Source: Isoetes taiwanensis (lineage: Eukaryota > Streptophyta > Lycopodiopsida > Isoetales > Isoetaceae). Taken from it: 64,000 bases of DNA. The position numbers were made by a program, and so were the translations under genes. The stretch covers positions 6,101,278 to 6,165,277 of the forward strand of contig JAJEKV010000040.1 in assembly GCA_021234155.1 (NCBI GenBank), in the 5' to 3' direction. A model generated the notes under the pieces. The model was not told where the DNA came from and searched no databases. It worked only from the letters and a program-made list of their open reading frames with translations. Shown piece after piece: positions 1 to 64,000 of the stretch. Positions within the stretch are counted from its first letter, which is position 1. Each line of letters starts with the position of its first letter.

Positions 1-1
1 A

Positions 2-97
2 TTTAAACATCACAAAGATGCAACATTAGCATTGCAGATTTTCATATGTACAAAAAAGGAGGCTTTTAAACATCACAAAGATCCAACATTAGCATTG
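2..97. repeat. 33-bp direct repeat, two copies 63 bp apart
   Basis: Positions 2-34 and 65-97 carry the same 33-bp sequence (beginning TTTAAACATCACAAAG) with a single mismatch. The spacer also ends in a CAAAAAAG string that recurs after the second copy. This looks like a short local duplication; no gene is visible in it. Confidence 0.7.
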
Positions 98-107
98 TTT
101 CAAAAAA

Positions 108-764
108 GCAGCAAGGGGAGGATTATGAGCAAATGATGGCTGCTCCAATCATTCTGGAATATGCTACTGGTGGTTTGCCATGGGATTCCCTGGGCAGGAG
201 ACTAGGGAGGCACGGGCATTGTGGGAATGAAGCCCATTGCAAGAAGGGATGAGGTTCAGCAGGCCGATCTTCTTTTCTTATTGCTTGGAAGAAGGTTCTA
301 CCTATAGTACTACAGTAATGGAATCAGACCGAGTTAATGCGTATGAGCCTCGCCTTGGATGCTGGGATATTCTTCGGAGAATGCTTCAAGTGGTTCCTTC
401 TTACTAAGATCTCTAGATGGCCATTCTAGAATGGGAAGTAGCAGCCTGAACCTTGCTCTTGATCATGGGCGATTGAGACAAGATTAACTTGTATCTGGTG
501 ACCAGGTGCTTAAAATTTCTTATCGCCTTTGTAATAAGGTCTTAGACCGTTTTTTATTAAAATTTAGCCTAGGAACTGAGCCCTTCTCTCCTATAGTATC
601 CTATGGAGAAGAAGTTGAGAGAGGCTCTAAGTACTGGGTCTAGAGTCTGGACTGCTATTCATGGATTCGAGAAGTGATAGCACCTCTGGACTCACTGTAT
701 GTGTAAACACTCTTATCCTTTGAATACAATACAGATCATTCTTGCCTTCAAAAAAAAAAAAAAA
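108..764 (+). other. possible A-tailed retro-sequence (unidentified)
   Basis: About 640 bp of moderately GC-rich sequence, unlike the AT-rich flank, ends at a run of 15 A residues near 750-764, preceded by a 3'-UTR-like stretch. An AAAAAAGCAGCA string just upstream and AAAAAAGGCAGCAT just after the A-run could be an imperfect target-site duplication. I find no long reading frame and recognise no protein. A processed transcript or a 5'-truncated non-LTR element would explain it. Confidence 0.3.
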
Positions 765-1921
765 GGCAGCATGGCTTCATACATGTACAATATGCTTTGG
801 CATTTTGAAACGCGCAAGGAACTTTGAATAACAGAATGACGTCTCAATTACATGCAGAAATCTAAAATCAATTGTCAATGATGTTCAGCAATAATAAAAC
901 ACTACAGAATGCAAGGGATGTTTATATGGTTTTAAGTATTGATAGCCGCCATTAAAAAAATGTGTTGTGATTTCCAATATTTAAAAATCTTAATGGTGTT
1001 AAACACAACAAAAAAAAATAGCGAAAAATAAAGTAAATAGTATACAAATGTCAATAGATTGTCAACTTATGTCAATGACAAAGCAACTTCCATCTACAAA
1101 GCAACTTCAATCTCAAAAGTGTAATTCACTTGTCTTTAATTTAAGACAAGGCAATTATGGCTTTAAAATTAGCAAAAACATCAAGATCATCAAGATTTCT
1201 ATGGTAAAGGGTCCAAAAAGATGCTCTATCTCATTGTTTGGTTGATGCAAATAACATCTTCAAATTACACAATAATATATTTATGTCATCATGCAGTTTG
1301 ACCCTTCACTGTCAATGAAGAGCGAGCATCTCTCTCATCAGTTACTTCCTTGATTTTCTTGATTTCTTGTGGTGAAGATGTAAAAACTATCATATCAAAT
1401 CTTAGATGATTTACCATGTCAAACTGGCTTGGTCAATCTGCAGAATAGCTATTGCAATAGTTAGGCTCAGTTTCTCAAAAAACTTTCATTAACTAGCAAT
1501 ACAAAGTGAATGAACCTTAGCTGCAAATATGGTAGAATTTTTCTTTCAGTACTATATGTGCCCTAACAACAGACAACTTTCCTTTACATAGGAAGTTATT
1601 GTATATGGTATTTTTGTTGATTCCAGGCACTATGCTTCTTGGTCCATCATAGAATTCAGCTCTTAAAGAAAAGACAGGATAGAAACTTACTTCAACATCC
1701 AACTTCCCATACAAAACTTAGAAAGATCATGTCAATGTTTTGAATTTATGTGCTCCACAATTATGGCTATACAACTTTTTTCTAGCGTCTGTAATTATAC
1801 TATACTATTTCCCATGCGTGCCTAAAGTTATTCCTTTATCTTGAACGGTATAATTTAAATGCCTTGGTTTTTCTCGCCTTTTTGCATACAGGCGGGAATT
1901 TTTTTATCCCCTTTTTCTTTT
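765..1921. other. AT-rich stretch with no gene seen
   Basis: AT-rich sequence. Only short open frames occur and none has coding character. No transposon boundary was recognised. Confidence 0.5.
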
Positions 1922-2125
1922 TCTTTTTTTTTTTTTTTTTTGCGTACGCGGTTTTACTGTTTTGCGTACGCGAAAAAACTTTCACGTATGCGAAACATTG
2001 AAAACTGCGTACACGGAATTCAAATTTCAAATTTGTGCCGCGGTTTTATTAAACACGTATACGCGAAAGTTTTTTCGCGTACGCAGCTTAGTAGATTTCG
2101 GTACGCAGAATTCTTTTTTTTTTTT
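1922..2125. repeat. cluster of GCGTACGC-like palindromes between two T tracts
   Basis: Two T tracts (about 1922-1941 and 2114-2125) bracket about 170 bp holding six or seven copies or near-copies of the octamer GCGTACGC (e.g. 1942-1950, 1964-1972, 2076-2084). Two 29-bp arms, 1964-1992 and 2056-2084, are near-perfect reverse complements, so a hairpin with a ~63-nt loop can form. The T tracts read as poly(A) on the minus strand; the right one directly follows the LINE remnant at 2126-3060. This could be a LINE tail with a CpG-rich satellite-like insert, or an old MITE. Confidence 0.55.
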
Positions 2126-3060
2126 CTAGTTACGTGGAATATGGGTGAAACCCAATGCCAAAAGTTCACAACCATAGGATAGAAGAACGTGTGCTCCACT
2201 AATTCATATTGTTCACATCCAAGTGGGCAGAAATCTGATCCCACTATCTTTCTCCACCTCAATGGAGATATAGTATTGATTGCATTCTGGAGAGCTAACC
2301 AGGGGAACAATTGTATTTTCTTGGAGCGCCAGCATTGCCAGAAACCAATCAAGAGCTTGTAGAAACGCATCATCTGTAATATCCAAGCTGGCCAAGACCT
2401 TGAAGGAGAGAGGTTCCTTTTTAGCTTGTAAATCCCACTTAATAAATATTCCTCCTGCCCCTTTATCTCCCAGACCTCAGTAAGGCCTACAATCCCTAAA
2501 CAATCATGCACATTAGCCATAATGCTTTTAAAAATACTCTTGGTCAATACACTAGCTTGTCTGAGCCTAGTTTGGAGTTCAGACCAAGAGAACCATTGGC
2601 CATCTAGCCAGACATCAGCTAAGTGGCAGATCTCTTCTTGTGGACTAGAGCCAAGGGTAGATCATGCTTTTCCCATCTAATTGTGTTCCAAAAGAGGCTA
2701 AGGCCCCCCACTTCCTTCAAGAAAGGCTTTAGGTGAAAAACCTCAATAACCTCCTACCACGCACTGAGTAGCCCTCACACAATAGGAGATGCACTGCGTG
2801 GCATGGAGAAAGAGTTAAAAAACAAGCTTAACTCATCCATAGGAATTGATGGCCTGCCTAAAGGTGCGCATTTTTCGAGCCAAAAGCGAACAAAGTGAAG
2901 CGCATGTGATTGCTCCCCCATAAGAGGTCTCCATTTTAGACCTGAGCTTGCAGCAGTAGCTCCTTGCACCCCATATGCATATAAGTCATACAAGAATGTA
3001 TGAACCTCCATATGGGCATAAAAGAATCCAAGCTAATCTTGCCATTGTGAAAGACATTTT
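2126..3060 (-). pseudogene. 5'-truncated L1-type LINE ORF2 remnant (zf-RVT end)
   Basis: Read on the minus strand, frames broken by stops give the C-terminal part of a plant LINE ORF2. Around 2640-2760 is the post-RT segment (SLFWNTIRWEKHDLPLAL). Around 2550-2640 is HLADVWLDGQWFSWSEL. At about 2157-2370 is a zf-RVT-like domain (FPWLALQNAINTISPLRW, then CPLGCEQYELVEHTF). The frame runs into an A tract (T tract at 2114-2125 on plus), as expected for the 3' tail of a LINE. Upstream of 3060 the similarity fades (NVFHNGKISLDSF resembles the segment before RT motif B). It is a dead fragment; the RT catalytic core is missing. Confidence 0.7.
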
Positions 3061-5286
3061 TATTGGCCTAAACTTGAAAGAAATGTTAAGAAATAACATA
3101 GAAGCTTGTACCATTTGACATCAAATGAAAGCCTTTACCAATCTCTAAGGAATCTTGAAATCACATCACTATGGGCTTCATCCAAGGATTACCACCATCA
3201 ACCCATAAGAATGAAAAAATTTAGATACTGGTAGATAGGTTGTCTAAACAGACTTGCTTTATTCTGTAACATCGAATATGACAACCCTCAGTAGATTTTG
3301 GTCAAGACTTATGAAGAATCTAGGTACAATTTTAAAGTGTGTGAAAAAACACCACTATCTTCAACACTATGTATCTTTAATATCAGATAACGTTTGCATC
3401 GAGTGTCTTATACACAAGATGGCTGCACTGAGTCAACAAAAGAAATGTTTGCGGCGGCTATACAGAAGCTTTTGAAAATCTCTCTAGTTGTGAGAATATT
3501 AGCATCCTTGATATCTCTGTGCATAACTCATTACTGATGTAGATAAACCAGCCCTTCAACCTAATCAGGAGTCCAAATGCATAATAAAGAAGCAGTACAC
3601 AGAAGCATTGATAGGATCTGTGTTTGGTCCCATTTGCCAGATCTTTGCATTATATGTATCAAGTTGAAATAAAAATATGCATTGTTAGTGTCTGAGAAAC
3701 TTTGCTTCTCACCTGATTATTCAAACAAGGATAATGATGGATTCTTGAGAACAACTGACAAATAAAAAACTCAAAAATAGAAAATCTTCATAATAAAGGA
3801 CTCATATATTGCACAGAAATAACCATTTTAGGAAGCAGATTCAGCTCCATTGCTATTATTTGTAGATTAAACTGAAAAAAGAATGGCAAACCACTGACGA
3901 GAGTGCAGAAAGGATCTATAACAAGGCTCCATGTGACTGCATCTACTCCCTGATCGCATCCGGTTTGCCGGTTTGAACAGGTGCTACAGGGCTTGACTTG
4001 CAATATGCACGACGAGCAAAATGACAGCTACAGCCAGTGTAGGCTAGTCATGTAGGATATCCACGGATATTTCGGCCCTTAGGGGCAACCCAACAGAGCT
4101 TACCTCAAACAATTACCAAGTGTGCATGGTAGCTATTGGTTGCCAGAAATGCTGTTTAAAGAAGAATGGGAATGTGAATGGATCCCATGCTTCTTGTATA
4201 CGCAACTGGATTGACTCGATTGAAGTGATTTCTAAGGACTTTTGTATTGGGAAAATTACTAGACATGTACTCCCTGGCAGATTACAATTAAATTCGAAGA
4301 CCTCAAATTCAAGTTCGAAGCCATGATTAAACATTTTTCTTGAGAAATTATATGGGGATTATGTCTAATCCGACCTCGATAGAGGTACAAGGGAAGCTCC
4401 ATAAAAAAAGACCCTGCACGAGAGACATTGGAGGCTGCGCAAAGGAGGGTCTCGTGAACTTAGTTCTTGAACGACCCTGCATAATAGCACTGCCCTATGT
4501 CCAACTCTACCAGACCCTACCTGCTATGACTCTTTCCATGTGGCATGATAGGTGGTTCCACTTGTGCCACGATGGTAGGGGAGGGGAGTCACAAAACGGG
4601 CTCATGCCCCCCCTATATTTAAGGCGGATTTTCTAGTTCGTTCTGATATTTTCTTGTCAAACTATTGATGGATGATTTTACTCTTCAAGAATCGAATGAT
4701 CTCATTCTTGTTCGAATTGGTCAAAGTTTCCACCTTTTGGTTGCCCGAAGGACAAACCCTAGGCAAGCTTGTGTTGTTTTTTGGAATATGCTTGAAATAA
4801 CTTGAATGTAAGGCATAGATTAGTGTGAATTAAAGGGAATATGAAGTGAATATACCATTTGGAAAGCAAGAGATGGTATAGAAAGAAAAAGATGATGTGT
4901 TCACAAGTGGACTACACTATTACCACTTATTGGAACACTTGTATTAGGCAGCAGGTGACGATAAGCTGGAAGGCTTTCTATGCAATGTAGAATAACTGTC
5001 ATAAAGTGGAGCTTTGCGACTGGTCACATCAGTCGCTCTTGTTTATGGTGTTTTTACAACCGGTGCTTCTATATAGAGTAGAAGTATAGGACTTTCCACT
5101 TGGAAGGACTTGGAAGGGGTATCGAAACCCTTTCTGACTAGAATACTTGGAGTCAAGTCCAAATTCCGTATCAAATTCCTCTGCAAGAGACCGAGTTACT
5201 ATCTCTTCAAAGAGCTGCTTTGGAATGCCACTTTTTAAACTGCCAGAAAGTAATAAGCACAGAGAATCACGTGTTCTAAGCCTCGC
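3061..5286. other. no gene recognised; possible promoter-like segment near 4610
   Basis: No reading frame with convincing coding character. Around 4480-4640 is a more GC-rich block ending in a TATATTTAAGGC string at 4612-4623 that resembles a TATA box inside an LTR, but I could not find a matching second LTR in the window. The rest is unassigned. Confidence 0.35.
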
Positions 5287-5520
5287 CTACACAATGGCCA
5301 TGGGTCCACAATGCCTTAAAGCCTGATGGATGGAAGAAGAAACAAACACTCTATTTCTCTGGCCAAAATGTGCAGGATCAGGTGTGCATACAGTTGCATA
5401 ACAATAAGGATCACATTTGCCTAAAATAGTAATTGGATGCATGTTTCCTAAGTATGCTTTGAAGTGATAATGCTTTGGAGCTGGTGAAGACATCCCACTA
5501 TAAGAATCAAATTAACCCTA
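5287..5520 (-). CDS. possible host exon, function unknown
   Basis: On the minus strand a 68-residue frame (from 5493 down to 5287) has ordinary amino-acid composition (HYHFKAYLGNMHPITILGKC, then TPDPAHFGQRNRVF) and is preceded by a TTATAG acceptor-like site at about 5500. It ends in TAG. It has more coding character than other short frames here, but I do not recognise the family. A remote resemblance of GKCDPY to the GKSDPY of C2 domains is too weak to use. It could be an isolated exon, a captured gene fragment or chance. Confidence 0.25.
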
Positions 5521-5538
5521 TGCTTGCCAGAGGACCAC

Positions 5539-6274
5539 ATTCTTGCACTGCGACTCGCATGAAACCAACAAAGCGCCCGATAGGCTTCTCATTCATCTCA
5601 GCAGATTTCTACAATGGTACAGTGGATAGCCGTACACATGCGAACTACCCACGAAAAATAAAGGGAAAATCCAATTATAACATTTGGACCCCAAAAACAA
5701 ATACAATGCTAATAGATGAGTGGCTGATGTACTGTAAAAGCTTATCACCGGGATTAAAAACCAGCCCTTCGGGTTTTGGGAAAAACCCTAGTGATAAGCC
5801 CCCAAGAAGGGGCTTAGACAAACGTAAGGCATAGAATTGCTCCCAAAACCCGCGCATGGAGAAGTCAAAATGGATGGCCGCCAACCTGCACTACGCACAT
5901 CACCAACAACAAATGAGAAACATACCAAAGAATAGCATCACCCGGTGGGTGGAAAAAAAGCATCACCCAACGGTGGAAAAACATGATAAACAGAACTTGT
6001 ACAAAATATAGTAAACAAAGAAGGGGGAGGGTGGGTTCAAAGAGAATAAGAAAATGCTAAGAGAAGAGGAAGCGCCGATGAAACGCCGATGAAGAACAAC
6101 ACCGCAATAAGTAGCAAACGCCCAACCCGACGAACGGCCCAAAAGCGATGTGATGCATGCATGCGGCGCATGCAATGCATGCATGCTGCGTCTTGAGCAA
6201 GAATGCCGATTCGCTACGCCGAATCGAATTTACATTCTGCACTGCACTGCGACATGAAACCAACAAAGCGCCCG
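5539..6274 (+). repeat. 42-bp direct repeat (5539-5580 and 6233-6274)
   Basis: The string ending GAAACCAACAAAGCGCCCGA occurs at 5539-5580 and again at 6233-6274 with a small internal indel. With the larger repeat pair just downstream it shows the 5.5-6.6 kb region grew by local duplication. Confidence 0.7.
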
Positions 6275-6599
6275 AATACCAAAGGACTTCCTTAACAAAC
6301 TAGATCGGGGACGAAGGTCACGGGATGAAGGCTAAAGGCGAAAGGACAAATAGGAAAGCAACGCCAAATTGGCCAAACCAGGCGGAAGAAGCCCCTCCCC
6401 GCCTAGAAACAAATCAAAGAGAATAAGGTACTGGCTGAGAAGAGGAAGCCGATGAAACGTCGATGAAGAACACCGCAATAAGTAGCAAACCACCAACCCG
6501 ACGGTATCCGGCCTAAAACGCATGCGATGCATGCATGCGACGCATGCAATGCATGCATGCTCGTCTTGAGCAAGAATGCCGATTCGCTACACGAATCGA
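6038..6599 (+). repeat. 190-bp direct repeat pair containing CATGCATG clusters
   Basis: Copy A is 6038-6227 and copy B is 6415-6599, about 90 percent identical by eye. Each contains GATGCATGCATGC, a spacer with GCATGCAAT, and another GCATGCATGC (A at 6152-6186, B at 6521-6560), then a short hairpin CGATTCG...CGAATCG. CATGCA is the core of the RY element bound by plant B3 factors such as ABI3 and FUS3, so these may be remnants of a promoter-like sequence. No adjacent gene was found, so function is speculative. Confidence 0.7.
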
Positions 6600-6743
6600 C
6601 GACATCAGTACTTGTTACTCGTTTACCCATGAAAAAATGTAGAGCAAATGCATCCATTCGCTTAGGAGCACAATGCTTCAGAAGTGAGATAGGCAGATGG
6701 GCCCCGGAAGAGCGCAAAAATGGGGTTTGTCAATGCTGCCAAC

Positions 6744-7132
6744 CAGTGTAGTTTACATATGCATATGGTACGAGTTAAGGTTGCCGGGACATACGGTATG
6801 TACTTATTGATTTTGTGCAAAAAATGAGGAAAAAAATGTTTTTGTCTGATTGGTTAACGCAAGAATACGGTACGTACTTTATAGGTACGGTACGTACTTT
6901 ATAAGTATGGTATCCGTATTTTATGGTTTCTTTTCCAAAAAAAAATTAAAAAAAAAAATTGTTAAAGTACGTATCGTATGTATTTTATGGTACTGTACGT
7001 ACCATATCGTACTTTAAACAACAACTTTTAACGTACTTTCATACGTTAAATCAGCTAACGTATATTATGCCATACTATACATTCCATACGTACTATATAC
7101 ATGTATGGTACGGGAAGTACGGTACTACACTG
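6744..7132. mobile_element. hAT-type MITE, 389 bp
   Basis: The element begins CAGTGTAGT (6744) and ends ACTACACTG (7132), a perfect 9-bp terminal inverted repeat. It is flanked by an identical 8-bp duplication, CTGCCAAC, at 6736-6743 and 7133-7140. An 8-bp TSD with termini starting CAGTG is the hallmark of hAT elements. The interior is AT-rich, has no transposase, and contains many GGTACG/TACGTAC motifs in both orientations, as expected for hAT subterminal transposase-binding repeats. It is non-autonomous. Confidence 0.88.
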
Positions 7133-7403
7133 CTGCCAACTGGGAGTTGTTGAAGATAAGCATCATAATCTTCAGAACTGCCCACTGTTTGCATCGATTT
7201 AGGCGTGATATGACGAATTGGTTATATCAAACCAACCGCTACACGTTTAGCTGAACAAGCCATCTAGTATCGGGATACTGACGGTGAGATGTATAAAATG
7301 TATACTTCATCATCCAACCTATTCTTGCTAAGGTTTTTCCCTACAAAAAACTTCTGGGCATCCTAGACAGTAATTGACCAGTTGTTCTTTACTCACTTGT
7401 TTG

Positions 7404-7470
7404 GGTCCCATAGGCCATCTGGTCTTCTTGGATGATAAAAGATAATTCAATTTACTTCAATTCTCTAGAT
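7404..7470 (+). mobile_element. short LINE/SINE 3'-end remnant
   Basis: GTTTGGGTCCCATAGGCC followed by TGGATGATAAAA and an AT-rich tail closely matches 58541-58597, where the same segment ends in a TATTC-type tail and is flanked by a 7-bp duplication. It is therefore probably the 3' end of the same non-LTR family. Confidence 0.45.
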
Positions 7471-9520
7471 ATATGGGTCTAAGTGGCAGAGATACAATGG
7501 ACTAATTCTGGCCCATGGGTCAAAAATGGTCTAGTTGGCAACTGTAATGTTTAAAGATGAGGCAAAAATGGGGAATGTGGACATGGTTGCCCAAACTTAC
7601 TTTCAAATGTCGACAACCCCCTAAGGGTAGACCCTACTTTTTTTTCTAAGGGTATATTTTTAATTGCCCTTTTTTGGGAAGGTTAAAATTTTATCAGCCC
7701 TTTTTATTTCATGGTACAATATAAACTGCCCTTATTTACTGCAGAACTCATTATAAGACACCATTTATCTACAAAGCACACATTTATTGAAAACAAAGTA
7801 ACTTTTTTTTCAAAAAAACATAGTGATCTATATATTTATTAGCATATCATAGCTCGAATGTAAATAGAATGTAAATCCTCTTTGTGATTTCAAGGCTATA
7901 AAATTTGTTGATCATGTAACAAACAATAAAAAATGCAAGAAAGAATGGAAGAATGCAACTAACAACTGGCAAAAATATAAAGAAATGCATTAAAGCAAAT
8001 AAAATACAAAGGAATGCAAGGAATTGGAAGCAAACACTAACCTGGCAGGTTTTTCACAACAACAATTACACAACCAAGCAATGTTAGAGTGGTGTGCGTG
8101 TCATGTGTCCTAAGGGATGCTGCCAAGTGGCATGATGTAAAAATTGCTTCTTCTTCTTCATGTGAATCAAATGGCATGCACAATGCATTAGCAAAGCATC
8201 GAAATTTGGTTCGAGTATAAATGCCGATGAGTCTGATTCTTGAACTTTTGTCCCTGTCACTCTGGTGACTCTGATCACGGAGAGTGATGCATCATGCATG
8301 CCGTTGCTAAAGAAAGAAGGAAGTTCTTGCCCATCCGCCGCCAAAATGAACGTTGCTTTTTGTTTTTTGATTTCCTTTCTTTATTTTCTTTTTGTCATTT
8401 TTTAAAATTGACTTTGTTAATTATAGATTTTTAATTTCTTGCTTTTTTACAATAATATATATAGATAATACTATACATATTGACTATTGACGTTAATAGA
8501 ATTTTAAGGTTTTTTTTTTAATCATTGCCCTTATTTTAAAGGTTGCTCAATTTTTTGCCCTTTCAAGGGGAAGGACATTTTTTTAATTCCACCCTTATTC
8601 ATAATGGCTATAATTTTTTTTCCCTTCTTTTGCAGGGAAGGAGACCTATTTAAGGGTGGGCAGGCTATGAAAGTTGGGGCCCTAACAACCTAAGCCTACT
8701 TGATAATGTAGACCTAAGCAAACCTGAAGCACTTTTGTAATTGTCAACACCCTTAGCATATTTATTCTACCCTTTAGATCGCAGGTCATGGAAAAGTGTT
8801 CGAGCGTCATAGACATAGGTATATCATAGTTTTATCCCGATGCATTTTCTGCAATATCAAATAAAGAACATGCATTATTAAGAAGGTACCTCCTAGTACA
8901 TAATCTTCTCCCCACACATTTATATCGTATGTTTCAATCAAGATATATATACAAATTATTTTTTCTTTTTTTGGTTCTAGAAGAAATGTTCAAATCCTTC
9001 AATAAAAGGAAGAAATGAAGGTTTCTATGAGATGCTAATGTTCTTGAAAACATTTGAGAAGTTGAGTATTCATGGTCTACTTATGATTGTATCGTAGAGT
9101 AGAACAATTTACTGACCTTATATCTTGAGGATGATGAATAAATGGCTAGTTAAACGATAGAACATAATGGAAAAACTACCACGAGAGCAATTATATGTAC
9201 GACAACTTAGCAGACAAATAGAATTGGATAAAGTAATGCTTTCAACATGAATCGCCAAGTACGTTGAACAATGATGGACAAGGAGAACCAAGGATGGGGT
9301 TAAAACACAATAATGAACTGAGAGGAGAGGGATGAGTTATAACTACACCTTGTTGTCTTAAGAAATAAAACTTCAGAGCATTCAAATCACTATCTGCACT
9401 GCACTGATGAGGTCAAATTTGTGAGGAGAAGAGGATAGAAAATGAGAAAGGAACAAGGGGAGAGAGGGGCACGAGAAAAACATATAATAGGGGGGGGGAG
9501 AACCTTTGGAAAAGGGCAGG
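7471..9520. other. AT-rich region, no gene recognised
   Basis: Two diverged blocks, about 7660-7740 and 8555-8630, share GCCCTTT...GGGAAGG...CCCTT spacing in the same orientation, perhaps a degraded small element. Between them, a minus-strand 86-codon frame (8344-8084, starting MAADGQELPSFFSNGMHDAS) has some coding character but no recognised family. I see nothing else. Confidence 0.3.
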
Positions 9521-9523
9521 TTA

Positions 9524-9868
9524 GGTTATAAAAAGAAGGAACTGGCGAAATGTGGACACTGAGTTGGTGTCATGTCAGGGCAAGGGGCAAAAAAAAGGGC
9601 GAGAAGGGAAGGGGGGTCACGTCAAGGCCCTCTTGGTACAAAGAATCAAAGGGGTGTTGGATATACACACTAATCAGGATGCTCAGAGAGGGACAACCGC
9701 CAATGCAGCTCGGGAGAATCCTCACCTTCCCTTGCTTGTCTCATATGCCTCCACCATTTTAAAACCCAACCCATGCCCTTCCCATATTATTCACTCACCC
9801 TGCTCCTCCTTATCATTGCTTCATCATTTTTGCTCACCCATTTTGCTGCCTTGTTTCTCATCATTCAG
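9524..9868 (+). promoter_or_regulatory. putative TATA box and pyrimidine-rich leader exon
   Basis: GGTTATAAAAAG at about 9524-9535 is a good TATA box. Downstream, about 9740-9868, is a C/T-rich leader-like stretch that ends CATTCAG followed by GTATTTC, a plausible splice donor. It would fit a non-coding first exon for the model at 11118-11624, with a 1.2-kb 5'-UTR intron ending at the TGTGTACAG acceptor at 11083. This assignment is inference. Confidence 0.3.
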
Positions 9869-9874
9869 GTATTT

Positions 9875-9944
9875 CTCAGTTTCAGTTTTATTGCCAGTTT
9901 TGATTTTTCTCTTTTCTCAGTTTCAGTTTTATTGCCAGTTTTGG
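9875..9944 (+). repeat. tandem repeat of a ~40-bp pyrimidine-rich unit
   Basis: CTCAGTTTCAGTTTTATTGC plus CAGTTTTG occurs twice in a row (starting near 9875 and 9916), separated by a T/C-rich linker. It lies just 3' of the putative leader donor. Confidence 0.7.
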
Positions 9945-11117
9945 TGTTTCTCTTTCCTTTTCATGGTATGGATACTCGTCTAGCTTCAGTTTTTGGTTCT
10001 CACCTTTTGGATTCTCATGTTTCTTGTCTTTGAATCTTAGGTTCTGATTCTGTTTTTCTCGTCTCAATCTCAGCTTCAGATTCTTCACGCTTTTGGGTCC
10101 TCAATACACGTTTTGGACTCCAGCTCTACTTTACTTCAGTTCAAACTTTCAGCTCTGTTCCAGCTCTTTACTTCCAGGTTCTTCCTTTTCATTGATCTTT
10201 CTTTTGCTTTGATCAGTAGACTACAGTTAGAAATTCCAGAGTAAAGTAATTTTCACATAACTTCAATGTTCTTATTCTTGACACATAGCTAGATTAAACG
10301 TTCCATCTGTAAAAAAACATAGCTCCGAATCCGATTCCCTGTAAATCGAAATACGACTGGCAACAAAAAATGGTGCACATTTTGCGTTGCTGAGCTAAGA
10401 GGCCTGAATCACTGACGATTTCAATCCTTGGAGCGCACAAAAGCATTGGGTTGGTAGCAAAAGAAGCTAGCTAAAGGACAAGGAGGATCGAATCCTTCGT
10501 TTCTTCTTCTTTACATGTATCGTTAAGCGAGCCCATAGAGTACAGAAAGTCCGCCATAGCTGACACCTTGAAGCCTGGAAAATAGTTCTACGGCTATATG
10601 CTGACGTTTGGCAGTGCCCTTTGATTTGTAAACATTTTTTGCTCCTTCACTTTGCTTACAAAAGAATCTTCAGTAGTTTATTTGGTAATGCCAAGGCATA
10701 TATGAACTTAATCCAAAATTCCCTTTTGCTACCCCTTACTTAATCCAAAAATCCCATTCTTTAGCTCTTGAAGCTAGTAAACATGTGACCATTTTAACGC
10801 TTTTTAAGGTCCACATCACGGTGTATATTTCTTAACAGCTATTTGTTAACCATAAATTCCAATGGTTTTTTTTGCTCTCCAAACGAGACAAAAAGTTTAC
10901 ATAGGGATGCCCTAGGAAAGCAGGAATATAAATAATCCCCGCCACTAGCGACGAAAATAGCCTAATTCCTAGAACCATATCTTTTGGGATTCTGATTACT
11001 TAGCTCGAGATTAGATAATAAACTTTATGGAATTAACACAAGATTCTTGAAGTTTGTAACATTATTTATATTTTTGTGTACAGGTCTATTGCAATAATTG
11101 GTGTGATAGACTAAGAA

Positions 11118-11624
11118 ATGCAAGGATTGATCAAGAAAGTCGTATTATCATTAGGACTCATATTTTTGTACTTTATTTGGACGACGAGTAGCACTAGAAC
11201 AAGTAAAGAACCTTTTCCTCCCCTACATCATCTCTTATTCTTTCAAAGTAATAATGCATTAACTTATATTTTGTAGGCCATTCACATGTGGTTACCAACT
11301 TCCAGGATGCCTTAATAGGTCAACAACAGGTACTTGCTACAGACAAACATACTTCTTTATGTAGAATCCTTATTACTATTTTGTCTTGAGTGATGTTAAA
11401 ATGTGTGCATTATATGCAAGGTCATGAAGCAGCGTGGTCCGCGTCGACTACTACACCATGTTCCACAATTTAATGATTACTACATTGTTGATCCACCTCC
11501 TCAGCAAACTCCAGAAAAGAGCGGGCCTATTAAATATCAATATTCAGATGCTAGCATATCAAACCGAAAATCGTCATGTTTTCATTCAAGACCATGTAAA
11601 ACTTTGTCACATATACCTCCTTGA
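11118..11624 (+). CDS. candidate small secreted or type II membrane protein, three coding exons
   Basis: Three short segments join with consistent GT-AG sites and phases: 11118-11202 (28 codons plus 1 nt, donor AACAA/GTAAAG), 11277-11329 (acceptor TTTTGTAG, donor CAACAG/GTACTT) and 11421-11624 (acceptor TATATGCAAG, stop TGA). The predicted 113-residue product starts MQGLIKKVVLSLGLIFLYFI, a basic-then-hydrophobic N terminus that looks like a signal peptide or signal anchor. Next comes a basic QRGPRR site, then an acidic and Pro-rich stretch with FNDYYIVDPPPQQTP. A processed peptide precursor or the stub of a type II Golgi enzyme would both fit. A GTAAAA donor inside exon 3 (after 11595) could instead splice to an open stretch at 11830-11966 (HLKVVQEYGCLKLECVEYG) in the same phase. 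I recognise no family. No transposon signature was seen around it. Confidence 0.35.
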
Positions 11625-11966
11625 TTCATTCATTATTGACGCCTAACTGTGTAAATATGTGTTTTACTCCTTTATCCTTAAATACATACTGCATTATTAA
11701 GGTTAAATATAGTTTTCCTGTATTGTATTCTTCAAAGCATATACTTATAAACTCGAGTTGAGGTACAAAACCATCCTTTGTCTTGCAAGAACAACTATAC
11801 ATTACATATGGGTAGTTTGAGTCATGCAGATCATTTAAAGGTTGTTCAAGAGTATGGATGTCTTAAGCTTGAATGTGTGGAATATGGGATGTTTGAGTCT
11901 TCAATAACTCCTATTTATTCTTATTGCTACCTTCAATGCTTTGTAAGATATAATGTAACACGATGA

Positions 11967-12441
11967 TGGATCTTCACGTGCATTGGTGAGGTTTACAATT
12001 GCACAGTTGTCTTGGAATGTTTTTAAGCAATTATTGCATGAGAGATGTGAGATCTAATAGCCAAATTTGGAAGTCTCTACAATAATTAATATGGGAGGGG
12101 TCTTATTAGCCCCAAAACATCATTATTAAAGTTAAAATACTAACATAATAACGCGCATATTGTATTCTCAAATAATGAGCTTGTGGGTAGCTAGGTCACA
12201 TTGTTGTGAATAGTCTCAAGTGCTCCGAGCACCAACATGAGTACTTCAAGCTTCGGGGAAGATCCCAATGAGTTCATAAAGTTCTAGCATAGATGCATGC
12301 TAAATGTCCAAGCACTACTTAGAATATGTCCCAATTAGAAAACAATAAGTCATTAAATAATAAACTAATATATCACAAATGAACTCACAGGTGTAAAAAC
12401 ATTTTATATGACAAACATAAATAAGAATTATTTAACTATAT
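11967..12441. other. no gene seen
   Basis: AT-rich sequence between the candidate gene and the L1 insertion; no feature supported. Confidence 0.5.
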
Positions 12442-12559
12442 ATAGTTATTCTTTTTTTTTTTTTTGAAGAACTGTGTCATCAATATATTAAAAGAATGGT
12501 AATGTTACAAAGCAAGTGAGGAGGAAGAAGAAGCGCCCCCAAAGAGACAAAGGGATACC

Positions 12560-13640
12560 TCGACACTCCACAACAAACTCACGTAAAAAAACGCAACTCT
12601 ACTTTTTGGCAAAACCGACCATCACCATCTACAACACCCAAGAAGTCCCGCCAAATGGCAAACTTCTGCTCTACTACTCCCGAACACCCAGAAAGCTTTG
12701 AAATAGCTTGTACCGAAGTCGAGGAGGCGGAGAGGGTCGCAATTTCTTGAATCCCCCTGAAAGATCCACAACCGCGCCGCTTCCAAATCAGCCACACCAA
12801 CCAAGCCACGCCGGATGCAAGGCTTGCTGCATAAGAGGCCAAACACCGGATACACATGAAGCGACAAGCTGGCGGCTGGTCAATCTCACGAAATAGAGCC
12901 TAACCCAATCCCAGTACACGCAAGTGAGGGCTTAAAACTAGACAATGCTTCACACTCTCCCGCGATGAAGGCCACAACAAGGGCGAGAGGGCTCACACCC
13001 GCCTAAACCGACTCACAAGGGCATTCACCACGATACAAATGATTGCACCACCCGCCACGAAGCACCCTAACGAATTCCATCCAACAGAATTTGGATCGTG
13101 GATGTCCACCCCACCTCAATTCATCATTCTAAACATTATATCTGAAGGTTTTTTTATGTACCAGCCTCTCCTCCCATCTATCTCTGCCCGCCAAGCACCT
13201 AAAGGAGAATTCGTGTGTTTCAGTCATTAATGGAACCAATCGCCCCTATCATTAAGTAGAATAAGGGCGCTGGTTTGCTCATCCACAAGATCAATTTTAC
13301 GCCCAAACATCACGTCGCGACCTATTCCACCCGGAGACAACGAGTCCCGCGGCGCTCCCCTAAGGGAGCGAACCGAGTTGTCCATGATGGGGTAACCACA
13401 TGCTTGAGTGGCATCCAACCGGTGCGAAGCCGGGTAACCCGCGAAGGTCGAGCAAGGAGGGCCGACACACCGCGTATTGTCTGCGGTGGAGGAAGTGAGC
13501 TCCATGTCCACATCCAAACCGAAATTTCATCGAACCCGAAACTCGCAGACCACTTGCCCTGGCGCGTGTTGTCATGAATAGCCGACCCGGTAAGAAGACC
13601 GCACAAAACAAGAAGACACAACATCCGGGATGAACCTTCC
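12560..13640 (-). pseudogene. L1 ORF2 C-terminal region
   Basis: Minus-strand frames toward the 3' end include ASGVAWLVWLIWKRRGCGSF, like the W.IW..RN..F segment after the zinc knuckle of plant L1 ORF2, and IWRDFLGV before the tail. It is broken by stops and lies just before the poly(A). Confidence 0.55.
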
Positions 13641-14049
13641 AAACCTGCACCACCACATCATCCCGAGGGGCTATAGGTATGTGTGGCGAATACTCCCCGC
13701 CACGTGTTCCCGTGATAGCCCTGGCCACCGCCCCTCGGTGAAAGCGAGCTCGAAAGAACTCCCCGAAGCTAGCGACCACCCCAATACCAATCCTCCAAGG
13801 TGAGCACAAAGAGCTCGCCTCCAACGGCCTGCGTCCCGAGCATGCGCAATGGCGACCAAGGGCAAGTCTTGCGGAGGTAGAGGAACCCACAAGAAAGGAG
13901 AAGAGTGGTGATAAACCGAGGCATAATCTAGCTGGAAGAGCACACGCACATGATCCCAAGCCCGCAACACTCATGTGAGAAAAGGGGATGCATGTGGGAA
14001 AGGCCGGAGACCATACAACAATGGCCGTGGCAACTCCACATGCACGAAT

Positions 14050-15430
14050 CCCGGCTTCCCAAACGCCACACAATGGCGAAGAGATCGCTAACAACAAATA
14101 CCGCACTGTGAGAAGATGCTCCATCCTGCGGGAATGCTCCAAACAAACTTGGAGACCAACACCTTACTATGCATCGCCAAATCCCGAATGGCCAAGCCCC
14201 CATCTGCCGGGAGGTGACACTTCCACCAAGCCACTTTAACAACCCCTTCATCATCCCCCCCCCACAAAAAATTCGAACAATCTTATCCAAAGCCCAGATC
14301 TTACCCTCGAGGAGCTAGCATCGCAGATGTCAGATACACATGAGTGCTACAAAGTACCGACTTGGCAATAATGATCCTACTTGCCATGGACAACTTGCTA
14401 CCCTTCCACCAATTGAGGTGTTTTACGCAACCCCCGCGCAAAATCTCATCCTACACCCTCCCCATGGAAACATCCCCTCCAAAGGGAATACCCAACAGCA
14501 GTACACACATTACCCGGGAGCACCTTCCAAGGGAATAGAGCCAAACAAGGGGAGGCGAGTCGGTGGGCCCATAATGCGGACACTTACCCCAATTCGAAAG
14601 AATGCCCGAGGCCAAGGAGAAAGTATCCAACAAACCCTTCACATTCCTTAAATTCCTCTCTTACGCCACCAAGAAGAGGAAAGTGTCATCGGCAAACCGG
14701 TTAATAATCTGCTGGCTACCATCCCGCATCCGGCCCATCCACCACTTCCTCCCACCGCAGCCCAAAAACAATCGGGACAAAGGCCTCCGCCAATCGAAAA
14801 CAAAAGCGGGCCAAAGGGCACCTCGGGCGCACCCCTCCCTAAGGAGAAAAAAAGGCGAGGGTTCACCTGCACACCACAGAAGCTCGTGGATGACCTATGC
14901 AGCTTCATGATCGCCTCAGAAAGCGTGGACCACGTGACCCAATGCCAACATCATGGCGGACAAGAACTCCCCAAATCCGACACTATCGTCGTAGCTTTGG
15001 CAAAGTCAAGCTTAAGATAGGCAATGCCTTGACACGTTCTTCTAGCCCAATAAAAGCCCTCATAAGCTGCGGCAACATTAGTCAAAATGTTCCTCCCTGG
15101 GGACAAACCCGGTCGCACCTTACTAATGGAAGAAGTCAACACCGGCTTCAACTTCTCTGCCAGGGCTTTGCAATAATCTTATACCACAGAGGACAACAAG
15201 GAGATAGGCCTCAATCATTAATTGTAGAAGGTCGCTTAACCTTAGGAATCAAGGAAATGCATGCGTATTCAAGATCCTATCCATTTGAGAAGAGACCGCG
15301 GCAACTCAAGATACACTTGGTACACCGACTCACCAGCCCACTCTCAATAAGTCCGAAAGAACTCCACAGGGATGCCATCCAGCCCAGGACATTTATCCTT
15401 GGCCATGCACATATATGCCGCTTAAATCCT
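14050..15430 (-). pseudogene. L1 ORF2 reverse transcriptase domain, broken
   Basis: Minus-strand frames show RT motifs in order: MAKDKCPGLDGIPVEFFRTY (about 15420-15350), KPVLTSSISKVRPGLSPGRN and AYLKLDFAKA (15151-15000), GAPEVPFGPLLFSI (about 14830-14780), and KGLLDTFSLASG (about 14640). Then come KVAWWKCHLPADGGLAIRDL and SKFVWSIPAGW (14240-14100), the post-RT segment. The frame changes repeatedly and the YADD box is not intact, so it is inactive. Confidence 0.75.
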
Positions 15431-15939
15431 CTCTCGGAGAGCTCTTGCTCCAAGCTCTCACGGCCCGGTGGTGAGAATAGATGGCTTAATGACCCCCAAA
15501 ACAAGCTCCTGCATCTCTCCCCGCTCATAGGGAAGAGTCTTGTTGTCGCGAAAACCACGAGAAATGGGCATGCACATACCTCTGCAAATCAGCGGGATCC
15601 TCCAAAGTCCGCCCATCGAGGCAAAGCAAGGGGCGCCATAGATCTTTGCATATCGCCACGCCTAGCTGCTCAAGAACACCGGCGAACTTGTGTTCCCCTC
15701 CTTCAACCAGGGGGGCGCCTTCACATCGTGCTTCCCGCGCTTTGACCTGCTCGAGCAACAATACGGCTGCAACACTTTGCATTCTCCCTAATGCCATCGT
15801 AAGATGGCAGAATCCTCTCCCTCTCCGATAGAGACCATGCAACTCGTGCGCTCTGCCGCACACGCGCCTACCAAAGACCTTGGCAAAACGCTTCACCTTG
15901 ACCAAACGCGCGGTCACCATACCGACATACCCTTCCAGA

Positions 15940-16770
15940 GATGAAAGGTATCAAGCCACAACTCCCCGCAGCGGGCGAGAAATTCGCATCACCCGGAGCG
16001 CGGGTGTTCAAACGGAACCAATCACGCCCTAGAGGGGTCGAGAGGCAAGCGCACTCGACCGACGTAACCCGAGGGGAATGATCAGAAATGAAGGTAGACA
16101 AAATGTTACTCGGGCAAAGAGGGCACACCATCCGATCGCATGGGAAGCATAACACGGTCATGCCTAGCATCGCTTGGCCAGCACCAATCACGCCTATTAT
16201 AATAGGTGAAAGACAAGTCCCCTGGGACCTCAACCAAGGCCAAATCCGCAACAAAGCGAGACCACCGGGTCCCTCTCAAACCCATGCACAACACGGGTTC
16301 CAAACCGTGAGCGATCCCCTCTACTTGCTCTACCATATTGAAGTCCCCTAACAACAACCAGCGACCTGCAACCCACCAAGGGCTCAAAACTTATTCGGCG
16401 TAGCCCATAAAGCACCCCTCACGAAGGCTGATTAGGGGCATAAACATTAACAATCCCCCACTCTTGCCCTCCCTCCAACCACTTAATTATTGCCCACCCC
16501 ACCAAACCTCAGCTCTGCTGCAGAGCACGGACACCCACATCCATCCTCAAGCAATAAGAGTACCCCCACTAGTCCGCCTGAAGAAGAAGCAATAGAGGCA
16601 AACCGCCTACCAACCATATTCATGAGCCTAGACATATCACCCCGTGACACTTATGCTTCAATGCAAACAATATCGACGCCAACCTGCCGAAGTGCCAAAA
16701 AAACACAGGCCCTCTTACTACTAGAGGACCGCACCCCCGCACATTCCAACTAAGGATCAACCTATTCATC
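15940..16770 (-). pseudogene. L1 ORF2 endonuclease (APE-like) domain, broken
   Basis: Minus-strand translation starts with NRLILSWNVRGCG (the SWNVRG start of plant L1 endonucleases). It continues through GRWLLLGDFNMVEQVEG (GDFN motif), then GTRWSRFVADLALVEVPGD and SFTYYNRRD (the FTWSN-like motif). It shifts frame at least twice. In an active element this domain nicks target DNA for target-primed reverse transcription. Confidence 0.75.
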
Positions 16771-17660
16771 CCGAGGAGAAGTGTCCAGCCCCACATGCCT
16801 ACCCACCGGGCCATCAGCCCACTCCCACCCAGTCATCATCTAGAGCGGAGGATTAATCACAACAATGTGACCCACACCGCTCTCTACATTGAGATTCCAC
16901 TTCCAACATGTGTTGAAAGTCCCCCAGGCACCTCCATAGAGTCATGGGCCACACCCGGGACATCCCCACTAGGATCACCAGCCCCTCCCACAGCCCTGTC
17001 CTCAGACCTAGCCACAACCAAATCATCTGAGCCCTCCCCTGAGCCACCACATCCCCTAGTCCCGCCATCCAATGAGCGGCAAAGAAGCTTTGCCCCGCCT
17101 GGTCCCACACCACCTCTCCCAACCACACCACCTCGTCCAACTCCACTCACTGCACCACGGAGTCCTCTGTCTATTGCCTCAGGAACAGAGGAATCCCGGG
17201 GCCCTGCATCACCCGCAACCCCTACCACATCACAAGCACCAGCAGGATCATCAACATGGTCAGATGGTAGCACAATAGATGGAAACATCCGCCGGATCTC
17301 AAAGCCATTCAAAAGCTTCAATCGGAAGAGAAAATGATAGTTATTCTTAATCTTGTTCGAATAACTTTTAACTATTGGGCTTTCAAATTAAGCAGATTCA
17401 TAACTCACATTATGGTGCTAATGCAGATTATGCTTCATTATTTCCAACAAAATGTAGACTGCTTGCAGCATATATAACCTCTTGTTTGGTATTACTGCAA
17501 CAAACATTTATTATATCTGATCTAGCTTCTTACATAGAAAGTTTCTAATTGATCTGTATCAAAGGAAACAAAAAAGAGATCAAGCTACTGACATTTATCT
17601 TAACAGCAATCCAAGAAATGAACACTACATGCACTGTAAGATAAGATAACAACTTACTTA

Positions 17661-17930
17661 ATGGACCTGATGTTGTCCCACGGCATATTCATAGACGTGC
17701 TCAAGATATCATGTCAGAAGCTCCTCTCCACATATGTCACCATCCTTGATTTTAATGGACGTACCATCTGGACCCTCACTATCCAAAATCCCGTGGACTA
17801 TGAAGTGCACTCGATGTACATGGGTGTTCCTTCTCATGAGTTCATAGCCTCAGATGTACAACTTCTGACAGAGGTACACAAGGGTGGCATCAATAAGCTG
17901 TTTATCTACTTTCTCAAAAACATTAAGTAG
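17661..17930 (+). CDS. 89-codon frame conserved in both duplicate units, unknown
   Basis: The frame begins MDLMLSHGIFIDVLKISCQK and contains TYVTILDFNGRTIWTLTIQN. The copy at 23177-23446 differs at only a few residues. Because the duplication is recent, conservation alone does not prove coding. I do not recognise it; it may come from an LTR retrotransposon leader or tail. Confidence 0.25.
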   Translation: MDLMLSHGIFIDVLKISCQKLLSTYVTILDFNGRTIWTLTIQNPVDYEVHSMYMGVPSHEFIASDVQLLTEVHKGGINKLFIYFLKNIK

Positions 17931-19727
17931 ATACACCTATGATAAGGACGGAACACATTAACTTCCCACGACATCCACTTAATGATTGTAGACTAAAGAA
18001 GAGAGAAAATGCCAAAATTTTGTAAGAATATCTTAACATTTCTCTCCAGTCGTAATCCATTCAAATACTGAAATACTCAATCGAGATTCGTTTATTGCAT
18101 TCTCTCGGTAGTGAAAGGCATGATTTTGCCAGCTCTAAAATGGAGGACGAACATCAAAGACATGTTCATCACCTGCTAGATATTTTGGTTAGCATTCTGT
18201 TAGCATAGAGCTGATCAGTGTAGTTATAACCACAATTGGATTTATTTTCACAGTAACATTCATGACACCACAAAGCTTAACTGAAATTATTAGCTTTACT
18301 TGCAATAGTACAAATGTTAATAGAGTATAAATTAAGAGAAAAGAAATAGCTTCTAGGACGAAGGCACCAAATCGTATGTCTGCATACTAATCATTTTGAT
18401 GTCATTTAACTTCTGTAAACAACACTAGATACCATGAATTGTATTATCTTTAGAAAGTCTTGATCAATTTGAAACTCTATTTTCTTTGCGATGTATTAGG
18501 TATGTAAAAGTACCGTAGTTGGACTATGTGATCAAGCTCCATATGGGTCTTTACTGGATTTATCTCTTCTTTTTTTTCCTGCTTAAATAAATCACTGGTA
18601 CAGACGTTCAAATTATCAAAAAAACATCATCCAAATAAATAAAATACAAAGTCCTATGGGTTGCGCCCTTGATTTTAAAAATCAAACTTTATTTTTTCAA
18701 ATAATAATTGATATTCTATTTGGACGGTCAATGCTAGAAGCGATTCTCTTGACAATACAAACTATAATAAACAACTTCAAATTTAAGCAAAGGAGTATTT
18801 GAATCTTTAGGATTTATTCATCCAACCAGGCTCAAATCTATCAAGAGTTCTTTATATTGTCTTCTCAACAAAGATCTTAGATAATCACAGTTTGGCTCAT
18901 TCATAACGATTGGTTCCACTCCATTGTGCCTTTGTGGCCTCGTTCCCGATGGCCAGCCTATGCGATAGCATAAACAAGGCAAAGGATTTGAACTCAGAAA
19001 TCTAAAGGCTTAATAACTTGAGAAAGCATGCATAAGGATCCCCTTATATAAAGAAAAAAGGCACCCTTTCAGAAGAATCTTTAATCAACAAGAAATTTTC
19101 TGACAGATAATAGAACTAACTAAAATATCTGAATTCGCTATTGATAGACGATTCGGGCCTTTTTAGGCGATGATCGGCTAAACATGATGATTTTCGAAAA
19201 GGCTTCTTGATATGACTGTAAGGGGCATGACCCTGTCATCAGCCATATCATTAATAATAAGTATATTTCAAGGCTAAGGTTTTGCTACGGCATTTGACAC
19301 ACTTAAGATCCATATAGATTATATCCATATACATAAAGATTTCACTTAAAACCTTGTTGAGCTTGAGCCCCCCAAATTGGCATAAAACCGTAGCAATGGC
19401 CTCAATTCTTTTGGAGGTCTTTCATCTCAATTTCTTTAGAGATTGCCTCGAACGTGTCTAAGGTTTTGCATCTTATTCCAATCCATTTAGGAATAGCCCC
19501 AAGTCTATCTGGGATCTTTTTATCTCACTTCCTATAGATATGGCCTCTACTTTGTTAGAGATCTTATCGTCTTAGTAGTAGTAAGTAAAGATTTTAAACC
19601 ACTCCAATGCATGTCATTTACTAGATATTCCTCGTTGGTGTATATAAGTCATTGCTTGTTTTATCAATTAAAATAACTTCCTTACAATACCATGCTCCAT
19701 CAAAAGACTGATGAAATTTAAACTTAA

Positions 19728-20420
19728 TTAGATACCTTCGACAAGAACTCCATGTCTCCTTATCATGACTAGTAAGTACCTTTTATGTTCCATTTTCTGC
19801 AAAAACTCAGGAGAGGCTTCACTACCCGTACAAGGCTTTAGTACAAAAACATTAAAAACGGGATGTACATTAGTCCATTTTCCATATAAAAACAAACCAT
19901 AGGCATTCTCGCCGACCTTATCATCAATTTGAAATGGACCATAATACCTGAGAGCCAGTTTCACGTACCTATTACCTATTTTCCATATGCATTTCTTCGG
20001 AAGATGCATTCAAAACCATTGACCTTTTACATCGTCTACTTTCCTTTATTTCTTTGCAAGTCAAAAGATCATAGCTTTCTACTTTTTTGAATCCGAATCT
20101 TTACTTCTTGTAGAATGTCTGTAAAAGGGAATTCTTTGAGTGATAGAATGAACAATGATATTGTAATTAAACTTCAAGACATGAAGATACTCTTCCCATT
20201 GACTTTGTCTTTCTGCAACATAAGTCCGCAACATATCATCCATAGCATGGTAATCTTGGTCTGCCCATCCGTCTGAGGATGCTAGGTTGTATAGAGCTTT
20301 AAATTTGTGCCTAGATTCTTCATAAGTCGTGACCAGAATCTACTAAGGGTTGTCAATTTTTCTCGAATAAAGTGAGCCTGTTTAGACAACCTCTCTATCA
20401 CTGTCTAGGTTTTTGGTCAT
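19728..20420 (-). pseudogene. Ty3/gypsy integrase C-terminal half, unit 1
   Basis: On the minus strand, 20420-20150 reads as the integrase core end (SSDGWADQDYHAMDDMLRTY, then QSQWEEYLHVLKFNYNI), the region of the PQTDGQTE motif and the plant gypsy QW.EYL..LEFAYN motif. From 20009 a 93-residue frame gives the GPY/F module: KLALRYYGPFQIDDKVGENA, then NVHPVFNVFVLKP. The rest of this minus-strand element is not recognisable within the unit. Stops occur between the two parts. It is a different gypsy family from the plus-strand element that supplies gag. Confidence 0.75.
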
Positions 20421-20711
20421 CCTTATAAGTTAATTTTAGTAATACCTAGATGAAGTCTATAGTGATGTGCTTTCGAAGTTTCTTAAAAATTGGTAAAGGC
20501 TGAATCGATTCCATAGTCTTGCAAGTAGAGGCTTTCATTTGTTGTCAAACTATACGAGCTTCTACTTATTTCTTAACTACATATTGCTTAACATTCCTTT
20601 CAAGTTTAGGCCAATAAAAATGTCTCTTCACAGTGGCAAGAGTGGTTTGGATCCCTCCATGTCCATAATATGGAGGTTCATACATTCTTGTATGATCTAT
20701 ACGCCTGAGTA

Positions 20712-21032
20712 GGGTAAAAGCATGTTAGGGTGTACCACTTTTGGAACCTGCAAAAGTACATACACTAGGTACTTCAGAACTGGGTACTTCCTCATTTTTA
20801 TTTTCATTAAAACTAGTACAAATATCCAAAATAAAAGTCAAGGACGCATTAATATTCAATGTTAAGATAACGATAATGCTACTGGAGACCAAAATATATA
20901 TAAAAGTTCTAGAATGTACCTTTTATTGAGATATTACACAGGTACCCAGTACCCAGTCCTGGGTACCTTTTTAGGTACTTTTTTGGTCACTAAATAATAC
21001 TTTTTAAGGGACACCCTAACATGCTTTTACCC
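20712..21032. mobile_element. 321-bp MITE with 22-bp TIRs and 4-bp TSD
   Basis: Termini are a perfect 22-bp inverted repeat starting GGGTAAAAGCATGTTAGGGT. The element is flanked by AGTA on both sides (20708-20711 and 21033-21036). The same locus in unit 2 has a single AGTA (34103-34106) and no element, giving a true empty site. The interior is AT-rich, with GGTAC-containing repeats (GGTACTTC, GGGTACC) and no ORF. A 4-bp TSD is unusual among plant DNA transposons, and the GGGTnnAAG start is shared with the large element at 50906-58412. Confidence 0.9.
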
Positions 21033-22291
21033 AGTAACATATACGTGATCCGTGTATAAAGAAGTTAAACCATTATAAACCATGTACTCTGCAAGCTGTC
21101 ACTATCCATCCTTTTGTTACTAAATTGATAAATTATATTCGACGGTCTCCCCATAAATCCTCAAGCTTCCCCTTTAGAATCTGCACCGCACAGGAATCAA
21201 CTTTGAATTTCTGCCAAGTACTATGGCGCTTGCATGTCTGTGGATATTTAAAACGTTTCAAAATGCCTATTCAATGATTTGGCTAAAAATTTCCTGGGGT
21301 AATGTTGCATTCTCCATCGTAGTTGCTCTCAAATAGCCTGGATGCCAGCAATTGGCATGTTTTCTTTTCTGTCATCCAAATGGCCACTTTTATTTTTAAG
21401 GTTTATGAGATCATATATATATACAAGATTTTGAATCTCCAGGGAAGTCATTTAGACAATTGATGCAATCTAATGCTGGAGATGCTACATAATGATAAAT
21501 TGCTTGGGGCTTCCAGACAAGCCTTGTGCTTATCAATTGAAAAGCAAATTGTCAGTTTCCCATGGATATGTTTGTTCATGCACTAGAGATAATTGGTGCC
21601 AACAATTTGCATTATCAACTTTTGACTATCTTGACAATGTTGTTTTTTGCAATGAAGAATTTCAATTATATGTTTCGACCTGGCCTATTTTCTGATGTCA
21701 AACTTGTTGTCTCTTTCCTTGATGAAATTTGACACTTTACTTGCTAGTTTGTCTCAGTCAATTTGAACCACCACTTCTTCCTTTTCCCATTGGTCAATCT
21801 ATCTATTGGATTAAAAGTTGGATCTAATAAAAGAAAGAGAGTGCAACAAGCCCATTACTACCTAGCATTAAAAAACCTCTAGGACTTTCGAGGGAATAAC
21901 TTTATTGTACATCTGTAAATATATATTTACAAGTTATTTAATACGTCCGTACGGCGATGTTCCTACGATGCACATTCTAAAACATTCTATTTTGGATTTT
22001 TCGCAATATTTTTGAAAAAAAATTCCATTTTCAGATTGAGGTGCTTATCCATCAACATCTAGAACATCTTAAACCATTTTATTTAAAAAATATGAGCATC
22101 TATAACATTCTATAACATTATTATTATTTTACCATTTGCAAGGCTCAAAAACTTTTTAATTTTCCTCTAGATTCCAATCGGTGACTAATACTTGCAGCCA
22201 AAAATACCGGCTCAAGCTCACAAGGTCAGGGCAAGCAGCATCACTGGCAATCTAAAAACCTTTTTGGCCGAGAGCACGAGGAGGAAGAGGA

Positions 22292-22884
22292 ATGTCAACT
22301 GAAGCCATCAACGGGAGGCTAGTTCGAATGTGTAACCAGATGGAACAACTAGTACAGTGGGCCATGCCTCTCATACATGCCCAAGAATGTAGACCAATGC
22401 CGCCTCCACCTCCTCAGGATATAGATCAAGCAGCTCAACTGGAATAGGAGGAAGTCCATGTGCCTGAGAAGAACAGAAAGAGGAAAAGAAGAAGCAAGAG
22501 AAGCCCAACACCTTTTAGCTCCAACCCAACCGACAGTACTAATAGTGATTCACGTATCAGCTCAGAAAGTGAGTCAGACACCTCATGGGGCAGGCAAAGG
22601 AACTGTAGGGCAGGGGACTACAGAAAAAGGTCGATAGTGCCATGAGTAATGTGTGGAAAACACAAAAATTGAGACAATTCTCTGGGAAGGACAGGTCAGA
22701 AATGGAAGTTGAAGCTTGGCTGAATGAAATGGAAGGATTTAGAAACTCATGCGGGGTGAAAGATAAAGACACAGGAAAAGTGGCAACAACAAATTTGATT
22801 GCCCCCGCATGTATTTCGTGGAAAGGACATGCTAAGTCAAACAAGCTAAAAAGAAACAATTGCACACTCAAAATCTTCAGTAAG
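22292..22884 (+). pseudogene. Ty3/gypsy gag N-terminal part, unit 1 (truncated)
   Basis: A start at 22292 gives MSTEAINGRLVRMCNQMEQL and a Pro-rich segment, then an in-frame TAG at 22446. The reading continues as a basic/Ser-rich linker (KNRKRKRRSKRS) and the gag core KDRSEMEVEAWLNEMEGFRN. It is cut off at 22884 by the tandem-duplication junction. It lacks the second half of the capsid, the zinc knuckle and the protease. Confidence 0.75.
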
Positions 22885-23176
22885 AAGCAGATTCATAACT
22901 CACATTATGATGCCAATACAGATTATGCTTCATTATTTCCAACAAAATGTAGACTGATTGCAGCATATATAACCTCTTGTTTGGTATTACTGCAACAAAC
23001 ATTTATTATGTCTGATCTAGCTTCTTACACTTTGAAAGTAGAAAGTTTCTAATTGATCTGTATCAAAGGAAACAAAAAAGAGACCAAGCTACTTACATTT
23101 ATCTTAACAGCAATCCAACAAACCAACACTACATGCACTGTAAGATAAGATAACAATTCAACCAAACAACTTACTA

Positions 23177-23446
23177 ATGGACCTGATGTTGTCCCATGGC
23201 GTATTCATAGACGTGCTCAAGATATCATGTCACAAGCTCCTCTCCACATATGTCACCATCCTTGATTTTAATGGACGTACCATCTGGACCCTCACTATCC
23301 AAAATCCCGTGGACTATCAAGTGCATTCGATGTACATGGGTGTTTCTTCTCATGAGTTCATAGCCTCAGATGTACAACTTCTGACAGAGGTACACAAGGA
23401 TGACATCAATAAGCTGCTTATTTACTTCCTCAAAAATATTAAGTAG
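23177..23446 (+). CDS. second copy of the 89-codon unknown frame
   Basis: Copy of the frame at 17661-17930, of the same length with about seven substitutions (for example CHKLLS for CQKLLS and HKDDINKLLIYFL for HKGGINKLFIYFL) and no stop. It lies in unit 2 of the tandem duplication. Confidence 0.25.
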   Translation: MDLMLSHGVFIDVLKISCHKLLSTYVTILDFNGRTIWTLTIQNPVDYQVHSMYMGVSSHEFIASDVQLLTEVHKDDINKLLIYFLKNIK

Positions 23447-25220
23447 ATACACCTACGGAACACATTAACTTCCCACGACATCCACTTAATGATTCTAGAC
23501 TAAAGAATAGAGAAAATGCCAAAAGTTTATAAGAATATCTTAACATTTCTCTCCAGTCGTAATCCATTCAAATACTGAAATACTCAATCGAGATTCATTT
23601 ATTGCATTCCCCCGGTAGTGAAAGGCATGATTGTGCCAGCTCTAAAATGGAGGACAAACATCAAAGACATGTTCATCACCTGCTAGATATTTGGTTAGCA
23701 TTCTGTTAGCATACAACTGACCAGTGTAGTTATAGCCACAATTGGATTTATTGTCACAGTAATATTCATGACACCAGAAAGCTTAACTGAAATTATTAGC
23801 TTTACTTGCAATAATACAAATGTTAATAGAGTAATAAATTAAAAGAAAAGAAATAGCTTCTAGGACGAAAGCACCAAATATTATGTCTGCATACTAATCA
23901 TTTTGATGTCATTTAACTTCTGCTAAACAAAACTAGATACCATGAATTGTATTATCTTTAGAAGGCCTTGATCAATTTGAAGCTCTATTTTCTTTGCGAT
24001 GTATTAGGTATGTAAAACTATTGTAGTTGGACTATATGATCAAGCTCCATATGAGTCTTTACTGGATTTATATCTTTTTTTTACTGCTTAAATAAATCAC
24101 TGGTATCAAAAAAACATCATCCAATTAAATAAAATACAAAGCCCTATGAGTTGTGCCCTTGATTTTAAAAATCAAACTTTAATTTTTCAAATAATAATTG
24201 ACACTCTATTCCGACGGTCAATGCTTGAAGCGATTCTCTTGGCAGAGATCTGATACAAACTATAATAAACAACTTTAATTTTGAGCAAAGGAGTAATTAA
24301 ATCCAGTCGGGCTCAAATCTATCAAGAGTTCTTTATCTTGTCTTCTCAACAAAGATCTTAGATAATCACGGTTTGGCTCGTTCATGGCGATTGGTTCCAC
24401 TCTGTTGTGGCACCTTTATGGCCTCCTTCTGGATTGCCAGCCTATGCAATAGCGTAAACAAGGCAAAGGATTTGAACTCAGAAATCTAAAGGCTTAATGA
24501 CTTGAGAAAGCATGCATAAGGATTTTGTCTCCTTATATAAAGAAAAAAGGTACCTTGTCAGAAGAATCTTTAATCGATAAGAAATTTTCTGACGGGTAAT
24601 CGAACTAACTAAAATATCAGAATTCGCTATTGATAGATGATTCCGGCCTTTTTAGGCGATGATCGGCTGAACATGATGATTTTCGAAAAGGCTGCTTCGT
24701 GATCCAAGACCTTGAATTGACTGTAAGTGACATGACCCTGTCATCAGCCATATCATTAATAATAAGTATATTTCAAGGTCCTTATCATGACTAGTAAGTA
24801 CCTTTTATGTTCCATTTGGATAGAGGGGTCGGACAAGGCTGTCCTTTGGCGATGGGCGATGGGCGATGTCAACAGGGATAAAGCGATATCAGGTAAGTGC
24901 ATTCCTGGTGATTATAGATTGTAGATTAGGTAAATACAGTAACTGTGCCCTCGGGTAAGAGGAAGGTTTTCGATCGTCGGGATATGAATATGTTCTTGGA
25001 TTAATGTCTCAAAGCAATATGTGAAAACAAAAAAGGTAATAGGTCAAGCAGGGGGGTACCACTATGATCCAAGATTAGAGATTGAATCATAAGAGTAAGT
25101 CGTAAACTCACATGCACAGAAAGCATGGGCGAAAGGAAATCGAGATTCCGGCATTCGGTGATTTCAAATTACAGAACCGTTACAAAAAAAGGGGGAAAAA
25201 GAAAAAGAGAAGGGGGGGGG

Positions 25221-25250
25221 TATTTAAGTTATTTAAGTTATTTAAGTTAT
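25221..25250 (+). repeat. 10-bp tandem repeat TATTTAAGTT x3
   Basis: Three consecutive TATTTAAGTT units follow a G tract, inside the long 5' part of the LINE-bearing insertion. Confidence 0.8.
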
Positions 25251-25753
25251 TCATTTTAATACAACATAATATTAATTAAAGCTGGTAGAGAACCGAATTT
25301 ACATATTTATTTGAATTGCTAAAAGAATGGGAGACGTGGCAAATCGAGGGGGATTGTGAGAAATATAAATCGAATTTAAAATATAGGGAATTAACACCTA
25401 CGATCGGTCCGACGTGTCATCGTAATCATCACAATCATGAGACCTAGGGGAAGGGAAATAATGAATTATGGATTATGGATTAAGGGAGGACATAGTACAG
25501 GTGTCAGTGTAACAGGTAGTAGACAGGTGGCGGATACACGCATACGAAAATAAGAAGGACAGGATAAGACGAGACTGGCAATTAAGACAGACAGGCGTAA
25601 TAAAGAAGCGGGAATTTAGATAGATTTTGTAACCCTAAAAGGTATAACAAGGAGAAGACGAAGAGTGAAGCTCCGCCTCCTAGTTTTCTTTATTCTTCGA
25701 GCTCCAACTTCAGTACAGCGCTCGACCCGGCTCCGGCAGATTCCAGAATTAGA

Positions 25754-26269
25754 ATGGATAAAGGGAAGAAGATCAGTAGCGATGGCGACGGGGATAGGCA
25801 GCCAACTAGAAAGCGCCCGAGATCGGGGGTTCCGGGCAATCTCACCGTGCCATGGAACCCAGACCTTGAAGATCTAAACCCGTGGTGCATTTGTGAGCCG
25901 GAATGCATATGTTTACATAAAGGTCTGGCGTCATGCATAAGCTGTGGGCGCGTCCATTGCCTGTTCTGTGATCGTATTCACCATGCGCAGTCGATGAAGG
26001 ATGCAGGTTATAACCTTGGACTTTTGGGAGTGCTTGGAGTTCTAGCAGACAGAGTGATGCAATGCTTTAATAGGCTACAAATGCATGCAGCAATACAGAA
26101 GTCTTCCAGCTACCAGCATAATCTCATGATAGCCGACTACGGCAAGGTCTGCATATTCTGTTGTGAGAAAAATCCAGTGGATTTTATATGCCAGGCTTAT
26201 ATGCATAGAAATTTGGAAAAGGTCAAGAAGATAGGAGAGCCTTCGACAGAAAAGAAGCAGAAGAAGTGA
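25754..26269 (+). CDS. intact 171-aa Cys/His-rich zinc-finger-like protein
   Basis: An uninterrupted 171-codon frame with ATG at 25754 lies between a 5'-UTR-like stretch (about 25630-25753) and a 3'-UTR-like AT-rich stretch (26270-26760). After a basic N terminus (MDKGKKISSDGDGDRQPTRK) comes WCICEPECICLHKGLASC, then ISCGRVHCLFCDRIHHAQ: Cys pairs and an HH pair spaced like a B-box or PLATZ-type zinc finger (H-x5-C-x2-C-x4-C-x2-C-x3-HH). A second Cys cluster, CIFCCEKNPVDFIC, sits near residue 135, followed by a Lys-rich C terminus. I cannot name the family. It lies within the LINE-bearing insertion, so it could be a host gene captured by the LINE, an extra LINE ORF, or an older retrocopy. No poly(A) tract follows it. 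Confidence 0.55.
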   Translation: MDKGKKISSDGDGDRQPTRKRPRSGVPGNLTVPWNPDLEDLNPWCICEPECICLHKGLASCISCGRVHCLFCDRIHHAQSMKDAGYNLGLLGVLGVLADRVMQCFNRLQMHAAIQKSSSYQHNLMIADYGKVCIFCCEKNPVDFICQAYMHRNLEKVKKIGEPSTEKKQKK

Positions 26270-27232
26270 ATACATGGAAGAAAGCAGCAAGGAAAAGATG
26301 GAAAGAAGGGGAAAAGTGGAAGGGGTTGGAGGTGGATAGGATATAACCTTAAGTTTTTGTTTTCTTACTGTTTTGTTTTTTCTTTTGAAGCAATCCTCTT
26401 TAGCTTATGTTTTCATAGGTGGTCTCTGTCAATTGCTAATATGGGTAACCCGTAGCAGCCCTTGGTTGAATATAATTGTTTAACTGAAGTGGATGAAGTC
26501 TTGCAGAAGAGATAAACTGTATTTCTTGAGAAATACCATGCTTTAAACACGGCTGAATACGCCAATGTTATCTGAATATGCCAATGTTTGTTTTGAGAAT
26601 TTTGAATGGAAAATTGAAATGACGGATGTTACTTGTAAAGCAGCTTTATTGTGTAGCTTAAAGTGCCTGCTTTTGATGTGAATCGCTTCTGATCTAAAGT
26701 ATTATACTCTATAACGAAAATGAACAACTAGTTGTGGAAGTGCGGATACCTGCATACATTCATGTTATGACCATGCAACAAAACACTTCGGGTGACATAT
26801 GATAACAGGAGGAAGAGCCTCAGGAGATACACTTTGACCGGTACCACCCGTGGACATATACAGGGTAAGTCGGTATACTAGACAATAACAGGATATATTC
26901 AACAACAAAAGGAAGATGATAACAGGCAAATCAAAGGGAGATGGACCATATCACGGTAGAAACCGAATCTGAACGCAGAAAAGGGTGGCGAATATGTCGA
27001 AGTCGGGAAAAACACAGGACAAGGGGTGACAGGTAAGCAAATATATAGACAATAAAACGATGCCATGTTGGACGAATAAACGGACAGAAAAGACAGAAAA
27101 TTGGAGAAGAGTGGACGATAGGCGGACGACAAGACGACAACATATCGAGGGAACACACTTCATAAAGGTAAAACTGGACCATTGAAAGTGCAAAACAAAA
27201 AGGCTACGAGATCCTCAGAGTAAAAGGTGGAC

Positions 27233-27501
27233 GGGGCAAGCTACGGGACAGAGAGGCTAAGCCTCCGCCGTACACTAGGATAGCGAGGGCTACACCCACC
27301 AACTGGTAACCCGGACCACTAAAAACTCGTTGACGCCAGGAGAGCAAAATATGACTTTTAGCGGGGTATGAAGAATACCCCATTTGACAAAAATTGTCAA
27401 AAAGGAGAATGGGGCAAATTATGGACTGAGGGGTATAACCCCCGCCATAGGCCAGGATAGCGTGGGCTCGATCCCCAACTGGTTCCCAGATCACCAAAAT
27501 G
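27233..27501 (+). repeat. two diverged ~95-bp repeats in the LINE 5' region
   Basis: About 27233-27330 and 27409-27501 align over GGGGCAA...AGGATAGCG.GGGCT...CCAACTGGT...CACTAAAA/CACCAAAA with many substitutions. They may be monomers of a LINE 5' UTR promoter array. Each contains a short self-complementary stretch (AGGCTAAGCCT in the first, GGGGTATAACCCC in the second). Confidence 0.5.
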
Positions 27502-27896
27502 ACAGAAATACAGAAATACAAAAGTACAGAAATACATAAATGCAGAAGTACAGAAAGGACGGAATGTTGAGTCACATAAATACATAATTAATGCGGGTAG
27601 GCAACTACCGAACTAATCGGCTCAGAAAGGATAGCCTTCGGCCTTCGGCCAACCGACGAAGAAGAAATATGACAGTATCAGGGAGAGAGGATCGAATAAT
27701 AATAAAAAGAGACGGGCGGAATAATTATGGACATTTTAATTTCAAATGAAAATACCATTTAGAAGAAGGTAATATATACCCTTAAGGCGGTATTACGGCT
27801 ACCTTACCAGAGGGAGTCTAGCACGGTTGCACTGCCCAAAGCCACCGCAGAGTTTTCTCACATACAGAAGCTATGGCCGACAGTACCAACAGCAGC

Positions 27897-28276
27897 CAGC
27901 AAAGTAAAGTAAAGTAAAGTAAATTTATTCACTATCTCATAGAGACCCTACGGTCTAGGAGACGAAAAATAAAAAACAAACATAAAGGTGCTACAAAATG
28001 AGCGACAAATCAGTCCATCGCTGCAGAGAAACCTCAGAACTTGCCATATCTCCTCAAGGAGAGATGCAAGCGACTGCGAGCGTAACTGAAAAACTGTATA
28101 TACATTTCGAAGATCCGATTCTTTCAATCCATGGCGATCTCTTATGGCTGCGTACGCTGGACAGGCAATAAGAAAATGGTGTTCATCTTCCACTTCTTGT
28201 GAGCCGCAAACTTCACATGTTCTCTGGTCCCTAGGTAACAAGGTAGCCATCTCGAATATGGACATGAGGTTAGGAG
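27897..28276 (-). pseudogene. 5'-truncated LINE fragment, inverted inside the larger LINE
   Basis: The minus strand from about 28276 reads NLMSIFEMATLLPRDQRTCE, then VCGSQEVEDEHHFLIACPAY, a C-terminal zinc knuckle very similar in layout to that of the plus-strand LINE (VEDENHMVNNCPIYGDIRDR at about 32800-32860). It ends in a stop near 27948 and a TTTAC-type tail (AAAGTAAAGTAAAG on plus, about 27900-27920). This is a short related copy, inserted in opposite orientation just upstream of ORF1. Confidence 0.75.
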
Positions 28277-28790
28277 GGGTGGAGAGGACGAACGAGGAAA
28301 TGCAGCGCAAAATGGAAAGAGAAAAAAAACAAAAATTCTACAAAGGTTGGTTGAATTAGAGAAATCAAATGTTGATTTGGATGCATGGGAGTCATTTGAT
28401 AGGATAAAGCCACATATAATGGAATATGAGGAGCAGAGTAAAATTAAACATGATGTTAGGTTAATTGGGGTAGCGGAGAGACCTAACGAGGATATATATT
28501 GAGTTACTGCAGAAGTGATAGAGACAGTGTTCAAGGAACACAGGAGCATCATTGTCAAGGCATTACGGTCAGGTCAATGGAGAGGGAGATTGAGACACAC
28601 AAACCTGACACTGAGGGACTTGGCAACCAAAGAAAGAATTTTGCGGATGCAATCCAGATTGAGGAATGGAATCAAAGTACAGGAGTCCCTAACAGTAATG
28701 CAGCGTCAAGGGCTGCACAGGGAGCTAGCCAAAGCCAGGGAGCTGAACCAAGCAGGGATACAGGCGGGGGTCAGGAATGGCAAAGTCTAG
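28277..28790 (+). pseudogene. LINE ORF1 (RRM/L1-ORF1p-like), one internal stop
   Basis: Frame ending with TAG at 28788-28790. It contains LVELEKSNVDLDAWESFDRI, then KHDVRLIGVAERPNEDIY, an in-frame TGA at 28500, and TAEVIETVFKEHRSIIVKAL, then LRDLATKERILRMQSRLRNG and LHRELAKARELNQAG. The order (short coiled coil, V.R.IGV.E..NED, basic segment, E.R..L...R) matches the nucleic-acid-binding ORF1 proteins of L1-like LINEs. The start is not clear because of an A-rich frameshift near 28325. It would coat LINE RNA. Confidence 0.6.
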
Positions 28791-31700
28791 GGTAAGAGAA
28801 CAGGCTACCCAATCGCAAGAACAGAATGTGGGAACACAGGGAGTAGCAAAATTAACAGAATTGGAGAAGGAAAACATAAACCCCCTGATGACAATACAAC
28901 AGGGGCAGGAGGGCAGATTGCTGGGGGGAGCGCTAAGAGCGATGACGTTAGAAGGGAATCAGAACAGAGGGGCAGAAAGAAGTGGAAGCGGGGGAAACAA
29001 AGACCGAACAATGCAAGCAGGGTTTGGGGGCCCAACCCCGACAATGAAGACCAGAGGAAGACCAAGAAGAGCAGGCAATGGGACAGAAGGCACGGAGACC
29101 CCGAAAGAACAACCTCGAGGGAAGAGACGCTGACAATATGGTATTGGAACTGTACCGGGTACCTGTGGGATGACGGAGAGAGACTAGAAGGTGCCCACAA
29201 AGGTGTTCACAGCTGCGACATAATATGTCTGGTAGAGACATGGGAGCATAACGTCAATAGGCTGCCAGAGGAAGAAGGATACCAGCTGTTCACATGTTGG
29301 AAAGACAAGGATTTCAAGATAGGGAGGGGAAGTGCAGGCCTGGCCTGTTATGTAAAGAATAGTATAGCTAACAGCGCATGTATATTACATTCAGATATCA
29401 ATAAAAGATACATGGTGTTGAGCGTCCAATTGCAAAACAAACAAGACATATTTCTGATAATTGCATATTATCCGCCAAACAGTGACAAGCTAGAGTTGCT
29501 GGACCTAGGGGAAAGTATGATGAAATGGAAAGAACAGGGGCCAATAATACTAGTAGGGGATTTAAATGCCAGAACCAGACAACAACAGGCACAAAGCACG
29601 AACATTGATGAAAAAGATGGTCAGATAATATACTCAGCAAGAACACAGGAATGGCAGAGAGATACAGAGGGTAAGGCAGAGGTCAACGCTAAAGGCAAAT
29701 TGCTGTTGGAAGTCTGCACTGCAACAGGGGTACTCATAGCTAATGGAGTAAAAAAGTGGAGGGGATCAGGGAGCTTTCCGAGTCAGAATACACATGGCAA
29801 GAGCATAGTAGATTATGTAATTTTGAACGATCAAGCAGTAGAAAGAGTAGTAGGATTAATGCTACAGGACTGGCCGACTGGAAAAAGGGAAAGTCATAGA
29901 CCGATCAAATTAACACTCAAAGGGGGTGGGACGACACAGATCGATAACATAGAGGAAAGGGAGGAAAAGAAAGCGTGGGTTAGGATCCAATTTCAAGAAA
30001 AATATACAGATACATTCATACAAGCAGTCGGGGAGGAAATGGGGAAATGGAAATGGGGAAAAAACAATGTTTAAATTGAAACGCACTATGTCCACACATT
30101 ACTATCTATTGTGGTATGAATGTATACCACCTAGAAATTTGTTTGGAAGAAACTATGGACTACAAAAAATAAATACATTATAAATTTTGAAAAAGTCAAG
30201 GTTGGATACTTACATGGCCATCTCGGTATACAGAAGTCTATAGCGAGCCGGCAGAGCAAATAAGAGCATGTATATAAGGCAAGAATGAGCTTCAGTGAGA
30301 CAATGTCAAAATATGTTGAATTTTTTACAATTTTGTTCATAATCCTGTAATGATTTTGAAAAGTTTAAATATAATACCTTTTTGGCACTCTAGTAGACTT
30401 GTTGTTTTTTTTCAATGTCTATTTTTTTTAGTCCTTGAAAATGTTACTATTTCTCAAACCAAACTAGGGGGCCAAAAAGGGGTATCAAATTTTTTTTAAT
30501 GGAAGCTGAGTTCAAATCCCCCCTCAAAAATGGTGCCTAAAATATTCAAATTGTCACACATGTCACAACTATACCGAGAAAATGGACCTTTTTTGGGGAA
30601 TTTTAGGGAATCTTTCAAAGATTCCTTTTAAAGTGCGTTTGGAGTAAATTAGTGCGTTTCATTTTAAACTTTGTTAAAACACAATGCGAATGACAATGGT
30701 AATACACTCAATGACATCATGGTGAGAGTAGCAACAGAGGTGTTTGGGAAAAAGAACAGAACTAGAAAGAACAAGGCCTTCAAAGCATCAGTATGGTACG
30801 ATGACGAGTGCAGAGAGCAAAAAAGAAAAACCAAAGAGCATATAGGGAAGGAGACATACCAGACAGAAAAAGCAGCAGCATACATAAGACTACTGAAGAT
30901 AAAACGGAATAATAGCCTACTGCAACACCAATGGTATATGGCAAAATTGTTGAAGAAACAGCTCCGAAGATTTTGGAGGGGATTCAAAAGGAAGGGAGGG
31001 GATAATATGGAAACAGGGAATGAGCAGGACAGTATTGGAACAACAGGATGGGAGAAATACCTGGAGAAATTATATAAGACAGGGGCACCCCCTGTATCAA
31101 TACCAATGTTGCAGGATTCGGACAAACCATGCTTCAACATGCAAGAGGTAATGGTAGCCCTAAACAGGATGGATAACCACAAAGCCCCGGATCTATACGG
31201 TCTGACCGTGGAATTACTGAAATGTGCTGAGACAGAAATTGGCAGACAGGTCACAGACATTTTTAACGGCATCATATATACAGGGCTTCCAGACAGATGG
31301 ACATACAATAGAGTCATACCTCTGCATAAGGCAGGAAGCAGGCAAGATCCAGGAAACTATAGAACAATAATGGTGAGTTCCATCTTCGCAAAATGGTTCG
31401 GAAAGGCACTGGATAACAAATTAAAGAAATGGGTAGAAAAAGGAAACATGAGAGCACAAGGGCAAGCAGGATTCAGGCCGGAACACTCAACCACCGACCA
31501 TCTAGTAACCCTTCGTATATTAATAGAACAGAATAAAGCACAGGGAAGAAAGATCATCTGCTGCTTTGTAGATTTCAGGAAAGCATTCGACACAGTTCTG
31601 AGGGAGAAGCTATTGCAAAGGTTGATGGACATGCAAGCCCCAAGAAACATGGTAGGATCGATTGCAAGACTATACCATAGGGTATATGCCAAGATAGAGC

Positions 31701-33000
31701 AAGAAGGACATCCAATAAACTGTGACACAGGCGTTAAACAGGGCTGCCCGCTATCACCAACTCTATTTGGAATATACATAGATGCTTTGCAGGGCTACAT
31801 AGCAGAACAGCAAGAGGAACAATACGCCCCTACGTTAGGAGACACGAAGGTACCGATTATGCTATATGCTGATGATCTGAGTATGATGGCCACAAAAGAT
31901 AAGGGGATGCACAGACTGCTAAAAATTCTAGAACAATTCTGTGAAGAAACCGGGCTGACGGTAAATCTAGCAAAAACTACGATAGTCATCTTTGGCCATA
32001 AGAACAGGCATAGACCCTTCAGATATAAAGAAAAAGAAATAGAGAAAGCAACGGAATACAAATATCTAGGGTACGATACGCATGGCACAGGGAAGTGGGC
32101 CAAGGGGGCAGACACCAGATTTCAATCAGTAGAATAATTGACTGGGACATCAAATGTTACTTATTCAGTGCAGTAGTAGCCACTACTCAATTATATGGGG
32201 CAGAAACCTGGGGGCCAGGCCTAACAGACAGAAAATGGGAAAAACAGGAAGGAATCCTTAGGCAGTGGCACAGACAGGAATTTAAAGTAAGGACAAATAC
32301 GCCACTGACAATCATAGTCCTCGAAACAGGGCAAAAACCAATGGAGGTGAGAGCATGGAAGAGAACCATAAGGTACCTGATTAGGGACAATGCAGGAGAC
32401 CTTCAGGGGAAATTGTCTAGTATTGCAATCACCGAGTCAGCAAAATCACACATCCTCATAGGCAGCGGATGGTTTAAAGATGTGGCAAATTGGACCAGAG
32501 AGATGGGATTAAACCTGAGCGACCTAATAAATGAAGGGCAGTGGAATGAGGAGTGGGCAGACAGGGCCACAAGAGCATGGCTGCAAAAACAGACAGGACC
32601 CAAGACAACCTGGCTTATAACAGTTTTCAACCCGGATCAGCAAGTAGGACACCAGATGTATCGGGATAACATACTAGGAAAAACCAGAAGAGATATCTTG
32701 GCTAGATTCAGGATGGGGAGTCATAATCTGGGAATCGAAAAAGACAGGTGGAGAGGAATAGACAAGGAGGATCGGATATGCAGAATATATGACAATAGGA
32801 GAGTAGAGGATGAGAACCACATGGTTAATAATTGCCCCATATACGGAGACATCAGAGACAGGTACAGAAATATAAGATGGGGGGAACCGGCATATATTCT
32901 GATGACAATAACAGAATCCCTTCGAGACCTGGCAGATGCGATCCAGGGAATGATGACCAGACACAAAGAATTACACAGTGAAAGAGGGTTTGTAATATAA
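28791..33000 (+). pseudogene. LINE ORF2: endonuclease-RT-zinc knuckle, split by an insertion
   Basis: The frame opens directly after the ORF1 TAG and has no obvious ATG start. A basic linker leads to the endonuclease (TIWYWNCTGYLWDDGE at about 29133, LVETWEHN, ILVGDLNAR at about 29550, HGKSIVDYVILND at about 29790, ESHRPIKL). At 30070-30675 a TIR element interrupts it. The RT follows (NHKAPDLYGLTVELLK, AGFRPEHSTTDHLV, CCFVDFRKAFDTV, GCPLSPTLFGIYIDAL, LYADDLSMM at about 31865, EYKYLGYD). A frameshift near 32130 precedes the C-terminal part (LFSAVVATTQLYGAETWGPG, then RICRIYDNRRVEDENHMVNN). The catalytic YADD is intact. Apart from the insertion and one frameshift the gene is well preserved, so the copy is fairly young. 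Confidence 0.85.
30070..30675. mobile_element. 606-bp TIR element inserted in LINE ORF2 (MULE-like)
   Basis: The insertion is AT-rich, unlike ORF2. Its ends carry an inverted repeat AAACGCACTA extended to TTTAAAWTGAAACGCACTA (left start 30070; the right arm lies about 7 bp inside the end). It is flanked by an 11-bp near-duplication AAAA[A/C]ACAATG (30059-30069 and 30676-30686). Removing the element and one TSD copy keeps the ORF2 reading frame, which supports these limits. A 9-11-bp TSD suggests a Mutator-like MITE. It has no transposase. Confidence 0.7.
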
Positions 33001-33261
33001 TTCGCACAAAAGCGGATCATAAACCCCATACAAATTGTTCAGTTAAAAGCTGATTGATAACGACGCATCACTGCACGGCCACGAAGCCGAAGTAAAGCGG
33101 GATGCTGGTAATAATAGGAAAAAGTCAGCCTTCAAAAAAGGCTACATCATAACAGCGTGATGTGCTAGTAGCGCCCTTTTAGGGAGCTCGCCCATGCTAC
33201 ACAAGTCCAGGGGCCTCACGGCACAAGGGACATTAATGTATATTCTATTGTATTCTATTCT
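33001..33261 (+). other. LINE 3' UTR and TATTC-type tail
   Basis: Non-coding 260 bp after the ORF2 stop, ending in irregular TATTC repeats instead of poly(A). It is followed immediately by unit 2 sequence. Confidence 0.65.
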
Positions 33262-33270
33262 ATTTTCTGC

Positions 33271-34160
33271 AAAAATTCAGGAGAGGCTTCACTACCCGTA
33301 CAAGGCTTTAGTACAAAAACATTAAAAACGGGATGTACATTAGTCTATTTTCCATATAAAAACAAGCCATAGGCATTCTCGCCGACCTTATTATCAATTT
33401 GAAATGGACCATAATACCTGAAAGCCAGTTTCACGTACCTATTACCTATTTTCCATATGCATTTCTTAGGAAGATATATTCAAAACCATCGACCTTTTAT
33501 ATTGTCTAACTTCCTTTGTTTCTTTGCAAGTTAAAAAATCATAGCTTTTTACTTTTTTGAATCCGAGACTTTACTTCTTGTAGAATGTCTGTAAAAAGGA
33601 ATTCTTTGAGTGATAGAATGAACGGTGATATTGTAATTAAACTTCAAGAGATGAAGTACTCTTCCCATTGACTTTGTCTTTCTGCAACATAAGTCCGCAA
33701 CATATCATCCATAGCATGGTAATCTTGACCAAAATCTACTAAGGCTTGTCAATTTTTCCCGAATAAAGTGAGCCTATTTAGACAACCTCTCTACCACTGT
33801 CTAGGTTTGGCCATCCTTATAAGTTAATTTTAATAATACCTGGATGAAGTCTATAGTGATGTGCTTTCAAAGTTTCTTAGAAATTGGTAAAAGGCTGGAT
33901 TGATCCCATAGTCTTGCAAGTAGAGGCCTTCATTTGTTGTCAAACTATACGAGCTTCTACATTTTTCTTACCTACATATTGCTTAACAGTCCTTTCAAGT
34001 TTAGGCCAATAAAAATGTCTCTTCGCAGTGGCAAGTGTGGTTTGGATCCCTCCATGTCCATAATATGAAGGTTCATACATTCTTGTATGATCTATATGCC
34101 TGAGTAACATATACATGATCCGTGTATAAAGTTAAACCATTATAAACCATGCACTTTGCA
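33271..34160 (-). pseudogene. Ty3/gypsy integrase C-terminal half, unit 2
   Basis: Counterpart of 19728-20420. It carries the same GPY/F region but with an internal ~75-bp deletion: the sequence jumps from GGTAATCTTG straight to ACCAAAATCTACTAAGG at about 33727, removing the segment that encodes the SSDGW part in unit 1. It cannot encode a functional integrase. Confidence 0.7.
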
Positions 34161-34877
34161 AGATTGTCTTTGTCATTTTCTAGATTACTCTAGAATGGGA
34201 ATGGTCGAATCATTATGGCGATCTTGTTGGTAGAGTTAGGCCATTTTTGAAAGTATTCTGCAAGATTATCTCTGCCTTCCCTCTCTAGTATGCTTAAAAG
34301 TTCCACAACTTTGTCTCCTTCCTTTTTCAAAATGAAGCTCCCAGGATCATTTATACCCTCAAGTACCATCTACCTACGAGTACTTAAGCAACATTGGGTT
34401 TAAACATCGCAAGGGCGAATATTGTCTCCCCCATCTTGGAGATTTATAATGCTCCAAATTGCTTGCTTGAATCATCTCTAAATGCTTTGCATGGAAAATG
34501 TTCAAATTGGTAGCAAATGTCTTTGTTTTTGTTCCATCCAAAGCTCCACTCGAATGCCATCATCAACTCCCTATCACACATTAACATTCATTTAATTTAT
34601 CAATTTTCAAACCATGATTGGTTGGTAGTATATGCCTTTAGACACCTAGTATATGCCCATAAATCCTCAAGCTTCGCCTCTAGAATCTACACCTAGTTTA
34701 GTCTTGTCGCATAGGAATCAACTTTGAATTTCTGCCAAGTACTATGGCACTTGCACGTCCGTGGACATTTAAAATGCTTCAAAATGCCTATTCAATGATT
34801 TGGCTGAAAATTTCCTGGGCCAATGTTGCATTCGCCATCGTAGTTGCTCTCAAGTAGCCTGGATGCCAGCAATTGGT

Positions 34878-34992
34878 CCAGGGAAGTCATTTAGACAATT
34901 GATGCAATCTAATGCTGGAGATCATATATATACAAGATTTTAAATCTCCAGGGAAGTCATTTAGACAATTGATGCAATCTAATGCTGGAGAT
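34878..34992 (+). repeat. 45-bp direct repeat, 70-bp period (unit 2 only)
   Basis: CCAGGGAAGTCATTTAGACA plus the following 25 bp occurs at 34878-34922 and 34948-34992. Unit 1 has a single copy (about 21440-21484), so this arose after the tandem duplication. Confidence 0.8.
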
Positions 34993-35727
34993 GCTACATA
35001 GATATGTTTGTTCATGCACTAGAGATAATTGGGGCCAACAATTTGCATTATCAACTTTTGACTGTCTTCACAATGTTGGTTTTTGCAATGAAGAATTTCA
35101 ATTATATGTTTTGACCTGGCCTGTTTTCTGACGTCAGACTTGTTGTCTCTTTCCTTGATAAAATTTGACACTTTACTTGCTAGTTTATCTTAGTCAATTT
35201 GAACCACCACTTCTTCCTTTTCCCATTGGTCAATCTATCTATTGCATTAAAAGTTGGATCTAATAAAAGAAAGAGAGTGCAACAAGCCTATTACTACCTA
35301 GCATTAAAAAACCCCTAGGACTTTCGAGGGAAGAACTTTATTGTACATCTGTAAATATATATTTACAAGTTATTTAATACATCCTACGGTGCATGTTCCT
35401 ACGATGCACATTCCAAAACATTCTATTTTGGATTTTTCGCAATATTTCTGAAAATAAATTCCACTTTCAGATTGAGGTGCTTATCCATCAGCATCTAGAA
35501 CATCTTAAACCATTTTATTTAAAAAAATGAGCATCTATAACATTCTATAACATTATTATTATTTTACCATTTGCAAGGCTCAAAAACATTTTATTTTTCC
35601 TCTAGATTCCAATCGGTGACTAATACTTGCAGCCAAAAATACTGGCTCAAGCGCACAAGGTCAGGGCAGGCAACATCACTGGCAATCTAAAAACCTTTTC
35701 GGCCGAGAGCACGAGGAGGAAGAGGAC

Positions 35728-37390
35728 ATGTCAACTTAAGCCATCAACGGGAGGCTGGTTCAAATGTGTAACCAGATGGAACAACTAGTACATTGGGCCA
35801 CGCCTCTCATACATGCCCAAGAATTAGACCAATGCCGCCTCCACCTCCTCAGGATATAGATCAAGCAGCTCAACCGGAATAGGATTAAGTGCATGTGTCT
35901 GAGAAGAACAGAAAGAGGAAAAGAAGAAGTAAGAGAAGCCCAACACCTTCTAGCTGCAACCCAACCGACAGTACTGATAATGATAGTGATTCACGCATCA
36001 GCTCAGAAAGTGAGTCAGACACCTCATGGGGCAGGAAAAGGGTACAAAAATTGAGACAATTCTTTGGGAAGGATAGGTCAGAAATGGAAGTTGAAGCTTG
36101 AGTGAATGAAATGGAAGAATTTGGAAACTCATATGGGGTAAAAGATAAAGACATAGGAAAAGTGACCACAACAAATCTGATTGCCCCAGCATGTATTTTG
36201 TGGAAAGGATATGCTAAGTCAAACAAGCTAAAAAGAAACAATTGCAGATTCAAAATCATCAGTAAGGTTTTCTGCAAGCATTATGTCCCAAGGTCGTACA
36301 CAAGCAGGCAGATTCAGCAGTTCTACAGGCTAGAGCAAGGGAACCTATCAATGGCCAAATATACAGAGAATTTATGAGGCTAAGGATGAATGTTCCAAGG
36401 ATCACAGAGAGGCAGGTGGTGGATGGTTATATTGAGGGGTTGAATAGCAACATTAAGAGATTGGTCCGGGCCATCAACCTGAAAACAGGTGGGGAGGCCG
36501 AAGACAAAGCATCAAGCTTGGAGGAAGCACCGTCAACCTCAGGGCAGAAACAGTCATTCTACAAGGGGAAAGCAACAGGCCCTTATCCACCCAAGCAGGC
36601 ATCCACCACACCAACATGGTAGTAGTCTCAGGGGAAGATGGATAGAAAAGGCTCATATAGGGATCAGAAGCATCAGGAAGGCCCAGTAGGGAAGTCAGTG
36701 AAATATTTTCTGGATAGTATTCCCAATGAAAAGAGGGAGGAATGCATAAAAAAGAACCTATATTAAGATGCTTCCAGCTGGGACATTGTACGCATGATTG
36801 TCTTTTTGTTATGAAAGCAACCCTGGCAGAGCTTATAGATTGGGAATCGCCAACAGAATTGGACGACGACGACAATGACCAGCAAGAAGCACAGAACTAT
36901 ATAGAAGGTGAATGTAGAATTTGTGCAACCATTGAGTCAGGTGAAGTCAAAGTCAGTCCACTGTTATTTCAGCAGAGGGCATCATAGATGATAAGCCCTA
37001 TGTAGTTCTTATACACACAGGTAGCTCCCACAATTTTGCTTCGCCTGGGTTAGTAGCATTGCTGAAATCCAAGACTCTCAAATCAAACCCAAGGCCAATC
37101 AGTATGGCAAGTGGGGCAGTCTGCCACACCAAAGGAAGAAGAGTCAATTTTGATATAGACCTAAGCGGAACTATGTTGACTATGGGGCAGAGGTCATGGA
37201 CATTGGTAAGTATGACCTTATAGTCGGCATGGAGTTCTTGAAGCCAGCTAAGGCAATGATCGACTGCGACAGACATGAGATCTCAATCACGACACCTGAC
37301 GGCTACCGTTTTGTGGTCAAAGGTAAGGAAGTCCCTTTTGTAATGCAGTGTGTGTCGTTGAAGCAGTTGCACGAATGCATCCCTTAGGCT
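35728..37390 (+). pseudogene. Ty3/gypsy gag and protease, unit 2 (plus-strand element)
   Basis: The gag start at 35728 is followed at once by a stop (MST then TAA, where unit 1 has GAA). Further on come SRISSESESDTSWGR, then FFGKDRSEMEVEA, a stop, and a capsid end (NVPRITERQVVDGYIEGLNS at about 36390). A zinc knuckle at about 36770 reads RCFQLGHCTHDC, with the second Cys changed to Leu. The protease is at about 36990-37390: VLIHTGSSHNFASPGLVALL, where the catalytic Asp of D-T/S-G is His, then YDLIVGMEFLKPAKAMIDCD. It is inactive. The frame then enters the RT start (PYRGVEYEITLAP at 37430) and is broken by the copia at 37472. Confidence 0.8.
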
Positions 37391-37471
37391 AGAGACTATT
37401 AAGCCTGATCAGAAGCAGCAAGGAATTGCCGCCCTATAGAGGCGTGGAATATGAAATTACACTAGCACCAG

Positions 37472-38006
37472 TGTTAGAATCAGAGCTTGGGATTCGAACC
37501 CAAGTATGCCAAGACTCTGTCTCTTTCAAACCCCTCCCGCACCTATATTTGCATACACGCACCTGTATCTTCACTCAGCCGCATATTTTCTATGACAATC
37601 AGTCATCTATATATTTTCTCATCAACCTGGATATATCCACTTGTCAAATCGTGCATGCCCTTCATATAGAAAGTTTTTCAACTTGCCTAAATAATAGGAT
37701 GCCCTGCTGTCCTTATCTTCCAGCTGTCGTTGACTTTGACCCGTTGACCAGTCAACCCAAAACCCTAAGTGGCGGGGGGGTGTCTGTGTTTCTAGCGAGC
37801 CCAAAGAACACCCGGTAGGGTGTGCACCCACCTTTGACTTTGACTTTGACTTTTGACTTTGACCCCATCACTTTGCTTCTCATAGGTCTCCCCCATTCAA
37901 CTGCTTAACTTTGAATAACATGACACCATTTAACAACTCTAATCTACTGCCACTGCTTCTCATAGATTAGAATATCACATGACACATAATTTTGTCATTT
38001 CCAACA
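37472..38006 (-). repeat. copia 3' LTR (535 bp)
   Basis: It begins TGTTAGAATCAGAGC and ends TTTGTCATTTCCAACA on plus. It contains several TTGAC boxes (37727-37765 and 37831-37862). Near its left edge GGGATTCGAACCC forms a tRNA T-arm-like palindrome. Confidence 0.92.
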
Positions 38007-38756
38007 TTCCCCCTTCATGTGATATTCCCTGTCATCACATTGTAACAATTTCCTTATTTCCTGGAATCTGGATAAAGGTAGAGCCTTTGTAAGAATATCT
38101 GCTCTTTGATCAGCTGTACTAACATAGGTCAAATGCACTTGATTTCTTTTGACCATATCTCTGATAAAATGAACTTCCATTTCAATGTGTTTTGACCTTT
38201 CGTGCAAAACTGGATTTTTTGTCATGGCAATACAACTAGTATTATCACAATAAATGATTGTTGGTCCTCTTTGAGCAAATCCAAATTCTGCCATAAGCCT
38301 TCTTTCCCAAATAAGTTCCTTAGTCAATGCATGCTTGGCTGCTGAGTTGTACTCAGCTTCAGCACTAGATAAAGCAATGCTGCTTTGCTTCTTGCACTTC
38401 CAAGCAACTGGGGCTCCACCTAATAAAACAACATACCCTGAAGTTGATTTTCGTTTGTCTAAATCTCCTCCCCAATCAGCATCACAATAAGCCTGCAATT
38501 GTAAGCTGGTTTCATTAAATACTATACCAAAATGCATTGTACCTTTTAAGTATTTGAGGATCCTTTTTGCTGCAATCCAGTGTCCTTTACCAGCCCTGTC
38601 ATTGTACCTACTGAGAATATTAACTGCAAATGCAATGTCCGGCCTAGTACAATTGGCTACATAGGACAAACAACCAATCAAACTTCTGTAAGGTATTTTC
38701 TCCATTTGTTTGCTTTCAGCTTCTGTTTTTGGACTCATATCTGCAGAGATTCTCAT
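37995..38756 (-). pseudogene. copia RNase H and end of RT
   Basis: A 253-codon minus-strand frame contains IPYRSLIGCLSYVANCTRPD, then GHWIAAKRILKYLKGT, YCDADWGGDLDKRKSTSGYV, SIALSSAEAEYNSAAKHALT, YCDNTSCIAMTKNPVLHERS and KHIEMEVHFIRDMV. These are the hallmark RNase H motifs of copia (DADWGGD, SSAEAEY, DN..C). This part is intact to its stop at 37995, which lies just inside the 3' LTR. A frameshift near 38750 separates it from the upstream RT. Confidence 0.92.
38007..38015 (-). other. copia polypurine tract
   Basis: Minus-strand AAGGGGGAA directly abuts the 3' LTR, where plus-strand DNA synthesis would be primed. Confidence 0.8.
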
Positions 38757-39610
38757 GACCAGGAACCATAGGAGTATATGCCATATTGCAATCTTCCATA
38801 TGAAATTTCTTCAACATGTTTTGAATATGCCCTTGTTGACTCAAAGCTAATATCTTGTGATTTCTGTCCCTGTAAACATCTATGCCCAGAAACCTCTTTA
38901 ACTCTCCAAGATCACTCATTTGGAATCGTTTCCTTAAGATATCTTTGCAATGATTTAGTACTTGAGTTCCCTTTGATATCATAATATTGTCATCAACATA
39001 TAAAGCAATAATGCACCAGGCATCTCCCATTTTGAACCTATAGATATTACCATCATAATTGAGCTTCTCAAAACCTTGTTCTACAAGATATCCATCCATA
39101 CATTTATACCATTCCCTAGGAGATTGTTTAAGACCATAAACTGCTCTATTCAACTTCCAAATTTTTCCTTTTTCCTCTTCAAATCCAGGTGCAGGTCTTA
39201 AATAAATTTCCTCCTCTAACTTAGCATTCAAGAATCTTTGTACTTACATCCATATGATGGATTTCAAGGTCACAAGCATTAGCAATAGCTAATAACATTC
39301 TCAAACTATTTATCTTTACCAATGGTGAGAATGTTTCATCAAAATCTTCTCCTTTTTTCTGTGTAAAGCCTTGTGCAACAAGTCTGGCTTTAAATTTCTT
39401 TGTATTTTTGTCTACTCCTGGTTTTATTCTATAGATCCACTTACTTCCAACTATATTCTTATCAGAAGGAATATCCACTACTGTATAAGTGTTTGTTCTT
39501 TTGAATGCTCTCATTTCTTCTTCCATAGCACATTTCCAGTTCTTTTTCCATTCATATCTTGAACTGCCTCCATATAATTTTTGTGGAATCTTGTCTGTTT
39601 CAAGTATCAA
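38716..39610 (-). pseudogene. copia reverse transcriptase, one frameshift
   Basis: The first frame (39610-39221) has WKCAMEEEMRAFKRTNTYTV, SKWIYRIKPGVDKNTKKFKA and RLVAQGFTQKKGEDFDETFS. The second (39231-38716) has NAKLEEEIYLRPAPGFEEE, WKLNRAVYGLKQSPREWYKC and IIALYVDDNIMISKG, with the catalytic YVDD intact, then FQMSDLGELKRFLGIDVYRD. The frameshift at about 39225 falls in the MDVKTAFLN motif. Confidence 0.92.
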
Positions 39611-40099
39611 AATGTCAAATCTGATTTAATTTCTCCTACCGAGATCTAAGTCTTTTACTTTTCCAAGTTCGGTTCTACCATGAGACTCTAAATCATGTTT
39701 GGCTTCTTCCGCCAACATTTGAGCTTCTTGATCTGGGTTTTCTTTTTGGTCTATCAATTTTATCCATTCGCCTCTTGGTGTTCAATCTCTTGCTCAACAC
39801 CTGATTCCACTTCTGGCTCAACAACATTACTTGGAATCATTTCTGACTCACTATTAGAGTCACTCAAATCTACCTGCTCCAATCCTTGAGTTTTTTCTTC
39901 TTCACTTATTGGTGATTTGTTTCCTCAATACTATCTTTCCTTTCACTTTCACATGGATCTTCGGTATTTATCTTAGGAATTTTCCTATAAAATTCGTTTT
40001 CATTGAAGACCACATCTCTACTTACTATAATTTTTCTTCTAGCGGGGTCATATAATGCAATGCTTTTGAGTTAGAATCATACCCTACTAGATAAGATAT

Positions 40100-41350
40100 G
40101 TATGCTCTATCATCCAACTTTTTCCTCGGTTCTTGGGAACATGTACAAAGCATAAACACCCCCATATGCTTTTAATCTATCATAAGAAGGTGACTTACTG
40201 GACCAAAGCATTTCTCGAATTGCACCTTTAATACTTGATGAAGGTAACAAGTTTTGAATGTAGGCAATTTGTCTTTACACTTCATCCCATAAATAATTTG
40301 GTAAACTGAATACTTCAACATGGATCTCACAAAGATCAAGCAAGGTTCTATTTTTCCTTTCTGCAACTCCATTTTGTTGTGGTGAGTATCACGCATGTCA
40401 ATTGCCTCTTGATTCCCCTGTTTACACAAAAAGCTTTAAATTCATGAGAGATATATTCACCTCCCTCGTATGCGACCTTATGCACTTTATCTTTCTTCAG
40501 TTTTCTAGCTTCGGTTTCAAGAAATAACTTCAAAAGCATCACTAGCTTGGTCTTTTGTTTTCAAAATATAACACTTGGTTTTTCTCAAGAAATCATCAAT
40601 AAAGCTCATGAAATATTTATGCCCACTCAAACTAGTAACATTTATAGGACCACATAAATCTGTATGTACCAAATCCAAAATGCCCTTTGCTCTTTTGTGT
40701 GACCTTTAAATGGCAATCTTGATTGCTTTCCAAGTTGGCGACCTCCACATAAAAACTTTCATTTTGTACCTTGGCGGATATTAATCCCTTTTCCCAAGCC
40801 TTTTAATTATTGCAAAGATTTACATGACATAACTGTTATGCCATAGTTTCACATCCTAATATTCCACAAGATTAATTTCATGAAGATGCTCCATATTCAA
40901 TCCAAAAAGATTACCAACTCTTTTTTGCCAATAAACTTTAATTAAGCCATTAAGAAACACTTTACAATGGATCTGTTCAAACAAGACACTTTATATCCCA
41001 AATCCACCAACGGCATACGGATATGAGATTTCCTAACAAGACTGGGCACACACAAAACATCTCTCAATTTTACAATTTTGCCATTTAAGTCAAACAACTC
41101 TAAAACTCCAAGATCTTCTATTTTCTTCAAACCCCCATCATCAAGTTGCACATGTCCTTCTTTCTTTTCCCACTCCTTAAGCATATGCAAATCACACATC
41201 ACACTTTTTCGCTCCACCCCAATCTATAACAACAAATTGGTTATTGCTTTTCCTTGGAAACTCAAACATTGCAAGTTAAATTCTTCCTTACCTCCAAGGT
41301 GTCATCCTCAAGTTCACCTTCACTACTATCTTGTTTTTCTACCACATTAA
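40100..41350 (-). pseudogene. copia integrase and protease region, degraded
   Basis: Minus-strand frames include IVKLRDVLCVPSLVRKSHIR (41217-40942, the segment after the protease) and YEGGEYISHEFKAFCVNRGI (about 40470). The latter is the integrase D..GGEY motif, with the catalytic Asp apparently lost (VAYEGGEY). Next is RSMLKYSVYQIIYGMKC. There are multiple stops, so it is inactive. Confidence 0.75.
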
Positions 41351-41369
41351 TACTTGAGCCTCCTTTGAA

Positions 41370-41590
41370 TTTTCCCTTGCCCCTGCCACCTCTATAAGTT
41401 CCAGAAAATCTCCCTCGACCTCTTCCCTTTTTAGGGCTTGGGCAATCAGAAGCAAAATGACCTTTGCCTTCACAATTGAAACATCTAAATTCCTTCTCAC
41501 TATTGTTTGGACACTCACTCTTTAGGTGACCAAATTGATTACATGCATAACAAGGTCCTACTTTTCCTCTTGAAAAACCACCTCTTTAAG
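41370..41590 (-). pseudogene. copia gag zinc knuckles
   Basis: Minus-strand reading gives GPCYACNQFGHLKSECPNN, then FRCFNCEGKGHFASDCP and a Gly/Arg-rich tail (GRGRGRFSGTYRGGRGKGKF). These are two CCHC knuckles in a row, typical of copia nucleocapsid. Confidence 0.85.
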
Positions 41591-41599
41591 TTTCCAAAA

Positions 41600-42965
41600 T
41601 GTTGTTTAGGTGTGGTGTTACCTAAGATTTTCTAAGGTTTTTGCATGTATTCGTAGCCTAATTTGTTATAAATCTGACGTCAGTAAAACGGTTTTGGGAT
41701 TGTAGTGGTGGATTGGGTTATGTTTTTTCCCTCTGTTTTTTTATTTCTTTTTGTGGAAAGAATAGGCGCGTGGCGTTGATGCTCATGGGCATGCGGATTT
41801 GTGGAGCCAAAGCGGGGGTTCTTCCGATTTGTAGGGTAGAAGCGAGGATGGCGCAGCGCTCGGCTTTGTATGCAAGAAATCGATTGTTCAGCGATCGATG
41901 TATGCAAGAAATCGATTGTTCTAGCACCCTTTTGCGAGGTTGGATTGTGTGAACAGTTCCGATTGGGCGGATTACGAGCCCTGTTGTGGGCAGCTCTATA
42001 TGGATTTGAAAGCGGAATCCTAAGGTTTTGTGGTATGCCTCACGAAATCCGAAGCTCCGGTCTTCAAATCGGAATTTAATCGATGTGGGGTTCAAATCCC
42101 CATTCTTGCATGCAATTTTCTTCTTTTGTTCTCGCCCTCTTACTCACATTACGTCTTTTGTCGTTCGTCCTGCTTGAACGTAGAGCAAAGCAAGCAAACC
42201 ACGATGCTTCTCGAAAGTGTATGCTTTCAGATTTGCGTGGGGTTTAGAGTTTATGCATGCAAAGCCTGTTTATGTTTGTTGTGGTAGATGCGTTATCTTG
42301 ATCCTTTCTTTTGCGCATTGTCTCGTGTTTTTCTCGGGTTTTTCGAGATGGTTTATGTCATAATATTGTGCTATTTTTATTTGATGTCAAATGATTCTAA
42401 GCAGTGCAATTTTGTGGTATGTTTAGAAAGGGGCATGCGTAAGAGGTTGTAAAGTATTACACGAATCGGATGCAAAAGATTGAAAGTATGGCTAACTCCA
42501 CGACCAGGTAGTGTTCTTTTGTATCTTACAAATTTTCTTTCATCTCAAGAAGTGCCGGGATAACTTATTCCTCCGTGACCTTGTGGTCCTCGTTCCATTA
42601 GAGGGATGCTTGGAAGAATATGGATGTTGGAAACAATGCACCCCCGTGAGAGCAACTGGCCTTGTTATCTCGTACCAAAGATAATGAGATTTTTATGTCA
42701 CCTAATTCATTTACACCACGAAAATGCTCTTGAACGTGAAAATGAACTATGTATAGTGCATATTTTCATGTGTATTGTATAGTGTATTTTGACTTGTAAT
42801 ATGGTTTTGACAACCATATGCTGAGGTGGAAATTGGGATTTGACCCCATCTTGATTTCCATTGAACGGGTGTGGTTGTTGGAGAGGGAATATGACATGGC
42901 ATATTCCTCTCATCAATGGCCAAGGATTAGCGATTATAGAGGATTAGCGATATAAGTCTTACCTG
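41600..42965. other. ~1.4-kb interruption inside copia gag
   Basis: Gag capsid motifs stop near 42980 (minus strand) and the zinc knuckles resume near 41590. The intervening sequence has no gag similarity. It contains a 23-bp direct repeat (TATGCAAGAAATCGATTGTTC at 41870-41890 and 41901-41921), a T-arm-like GGGGTTCAAATCCCC at about 42090-42104, and GGATTAGCGAT twice near 42925-42952. An insertion is likely, but I could not define its ends. GCAG/GTAAGA on minus at its right edge could alternatively be an intron donor. Confidence 0.45.
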
Positions 42966-42979
42966 CATACAAGATCTCT

Positions 42980-43690
42980 GAGGACTGATGATCTTCCTCC
43001 CGAAAATAATAGTAGATCGTTCAAATTGCGTGATCATTCTTGATAGCATGCTCCTGAAGTGGCTACATTTCGGAGTAAAGTTGCCAAGTGACTATTATGA
43101 GATACTGCTCTTGCCAAAGCTAGTATTTGATACTGTTCATTCAAGATATTTCCAGCTCCCTCAAGATCTGCAATAATGGAATCAAATCTCTCCAAAAAGT
43201 CAGTCAAGTTATCTTTCTCAAAACAATTTCATCTTCCTTAACTGTTTTTCTAGCACATCTATTTGTGAAGAACTTTTTTGTTCATAGTGCTTTATCAAAT
43301 AATCCCACATTTCCTTAGGCTTCATGCCTCAAGCTTCAGCTTTTAGTGCGTTGCCTACCTTACACATGATTATGGCACGGGCCTCCATAATCTTAGCTTC
43401 ATCTTCGCTCCGAACTTCGGAAAAGTTGCCCTTCCAAGAGACACACCTTCACCGGTTCCCCTCGCACCCAGATTGAGCATTACTACTACTAGCGGCCAGG
43501 ACTTGAATCACCAGCTAGTTGCACCCCTCTTGGACTACCATCAAACAAATACCACAATTTTTCAAACTCCAAGAAAGCTCTAATACTCTCCTTCCAGATT
43601 TGAAATCCTCCATCTCCTTTAAAACTTCAATAGAGTTCAATAGATTTGCCCCTAATCTGGTTGTCATTATCACGGTAGATTTAGTTAGCT
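42980..43690 (-). pseudogene. copia gag capsid region
   Basis: Minus-strand frames give ELTKSTVIMTTRLGANLLNS, WSLKNCGICLMVV, then MKPKEMWDYLIKHYEQKSSS and QIDVLEKQLRKMKLF. The layout (W at start, AKEMWD.L...Y, L..L...KM) matches copia UBN2-type gag. Stops and frameshifts are present. Confidence 0.7.
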
Positions 43691-43698
43691 CGATACCA
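43688..43698 (-). other. copia primer-binding site
   Basis: Minus-strand TGGTATCGAGC starts 1 nt from the 5' LTR. It matches the tRNA-iMet-complementary TGGTATCAGAGC common in plant LTR elements, minus one A. Confidence 0.75.
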
Positions 43699-43699
43699 A

Positions 43700-44265
43700 T
43701 GTTAGAATCGAGCTTGGGATTCGAACCCAAGTATGCCAAGACTCGTCTCCTTCAAACCCCTCCCCGCACCTATATTTGCATACACGCACTGTATCTTCAC
43801 TCACCAAGATATTTTCTATGACAATCGGGTCATCTATATATTTTCTCATCAACCCGATATATCCACTTGTCAAATCGTGCATGCCCTTCATATAGAAAGT
43901 TTTTCAACTTGCCTAAATAATATGATGCCCTGTTGTCCCTTATCTTCCAAATTGCCGCTTGACTTTGACCCGCTGGACTACCAACCCAAAACCCTAAGTG
44001 GCGGGCGGGGGTGTCTGTGTTTCTAGCGAGCCCAAGAACACCCTGTAGGGTGTGCCCGCCACCTTGACTTTGACTTTGACTTTGACATTGACTTTGACTT
44101 TGACTTTGACTTTGACTTTGACCTACTGCCACTGCTTCTCATAGGTCTCCCCCATTCAACTGCTTAACTTTGAATAACATGACACCATTTAACAACTCTA
44201 ATCTACTGCCACTGCTTCTCATAGATTAGAATATCACATGACACATAATTTTGTCATTTCCAACA
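43700..44265 (-). repeat. copia 5' LTR (566 bp)
   Basis: Same ends as the left LTR. At 44062-44121 it has an expanded array of TTTGAC units (about ten) that is shorter in the other LTR. In element orientation this array lies 140-200 nt into the LTR, that is in U3, where promoter elements sit. Confidence 0.92.
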
Positions 44266-44270
44266 ACCAG

Positions 44271-45500
44271 GTGTTAAGCCTATCATTAAGGCTCCTTATA
44301 TGATGAGCACCCCAGAGCTAGCAAAGCTCAAGAAGCAATTGCAAGAATTGTTAGAGCTCGGATTCATTAGGACAAGCATATCACCCTTCAGGGCGCCCAT
44401 TCTCTTCGTAAAGAAGAAGGATGGAAGTTTAAGGATGTATATGACTACTGTCAATTGAACAAGCAGACAGTAAAGAACAAATACGCTTTGCCTAGGACAG
44501 ATGACTCGATGGATCAACTCCAAGGAGCGAAAGTCTTTTTCAAGATAGACTTGAGATCGGGTTACCATTAGATAAGAATCAACGAAGAAGACATTCATAA
44601 GACCATCTTTAGAACGAGAATTATGAATTTACAGTCGTGTCTTTTGGCCTATGAAATTCCCCAACAATATTCACGAGGCTAATGAATGATATATTCAGGG
44701 AGTTCTTGGATGAGTTCATCATCATCTTCTTTGACGACATCATGATCTACAACAAGTCAATGGACGAACATGTAATACATTTAAGAAAAGTCTTGGAGAA
44801 GCTAAGAGGGCACCGTTTGTTCGACAAACTTTCTAAGTGCCATTTTGCTACAATGAAAGTCGAATACTTAGGTCATGTTATATCAGTTGAAGGTATAGTG
44901 ATCGATCTGTCTAAGATCGAAGCCATAGTAGATTGGCCAGCACGAAAGAACGTCTCCGAAGTGAGAAGCTTTCTTGGCGTAACAGGCTACTACTGGAAAT
45001 TTATAAAAGATTTTGCTAAGTGGATGCCCCCCTTGTCGGACCTTACTAAGAATAAGAAGATAAAAGATTGGATGGCACATTGGCTAGAGGTTATACAAGC
45101 TTCATTCGAAAATCTCAAAGAAGCCTTAACAACAGCACCAGTGCTCACCCTGCCAGATTCAAACAAGGACAAGCTAATGGCAACAGATGCAAGTAAGCTA
45201 GCAACAGGTGGAGTTCTCATGCCAGAAGGAAGAGTTTCTAAAAAGATGATTGACGCTGAATGTTATCCAATGCATGATCAAGAACTTCTAGTCGCCGTAA
45301 GAGTTCTTTGTATTTGGAGGCACTATTTGCTTTGTAGGAGATTTCAATTAGATACTGACCATCAAAGCTTCCAATACATTTTCACGTAACCACTCCTCAA
45401 TTTGAGGCAAAGACGTCAGATGGAATTCTTCAAAGAGTATGACTTCATGATAGTTTATAAGCCACTAAATGTGGTTATCGACGCTCTCTCTCGCCGGCCA
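44271..45500 (+). pseudogene. Ty3/gypsy RT and RNase H, resuming after the copia
   Basis: Directly after the ACCAG TSD the gypsy frame resumes: [40 protein letters not shown], a stop-containing stretch, then DEFIIIFFDDIMIYNKSMDE (FFDD where FxDD is usual), KVEYLGHVISVEGIVIDLSK and VRSFLGVTGYYWKFIKDFAK. RNase H follows: KLMATDASKLATGGVLMPEG, YPMHDQELLVAVRVLCIWRH and LDTDHQSFQYI. Stops near 44450, 44570 and 45387 show it is dead. Confidence 0.9.
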
Positions 45501-45649
45501 TTGGAAACTCGAGTGCATTGCAACATTATCTCCGCCTTGTCCAGTGTTCAGGAAAAAGATTGAAAAGGTCTTGCCTTCAAGCAAAGAATTCAAGGCAGTA
45601 TGGGCTAGCCTTTGCAAAGAAGCAAGACAGATAAAGAAAGAGAAGCTTA

Positions 45650-46950
45650 TAAAAGATATAAAAAGGAAGGCAAACTTTGCGTCCCTGAGGCATCCGAAGT
45701 AAGAAAGTTATCCTTCATGATACTCATAATAGTCCAACAGTCGGCCATGCAGGGTTCATGAAAACTTATGTTAAGATAAGAAGTAGTTACTATTGGCCCG
45801 ACATGAAGAAGAATATAGCCAACTAGATTCGGCAGTGTCAGTTATGCTAGCAAACGAAAGCGGAGCAACTTCGGATTTTTGGGAACTTTGGAACACTTGG
45901 CAGTACCAAATGCAAAATGGGAGGTTGTGAGCATGGATTTTATAACCAGACTTCCAAGAATAGTAAGGGACTATGATGCCTTAATGGTTGTGGTCGACAA
46001 ACTATCAAAGATGGCTCACTTTTTGTCATGTCGGACTATGGATACAGCCTTGAATACCGCCTTTCTTTTTGCAAAAGTTATATTTAGATTGCATGGGATG
46101 CCAAGGAAAATCATCTCCGATAGGGATTTCAAGTTCATAAGTGCCTTCTGGAAGGATGTTTTCAACATGATCCACACCAAAGTTGTCCTTGAGCATAGCA
46201 TATCATCCCCAAACCGATGGACAAACAAAATGCACCAATCAAATTTTAGAAGACATGTTGAGGAACTATGTATGGAATAAACAATCAAAGTGGGGTGATT
46301 ATATTTACTTGGTAGAGTTATATATAATAGTACCAAGCAAGAATCCTTACAAATGTCTCCATTCATGATAAATTATGCCGACCAATGCTTAACACCAGAC
46401 ACTTGGCATAACCTAGTGTCCAAGATTGAAGTTTCTCAACAAATGTTGATTGATACGCAGCAATTGGTCGAAGAAGTTCGAGGCTATCTAGTCGACAAAA
46501 GAGCATAGCCGATAAGCATAGAATCAAAAGAGACTTCCAAGTAGGGGATAATATTTAGCTTACTATTAAAGTCAAGCAAGCAAAGCTGCGAATTAGTTAT
46601 TGTAAGAAGCTTGCTCCAAGGTAAGCGAGACCTTTCCTTGAAACAAGATTTTAGAGCGAATAGCAAATCAAGCCTACAAGCTCGACTTGCCTGCCCTTCT
46701 GAAGGTCTACAAAGTCTTCCACGTAAGCCGAGGCACACTCCAAACCCAAAAGAGGTCTTGGAGACTCCAATCTTGTTGCAGATGACAGAGATAGTTCCTG
46801 AGCTAATTCTCGACAAAGCATTTAAGAAGACAAGAAGGTTATAGTTCCTTCAATACTTGGTCAAGTGAAAGCACTTGCCTGTGGAAGACGTAATATGGGT
46901 ATTAAAGCAAGATCTAGAGAAGCAATACCCAGAATTCATGGAGCAATTCA
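45650..46950 (+). pseudogene. Ty3/gypsy integrase and C-terminal tail
   Basis: The HHCC zinc finger region is at about 45715-45845 (LHDTHNSPTVGHAGFMKTYV, WPDMKKNIAN, IRQCQLC). The core is at 45880-46280 (WEVVSMDFITRLPRIVRDYD, VVVDKLSKMAHFLSC, HGMPRKIISDRDFKFISAFW), with both first Asp residues present. A frameshift near 46195 precedes YHPQTDGQTKCTNQILEDML. After 46500 are degraded C-terminal segments, ending near 46950 (DVIWVLKQDLEKQYPEFMEQ), reminiscent of the chromodomain-like tail. Confidence 0.85.
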
Positions 46951-47099
46951 ACAGCCAAGTCATCTCCGAAATAGTCCATGCCGACCTATCAGGTGCTAAG
47001 CTTGTGTATGGCTTAGTGTAAGTGCAGGAAAGCATATGCATTCTAGGGTAGTTGGGATGCATACGCGAAGATCTTGGAGTGTAGGGGATGATGAGATCC

Positions 47100-47570
47100 C
47101 CTCTAGAGGCATTCTCTAGGCTAGTATGCACCAAGAGTGCGCATGACTGGGAAGGTCATGTGAGAGGAGCGCAACATTATGGGCGATCAGATGGGATCAA
47201 TAGAGGTTCCCTAGCTTAAAACCTTCGGGGCCATGATGCACTGCGGGTGTGCATGACTGAAAAGTTCATGCACGAGTAGGCATGGGATTGTGAGCGATGA
47301 TGGGATCATCGTTAGGATATTCTCTATGCCACGATGCATGGTAGGTGCACATGACCATATGGGGGTCATGATGAGGTAAGCGTGATCATGCATGATGATG
47401 GGATCCTGTGGGACGTTCCCTAACTTAAACCCCCGTGGGCATGAGGCACTGCAGATGTACACAATCAAGGGGATCCTATACAAGGTATTACTCGATCATG
47501 GGCGATGATAAGATTGTCTTAAACGGTCCTTAAGCTCAAATCCTATGGGCCATGATCGAGTGCAAGGTAG
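47100..47570 (+). repeat. imperfect tandem repeats of ~110-125 bp in gypsy 3' region
   Basis: Four or five diverged units share CATGATGCACTGC..GTG..CATGACT..., GCGATGATGGGATC and TTCCCTA.CTTAAA.CC blocks (starts near 47115, 47225, 47330 and 47440). They lie between the end of pol and a GGGGGGTGG polypurine-like tract at 47611-47620, so they are in the 3' UTR. Confidence 0.65.
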
Positions 47571-47620
47571 CAGGGATAACCTTGAGCTAGTAGTTCGGCT
47601 CAAGGAGGTAATTAGGGGGG

Positions 47621-49020
47621 TGGTCCCCTAAAACCACAAACTTATTAACTAAACTAACATAATGTGCTACTTGTGCAGGCCAGTGAAAGGGAGCACGGAG
47701 GAGGGAGCACGTTACAAGAAGACAGGAGTCATAGATTTCGGACTTAACTATGAACTCCTAAACTCGTTTTGATAATGTTATGTGTACAATTTTGATAGTA
47801 ATACTTGTCACAACTATATAATTTTGTATAAGTATAAATATAGTCTTACAATTATGTAATAAGTAATTAATAGGAAGTTGATCGTTTCAATAAAGTTAAG
47901 TCTTTATATTCATGATTGTGAATTGCACGGTTGTTGCAGGTTCATCACCGTAACGCTGAAGACATATTGCATATTCCTAAACATAAGAGACATACAAAAG
48001 TCATATTGAACAAGTAGCTTGTTTGTTACAGTAGCAGTAAACAACAATATTAATTTATTACACTAATTTAAATACCAACAAGAAAAATAACTAATGTCAA
48101 ATGTGAACGTAAGTGTCATGTCTTCTTCTGACAATAATAATGATGCTTTTTTGATGTGTTGCTTATTTGCATGCACACCAAAAATAGATGGCCCTTATTT
48201 GCCTTTGTGCGACAATAACTTCATCACAATCAACCTGCAAATGGATTGAAGTATCAGGTATTCTTGTGGCCAATAATGATATTAAGCAATCGCAAGATCT
48301 GTGGTTGTTCTACCAGTCCCAAAGACCAAAAAACAGTATATGAGGTAGCTGTATCCAGCAAACATGCAGGTCCATAATGTATCAGAGATGGATTCATCGG
48401 CTATCTCTTGGTTTGTATAAATATCTAGTTATCTATCATTTTATATACATCCTGAGAGGCATTAGAATAGCCACAGTAAGGCATCGGTCAGAAATACCTT
48501 AGTTTGTCTTTCTGTTACCATAGCTCTATTCCTTGCAAATCGCTGCAAATCTCACTGCAAAAAGAAGAACACTCCAATCTAGAGAACTCACTGTGAGACG
48601 TTTGTGTCAGGATATCCAATCTAGAAATAAGAAAAATCCTATACTAAGTTCAATCCAATCTGAAAACAGAAAAATGCTATACTAGGTTCAGCCATAGCTT
48701 CATAGATAACTGAAACTACCATTTAGAAGGTTTTATGCATTCATCTGACACCATGTGTCCCGTCCACATCACCAAGCCATTACTTCAATAACATTGTGCA
48801 TCCAACAGTCTTTATGCCACTCCATCTCTTAATGACAAGTCATATCTGCATATGAGGGCCTTACAAAAATTAAGGAGCTAATCTAGATAGAAACAGAAAG
48901 TCGAATGCAATTTAGGGCTATATTCTAGCTTGAAGAAACTAGCCTTAACCAAGCGTATAATCCTCTGGGCACTCTTGCTAAATAGTTGTGTGTTATTGGC
49001 CATGGCAGAACAGGGATGAA
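47621..49020. other. no gene seen; small 38-bp tandem repeat
   Basis: Possible remains of the gypsy 3' LTR after the polypurine-like tract, but no matching 5' LTR was found near 35000-35700. At 48613-48690 a 38-bp unit (ATCCAATCT.GAAA.AGAAAAA) is repeated twice. Otherwise AT-rich, with nothing supported. Confidence 0.4.
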
Positions 49021-49041
49021 AGCTTTGATTTTCTATGATTC

Positions 49042-49254
49042 TCAGACCCTTGCATCAACCTTGTATGCATCTTTTGCTTCTTCGATCTGAAAGAAGCCCT
49101 CTTGGAAGTCATAGATCCTGTTGCCCCAGCCAAAAACCGGCAGGAAGAGGCTACTACAAAAATTATGGTAAAAGAAGACTGAATCATTGCTTTTCTGTTT
49201 TTTCATGAATCCCTTTGATCGAATGCCCCACTTGGAATAGAAAAGCCAAGTCAA
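49042..49254 (-). CDS. possible terminal exon, unknown
   Basis: The minus strand reads FGWGNRIYDFQEGFFQIEEA, then KDAYKVDARV and TGA, preceded by a TTTTTGTAG acceptor-like site near 49153. Composition is coding-like and a 3'-UTR-like stretch follows. I do not recognise the protein. It may be an orphan exon or a captured fragment. Confidence 0.25.
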   Translation of the reverse strand: MTWLFYSKWGIRSKGFMKKQKSNDSVFFYHNFCSSLFLPVFGWGNRIYDFQEGFFQIEEAKDAYKVDARV

Positions 49255-49565
49255 GAAACCCTAAAGTGAAGGGCCTCCAGCACTGCATTCTCACATCAAT
49301 AAAAATAAAATAGTTTCGTAATTTAGAATACAAAATAAATGAAGCAACAGGAAAACACATCCAACCACACGATCTCTCTTTTGCTTTTTAAATCAACGGC
49401 CAAAAAAAGTTGCACTCTAGAAATACTATTTAGTACAATTAAACGAATACATCAACAAATCATAGCAAAACCATATTAAAAAGCGTACAAAAAAACTCAA
49501 AGGAAACCCCCTATTATTATGCTAGATATTAGCCTTGTACACCATAGTAGGTGGAAAAGGGAGCA

Positions 49566-49593
49566 TGGCTAAGTTATTCACATAACTTAGCCA
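49566..49593. repeat. 12-bp stem hairpin at start of LTR-like region
   Basis: TGGCTAAGTTAT, a 4-nt loop TCAC, then ATAACTTAGCCA: a perfect inverted repeat. Confidence 0.7.
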
Positions 49594-49639
49594 ACCTTAG
49601 GTTTAGGGTCATTTCCATATGGCCTCACCCTATTGGGCA

Positions 49640-50853
49640 ATGGAAGTAACCCATTAGAGCCACGTGACAGTGACATGGAATCCTAAATACCCTAATCCTA
49701 ACCCTAGGCCACTTTTTGGCTCCACCTGCCTTGAGACCTATTCTTCGCTCGGAACTCCGTTTCAAACACCGTTCGTTGCGGTGTAGCTCAGATTGACAGC
49801 CCCAAGGCAATGTGCTCATCAGAAGGAGGAGGAACCATCCGACTCATCAGCAAGTCGTCGAGACCACAGGAGTTGGAGGAAGTTCATCTGGAGCAGGTAT
49901 TCAGAGTAGCTTCATAGGTAGATCATGTGGTTGAAGATTAGATGTAATCTTCATTGTTTATCATGATTATGTTGATGTACAATGATGGTTGATCTTATGT
50001 TGCACCTCTTGTATATTGGGAAGGGGGGTAGAGACCTAGTGGCCTAAGGAGTGACTCAGCACCATACAACGAGGCTAGTGGCAAAGCGGAGGGAGGTCCC
50101 TGCTGAGCGCGGCTACTGGGGACCCATAGCGGGCTAGGCCTATAGCCGGTCACTTCATGTGGGCCGGGTATGGGTCCGACACTTCCTGGGTCAATTGTGT
50201 CGCCCTGACTCTCAAGAGTTGCAAGTGTCGGCCTAGCTCTTGTTTCGAGGAGTTCAGTCTGGTACAAATCATGTGTCGCCATAATTCTCTAGCCGCCCAT
50301 GGAGCCATTAGACCTCGAGAAGGGGAGATGCAACCCTTCCTACCCCATCAGACTGGGGAGATGCAACCCGGAGTAATCTTGATGGGGGTGATACCATGAG
50401 ACTACATATCCGATAGGTTATAGTCACGCCAGAGCCCGATTTAGCCCGTCTGCAAATTATGCACATGAGGGGCCGGATGGAGTGGTCAACCCTAGCCATT
50501 GTCTATTGCCAGCCCCACCATTGTTATATTTCGGTCTACTCTATCTTGAGGCCCAGCCGTCAGTCTACTCCCCTTACGAGTCTGAGCTTGGGTTTGACAG
50601 TATGTTATTATCTTCGATGTATCTATGGTTGTACGGATGTGCTACCCCTCGAGGTAGTTGGATGTATTGTTATTGTTAGTACTGATGTTATGTTATGCTT
50701 CCGCTGTTATAGGAGCCCATAGGGGAAGGGCGCGTAAGACACCTCCGTAACCCCTTCCCGCACTAGAGATACCTTTGCGCGGGATAGACGGAGGGCCTAT
50801 ACGGCCAGAGGGCGGGACGAGGCGTCATATATTTGGTGGGGAGTGTCACAGTC
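49640..50853 (+). repeat. LTR-like segment homologous to 61000-62408
   Basis: Blocks such as GGTAGAGACCT, GAGTGACT.AGCACCA.ACAA, GCCGGGTATGGGTC.GACACT, GTGATACC.TGAG and GAGGGG..GGATGGAGTGG occur in the same order at 61410-62408, where the copy ends next to a primer-binding site. The segment is therefore a diverged LTR (or solo LTR) of the same gypsy-like family, ending GGGGAGTGTCA at about 50853. The copy is not followed by a PBS. Many small frames inside it are not genes. Confidence 0.6.
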
Positions 50854-51058
50854 CGGATGCCAAGACCATACCTCTAGAAGGTCATGGATTTGCGGGACCG
50901 ATTATGGGTCTAAGTTAGATATTGGGGTACAAAAAAGCGCGACAAAGCGAAGCAGATAAGCACGCCAAGGCGGCTATTCTTATCACCTTCCGATTCGTAG
51001 CGCCTTTTAAAACAATGATCCGGGCGTCGGACCCGTAATCATTCGCGCCAAATCGATA

Positions 51059-51862
51059 ATGATCTGGCCAGACGCAGATTATACCCTATTTTACATTCAA
51101 TTGTACCCTCGCTTTAGAGATTTTTTCCTTCCGCGCTTGCTTCATACCTTGCTTTTTGTTAATTCACCGCTTTTCGATGGCCCTGAGAAGGGATTATTCC
51201 TCGCCAGGCCGGAAGTGGCTGCGAGGATACCGTGGATCAAGAAGATTGGAACGAAGTATGGGCCAGAACCATTCGAATCCCTTTAAAGAAAAAGGCAAAA
51301 TAAAAAAATTTATTTTGTCCGCACTCATCTGAAGCAACAATTGGAGGACTTGGTCGAGTTCCTCAGATCCTGAAGGGGATTACCAAACAACTAATTGAGG
51401 AAACTCGTTGCTTTGGCATTTGCTTGGGAGCATTGTGGTCGTCTGAGCAAGATCATGAGGGTCATAAGATAAATTGGGATGCATACAAGTCCGCGAGGTT
51501 TTACGTTTGGTCGAGAAAAAACCAAGGGATGATATGGATGTAAAGAAAGAAGATGTTAAAAAATGAAAACCGTGACATCCTTCGTGCCAAAAGCACACCT
51601 CACCTTGAGGCGAGGAAGAACACCTCGGATGGAATTAAAAGCGAAATCAGGTCAGCCAAATGAATTTTCTGTTTGCAATTGTAGTTTCAATATTTCTTTG
51701 ATTGATGAGGAAGTCAAGAAGTTGGAAACAGAGTTAGATAACCTGTCCAAACAGATTTGGCTAAGATTATTAGTAAGATTGAGGTTGACAACAACTCCCC
51801 TAGCACGGGAGCAAGTAATGATTGATATAGCAAAGAAGGAGGTGAGTAGACTACGAGAATGA
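51059..51862 (+). pseudogene. unassigned coding-like pieces in the left part of the Sola-like element
   Basis: Frames at 51059-51286 (PLFDGPEKGLFLARPEVAAR) and 51563-51862 (a coiled-coil-like DEEVKKLETELDNLSKQIWL) look coding but lack a recognised family. They could be the N-terminal part of the plus-strand cargo gene whose phosphatase domain lies at 53215-53965; 51863-53214 between them shows only broken frames. Confidence 0.3.
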
Positions 51863-53214
51863 ATTATCTGCTTTGAATGACAAAAGCAGATAAAAAGAAT
51901 GAAGATTTGACCCGCATTGCGATTTGAAGCATAAAGTAAGTGGAGAGCTTTACTTGCTCCAAACCGAAGCTTGCCTTCCAAAGGTAAGTGTTGAAGCAAA
52001 ATGAGACGAAAGGGAGAAGAAGCAAAGGCTAAAAGCCTCTTTAGAATTCGTGACTTCAAGAAAGCAGGGTCTGTTTAGAAGTCGCTAGGCGCTTGATGCA
52101 CCAGACACTTCGGGAATCTCTATCATGACTATGAAGAGCAGTTGCCGTGTTTTATGGAGAACTCATGTCTTTGCATGTGGATTGGTATTCAATCCACAAT
52201 ATACTTTGAGTATGAAGTTGCCATGTGAACATGCCTATCACTTGGCATGTTGCATGCTTCAGCATGAAAAGAAGGCATGCTTCAGTGCTTAAAGGAAGTT
52301 CCCAGGGGATTTGTTTGTGAAACTTGGTTTTAGAAGTTGGGCTGAAGATGGAGCCGAGGTAGCCATCAGCAATGGGTTTGGAGCGGGCACTAGTAGTGCT
52401 TTTGCTTCACCTACAAACAATCCAACTTCTTCACCAAAATTTGTTCTTTGAGTCTCCATTAGTTCCCGATTATACTCTAGCGGTTGTGGCATCACCAAAA
52501 CACATTACAAAAAGCTGTGGCATCACCAAGTCCTGTTACAAAAGCGGTTGAAGCATTAAAAAAGGTAACCATTTGGTGTTTTTCTCGTGTTTGTTTTGTA
52601 AACTTTATTTCATGTCTATTCTAACTAGTTTCCTTCATGATTCATTGGTAAGGAAAAGCCCAAAAAAGAGAGTAAAATGTGCACTAGTGGTTGACAAAGA
52701 CTGATGAAAAGGAAGAGCACGAATTGCATCGCTTACAGCCAGTGAGCACCATAAAGTCAAGGTTGAGGAGTAGAACCTGCGGGGAGAAAAGCTCCGGGGG
52801 TTGATGAAGTTGTAGATCCGGGCGAAGAAGGCGGGTGGTGCTGATCACATTGCAACAAAGGTGCTGATAAAGGGAAGAATATAGCGAAAGAAAGAAGAAC
52901 AAGTGCAAGCACCTGCGAGTGGAGAAGAAGAAGAAGGGTAGGCCCCTAAGAAGATGCCAACACAACCTCCAAAAGGTGATCCTCGAATGTTATTTACAAA
53001 ATGTTAACCGGTCGTGTCCGGTTCATTAATCGAAGTTCACGAAAACTTTGAAATAACACTTGAAAGTTCTTTGAAAACTTTGAAAACTTTGAAATGACAC
53101 TTGTGTTAATTTGTTGAAAAAGACAACAATTTGAAGTCGTGAACTAATTTCTTTTGTTAAGACCCCTTAAATTGATGTCGAGAATTGTTGATGTTTGAGT
53201 TTTTTGTTTTATGA

Positions 53215-53965
53215 ATGTTGCGACCCTTAGAAAAGAAAAACTTGTCATCCTAGACTTAAATGGAGTTCGTGAGCACATTCCAAAAAAAAAGAACGAGAAT
53301 TAAAATTCCAAAGAAGTTGGGAAGAAGCATTATGCGGGGGAAAGTGGTGGTGTGCACTGTACCGATAAAGTTTTTAGAAGGGTGCTTTGCGGATTTGAGG
53401 TAGCCATATGGTTTTCTATGATGAAGCACAACATCATAGAAATCCTAAATGTTATAGTGCCACCTTCCTTTATAGGAAGGTTCAAGTTCATTTGGGGGTC
53501 GAAAGAGTCGAGGCGATGCCTTTCAATTTTCCGGGGGAATCCAAACAAGCCCGGTGCTTATGAAGCCAATTGTAAAAGTGTATGAGGCTTTTTGAGGATG
53601 TAGGGGAGGTAGTGCTAGTTGATGACTCATTGTACAAGACTTTCTTGTCCCCACAAGACACTTGCTTCATAATTGAAAAATTTGATAATGACATCAATGA
53701 CAAAGGTTTCAATTTCTTAGCTGCATTTCTAAAAACCCGCTCAATGCCAAGAACCCTCAAAAAAGTGGTTGTACGAAAGCAAAGTATGTTGAAGATAAAG
53801 TTTAAGAAGAGGACATCGACATACTTAGGCTTCTGGCTGGCTGACCATCTAAGTGAGCTAGCGAGGTGGAAAGTGGCTATTCTCAAAAGCATTCAGTTAA
53901 TGAAGGAAATTGTTAAGGTATGTTGTTTAATTTCATTTAGTTGTGTTGTTATGCTATTGAAGTGA
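53215..53965 (+). pseudogene. FCP1/NIF-like HAD phosphatase domain inside the transposon
   Basis: Plus-strand reading: KLVILDLNGV (53241-53270), the plant DLNG variant of the FCP1 DxDxT nucleophile motif, then a stop. Next is KVFRRVLCGFEVAIWFSMMK (53364-53423, the FEV.VWSS motif), HNIIEILNV, FKFIWGSKESRRC, then a frameshift at about 53580. After it, LFEDVGEVVLVDDSLYKTFL (53588-53647) carries the HAD VDDS motif with the Asp pair at 53621-53626, followed by FIIEKFDNDI. In FCP1/SCP proteins this domain dephosphorylates the RNA polymerase II C-terminal domain. Here the fourth nucleophile-loop residue is Gly, not Thr, the frame is broken, and it is probably a captured host fragment. An acidic 72-codon frame (54192-54410, NNNNPAGNNTDFVNEQDEEP) may be its C-terminal continuation. 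Confidence 0.65.
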
Positions 53966-55080
53966 TTGTAGTAATGTCATTGCTTTCAATTCATTTAGTT
54001 GCATTTTTTGTATGTTGTTTGATTTGAATTACTTGGTTTGATGTAACCTAGAAGTTGCAATCGCCGAGGAAGCAATTGAGGTAACTATTTGCATCGATCT
54101 CATAATAAAAATGATAGCAACATAGAAACAGATAAGCAACAGGTTCACAAGGAGCATGTTTTGGAGAAAATAGAAACAGAAGTGCCAGGAGATGTCTAAG
54201 CTACAAGGCTTGATAGATGATATAAGTATAAACATACTGATGCAGGCAGGAGATAAAGTACATGAAGATAATAATAACAATCCTGCAGGTAATAATACTG
54301 ATTTTGTCAATGAACAGGATGAAGAGCCTGCAAGAGAAGATACTACTCTTATTGCTGATACCGGCACTTCAAATGATGCAGCAACAAGAATTCTCACAGA
54401 AGGAGAATAAGAGTCTATAGACTCTTTTCAATATTTATGTAACTTAGCCTGTATGTAACTGTAATAGTACAGCAAGTGAGTTGTACAGTTTTGTACATAT
54501 ATTGTAACAATTTTGTATCTAATGAATATAATATTTACCTGCACTTGCAGAGTTTCTACTTGCAAAATTGTTGTCCCAGTTTATATTTGAATGTAATGGT
54601 TTCTCCTATGCTTGTCTCAGATCCAAAGATGAAGTCCAAATCCTAATTGGTTAAACAAACAAACCTGTATATGAAGCCAATCTTTGAACATATGCATGTA
54701 AAAAGGGTTTAGAGTATTTACTTTGTGCATTGTCTTGAGCAGTCCCCAATTGAACACTTGCAGAAAGTTTCCACCATTTGTTTCCAAGGACCAAACTCAA
54801 GGGACCCAGCAGGTTAAGTATAAACTCTGAAAACAATTAGCACGTCAGTGAGACAAAGAAAACTTGACAAAGCACCAAAGCGGACCCGATTCAAACTACA
54901 AATTTCTGTGCAACAAAGAATTTGTTAGCTTCCATTGATAGGTTTGTTAGAAAAACAATAGGTTTGTTAGAAACAATGTAGCAGCAATGAGCCACTTTAC
55001 ATGTGAATGATGTGCTTACGCGCCTCTTGGGCGTATGCGGCGACGGTCGGTGTTGTTAGCACTCTACGGAAGGGATGCCA

Positions 55081-58000
55081 TCACTTTTGGCATGTCTCTT
55101 CACTCATCTTGAACTTGTTGTTGCCAAGACTCTCCATATCAAATTTCACTTGTCTAATAAGGTGACCGTACACACTAGCAACCGGCTTGTCCACTAATAA
55201 CTCAAAGTGGAGTGCATCAATGCGCTTGTAGTAGTGGCGGAAAACTATGACTTCTCCCACACCAAATGCACGAACCCCATGAGTCTTCATATGCATCTAA
55301 CAATGTATGTTTAGTCTCTCGTACACCTAAGAACATAAAAGTCAACTCCTTGAAAGATCCTCTCGATGCGCATTTTTACAAAGTTATCTTCAACTTCTAG
55401 AACGAGTGAGGTATTCATTAGCCTCATCATCATCCTCTTCTTCATCCTCATCCTCATCTTCATCTTGAACTGCTTTTGTTGTTGGCTGATTGTTTTCTCG
55501 TAGATTTCTTCAACTTTACATTTGTGGACCAAGCTCCCGACGAGCTTTGTTCATGCAATCATCCCATTTTCCATGAAAGCAAAAGGAACGAAACAAGAGA
55601 GGCACGTGGGCAACTTTGCGGGATTTGTTTTGTCACATGGTCGATGGAATGAAGTTTAGAGCTCCCACAAAGTGATCTCCATTCCCTCTTTTGGTTTGTC
55701 TACATTTTCGGGTTCAATATGCCAAAAACCCGCAATATAGAAATGAAAAAATGTCACCTCAAATGAAGAAGAATGCAATGGTACTTGATTGAATTCACCG
55801 CCTTATATTTGGGTCAGTGGGTTGTTCATCATATATTAATTCACGAAATCCATTAACGTCTTTTGGTACGCCCAATTTCCAGGAATCATACTTCAATTGT
55901 TCTCTTGCCAAAATCTTTTTAGGATTGCACCTTGTCCATCATGTTCTCCTTTCCCATGAGAGGCGGCAAAAATTCCATTCATACTCAATTCCTTCACTAT
56001 TGACATAGTTCCTTCCTAAATACCAAAAGTTCTTGCTCCTTTGAACTGTCTTTGTTACACCATCACTCCAAAAATATGTTTCTCGTACAAAATATTTTGT
56101 ACTCACGAGCCGATCTGCATGAACTTTCAAGCAATGTTGTACAAACTCACCGCTATGATCTCTATCATCTCAAATATAAAAATGTACTTCCTTTATGATT
56201 CTCCTCTCATTCACTAGCTGATGGTCTGTGAGTTGTCTTCCTCTTTTCTTTGCTGCTTTTCCTTCTCTAGTTCCTTCTCTCTGCTTCCTTAGCTTCCATA
56301 TCTTCTATCTCATCCCGGTTGCATGTCTATATGTGATATGAACCAAAATTGATGCCTGATCAGTGTGCCCGTGGCAAGATTGTGCCTCTTTCTCAATTTT
56401 AAAACGTAATTTTCAGCAAAATCAATAACCGGTACAATCAGACCTTCGGAAAAGTATCCAAGCACTTCTGAATTGCTTTGCCTCGCCATTATGTGCAACA
56501 TAATTGTGTGGGATGAATTGTACGGTGTCTTGAAGCATCTTTCACTGGAATTGGGGCAGGCTCTCTTTCTTGTATGCAAGTCTAGTTACCTTTGCTGGTT
56601 TCTTTCACCGCCATTTTTTCTTGGTGTTCTCCTTCATGTAACCAACCTCTTGCTGTTTTTGAAAACAAAAGATCAGTTTGTAAGTTTGCAAACACAAGCA
56701 CAACAATCACAAGCACAAAAATCATTTAAGCACAAATGCCAAATACACTACCTTTTCAAACCGCTTCCCACTCCACTTTGTAATCGGACTCCTCCTTCTC
56801 CTTTGGACATATTGGCAACCCGTTTGTAAGACCACCAGAAATTTGTTTGTAAGATGTTGCATCAATCATCTTAACAACTCAAAATAGAATGTTCAAACAT
56901 CTTAACATTAAAAAAGAGTACCTTTTCAATCCACAATCCTTGCATGCCACCTGCAGACAATTATGTTTGTGCCACTCTTCATCTTCATCCTTAGGGTAGA
57001 TCATTTGCCTCCAAAAAATCACTAGTGGATTTATAAACATGGTTCTTGGTTGCACAAAAGTTACCATCACCACAAACAAAGACAAGTACGCTTTGCAATC
57101 TTTATGCACGCCATTTGGATCTGTTCTCGATTTTTGTTGAGTGCTTGCATCACATATTCAAAGTGCATGTGATATTGGCGCAGAAGTAAGTTTCTCTTTT
57201 CATTTAAGCCTCACAAATGATGGCTTGAAAGAATTCAAATGTCTTTTGGGTAATCTTAATGTCATTGAATTCCTTCTTGAAGTTCATGTAAAATTGCAAC
57301 TGCAAACAAAGAAGATCTATATAGAAACAGATATATGCAAATGGAAGAAACATACTAAAACGGGAAATCACCTGAGATATTTCAAGCAGTTGTATTGGAT
57401 GATCAATTTTATCGCCATCTGCTGTAACAAACTTTCTCACATGCTTCCTGTATGGTGAAACTCGTGTGTTTTCTGTCCAGAACTTGTAAACACAATTCCT
57501 AACCCTCGTCGAATCAATGCATCACACCTCTTTTTTCCTTGAAAACATTGACCACGGACCACATTCTTGGACTGCCATTATTCTTCTTCAGTTGCGGAAC
57601 AACAGATTTTCTAGATATATGAAGGAGACGTGCGACAACAGATTGGTTGATGGATTTTGCTGATGAAGATACCATTTGCAAAGTAGACTTTCTTGCTTGC
57701 AATACATCTGTCTTCCTTAATTTCTTTTGTTCATTGAATGTCTCCCGAACATTTTTAATCACATTCTTCATGATCTTGCTTTTGATCATGATCAACAAAA
57801 TCCACTTCCAAAGGGCAATTTACCTTCACTCTCTTCACAAATCATTGCACCACCATTGCTTTATCCCCTTCTTTCAAAGGCTTTTGTAATTTCGTTGAAA
57901 TAATCGTCCATTTTTGGACAATTCTTGAAGCCTTCTCGCACTCGAGCCTCGTTCAATTTCTGTGGTGCAAGTTTTCTTTCTCTCTCTCCCTTTCTCTTTT

Positions 58001-58238
58001 TATTGTCTTGATTGCCTTCTTCTCTCGGCTTGAATTTCCTAAAAACTTTGAGTCTCTTTTCCTCATCCAAATCGAACTGATTGATCCATTGAGGATCGTG
58101 ATGTACGAAGAATTTTGCGAGACAGAGAAACCGTGATGTACAAAAGAACGATTCGTTTCGGAGGTACAAGTCTGAATGATCATTCCTCCACAAAAAATTC
58201 AAGAAGCGACCCGCCATCTCAAAAGGGGTAGACCGCAC
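55081..58238 (-). pseudogene. DDD-type (Sola-like) transposase, multiply frameshifted
   Basis: Minus-strand pieces in order: a start-proximal, Lys-rich region (58238-57861, DPQWINQFDLDEEKRLKVFR); RKSVVPQLKKNNGSPRMW (about 57580); VYKFWTENTRVSPYRKHV (about 57480-57430) and KFVTADGDKIDHPIQLLEIS; RQYHMHFEYVMQALNKNREQ (about 57160); EWHKHNCLQVACKDCGLKRY (about 56950, a WH..C...C..CG finger); IVPVIDFAENYV with the first Asp at 56421-56423; HSGEFVQHCLKVHADRL, then YFWSDG with the second Asp at 56062-56064; and SHGKGEHDG with the third Asp at 55939-55941. This IDFAENY...WSDG...HGKG..DG order is the one I know from uncharacterised eukaryotic DDD transposases. Stops and shifts make it inactive; some gaps may be introns. 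Confidence 0.72.
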
Positions 58239-58485
58239 GGATCATTTGGAACGAATTTGATTTTGGAGACCATGTCATCGATCCGGAAGCAATTGGCTAA
58301 AAACGGATCATCGTGTTCCCGCTCTCCAAGCACCCCCAAGCACAGCAGATCAAGCACGAAAAGCAGAGCATCCGGACGGGTGCTTTTGTACCCCAATATC
58401 TAACTTAGACCCTTATGTCCTAGGACACTCGCGCGACTTGAATCTGTCTTATTTCATATGTATACTTGTACAATTTGACATCATT

Positions 58486-58525
58486 CTTATTACTAGCAGG
58501 CTTTTTAAACCCAGGTAGTAATAAG
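58486..58525. repeat. 10-bp inverted repeat
   Basis: CTTATTACTA (58486-58495) and TAGTAATAAG (58516-58525) are perfect reverse complements with a 20-nt loop. Together with the short LINE copy that follows, this may mark an insertion scar or a small terminator-like hairpin. Confidence 0.6.
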
Positions 58526-58530
58526 TCTAT

Positions 58531-58597
58531 TGCGCTCTCTCGTTTGGGTCCCATAGGCCGATTCGTCTCTGTGGATGATAAAAACTTATTCTATTCT
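58531..58597 (+). mobile_element. 67-bp 5'-truncated LINE/SINE 3' end with TSD
   Basis: A short segment with GTTTGGGTCCCATAGGCCG and a TTATTCTATTCT tail is flanked by AGTCTAT at 58524-58530 and 58598-58604. The same body occurs at 7404-7470. The TATTC-like tail resembles that of the LINE ending at 33261. Confidence 0.7.
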
Positions 58598-58756
58598 AGT
58601 CTATATAAGGGTTCAATTTGCAATAAAGGTATTCATTTAAAATAGTTGCCCCTTACGTTTAAAGATAAGCCATGCCTTTTAGAAATATCCCCTTTAAGGC
58701 CACGCATTCAATGTCTCCCTCTCCCAATAATAGTTCAAACTTTAGCTCAACCCCTT

Positions 58757-59280
58757 CATTTTTGTTTTCCTTTATATTTTTTCATGTTTCTTTTTACCTT
58801 TTTTCACCTTTTTAAGTTTTGTTCTACCTTTCTCCTTTTTTCTTTTTCCTTTTTTTCCCTCTATATTTTTCCCTTTTTTCCTCTTTTCCTATTTCCCATT
58901 TTTCCCTTTTAACTTTCCTTTCTCTTTTTTCTTTTCTCCTTTTTTTCATTTTACCTTTTTTCCTTTCCCTTTTTTCTTTTTGACCTTTTCCTTTTTCCCA
59001 TTCTTCCTTTTTTTTCTTTTTCTTTTTCTTTTTCTTTTTCTTTTTCTTTTTCTTTTTCTTTTTCTTTTTCTTTTTCTTTTTCTTTTTCTTTTTCTTTTTC
59101 TTTTTCTTTTTCTTTTTCTTTTTCTTTTTCTTTTTCTTTTTCTTTTTCTTCATTTTCCCCTTTTAAATCTTTTCATTTTTTCCTTTTGATCCCTTTTCAC
59201 TTTTATTTTTGTTCCTTTTTCTGTTTTGCCTTTCCTTTTTTCTTCCTTATCCCCCGGTTTTTCTTTTTCTTTTACGAATT
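58757..59280. repeat. polypyrimidine tract with (CTTTTT)n, about 21 units
   Basis: About 520 bp of almost pure T and C on plus, with a regular CTTTTT hexamer array at about 59025-59150. The apparent Lys-rich (minus) and Phe/Leu-rich (plus) frames are only the array translated. Confidence 0.95.
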
Positions 59281-60210
59281 ATCTTCACCTAGACTACTAA
59301 CTATTACATGCAAATCCAAATCACATGAGCAAAGTTTGTTCAATATAAAAAGACAATGACACTCACATATCCACCTAGATTTTTACTCTAGGCCACAACC
59401 TGTGCCACTAATTTTCTTTTTGTCTTTTTAACATGTCTTTGTATCAGCGTAAAGAGTTCAAGCATAATATTTTCCTTCAAAATTTTTTGTATATTTTGTA
59501 TTATGGTAAATTTGTTCATTGTATATGATAGACAGAATGTAGACACGTTAAACAAATAACTTTTCCATAGTAGAACTCGTATTTCCCACTTAAACCTTTT
59601 ACAAGTCATAACATATTATGCAAAATCACAATGAAATTTCGTTCAATACTATATTTACCACTATTTTTCTTAACAAGTACATCTATTAGTTTTCTTTAAC
59701 GTGTTCAACATTTTAAAACAATGTATCCCATTCTAGATATCCTTCCAAAACCACTCAAGAGTAGACAGATCTCACCATTGGGTCCACCATTATGCAATAT
59801 TCTTCACCAAAGTCAGAATGATTTGTATCATTCCATCTTTTGACCAAACAACCAGGAGATGTGATCGTGGTTACACCGACTCCAAACGGACCAACATTAG
59901 CAAATATTTGGTAATGAGGAAAGGAGTGACAGGTAAGCTATACAATCACATGGCTCTTCGCCCTTCACCTACTGTTGGGTCAGGATAAATTCAAGCTTAA
60001 TCCTAAGCATCATTGGGGCTGCCCATAAGCAGCACTCTTACAACACCTAGACTGCTTACCTTAGTCCCGATTCATATTATACACATATGCTTAATGTACG
60101 TATACAATGCTCACCATTATGCCTTATCTAAATCTACCACTTGTATCACAATTCAACTACTACTTTTACACTTCTATGCAATATATATTTCACTCTAAGA
60201 ATTTCAAGCA
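59281..60210. other. AT-rich, no gene seen
   Basis: No convincing reading frame or repeat boundary recognised between the polypyrimidine tract and the MULE-type MITE. Confidence 0.5.
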
Positions 60211-60220
60211 GTATATAGCA

Positions 60221-60658
60221 GGAACTCCGTATATCTCAAGCGAGATGTGGTTAATGTGGCCAAAAAATTTTGGGTTAATGTGGCGGGCCATTAACCAATC
60301 GATTAATATGGCCATCAGATGCTCAGCCGGTGGTTAATGTGGCCAAAAAAGTGGTTAATGTGGCCAAAAAATCAGGCTTCAAACTGCGCGGCGGGGGCAA
60401 AAATTTCAATCGACTGGTTCTTTCTACTCTATGGGCAGTTTGATTCGATTTAAAAACCATGCCAATCGCTTCATCTACCTCTTTTATGCTAGATCAGTGA
60501 AGAGAGGAAGAGATTTGAAGCAAAATGGAGCCGAATCGACCAAAAAACGCCAAAAAATGCCAAAAACAGTTGGTTTTTGGGCTTCAAACCGCGCTGTTCT
60601 TCATGGCTGATACAAGTGGCCACATTAACCATATCTCGCTTGAGATATACGACGTTCC
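60221..60658. mobile_element. 438-bp MULE-type MITE
   Basis: It is flanked by a perfect 10-bp duplication GTATATAGCA (60211-60220 and 60659-60668). The ends form a 42-bp inverted repeat with about three mismatches (GGAACTCCGTATATCTCAAG continuing to GGTTAATGTGGCCA). A 9-11-bp TSD and long TIRs are Mutator-type features. Near the left end GGTTAATGTGGCCAAAAAA recurs several times. It has no transposase. Confidence 0.92.
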
Positions 60659-60828
60659 GTATATAGCACTGGTTTTAGCAAAACGAGGTTTAGAGCCTAT
60701 ATCCAAATAGTTCATGTTATTACATTGGAGGAGAATCCACTTAGATATAGTTCATGTCAATATAGCAGATTAGAGGAATCCATGAATCTATTAACTAGTC
60801 ATCTTATTTCTTTTCAGTATGGCAAAGA

Positions 60829-62408
60829 GTGTGACGTTCCACATATTTATACGCATATTTAAGTATAAATACGTGACACGTCACTATGAATAATTAATGG
60901 CACATTAATTATTCATAGGCTATGGTTAGCTATTTTAATAATTAAATTATAAAGTGGAAACCTAACCAAAACCCTAATTCGAATTTAGGGCTTATCCTAA
61001 TATTAAAAAGGGCTAAAATACCAAATTAGTTAATTTATGACATGCCACCTGGCCCAAATCGATTGGGCAAGGTAGGGTTTCCATTTTGGACACCCAAATT
61101 AGGGCTTTTGTGCCCCAATTCGAATTAGGAGCAATTGGGGATGGAGGAGGAGCTTGGCCCGCCCGCCCCTTCAGGTTAGTCGAGATGGAGCAGCCCAAAG
61201 ACCGATTTGTGGTTAGTGATGGGGTTACTTTGTTGATTTATAGCATAGCACCTCTACGTGGTGTGTTCTCTCTCTGTTTTCTCACGTGGTTTACCCGTTA
61301 GACTAACCCTTGATTGATATGGTGAGTATTCTTATCTCTAGTCTGCATGCGTGCTTTGGTTGATGGTTTAGTAGTTCTTTGCTTAGTTAGCACTCCGGAT
61401 ATGGGGGATTACGGGTAGAGACCTCTGAGCCCATGTATTGTAGTATGCTCCTAGATAGAGCCCTGTATTATTCCCATTAGATGCGGCCTGTGCACAAGAG
61501 CCCACCGAGTCGTGGATGCTATGGAGTGACTTAGCACCAAACAAGGGACACAGTGGTGAAGTGGGGGTGGGGTCTTGCACGAACATAAAAGGCTCCTGAG
61601 ACTCCTACAGTGGACTAGGCCTAATAGCCGGCCAGTGAGCTAGGCGCGATCCAGGCCGGGTATGGGTCTGACACTCCCTGGGTGTAGTTGGTGTGACCCG
61701 CATGGGGCACCTTGCACTTTGAGTAGATTTAGGGCGAGTAAGTGTTCGCACGGATCGCGGGGGGTGCCCGATGCGGCACGTATTCTCTAGTCCACCCATG
61801 GAACCACTTTGATCCACGGAAGGGGCGCTTCCCAGACACTGCCTCATCGGATGGGACTTCATGAACCACATGGTAGGCTCGGGGTGATACCTTGAGTCTG
61901 CGTATCAGGAAGGCTATAGTGGCGCCATAGGCGTGATTGGACTCATCACGCAAAGTGTGCATGTGAGGGGGGATGGAGTGGACAACCCTAGCCCGATGTT
62001 CCATGCCCGATAGCGCCGGGTTATACCTCTGTCTGTTGATCTCTTGAGGCCGAGTCCATCCATCCTCATCGAAGTCCGAACGGGGTAGAACACGGGGTTT
62101 GGGGGTTTTTCTTAGGTTTAGGTGCATATTCTTTGTCGTTGGTACTTGGATGGATGTGCCACCCTTAGGTGGTGGTTATTTATATATGATTTATGATGTG
62201 TGCTAACATGTATTTACGCCCGCCGCGACGTAGGAGCCCCATTGAAGGCGTGGGCGAATGACCCCGCCGTGTCCTTCTTTGGGCATCATATCATAGATGG
62301 CCGAAATAGGCGGAGGGGTTCCCTCATGGCGAGTTGGTGCGCCATGGGAGGGGAAAGTCCCCGTGTATGTATGTATCGTCAGGGTCGTTATATGTTCGGG
62401 GAGCGTCT
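60829..62408 (+). repeat. probable 5' LTR of a gypsy-like element (~1.6 kb)
   Basis: The right end is defined by a primer-binding site at 62411. The 3' half (61390-62408) is homologous to 49640-50853. The left limit is a guess, placed at TGTGACGTTCC (60829), which resembles the TGTCACAGTCC string at the other copy. It contains a 16-bp perfect hairpin at 60884-60918. Confidence 0.5.
60884..60918. repeat. 16-bp perfect hairpin in LTR
   Basis: CTATGAATAATTAATG, loop GCA, CATTAATTATTCATAG. It lies at about the same place in the LTR as the unrelated-sequence hairpin at 49566-49593 in the homologous copy. Confidence 0.8.
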
Positions 62409-62410
62409 GG

Positions 62411-62422
62411 TGGTATCGAGCC
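62411..62422 (+). other. primer-binding site (tRNA-iMet-like)
   Basis: TGGTATCGAGCC lies just after the presumed LTR end and is close to the TGGTATCAGAGCC typical of plant LTR elements. The element body should run to the right, but no gag-like frame is visible up to 64000, so the internal region is long, non-coding or interrupted (for example by the SINE at 62850). Confidence 0.6.
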
Positions 62423-62849
62423 ATGATTTTGGTTGGCCGGAATCATAGCACCGACCAAATCTTTAACCCGGGTAGTTCGGTAGTTGAGTGGGAGTTTAGG
62501 CTAGTTGGATTTTGCTTAACTTTTTGGTCATTTACTTTTGTGTTAGGTGGATGTAATAAATTGTGAGTTTTAGGAAGTTTAGGGCGATTTTGGAGGGAAA
62601 AAGTTGAGACCCGGGAGGACCCAAGTTTGGAAGGGCTATAACTTTTGTAGGCAGTTCGGATGAAAGTGAAAAAACTCCAATGGATCGGGCACCTCCCAAA
62701 TACCCTAGGGGCACGCGTCCGAGGCAAAACGGACAACAGAAAAAACAAAAGGCGCTGACGCATGCGAGGGTGTTTCTTTTTTGAAAATAAAACGCGTATA
62801 AGCACGCTCGGCCCCATACGGTCCGCCGTTATAAAAATCTGGCGTCCGG

Positions 62850-62965
62850 ATTTTTTTTTTTTTTTTTTTAAATATTTTTTCCGTTTAAGCCCACGTTTTG
62901 AACCCGTGACCTCCAACTTCCAACCCAACACTCTTTCCATCTTGCCAACTATCTTTATATAGTAC
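62850..62965 (-). mobile_element. tRNA-derived SINE with poly(A) tail
   Basis: On minus, GTTGGCAAGATGG (A-box-like, about 62950) is followed about 35 nt later by GGTCACGGGTTCAAAACG (B-box-like) and, after a short body, by a run of about 18 A (T tract at 62851-62868 on plus). This is the layout of a pol III SINE. I could not find a clear TSD. Confidence 0.55.
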
Positions 62966-63714
62966 TAGTAATGGTGCCAGCGTTCTTTGGGCATAAGTTC
63001 TAACATGTGTGGGCCAAAACCGTTCAAATTCGAGACTCATTTTATAAACCTAATATAATTAGGCAAATCCATAGAGAAATTATTATTTGTTGTCACTGGT
63101 ACTCTAAATTTAAGTTGCGCCTAAGGGCTCTCAAAAGCTTTAGGTCGCATTAACTATAGGAAATTGCTGTGGACGTTCAGAGTGGGGTATTAATGTGTTG
63201 CATGTATTATATATAGCATGTTAAATTTTGAGAAAGCTGGCTTATATGTTGAAATCTCTGGGGCAAAGTTTTTAATATAAGTGAGGACCGTCCTAGGACC
63301 CTCCTAAAAACCAGGTTGAATAAAGCCAATTAGGACTGAGCAAACATCTTGTTTTGGAGCAACTTAATTGTCTCAATCTATACTCTTTAAAGCATATGTA
63401 TGTGTTGGTGGAATTATTGCTACATTGCTTGGGTTATGAGTGGCAATTATATAGAGCATGTGAACTGGACTCTTTATAAGCCATACATGTGCCACTAAAT
63501 GGTTTCGTTTTACAGCACATATGGAACATACGTCCATGTGTCATAGTCTAACTATATTTAGGAACCGACCACTTGTTAAAACAAAATACTCATATCACAA
63601 ATTGTGGAACTTTTTTATATAAGCCATGAATTAGAGAAAAAATCTTTCTTACTACAAAAATCACACCCTTTTTAAACTCTTGAGTGTATTGAACTCATGA
63701 TTGAGCTTTTTATT
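62966..63714. other. no gene seen
   Basis: AT-rich; no supported feature. Confidence 0.5.
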
Positions 63715-63847
63715 GCACATATAAGATCACAAAAGATTAAATATGACAAATAGATAAAGAAGTAGATGACAACGTTTTAGATGCACATATAAGCTCACAA
63801 AAGATTAAATATGACAAATAGATAAAGCAGATAACAACGTTTCATTT
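63715..63847 (+). repeat. 68-bp tandem duplication
   Basis: The unit starting GCACATATAAG and containing CACAAAAGATTAAATATGAC occurs at 63715 and again at 63783 with one substitution and a 3-bp deletion. Nothing else is seen to 64000. Confidence 0.85.
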
Positions 63848-64000
63848 AAAATCAGATATCGCAGGTGTCAGTATATGTACAATCATCTAGATGACCCTCA
63901 AATACATTCTTTTAATGTTCATTCTTAGTTGGACCGTTTTCTTGTGTGCTTAGCTTCTAAGCTACATTTTTTGCAGTTGTTAGTTAGAAAACTAATTTTC

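Follow-up and report, generated by a model that had tools for sequence, protein, structure and literature searches.

The superfamily closest to the element reported here is Sola, whose published description, as far as it was consulted, gives a length of 2–9 kb, terminal inverted repeats (TIRs) of 11–1124 bp, a target-site duplication (TSD) of 4 bp and a DDD transposase (PMC10741241). Sola elements have previously been published in moss and Capsicum, Azolla, and Ceratopteris, so that finding one in a plant is not new in itself. Association of a transposase with a second protein has also been described. For example, the Sola2-Fanzor1 elements of dictyostelid amoebae have a Sola-type transposase, a second protein and a 4-bp TSD (PMC3627910), while MULEs may carry a second gene, mudrB or one for a transposon-encoded anti-silencing factor (PMC6446971).

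Here, a 64,000-nucleotide stretch of the quillwort Isoetes taiwanensis genome (the window) was analyzed. Its segment 50906–58412 is a decayed DNA transposon with 4-bp TSDs, lodged in a lycophyte genome and probably composed of at least two genes, a Sola-like ORF1 and a convergent ORF2 helper.

Element Ends and Genomic Copies

The element comprises 7,507 bp and carries 29-bp TIRs at both ends (Table 1). The inverted arms 50903–50934 and 58384–58415 were 97% identical over 32 nt, the 29-bp TIR itself being perfect, and the perfect TIRs and TTAT duplication claimed by the preliminary description were verified at these coordinates. The TIR 29-mer, searched with at most one mismatch, presented 239 + 246 = 485 matches in the host genome and its reversed-letter control none (0 + 0). 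Searching the termini against the genome thus recovered further copies, and the window copy plus 19 of them composed an end-to-end set of 20 elements; 18 of these 19 were picked since both ends matched, and the remaining one, L035, for its right end and an open frame. Identical 4-bp TSDs of varied sequence flanked 18 of the 20 elements, with a one-base difference in the other two, and the TIR pair was perfect in 17.

The joined window flanks yielded 40 scored places among 195 candidates, two of them being the window's own flanks and 38 spanning the junction by query ranges. All four empty-site alignments inspected lacked a gap at the junction; the best one (L049) presented 93% identity and a single TTAT, and the other three (84–85%) differed at the site. 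Moreover, the motif AAGCAC, chosen after being noticed in the sequence, occurred on average 4.0 times in the right-hand 120 bp of the 20 copies, against 0.23 expected from the interior and 0.95 at the left end, and two short derivatives of 271–272 bp also carried this right cluster. The TSDs, the empty site and the short derivatives establish that this element family moved in the past. A 3,505-bp element (L047) with the same TIR as the window element contained four ORFs of 93–119 aa. An Rfam scan of the window at gathering scores returned no match.

Table 1. Features of the element, with positions in the window.
Feature	Position	Strand	Basis
Target-site duplication TTAT, left	50902..50905	.	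Read from sequence
Left TIR, 29 bp, GGGTCTAAGTTAGATATTGGGGTACAAAA	50906..50934	+	Inverted-repeat comparison and genome matches
ORF2 conserved N-terminal domain and coiled coil, broken frames	51338..51904	+	tblastn with L039 protein, 36%, 3e-28
ORF2 RING-H2 region, decayed in window copy	51975..52436	+	tblastn 49%, 4e-41
NIF/FCP1-like phosphatase ORF, frameshifted in window; possibly ORF2 last exon or separate third gene	53208..53920	+	tblastn 44–45%
ORF1 Cys-rich and acidic C-terminal region	55084..55771	-	tblastn
ORF1 catalytic core, broken in window copy	55798..56655	-	tblastn 52%, 5e-77; alignment of relatives
ORF1 transposase, N-terminal region	57426..58093	-	tblastn 41–46% and 78%
Right subterminal AAGCAC cluster (3 forward, 1 reverse)	58328..58385	+	Motif count, 20 copies
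Right TIR, 29 bp	58384..58412	-	Inverted-repeat comparison
Target-site duplication TTAT, right	58413..58416	.	Read from sequence

The Minus-Strand Transposase

In the window copy neither gene is intact, the transposase pieces lying between 58093 and 55084 on the minus strand. In relatives of ORF1, the catalytic core presented the motifs VIDFAENY ... WSDGC ... HGKGEHDG. A six-row ORF1 alignment revealed that the Asp of VIDF/YAENY was retained in all four rows covering the position, the Asp of WSDGC in all six, and both E and D of GKGEHDG in five, the frame of L043 stopping before this last motif. In the related family L039, the candidate catalytic acids were spaced as D-119-D-40-E or -42-D.

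No transposase family was matched in Pfam by three transposase pieces at E up to 1 or by three further pieces at E up to 0.1, NCBIfam gave no transposase-family match for ORF1, and a PDB sequence search with the transposase returned nothing meaningful. A DNA-level search of plasmids found no relatives. Viral and prokaryotic contigs, each set scanned once by pattern, produced 14 and 69 pattern matches, respectively, none of which was confirmed as a relative. The transposases of hAT, MULE, CACTA, Harbinger, and mariner are modelled in Pfam, and these superfamilies were rejected by the lack of any Pfam transposase match for the ORF1 pieces; piggyBac and Kolobok, which target TTAA, were rejected by the varied TSDs of the 20 elements, none being TTAA.

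Membership of the element in Sola is plausible. Its TSDs have 4 bp (perfect in 18 of 20 elements, one base off in two), and its 7,507-bp size and 29-bp TIR agree with those of Sola. As neither Pfam nor NCBIfam assigned ORF1 to a transposase family, the name Sola rests on TSD length, conserved Asp residues and elimination, the likeness having been judged from the published description rather than from Sola1-3 sequences.

The Plus-Strand Genes

The plus-strand pieces of the window extend over 51338–53920. The copies L032 and L033 preserve longer open frames over the N-terminal and coiled-coil part of ORF2, and a genome search recovered many open ORF2 frames of 360–490 aa; the ORF2 frame of L039 contains two in-frame stops. 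RING-H2 fingers follow the ligand pattern C-x2-C ... C-x-H-x2-H-x2-C ... C-x2-C, and the eight Cys/His ligand columns were invariant in all four relatives, the last pair of L043 reading C-x4-C. Pfam RING matches remained below the cut-off in three of the four relatives (E 0.007–0.07), and the ORF2 of L042 gave no Pfam RING match. ORF2 sequences also combine the coiled coil with a basic linker containing GRP, which had no tool match and which is taken here to resemble an AT-hook.

The ORF downstream of the RING region matched Pfam PF03031 in three lineages (E 6.6e-16, in copy L025, 2e-14 and 1.3e-11; 58.8, 54 and 44.9 bits against a cut-off of 21.8). A PDB profile search with NIF matched UBLCP1 (2.3e-4), and a PDB sequence search with a single NIF domain gave no match. 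Many open NIF frames of about 300 aa were found in the genome. The catalytic motif of NIF/FCP1-like phosphatases is D-x-D. In all four lineages it reads D-x-N-G, which leaves a phosphatase fold of doubtful activity and suggests a role in binding rather than strong phosphatase activity. At the RING/NIF boundary, two features speak for a fusion: an AG acceptor-like site common to the window family and L039, and a separation of just about 0.2 kb. Against it, both families have an in-frame stop at the same place after the linker, as well as an ATG at the NIF start. This shared stop and ATG lowered the splice-fusion reading, so that a single RING-NIF protein in these two families is doubtful, and the NIF ORF may be either the last exon of ORF2 or a third gene.

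Conservation and Arrangement Across Families

Both genes occupy a fixed convergent position across diverged families. A NIF match lay within 10 kb of 74 of the 150 transposase matches listed, all 74 pairs being convergent, with 0.27 pairs expected by chance when counted among the matches listed on both sides; in the lowest identity band, 3 of 51 listed transposase matches had a listed NIF neighbor. For the L043-type ORF2, 28 of 113 matches lay near a listed transposase match (0.20 expected), 27 of them convergent and one not. The transposase tree presented a strongly supported split, across which L042 and L043 retain ORF2 with no detectable NIF. In this other branch (L041–L043), a search with four different NIF queries, accepting E values up to 10, gave no plausible match, the stretch of L041 ending within its ORF2 side, which limits the search there.

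In L040, L042, and L043, TIRs starting with GGGT and 4-bp TSDs (CAAA, TCAA, and ATTT, respectively; ATAG in L039) enclose both genes. For these three, the search for ends required a 4-bp TSD, other lengths having also been tried, and in the shuffle control of the GGGT TIRs 16/20 matches were reached by 0 of 120 shuffles and 15/20 by 8 of 120. No element ends were found for L041 and L044. ORF2 occurs in families with transposases about 46–49% identical to that of L039 over joined regions. Between the window family and L039, dN/dS was 0.22 for NIF, 0.31 for the RING exon and 0.18 for the transposase (one pair per region), and pN/pS within the window family was 0.56–0.73.

The preliminary description had recognized a large TIR transposon of a plant genome, flanked by a 4-bp TSD and carrying minus-strand transposase remnants, and this part stood: the tblastn pieces fall on that strand and the relatives retain the Asp positions. 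Its "second-strand cargo" was not supported, the plus-strand genes being kept across diverged families in a fixed convergent position and showing, for one pair of families, dN/dS values well below 1.

Proposed Mechanism and Alternative Readings

In the proposed mechanism, ORF1 would be a Sola-like DDD/E transposase that binds the 29-bp TIR as well as the subterminal motifs, cleaves the DNA, and integrates the element with a 4-bp stagger. The convergent ORF2 would act as a helper built of a conserved N-terminus, a coiled coil and a RING-H2 finger, followed in one branch by the NIF/FCP1-like ORF as last exon or third gene. These helpers would work in the nucleus, where they would most likely protect the element against silencing by the host or support the transposase, perhaps by ligating ubiquitin and by binding a phosphorylated partner, for example the RNA polymerase II tail.

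That the inverted repeats arose by chance, or are the ends of a larger structure, was raised by the preliminary description and has no further support; the 485 genomic TIR matches, the TSDs of 18 of 20 elements and the empty site exclude it, leaving it a negligible probability. A separate superfamily with 4-bp TSDs is rather unlikely, having in its favor the lack of Pfam and NCBIfam transposase matches, of confirmed relatives in the viral and prokaryotic scans (a single pattern scan per set), and the unusual helper genes; the 4-bp TSD, the candidate DDD-type residues and the 7-kb size nevertheless fit the Sola description as consulted (PMC10741241), and Sola has been published in moss and ferns.

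The plus-strand genes might instead be host pieces captured once and carried without use, since DNA transposons, Sola2 included, are described as having captured Fanzor1 genes (PMC3627910), and many window-family copies have broken frames. However, ORF2 keeps its convergent position in families whose transposases are about 46–49% identical to that of L039, many frames remain open (about 300 aa for NIF, 360–490 aa for ORF2), and dN/dS is 0.22–0.31 between two families; open frames, convergent pairing and dN/dS rule out cargo as the leading reading and make it improbable. More credible, though with clearly less than an even chance, is that the helpers are direct transposition cofactors in end binding, synapsis or nuclear import rather than anti-silencing factors. 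TNPA of En/Spm and the Myb-like protein of Harbinger offer parallels, and the retention of the helpers with the transposase across lineages, together with the coiled coil and basic GRP-containing linker, would agree with this; the RING finger and phosphatase fold, on the other hand, would point to modification of host proteins and not to DNA-end binding. An accessory or anti-silencing function of the helpers appears most likely. It is proposed only tentatively that this is an old lineage whose movement depends on a dedicated RING-H2 ubiquitin-ligase-like helper, accompanied in one branch by an FCP1-like phosphatase-fold protein (fused or from a third gene) engaging the host transcription or silencing machinery, and that ORF1 may represent a lineage apart from Sola1-3.

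Sola-type elements are little studied, and these results hint at helpers of unusual design in such a plant transposon. Conserved RING-finger and phosphatase-fold helpers would represent a novel type of interface with the host encoded by a transposon, and the hundreds of TIR ends and the 271–272-bp derivatives in one genome provide material for testing whether movement, or the evasion of silencing, requires the helpers.

Comparison With Known Systems

The quillwort element resembles Sola1-3 in its 4-bp TSD, its putative DDD-type transposase, and a size and TIR length within the published ranges (PMC10741241), and differs, in a comparison by description only, by its conserved convergent helper gene or genes, with RING-H2 and, in one branch, the NIF fold. 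Among the papers surveyed, none described a Sola element with a RING or NIF gene. Sola2-Fanzor1 elements likewise unite a Sola-type transposase and a second protein in one element with a 4-bp TSD; their second protein, however, is Fanzor1 (TnpB-like) rather than RING or NIF, and their 3′ parts are described as differing between related families, whereas the quillwort ORF2 is kept across families (PMC3627910). MULEs are also two-gene DNA transposons whose second gene is not a transposase (PMC6446971). Their TSDs, in contrast, have 8–11 bp and their proteins are others; the likeness in function is a presumed one. Finally, NIF/FCP1-like HAD phosphatases such as SCP, dullard, and UBLCP1 are approached by the PF03031 matches above cut-off in three lineages and by the UBLCP1 profile match, but the quillwort ORF carries D-x-N-G in place of D-x-D in all four lineages and sits inside a transposon.

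Termini, copies and past mobility

The element coordinates of the preliminary description proved exact, as did its perfect 29-bp TIRs and TTAT TSD, and the search of both termini against the host genome (1,658,258,908 bases, 1,110 contigs) recovered further copies with 4-bp TSDs; a search with the joined flanks found an empty site. This search yielded 40 scored matches among 269 candidates for the left end and 40 among 307 for the right end, and 19 of 20 fetched regions held a full copy, L034 being left out because its right end was not seen. Including the window copy, the 20 elements ranged from 2.2 to 8.0 kb, with identical TSDs in 18 and a one-base difference in two, and perfect TIRs in 17. 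Copies of this family were 92–97% identical, the window copy standing furthest apart at 94.1% identity to the family majority. A second family, L039, presented the same TIR, the TSD ATAG and 74–79% DNA identity. This TIR, which the two families share, was found with at most one mismatch at 485 places (none for a reversed-letter control; positions listed for the first 100).

The window element lies inside another repeat. Its joined flanks matched 40 scored places among 195 candidates, of which two were its own flanks and 38 had the junction covered by the query range. Among the four empty-site alignments seen, the best (93%) carried a single TTAT and the remaining three differed at the site. 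The family has therefore moved in the past, generating 4-bp TSDs.

Four smaller stretches between TIRs were also fetched from the host genome. The two shortest preserve roughly 120 bp from the left end of L039 and 158 bp from its right end, at 93–99% identity, and are miniature elements of the family. A third had an interior related to neither the window element nor L039, with a longest ORF of 119 aa, and a 2,157-bp stretch had non-matching flanks (TGAA, CAAG). Across the 20 elements, the right-hand 120 bp contained on average four AAGCAC motifs versus 0.23 expected, the motif having been selected after it had been seen; these are candidate transposase-binding sites. Elsewhere in the window, two pairs of long direct repeats (82–95% identity) are probably other mobile elements, and two ORFs resemble, by their motifs, a retrotransposon reverse transcriptase and an RNase H.

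Locations of the features discussed
Feature	Location	Size	Remarks
L045, derivative	G000:C1:339599-339869	271 bp	same TIR; perfect TSD, CATA
L046, derivative	G000:C156:76389-76660	272 bp	same TIR; perfect TSD, TCGG
L047, TIR-bounded stretch	G000:C43:145987-149491	3,505 bp	same TIR; TSD TGGA
L043 and its identical copies, place 1	G000:C423:309408-313598
L043 and its identical copies, place 2	G000:C1054:7784769
L043 and its identical copies, place 3	G000:C1018:27922834
Direct repeats, pair 1	window 17390-19273 and 22885-24778
Direct repeats, pair 2	window 19788-22884 and 33258-36266
ORF	window 44655-45386 (+)		presumably Ty3/gypsy reverse transcriptase-like
ORF	window 37998-38810 (-)		presumably Ty1/copia RNase H-like

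Coding capacity

The minus-strand transposase (ORF1) had longer open frames in relatives such as L039, and since the assembly is based on Nanopore reads, assembly error may account for some of the interrupted frames among repeated copies. Its core was alignable over six loci by the motifs VIDFAENY (reached by four of six rows), FYxSD, WSDGC (all six) and HGKGEHDG (five). Acid spacing in L039 was D-119-D-40-E or D-119-D-42-D, and no transposase family in Pfam or NCBIfam matched ORF1.

On the plus strand, the NIF phosphatase domain was recognized by Pfam in the window family (L025, E 6.6e-16) and in the diverged relatives L040 (2e-14) and L044 (1.3e-11), and its best PDB profile match was UBLCP1 (2.3e-4). 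The first NIF motif reads D-x-N-G in all four lineages, which makes strong phosphatase activity doubtful. In the part upstream of NIF, a coiled coil and a RING-H2 finger follow a conserved N-terminus; all eight ligand columns of the finger were invariant in four of four relatives, with Pfam RING models below cut-off in three of them and giving no score at all for L042. NIF may be a third gene or the last exon of ORF2. In favor of a separate gene, an in-frame stop closes the linker in both the window family (L029, L032) and L039, and NIF opens with an ATG in both. In favor of a last exon, the two have a TTAG acceptor-like site in common directly after this ATG, L040 has an acceptor-like site, and the gap is only ~0.2 kb.

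In the unrooted FastTree of joined transposase regions, L041, L042 and L043 split from the window family, L039, L040 and L044, the last placed by C-terminal pieces alone (support 1.000 with all regions, 0.999 with C-terminal regions, 1.000 with N-terminus plus core, without L044). NIF occurred in all four of the latter group and was not detected in L042 and L043, elements read end to end, which on the unrooted tree may reflect either gain or loss.

Cargo or conserved partner

The preliminary description spoke of second-strand cargo, a reading that no longer leads, given that the plus-strand genes pair convergently with the transposase far above chance and that dN/dS between two families is well below 1. 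Comparing the 150 NIF matches listed of 5,448 candidates with the 150 transposase matches listed of 2,695, NIF lay within 10 kb of 74 of the latter (0.27 pairs expected), convergently in all 74. By identity to the window fragment, neighbors occurred for 43/57 (at least 62%), 28/42 (55–61%) and 3/51 (below 55%), bands that mix lineages with damaged copies; a few genes were matched in two pieces, and a missing partner among the matches listed is uninformative. Similarly, 28 of 113 matches to L043 ORF2 fell within 10 kb of one of 150 listed transposase matches (0.20 expected), 27 convergently and one not, two genes being counted twice. In L040, L042 and L043, both genes were enclosed by GGGT... 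ends with 4-bp TSDs; among 120 shuffled controls, none reached 16/20 matches and eight reached 15. With a 2-bp TSD setting, the same end pairs recurred one base shifted in L042 and L043, and L042 gave one additional 16/20 pair. L041 and L044 yielded no ends. Copies 100% identical to L043 ORF2 and to the L043 transposase lie on two further contigs, one on each, reflecting recent movement or assembly duplication.

Between the window family and L039, a single pair per region gave dN/dS values of 0.22 (NIF), 0.31 (RING exon) and 0.18 (transposase core); a deeper NIF pair gave 0.32 at dS 1.9, and another four were saturated. Within the window family, pN/pS was 0.56–0.73, values other than 1 indicating some constraint or shared ancestry left among copies; three regions together carried 36 nonsense changes.

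The convergent genes are thus conserved. ORF1 would act as a cut-and-paste transposase and its helpers would be active in the nucleus, where ubiquitin ligation and phospho-partner binding might serve anti-silencing or transposase support. Such a host interface is favored, with modest confidence, over a less favored role as DNA-end cofactor.

Comparison with known elements

Sola elements are described as having a DDD transposase, a 4-bp TSD, a size of mainly 2–9 kb and TIRs of 11–1124 bp, and as seemingly uncommon in flowering plants (PMC10741241); other papers report them from Physcomitrella and Capsicum (PMC9033089), Azolla (PMC6786969) and Ceratopteris (PMC6890710). The word Sola is absent from the main text of the I. 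taiwanensis genome paper (PMC8566536). RING or NIF genes in such an element were not reported in the literature searched, the founding Sola papers lying outside it. Sola2 elements carrying Fanzor1 provide a precedent for a second gene (PMC3627910).
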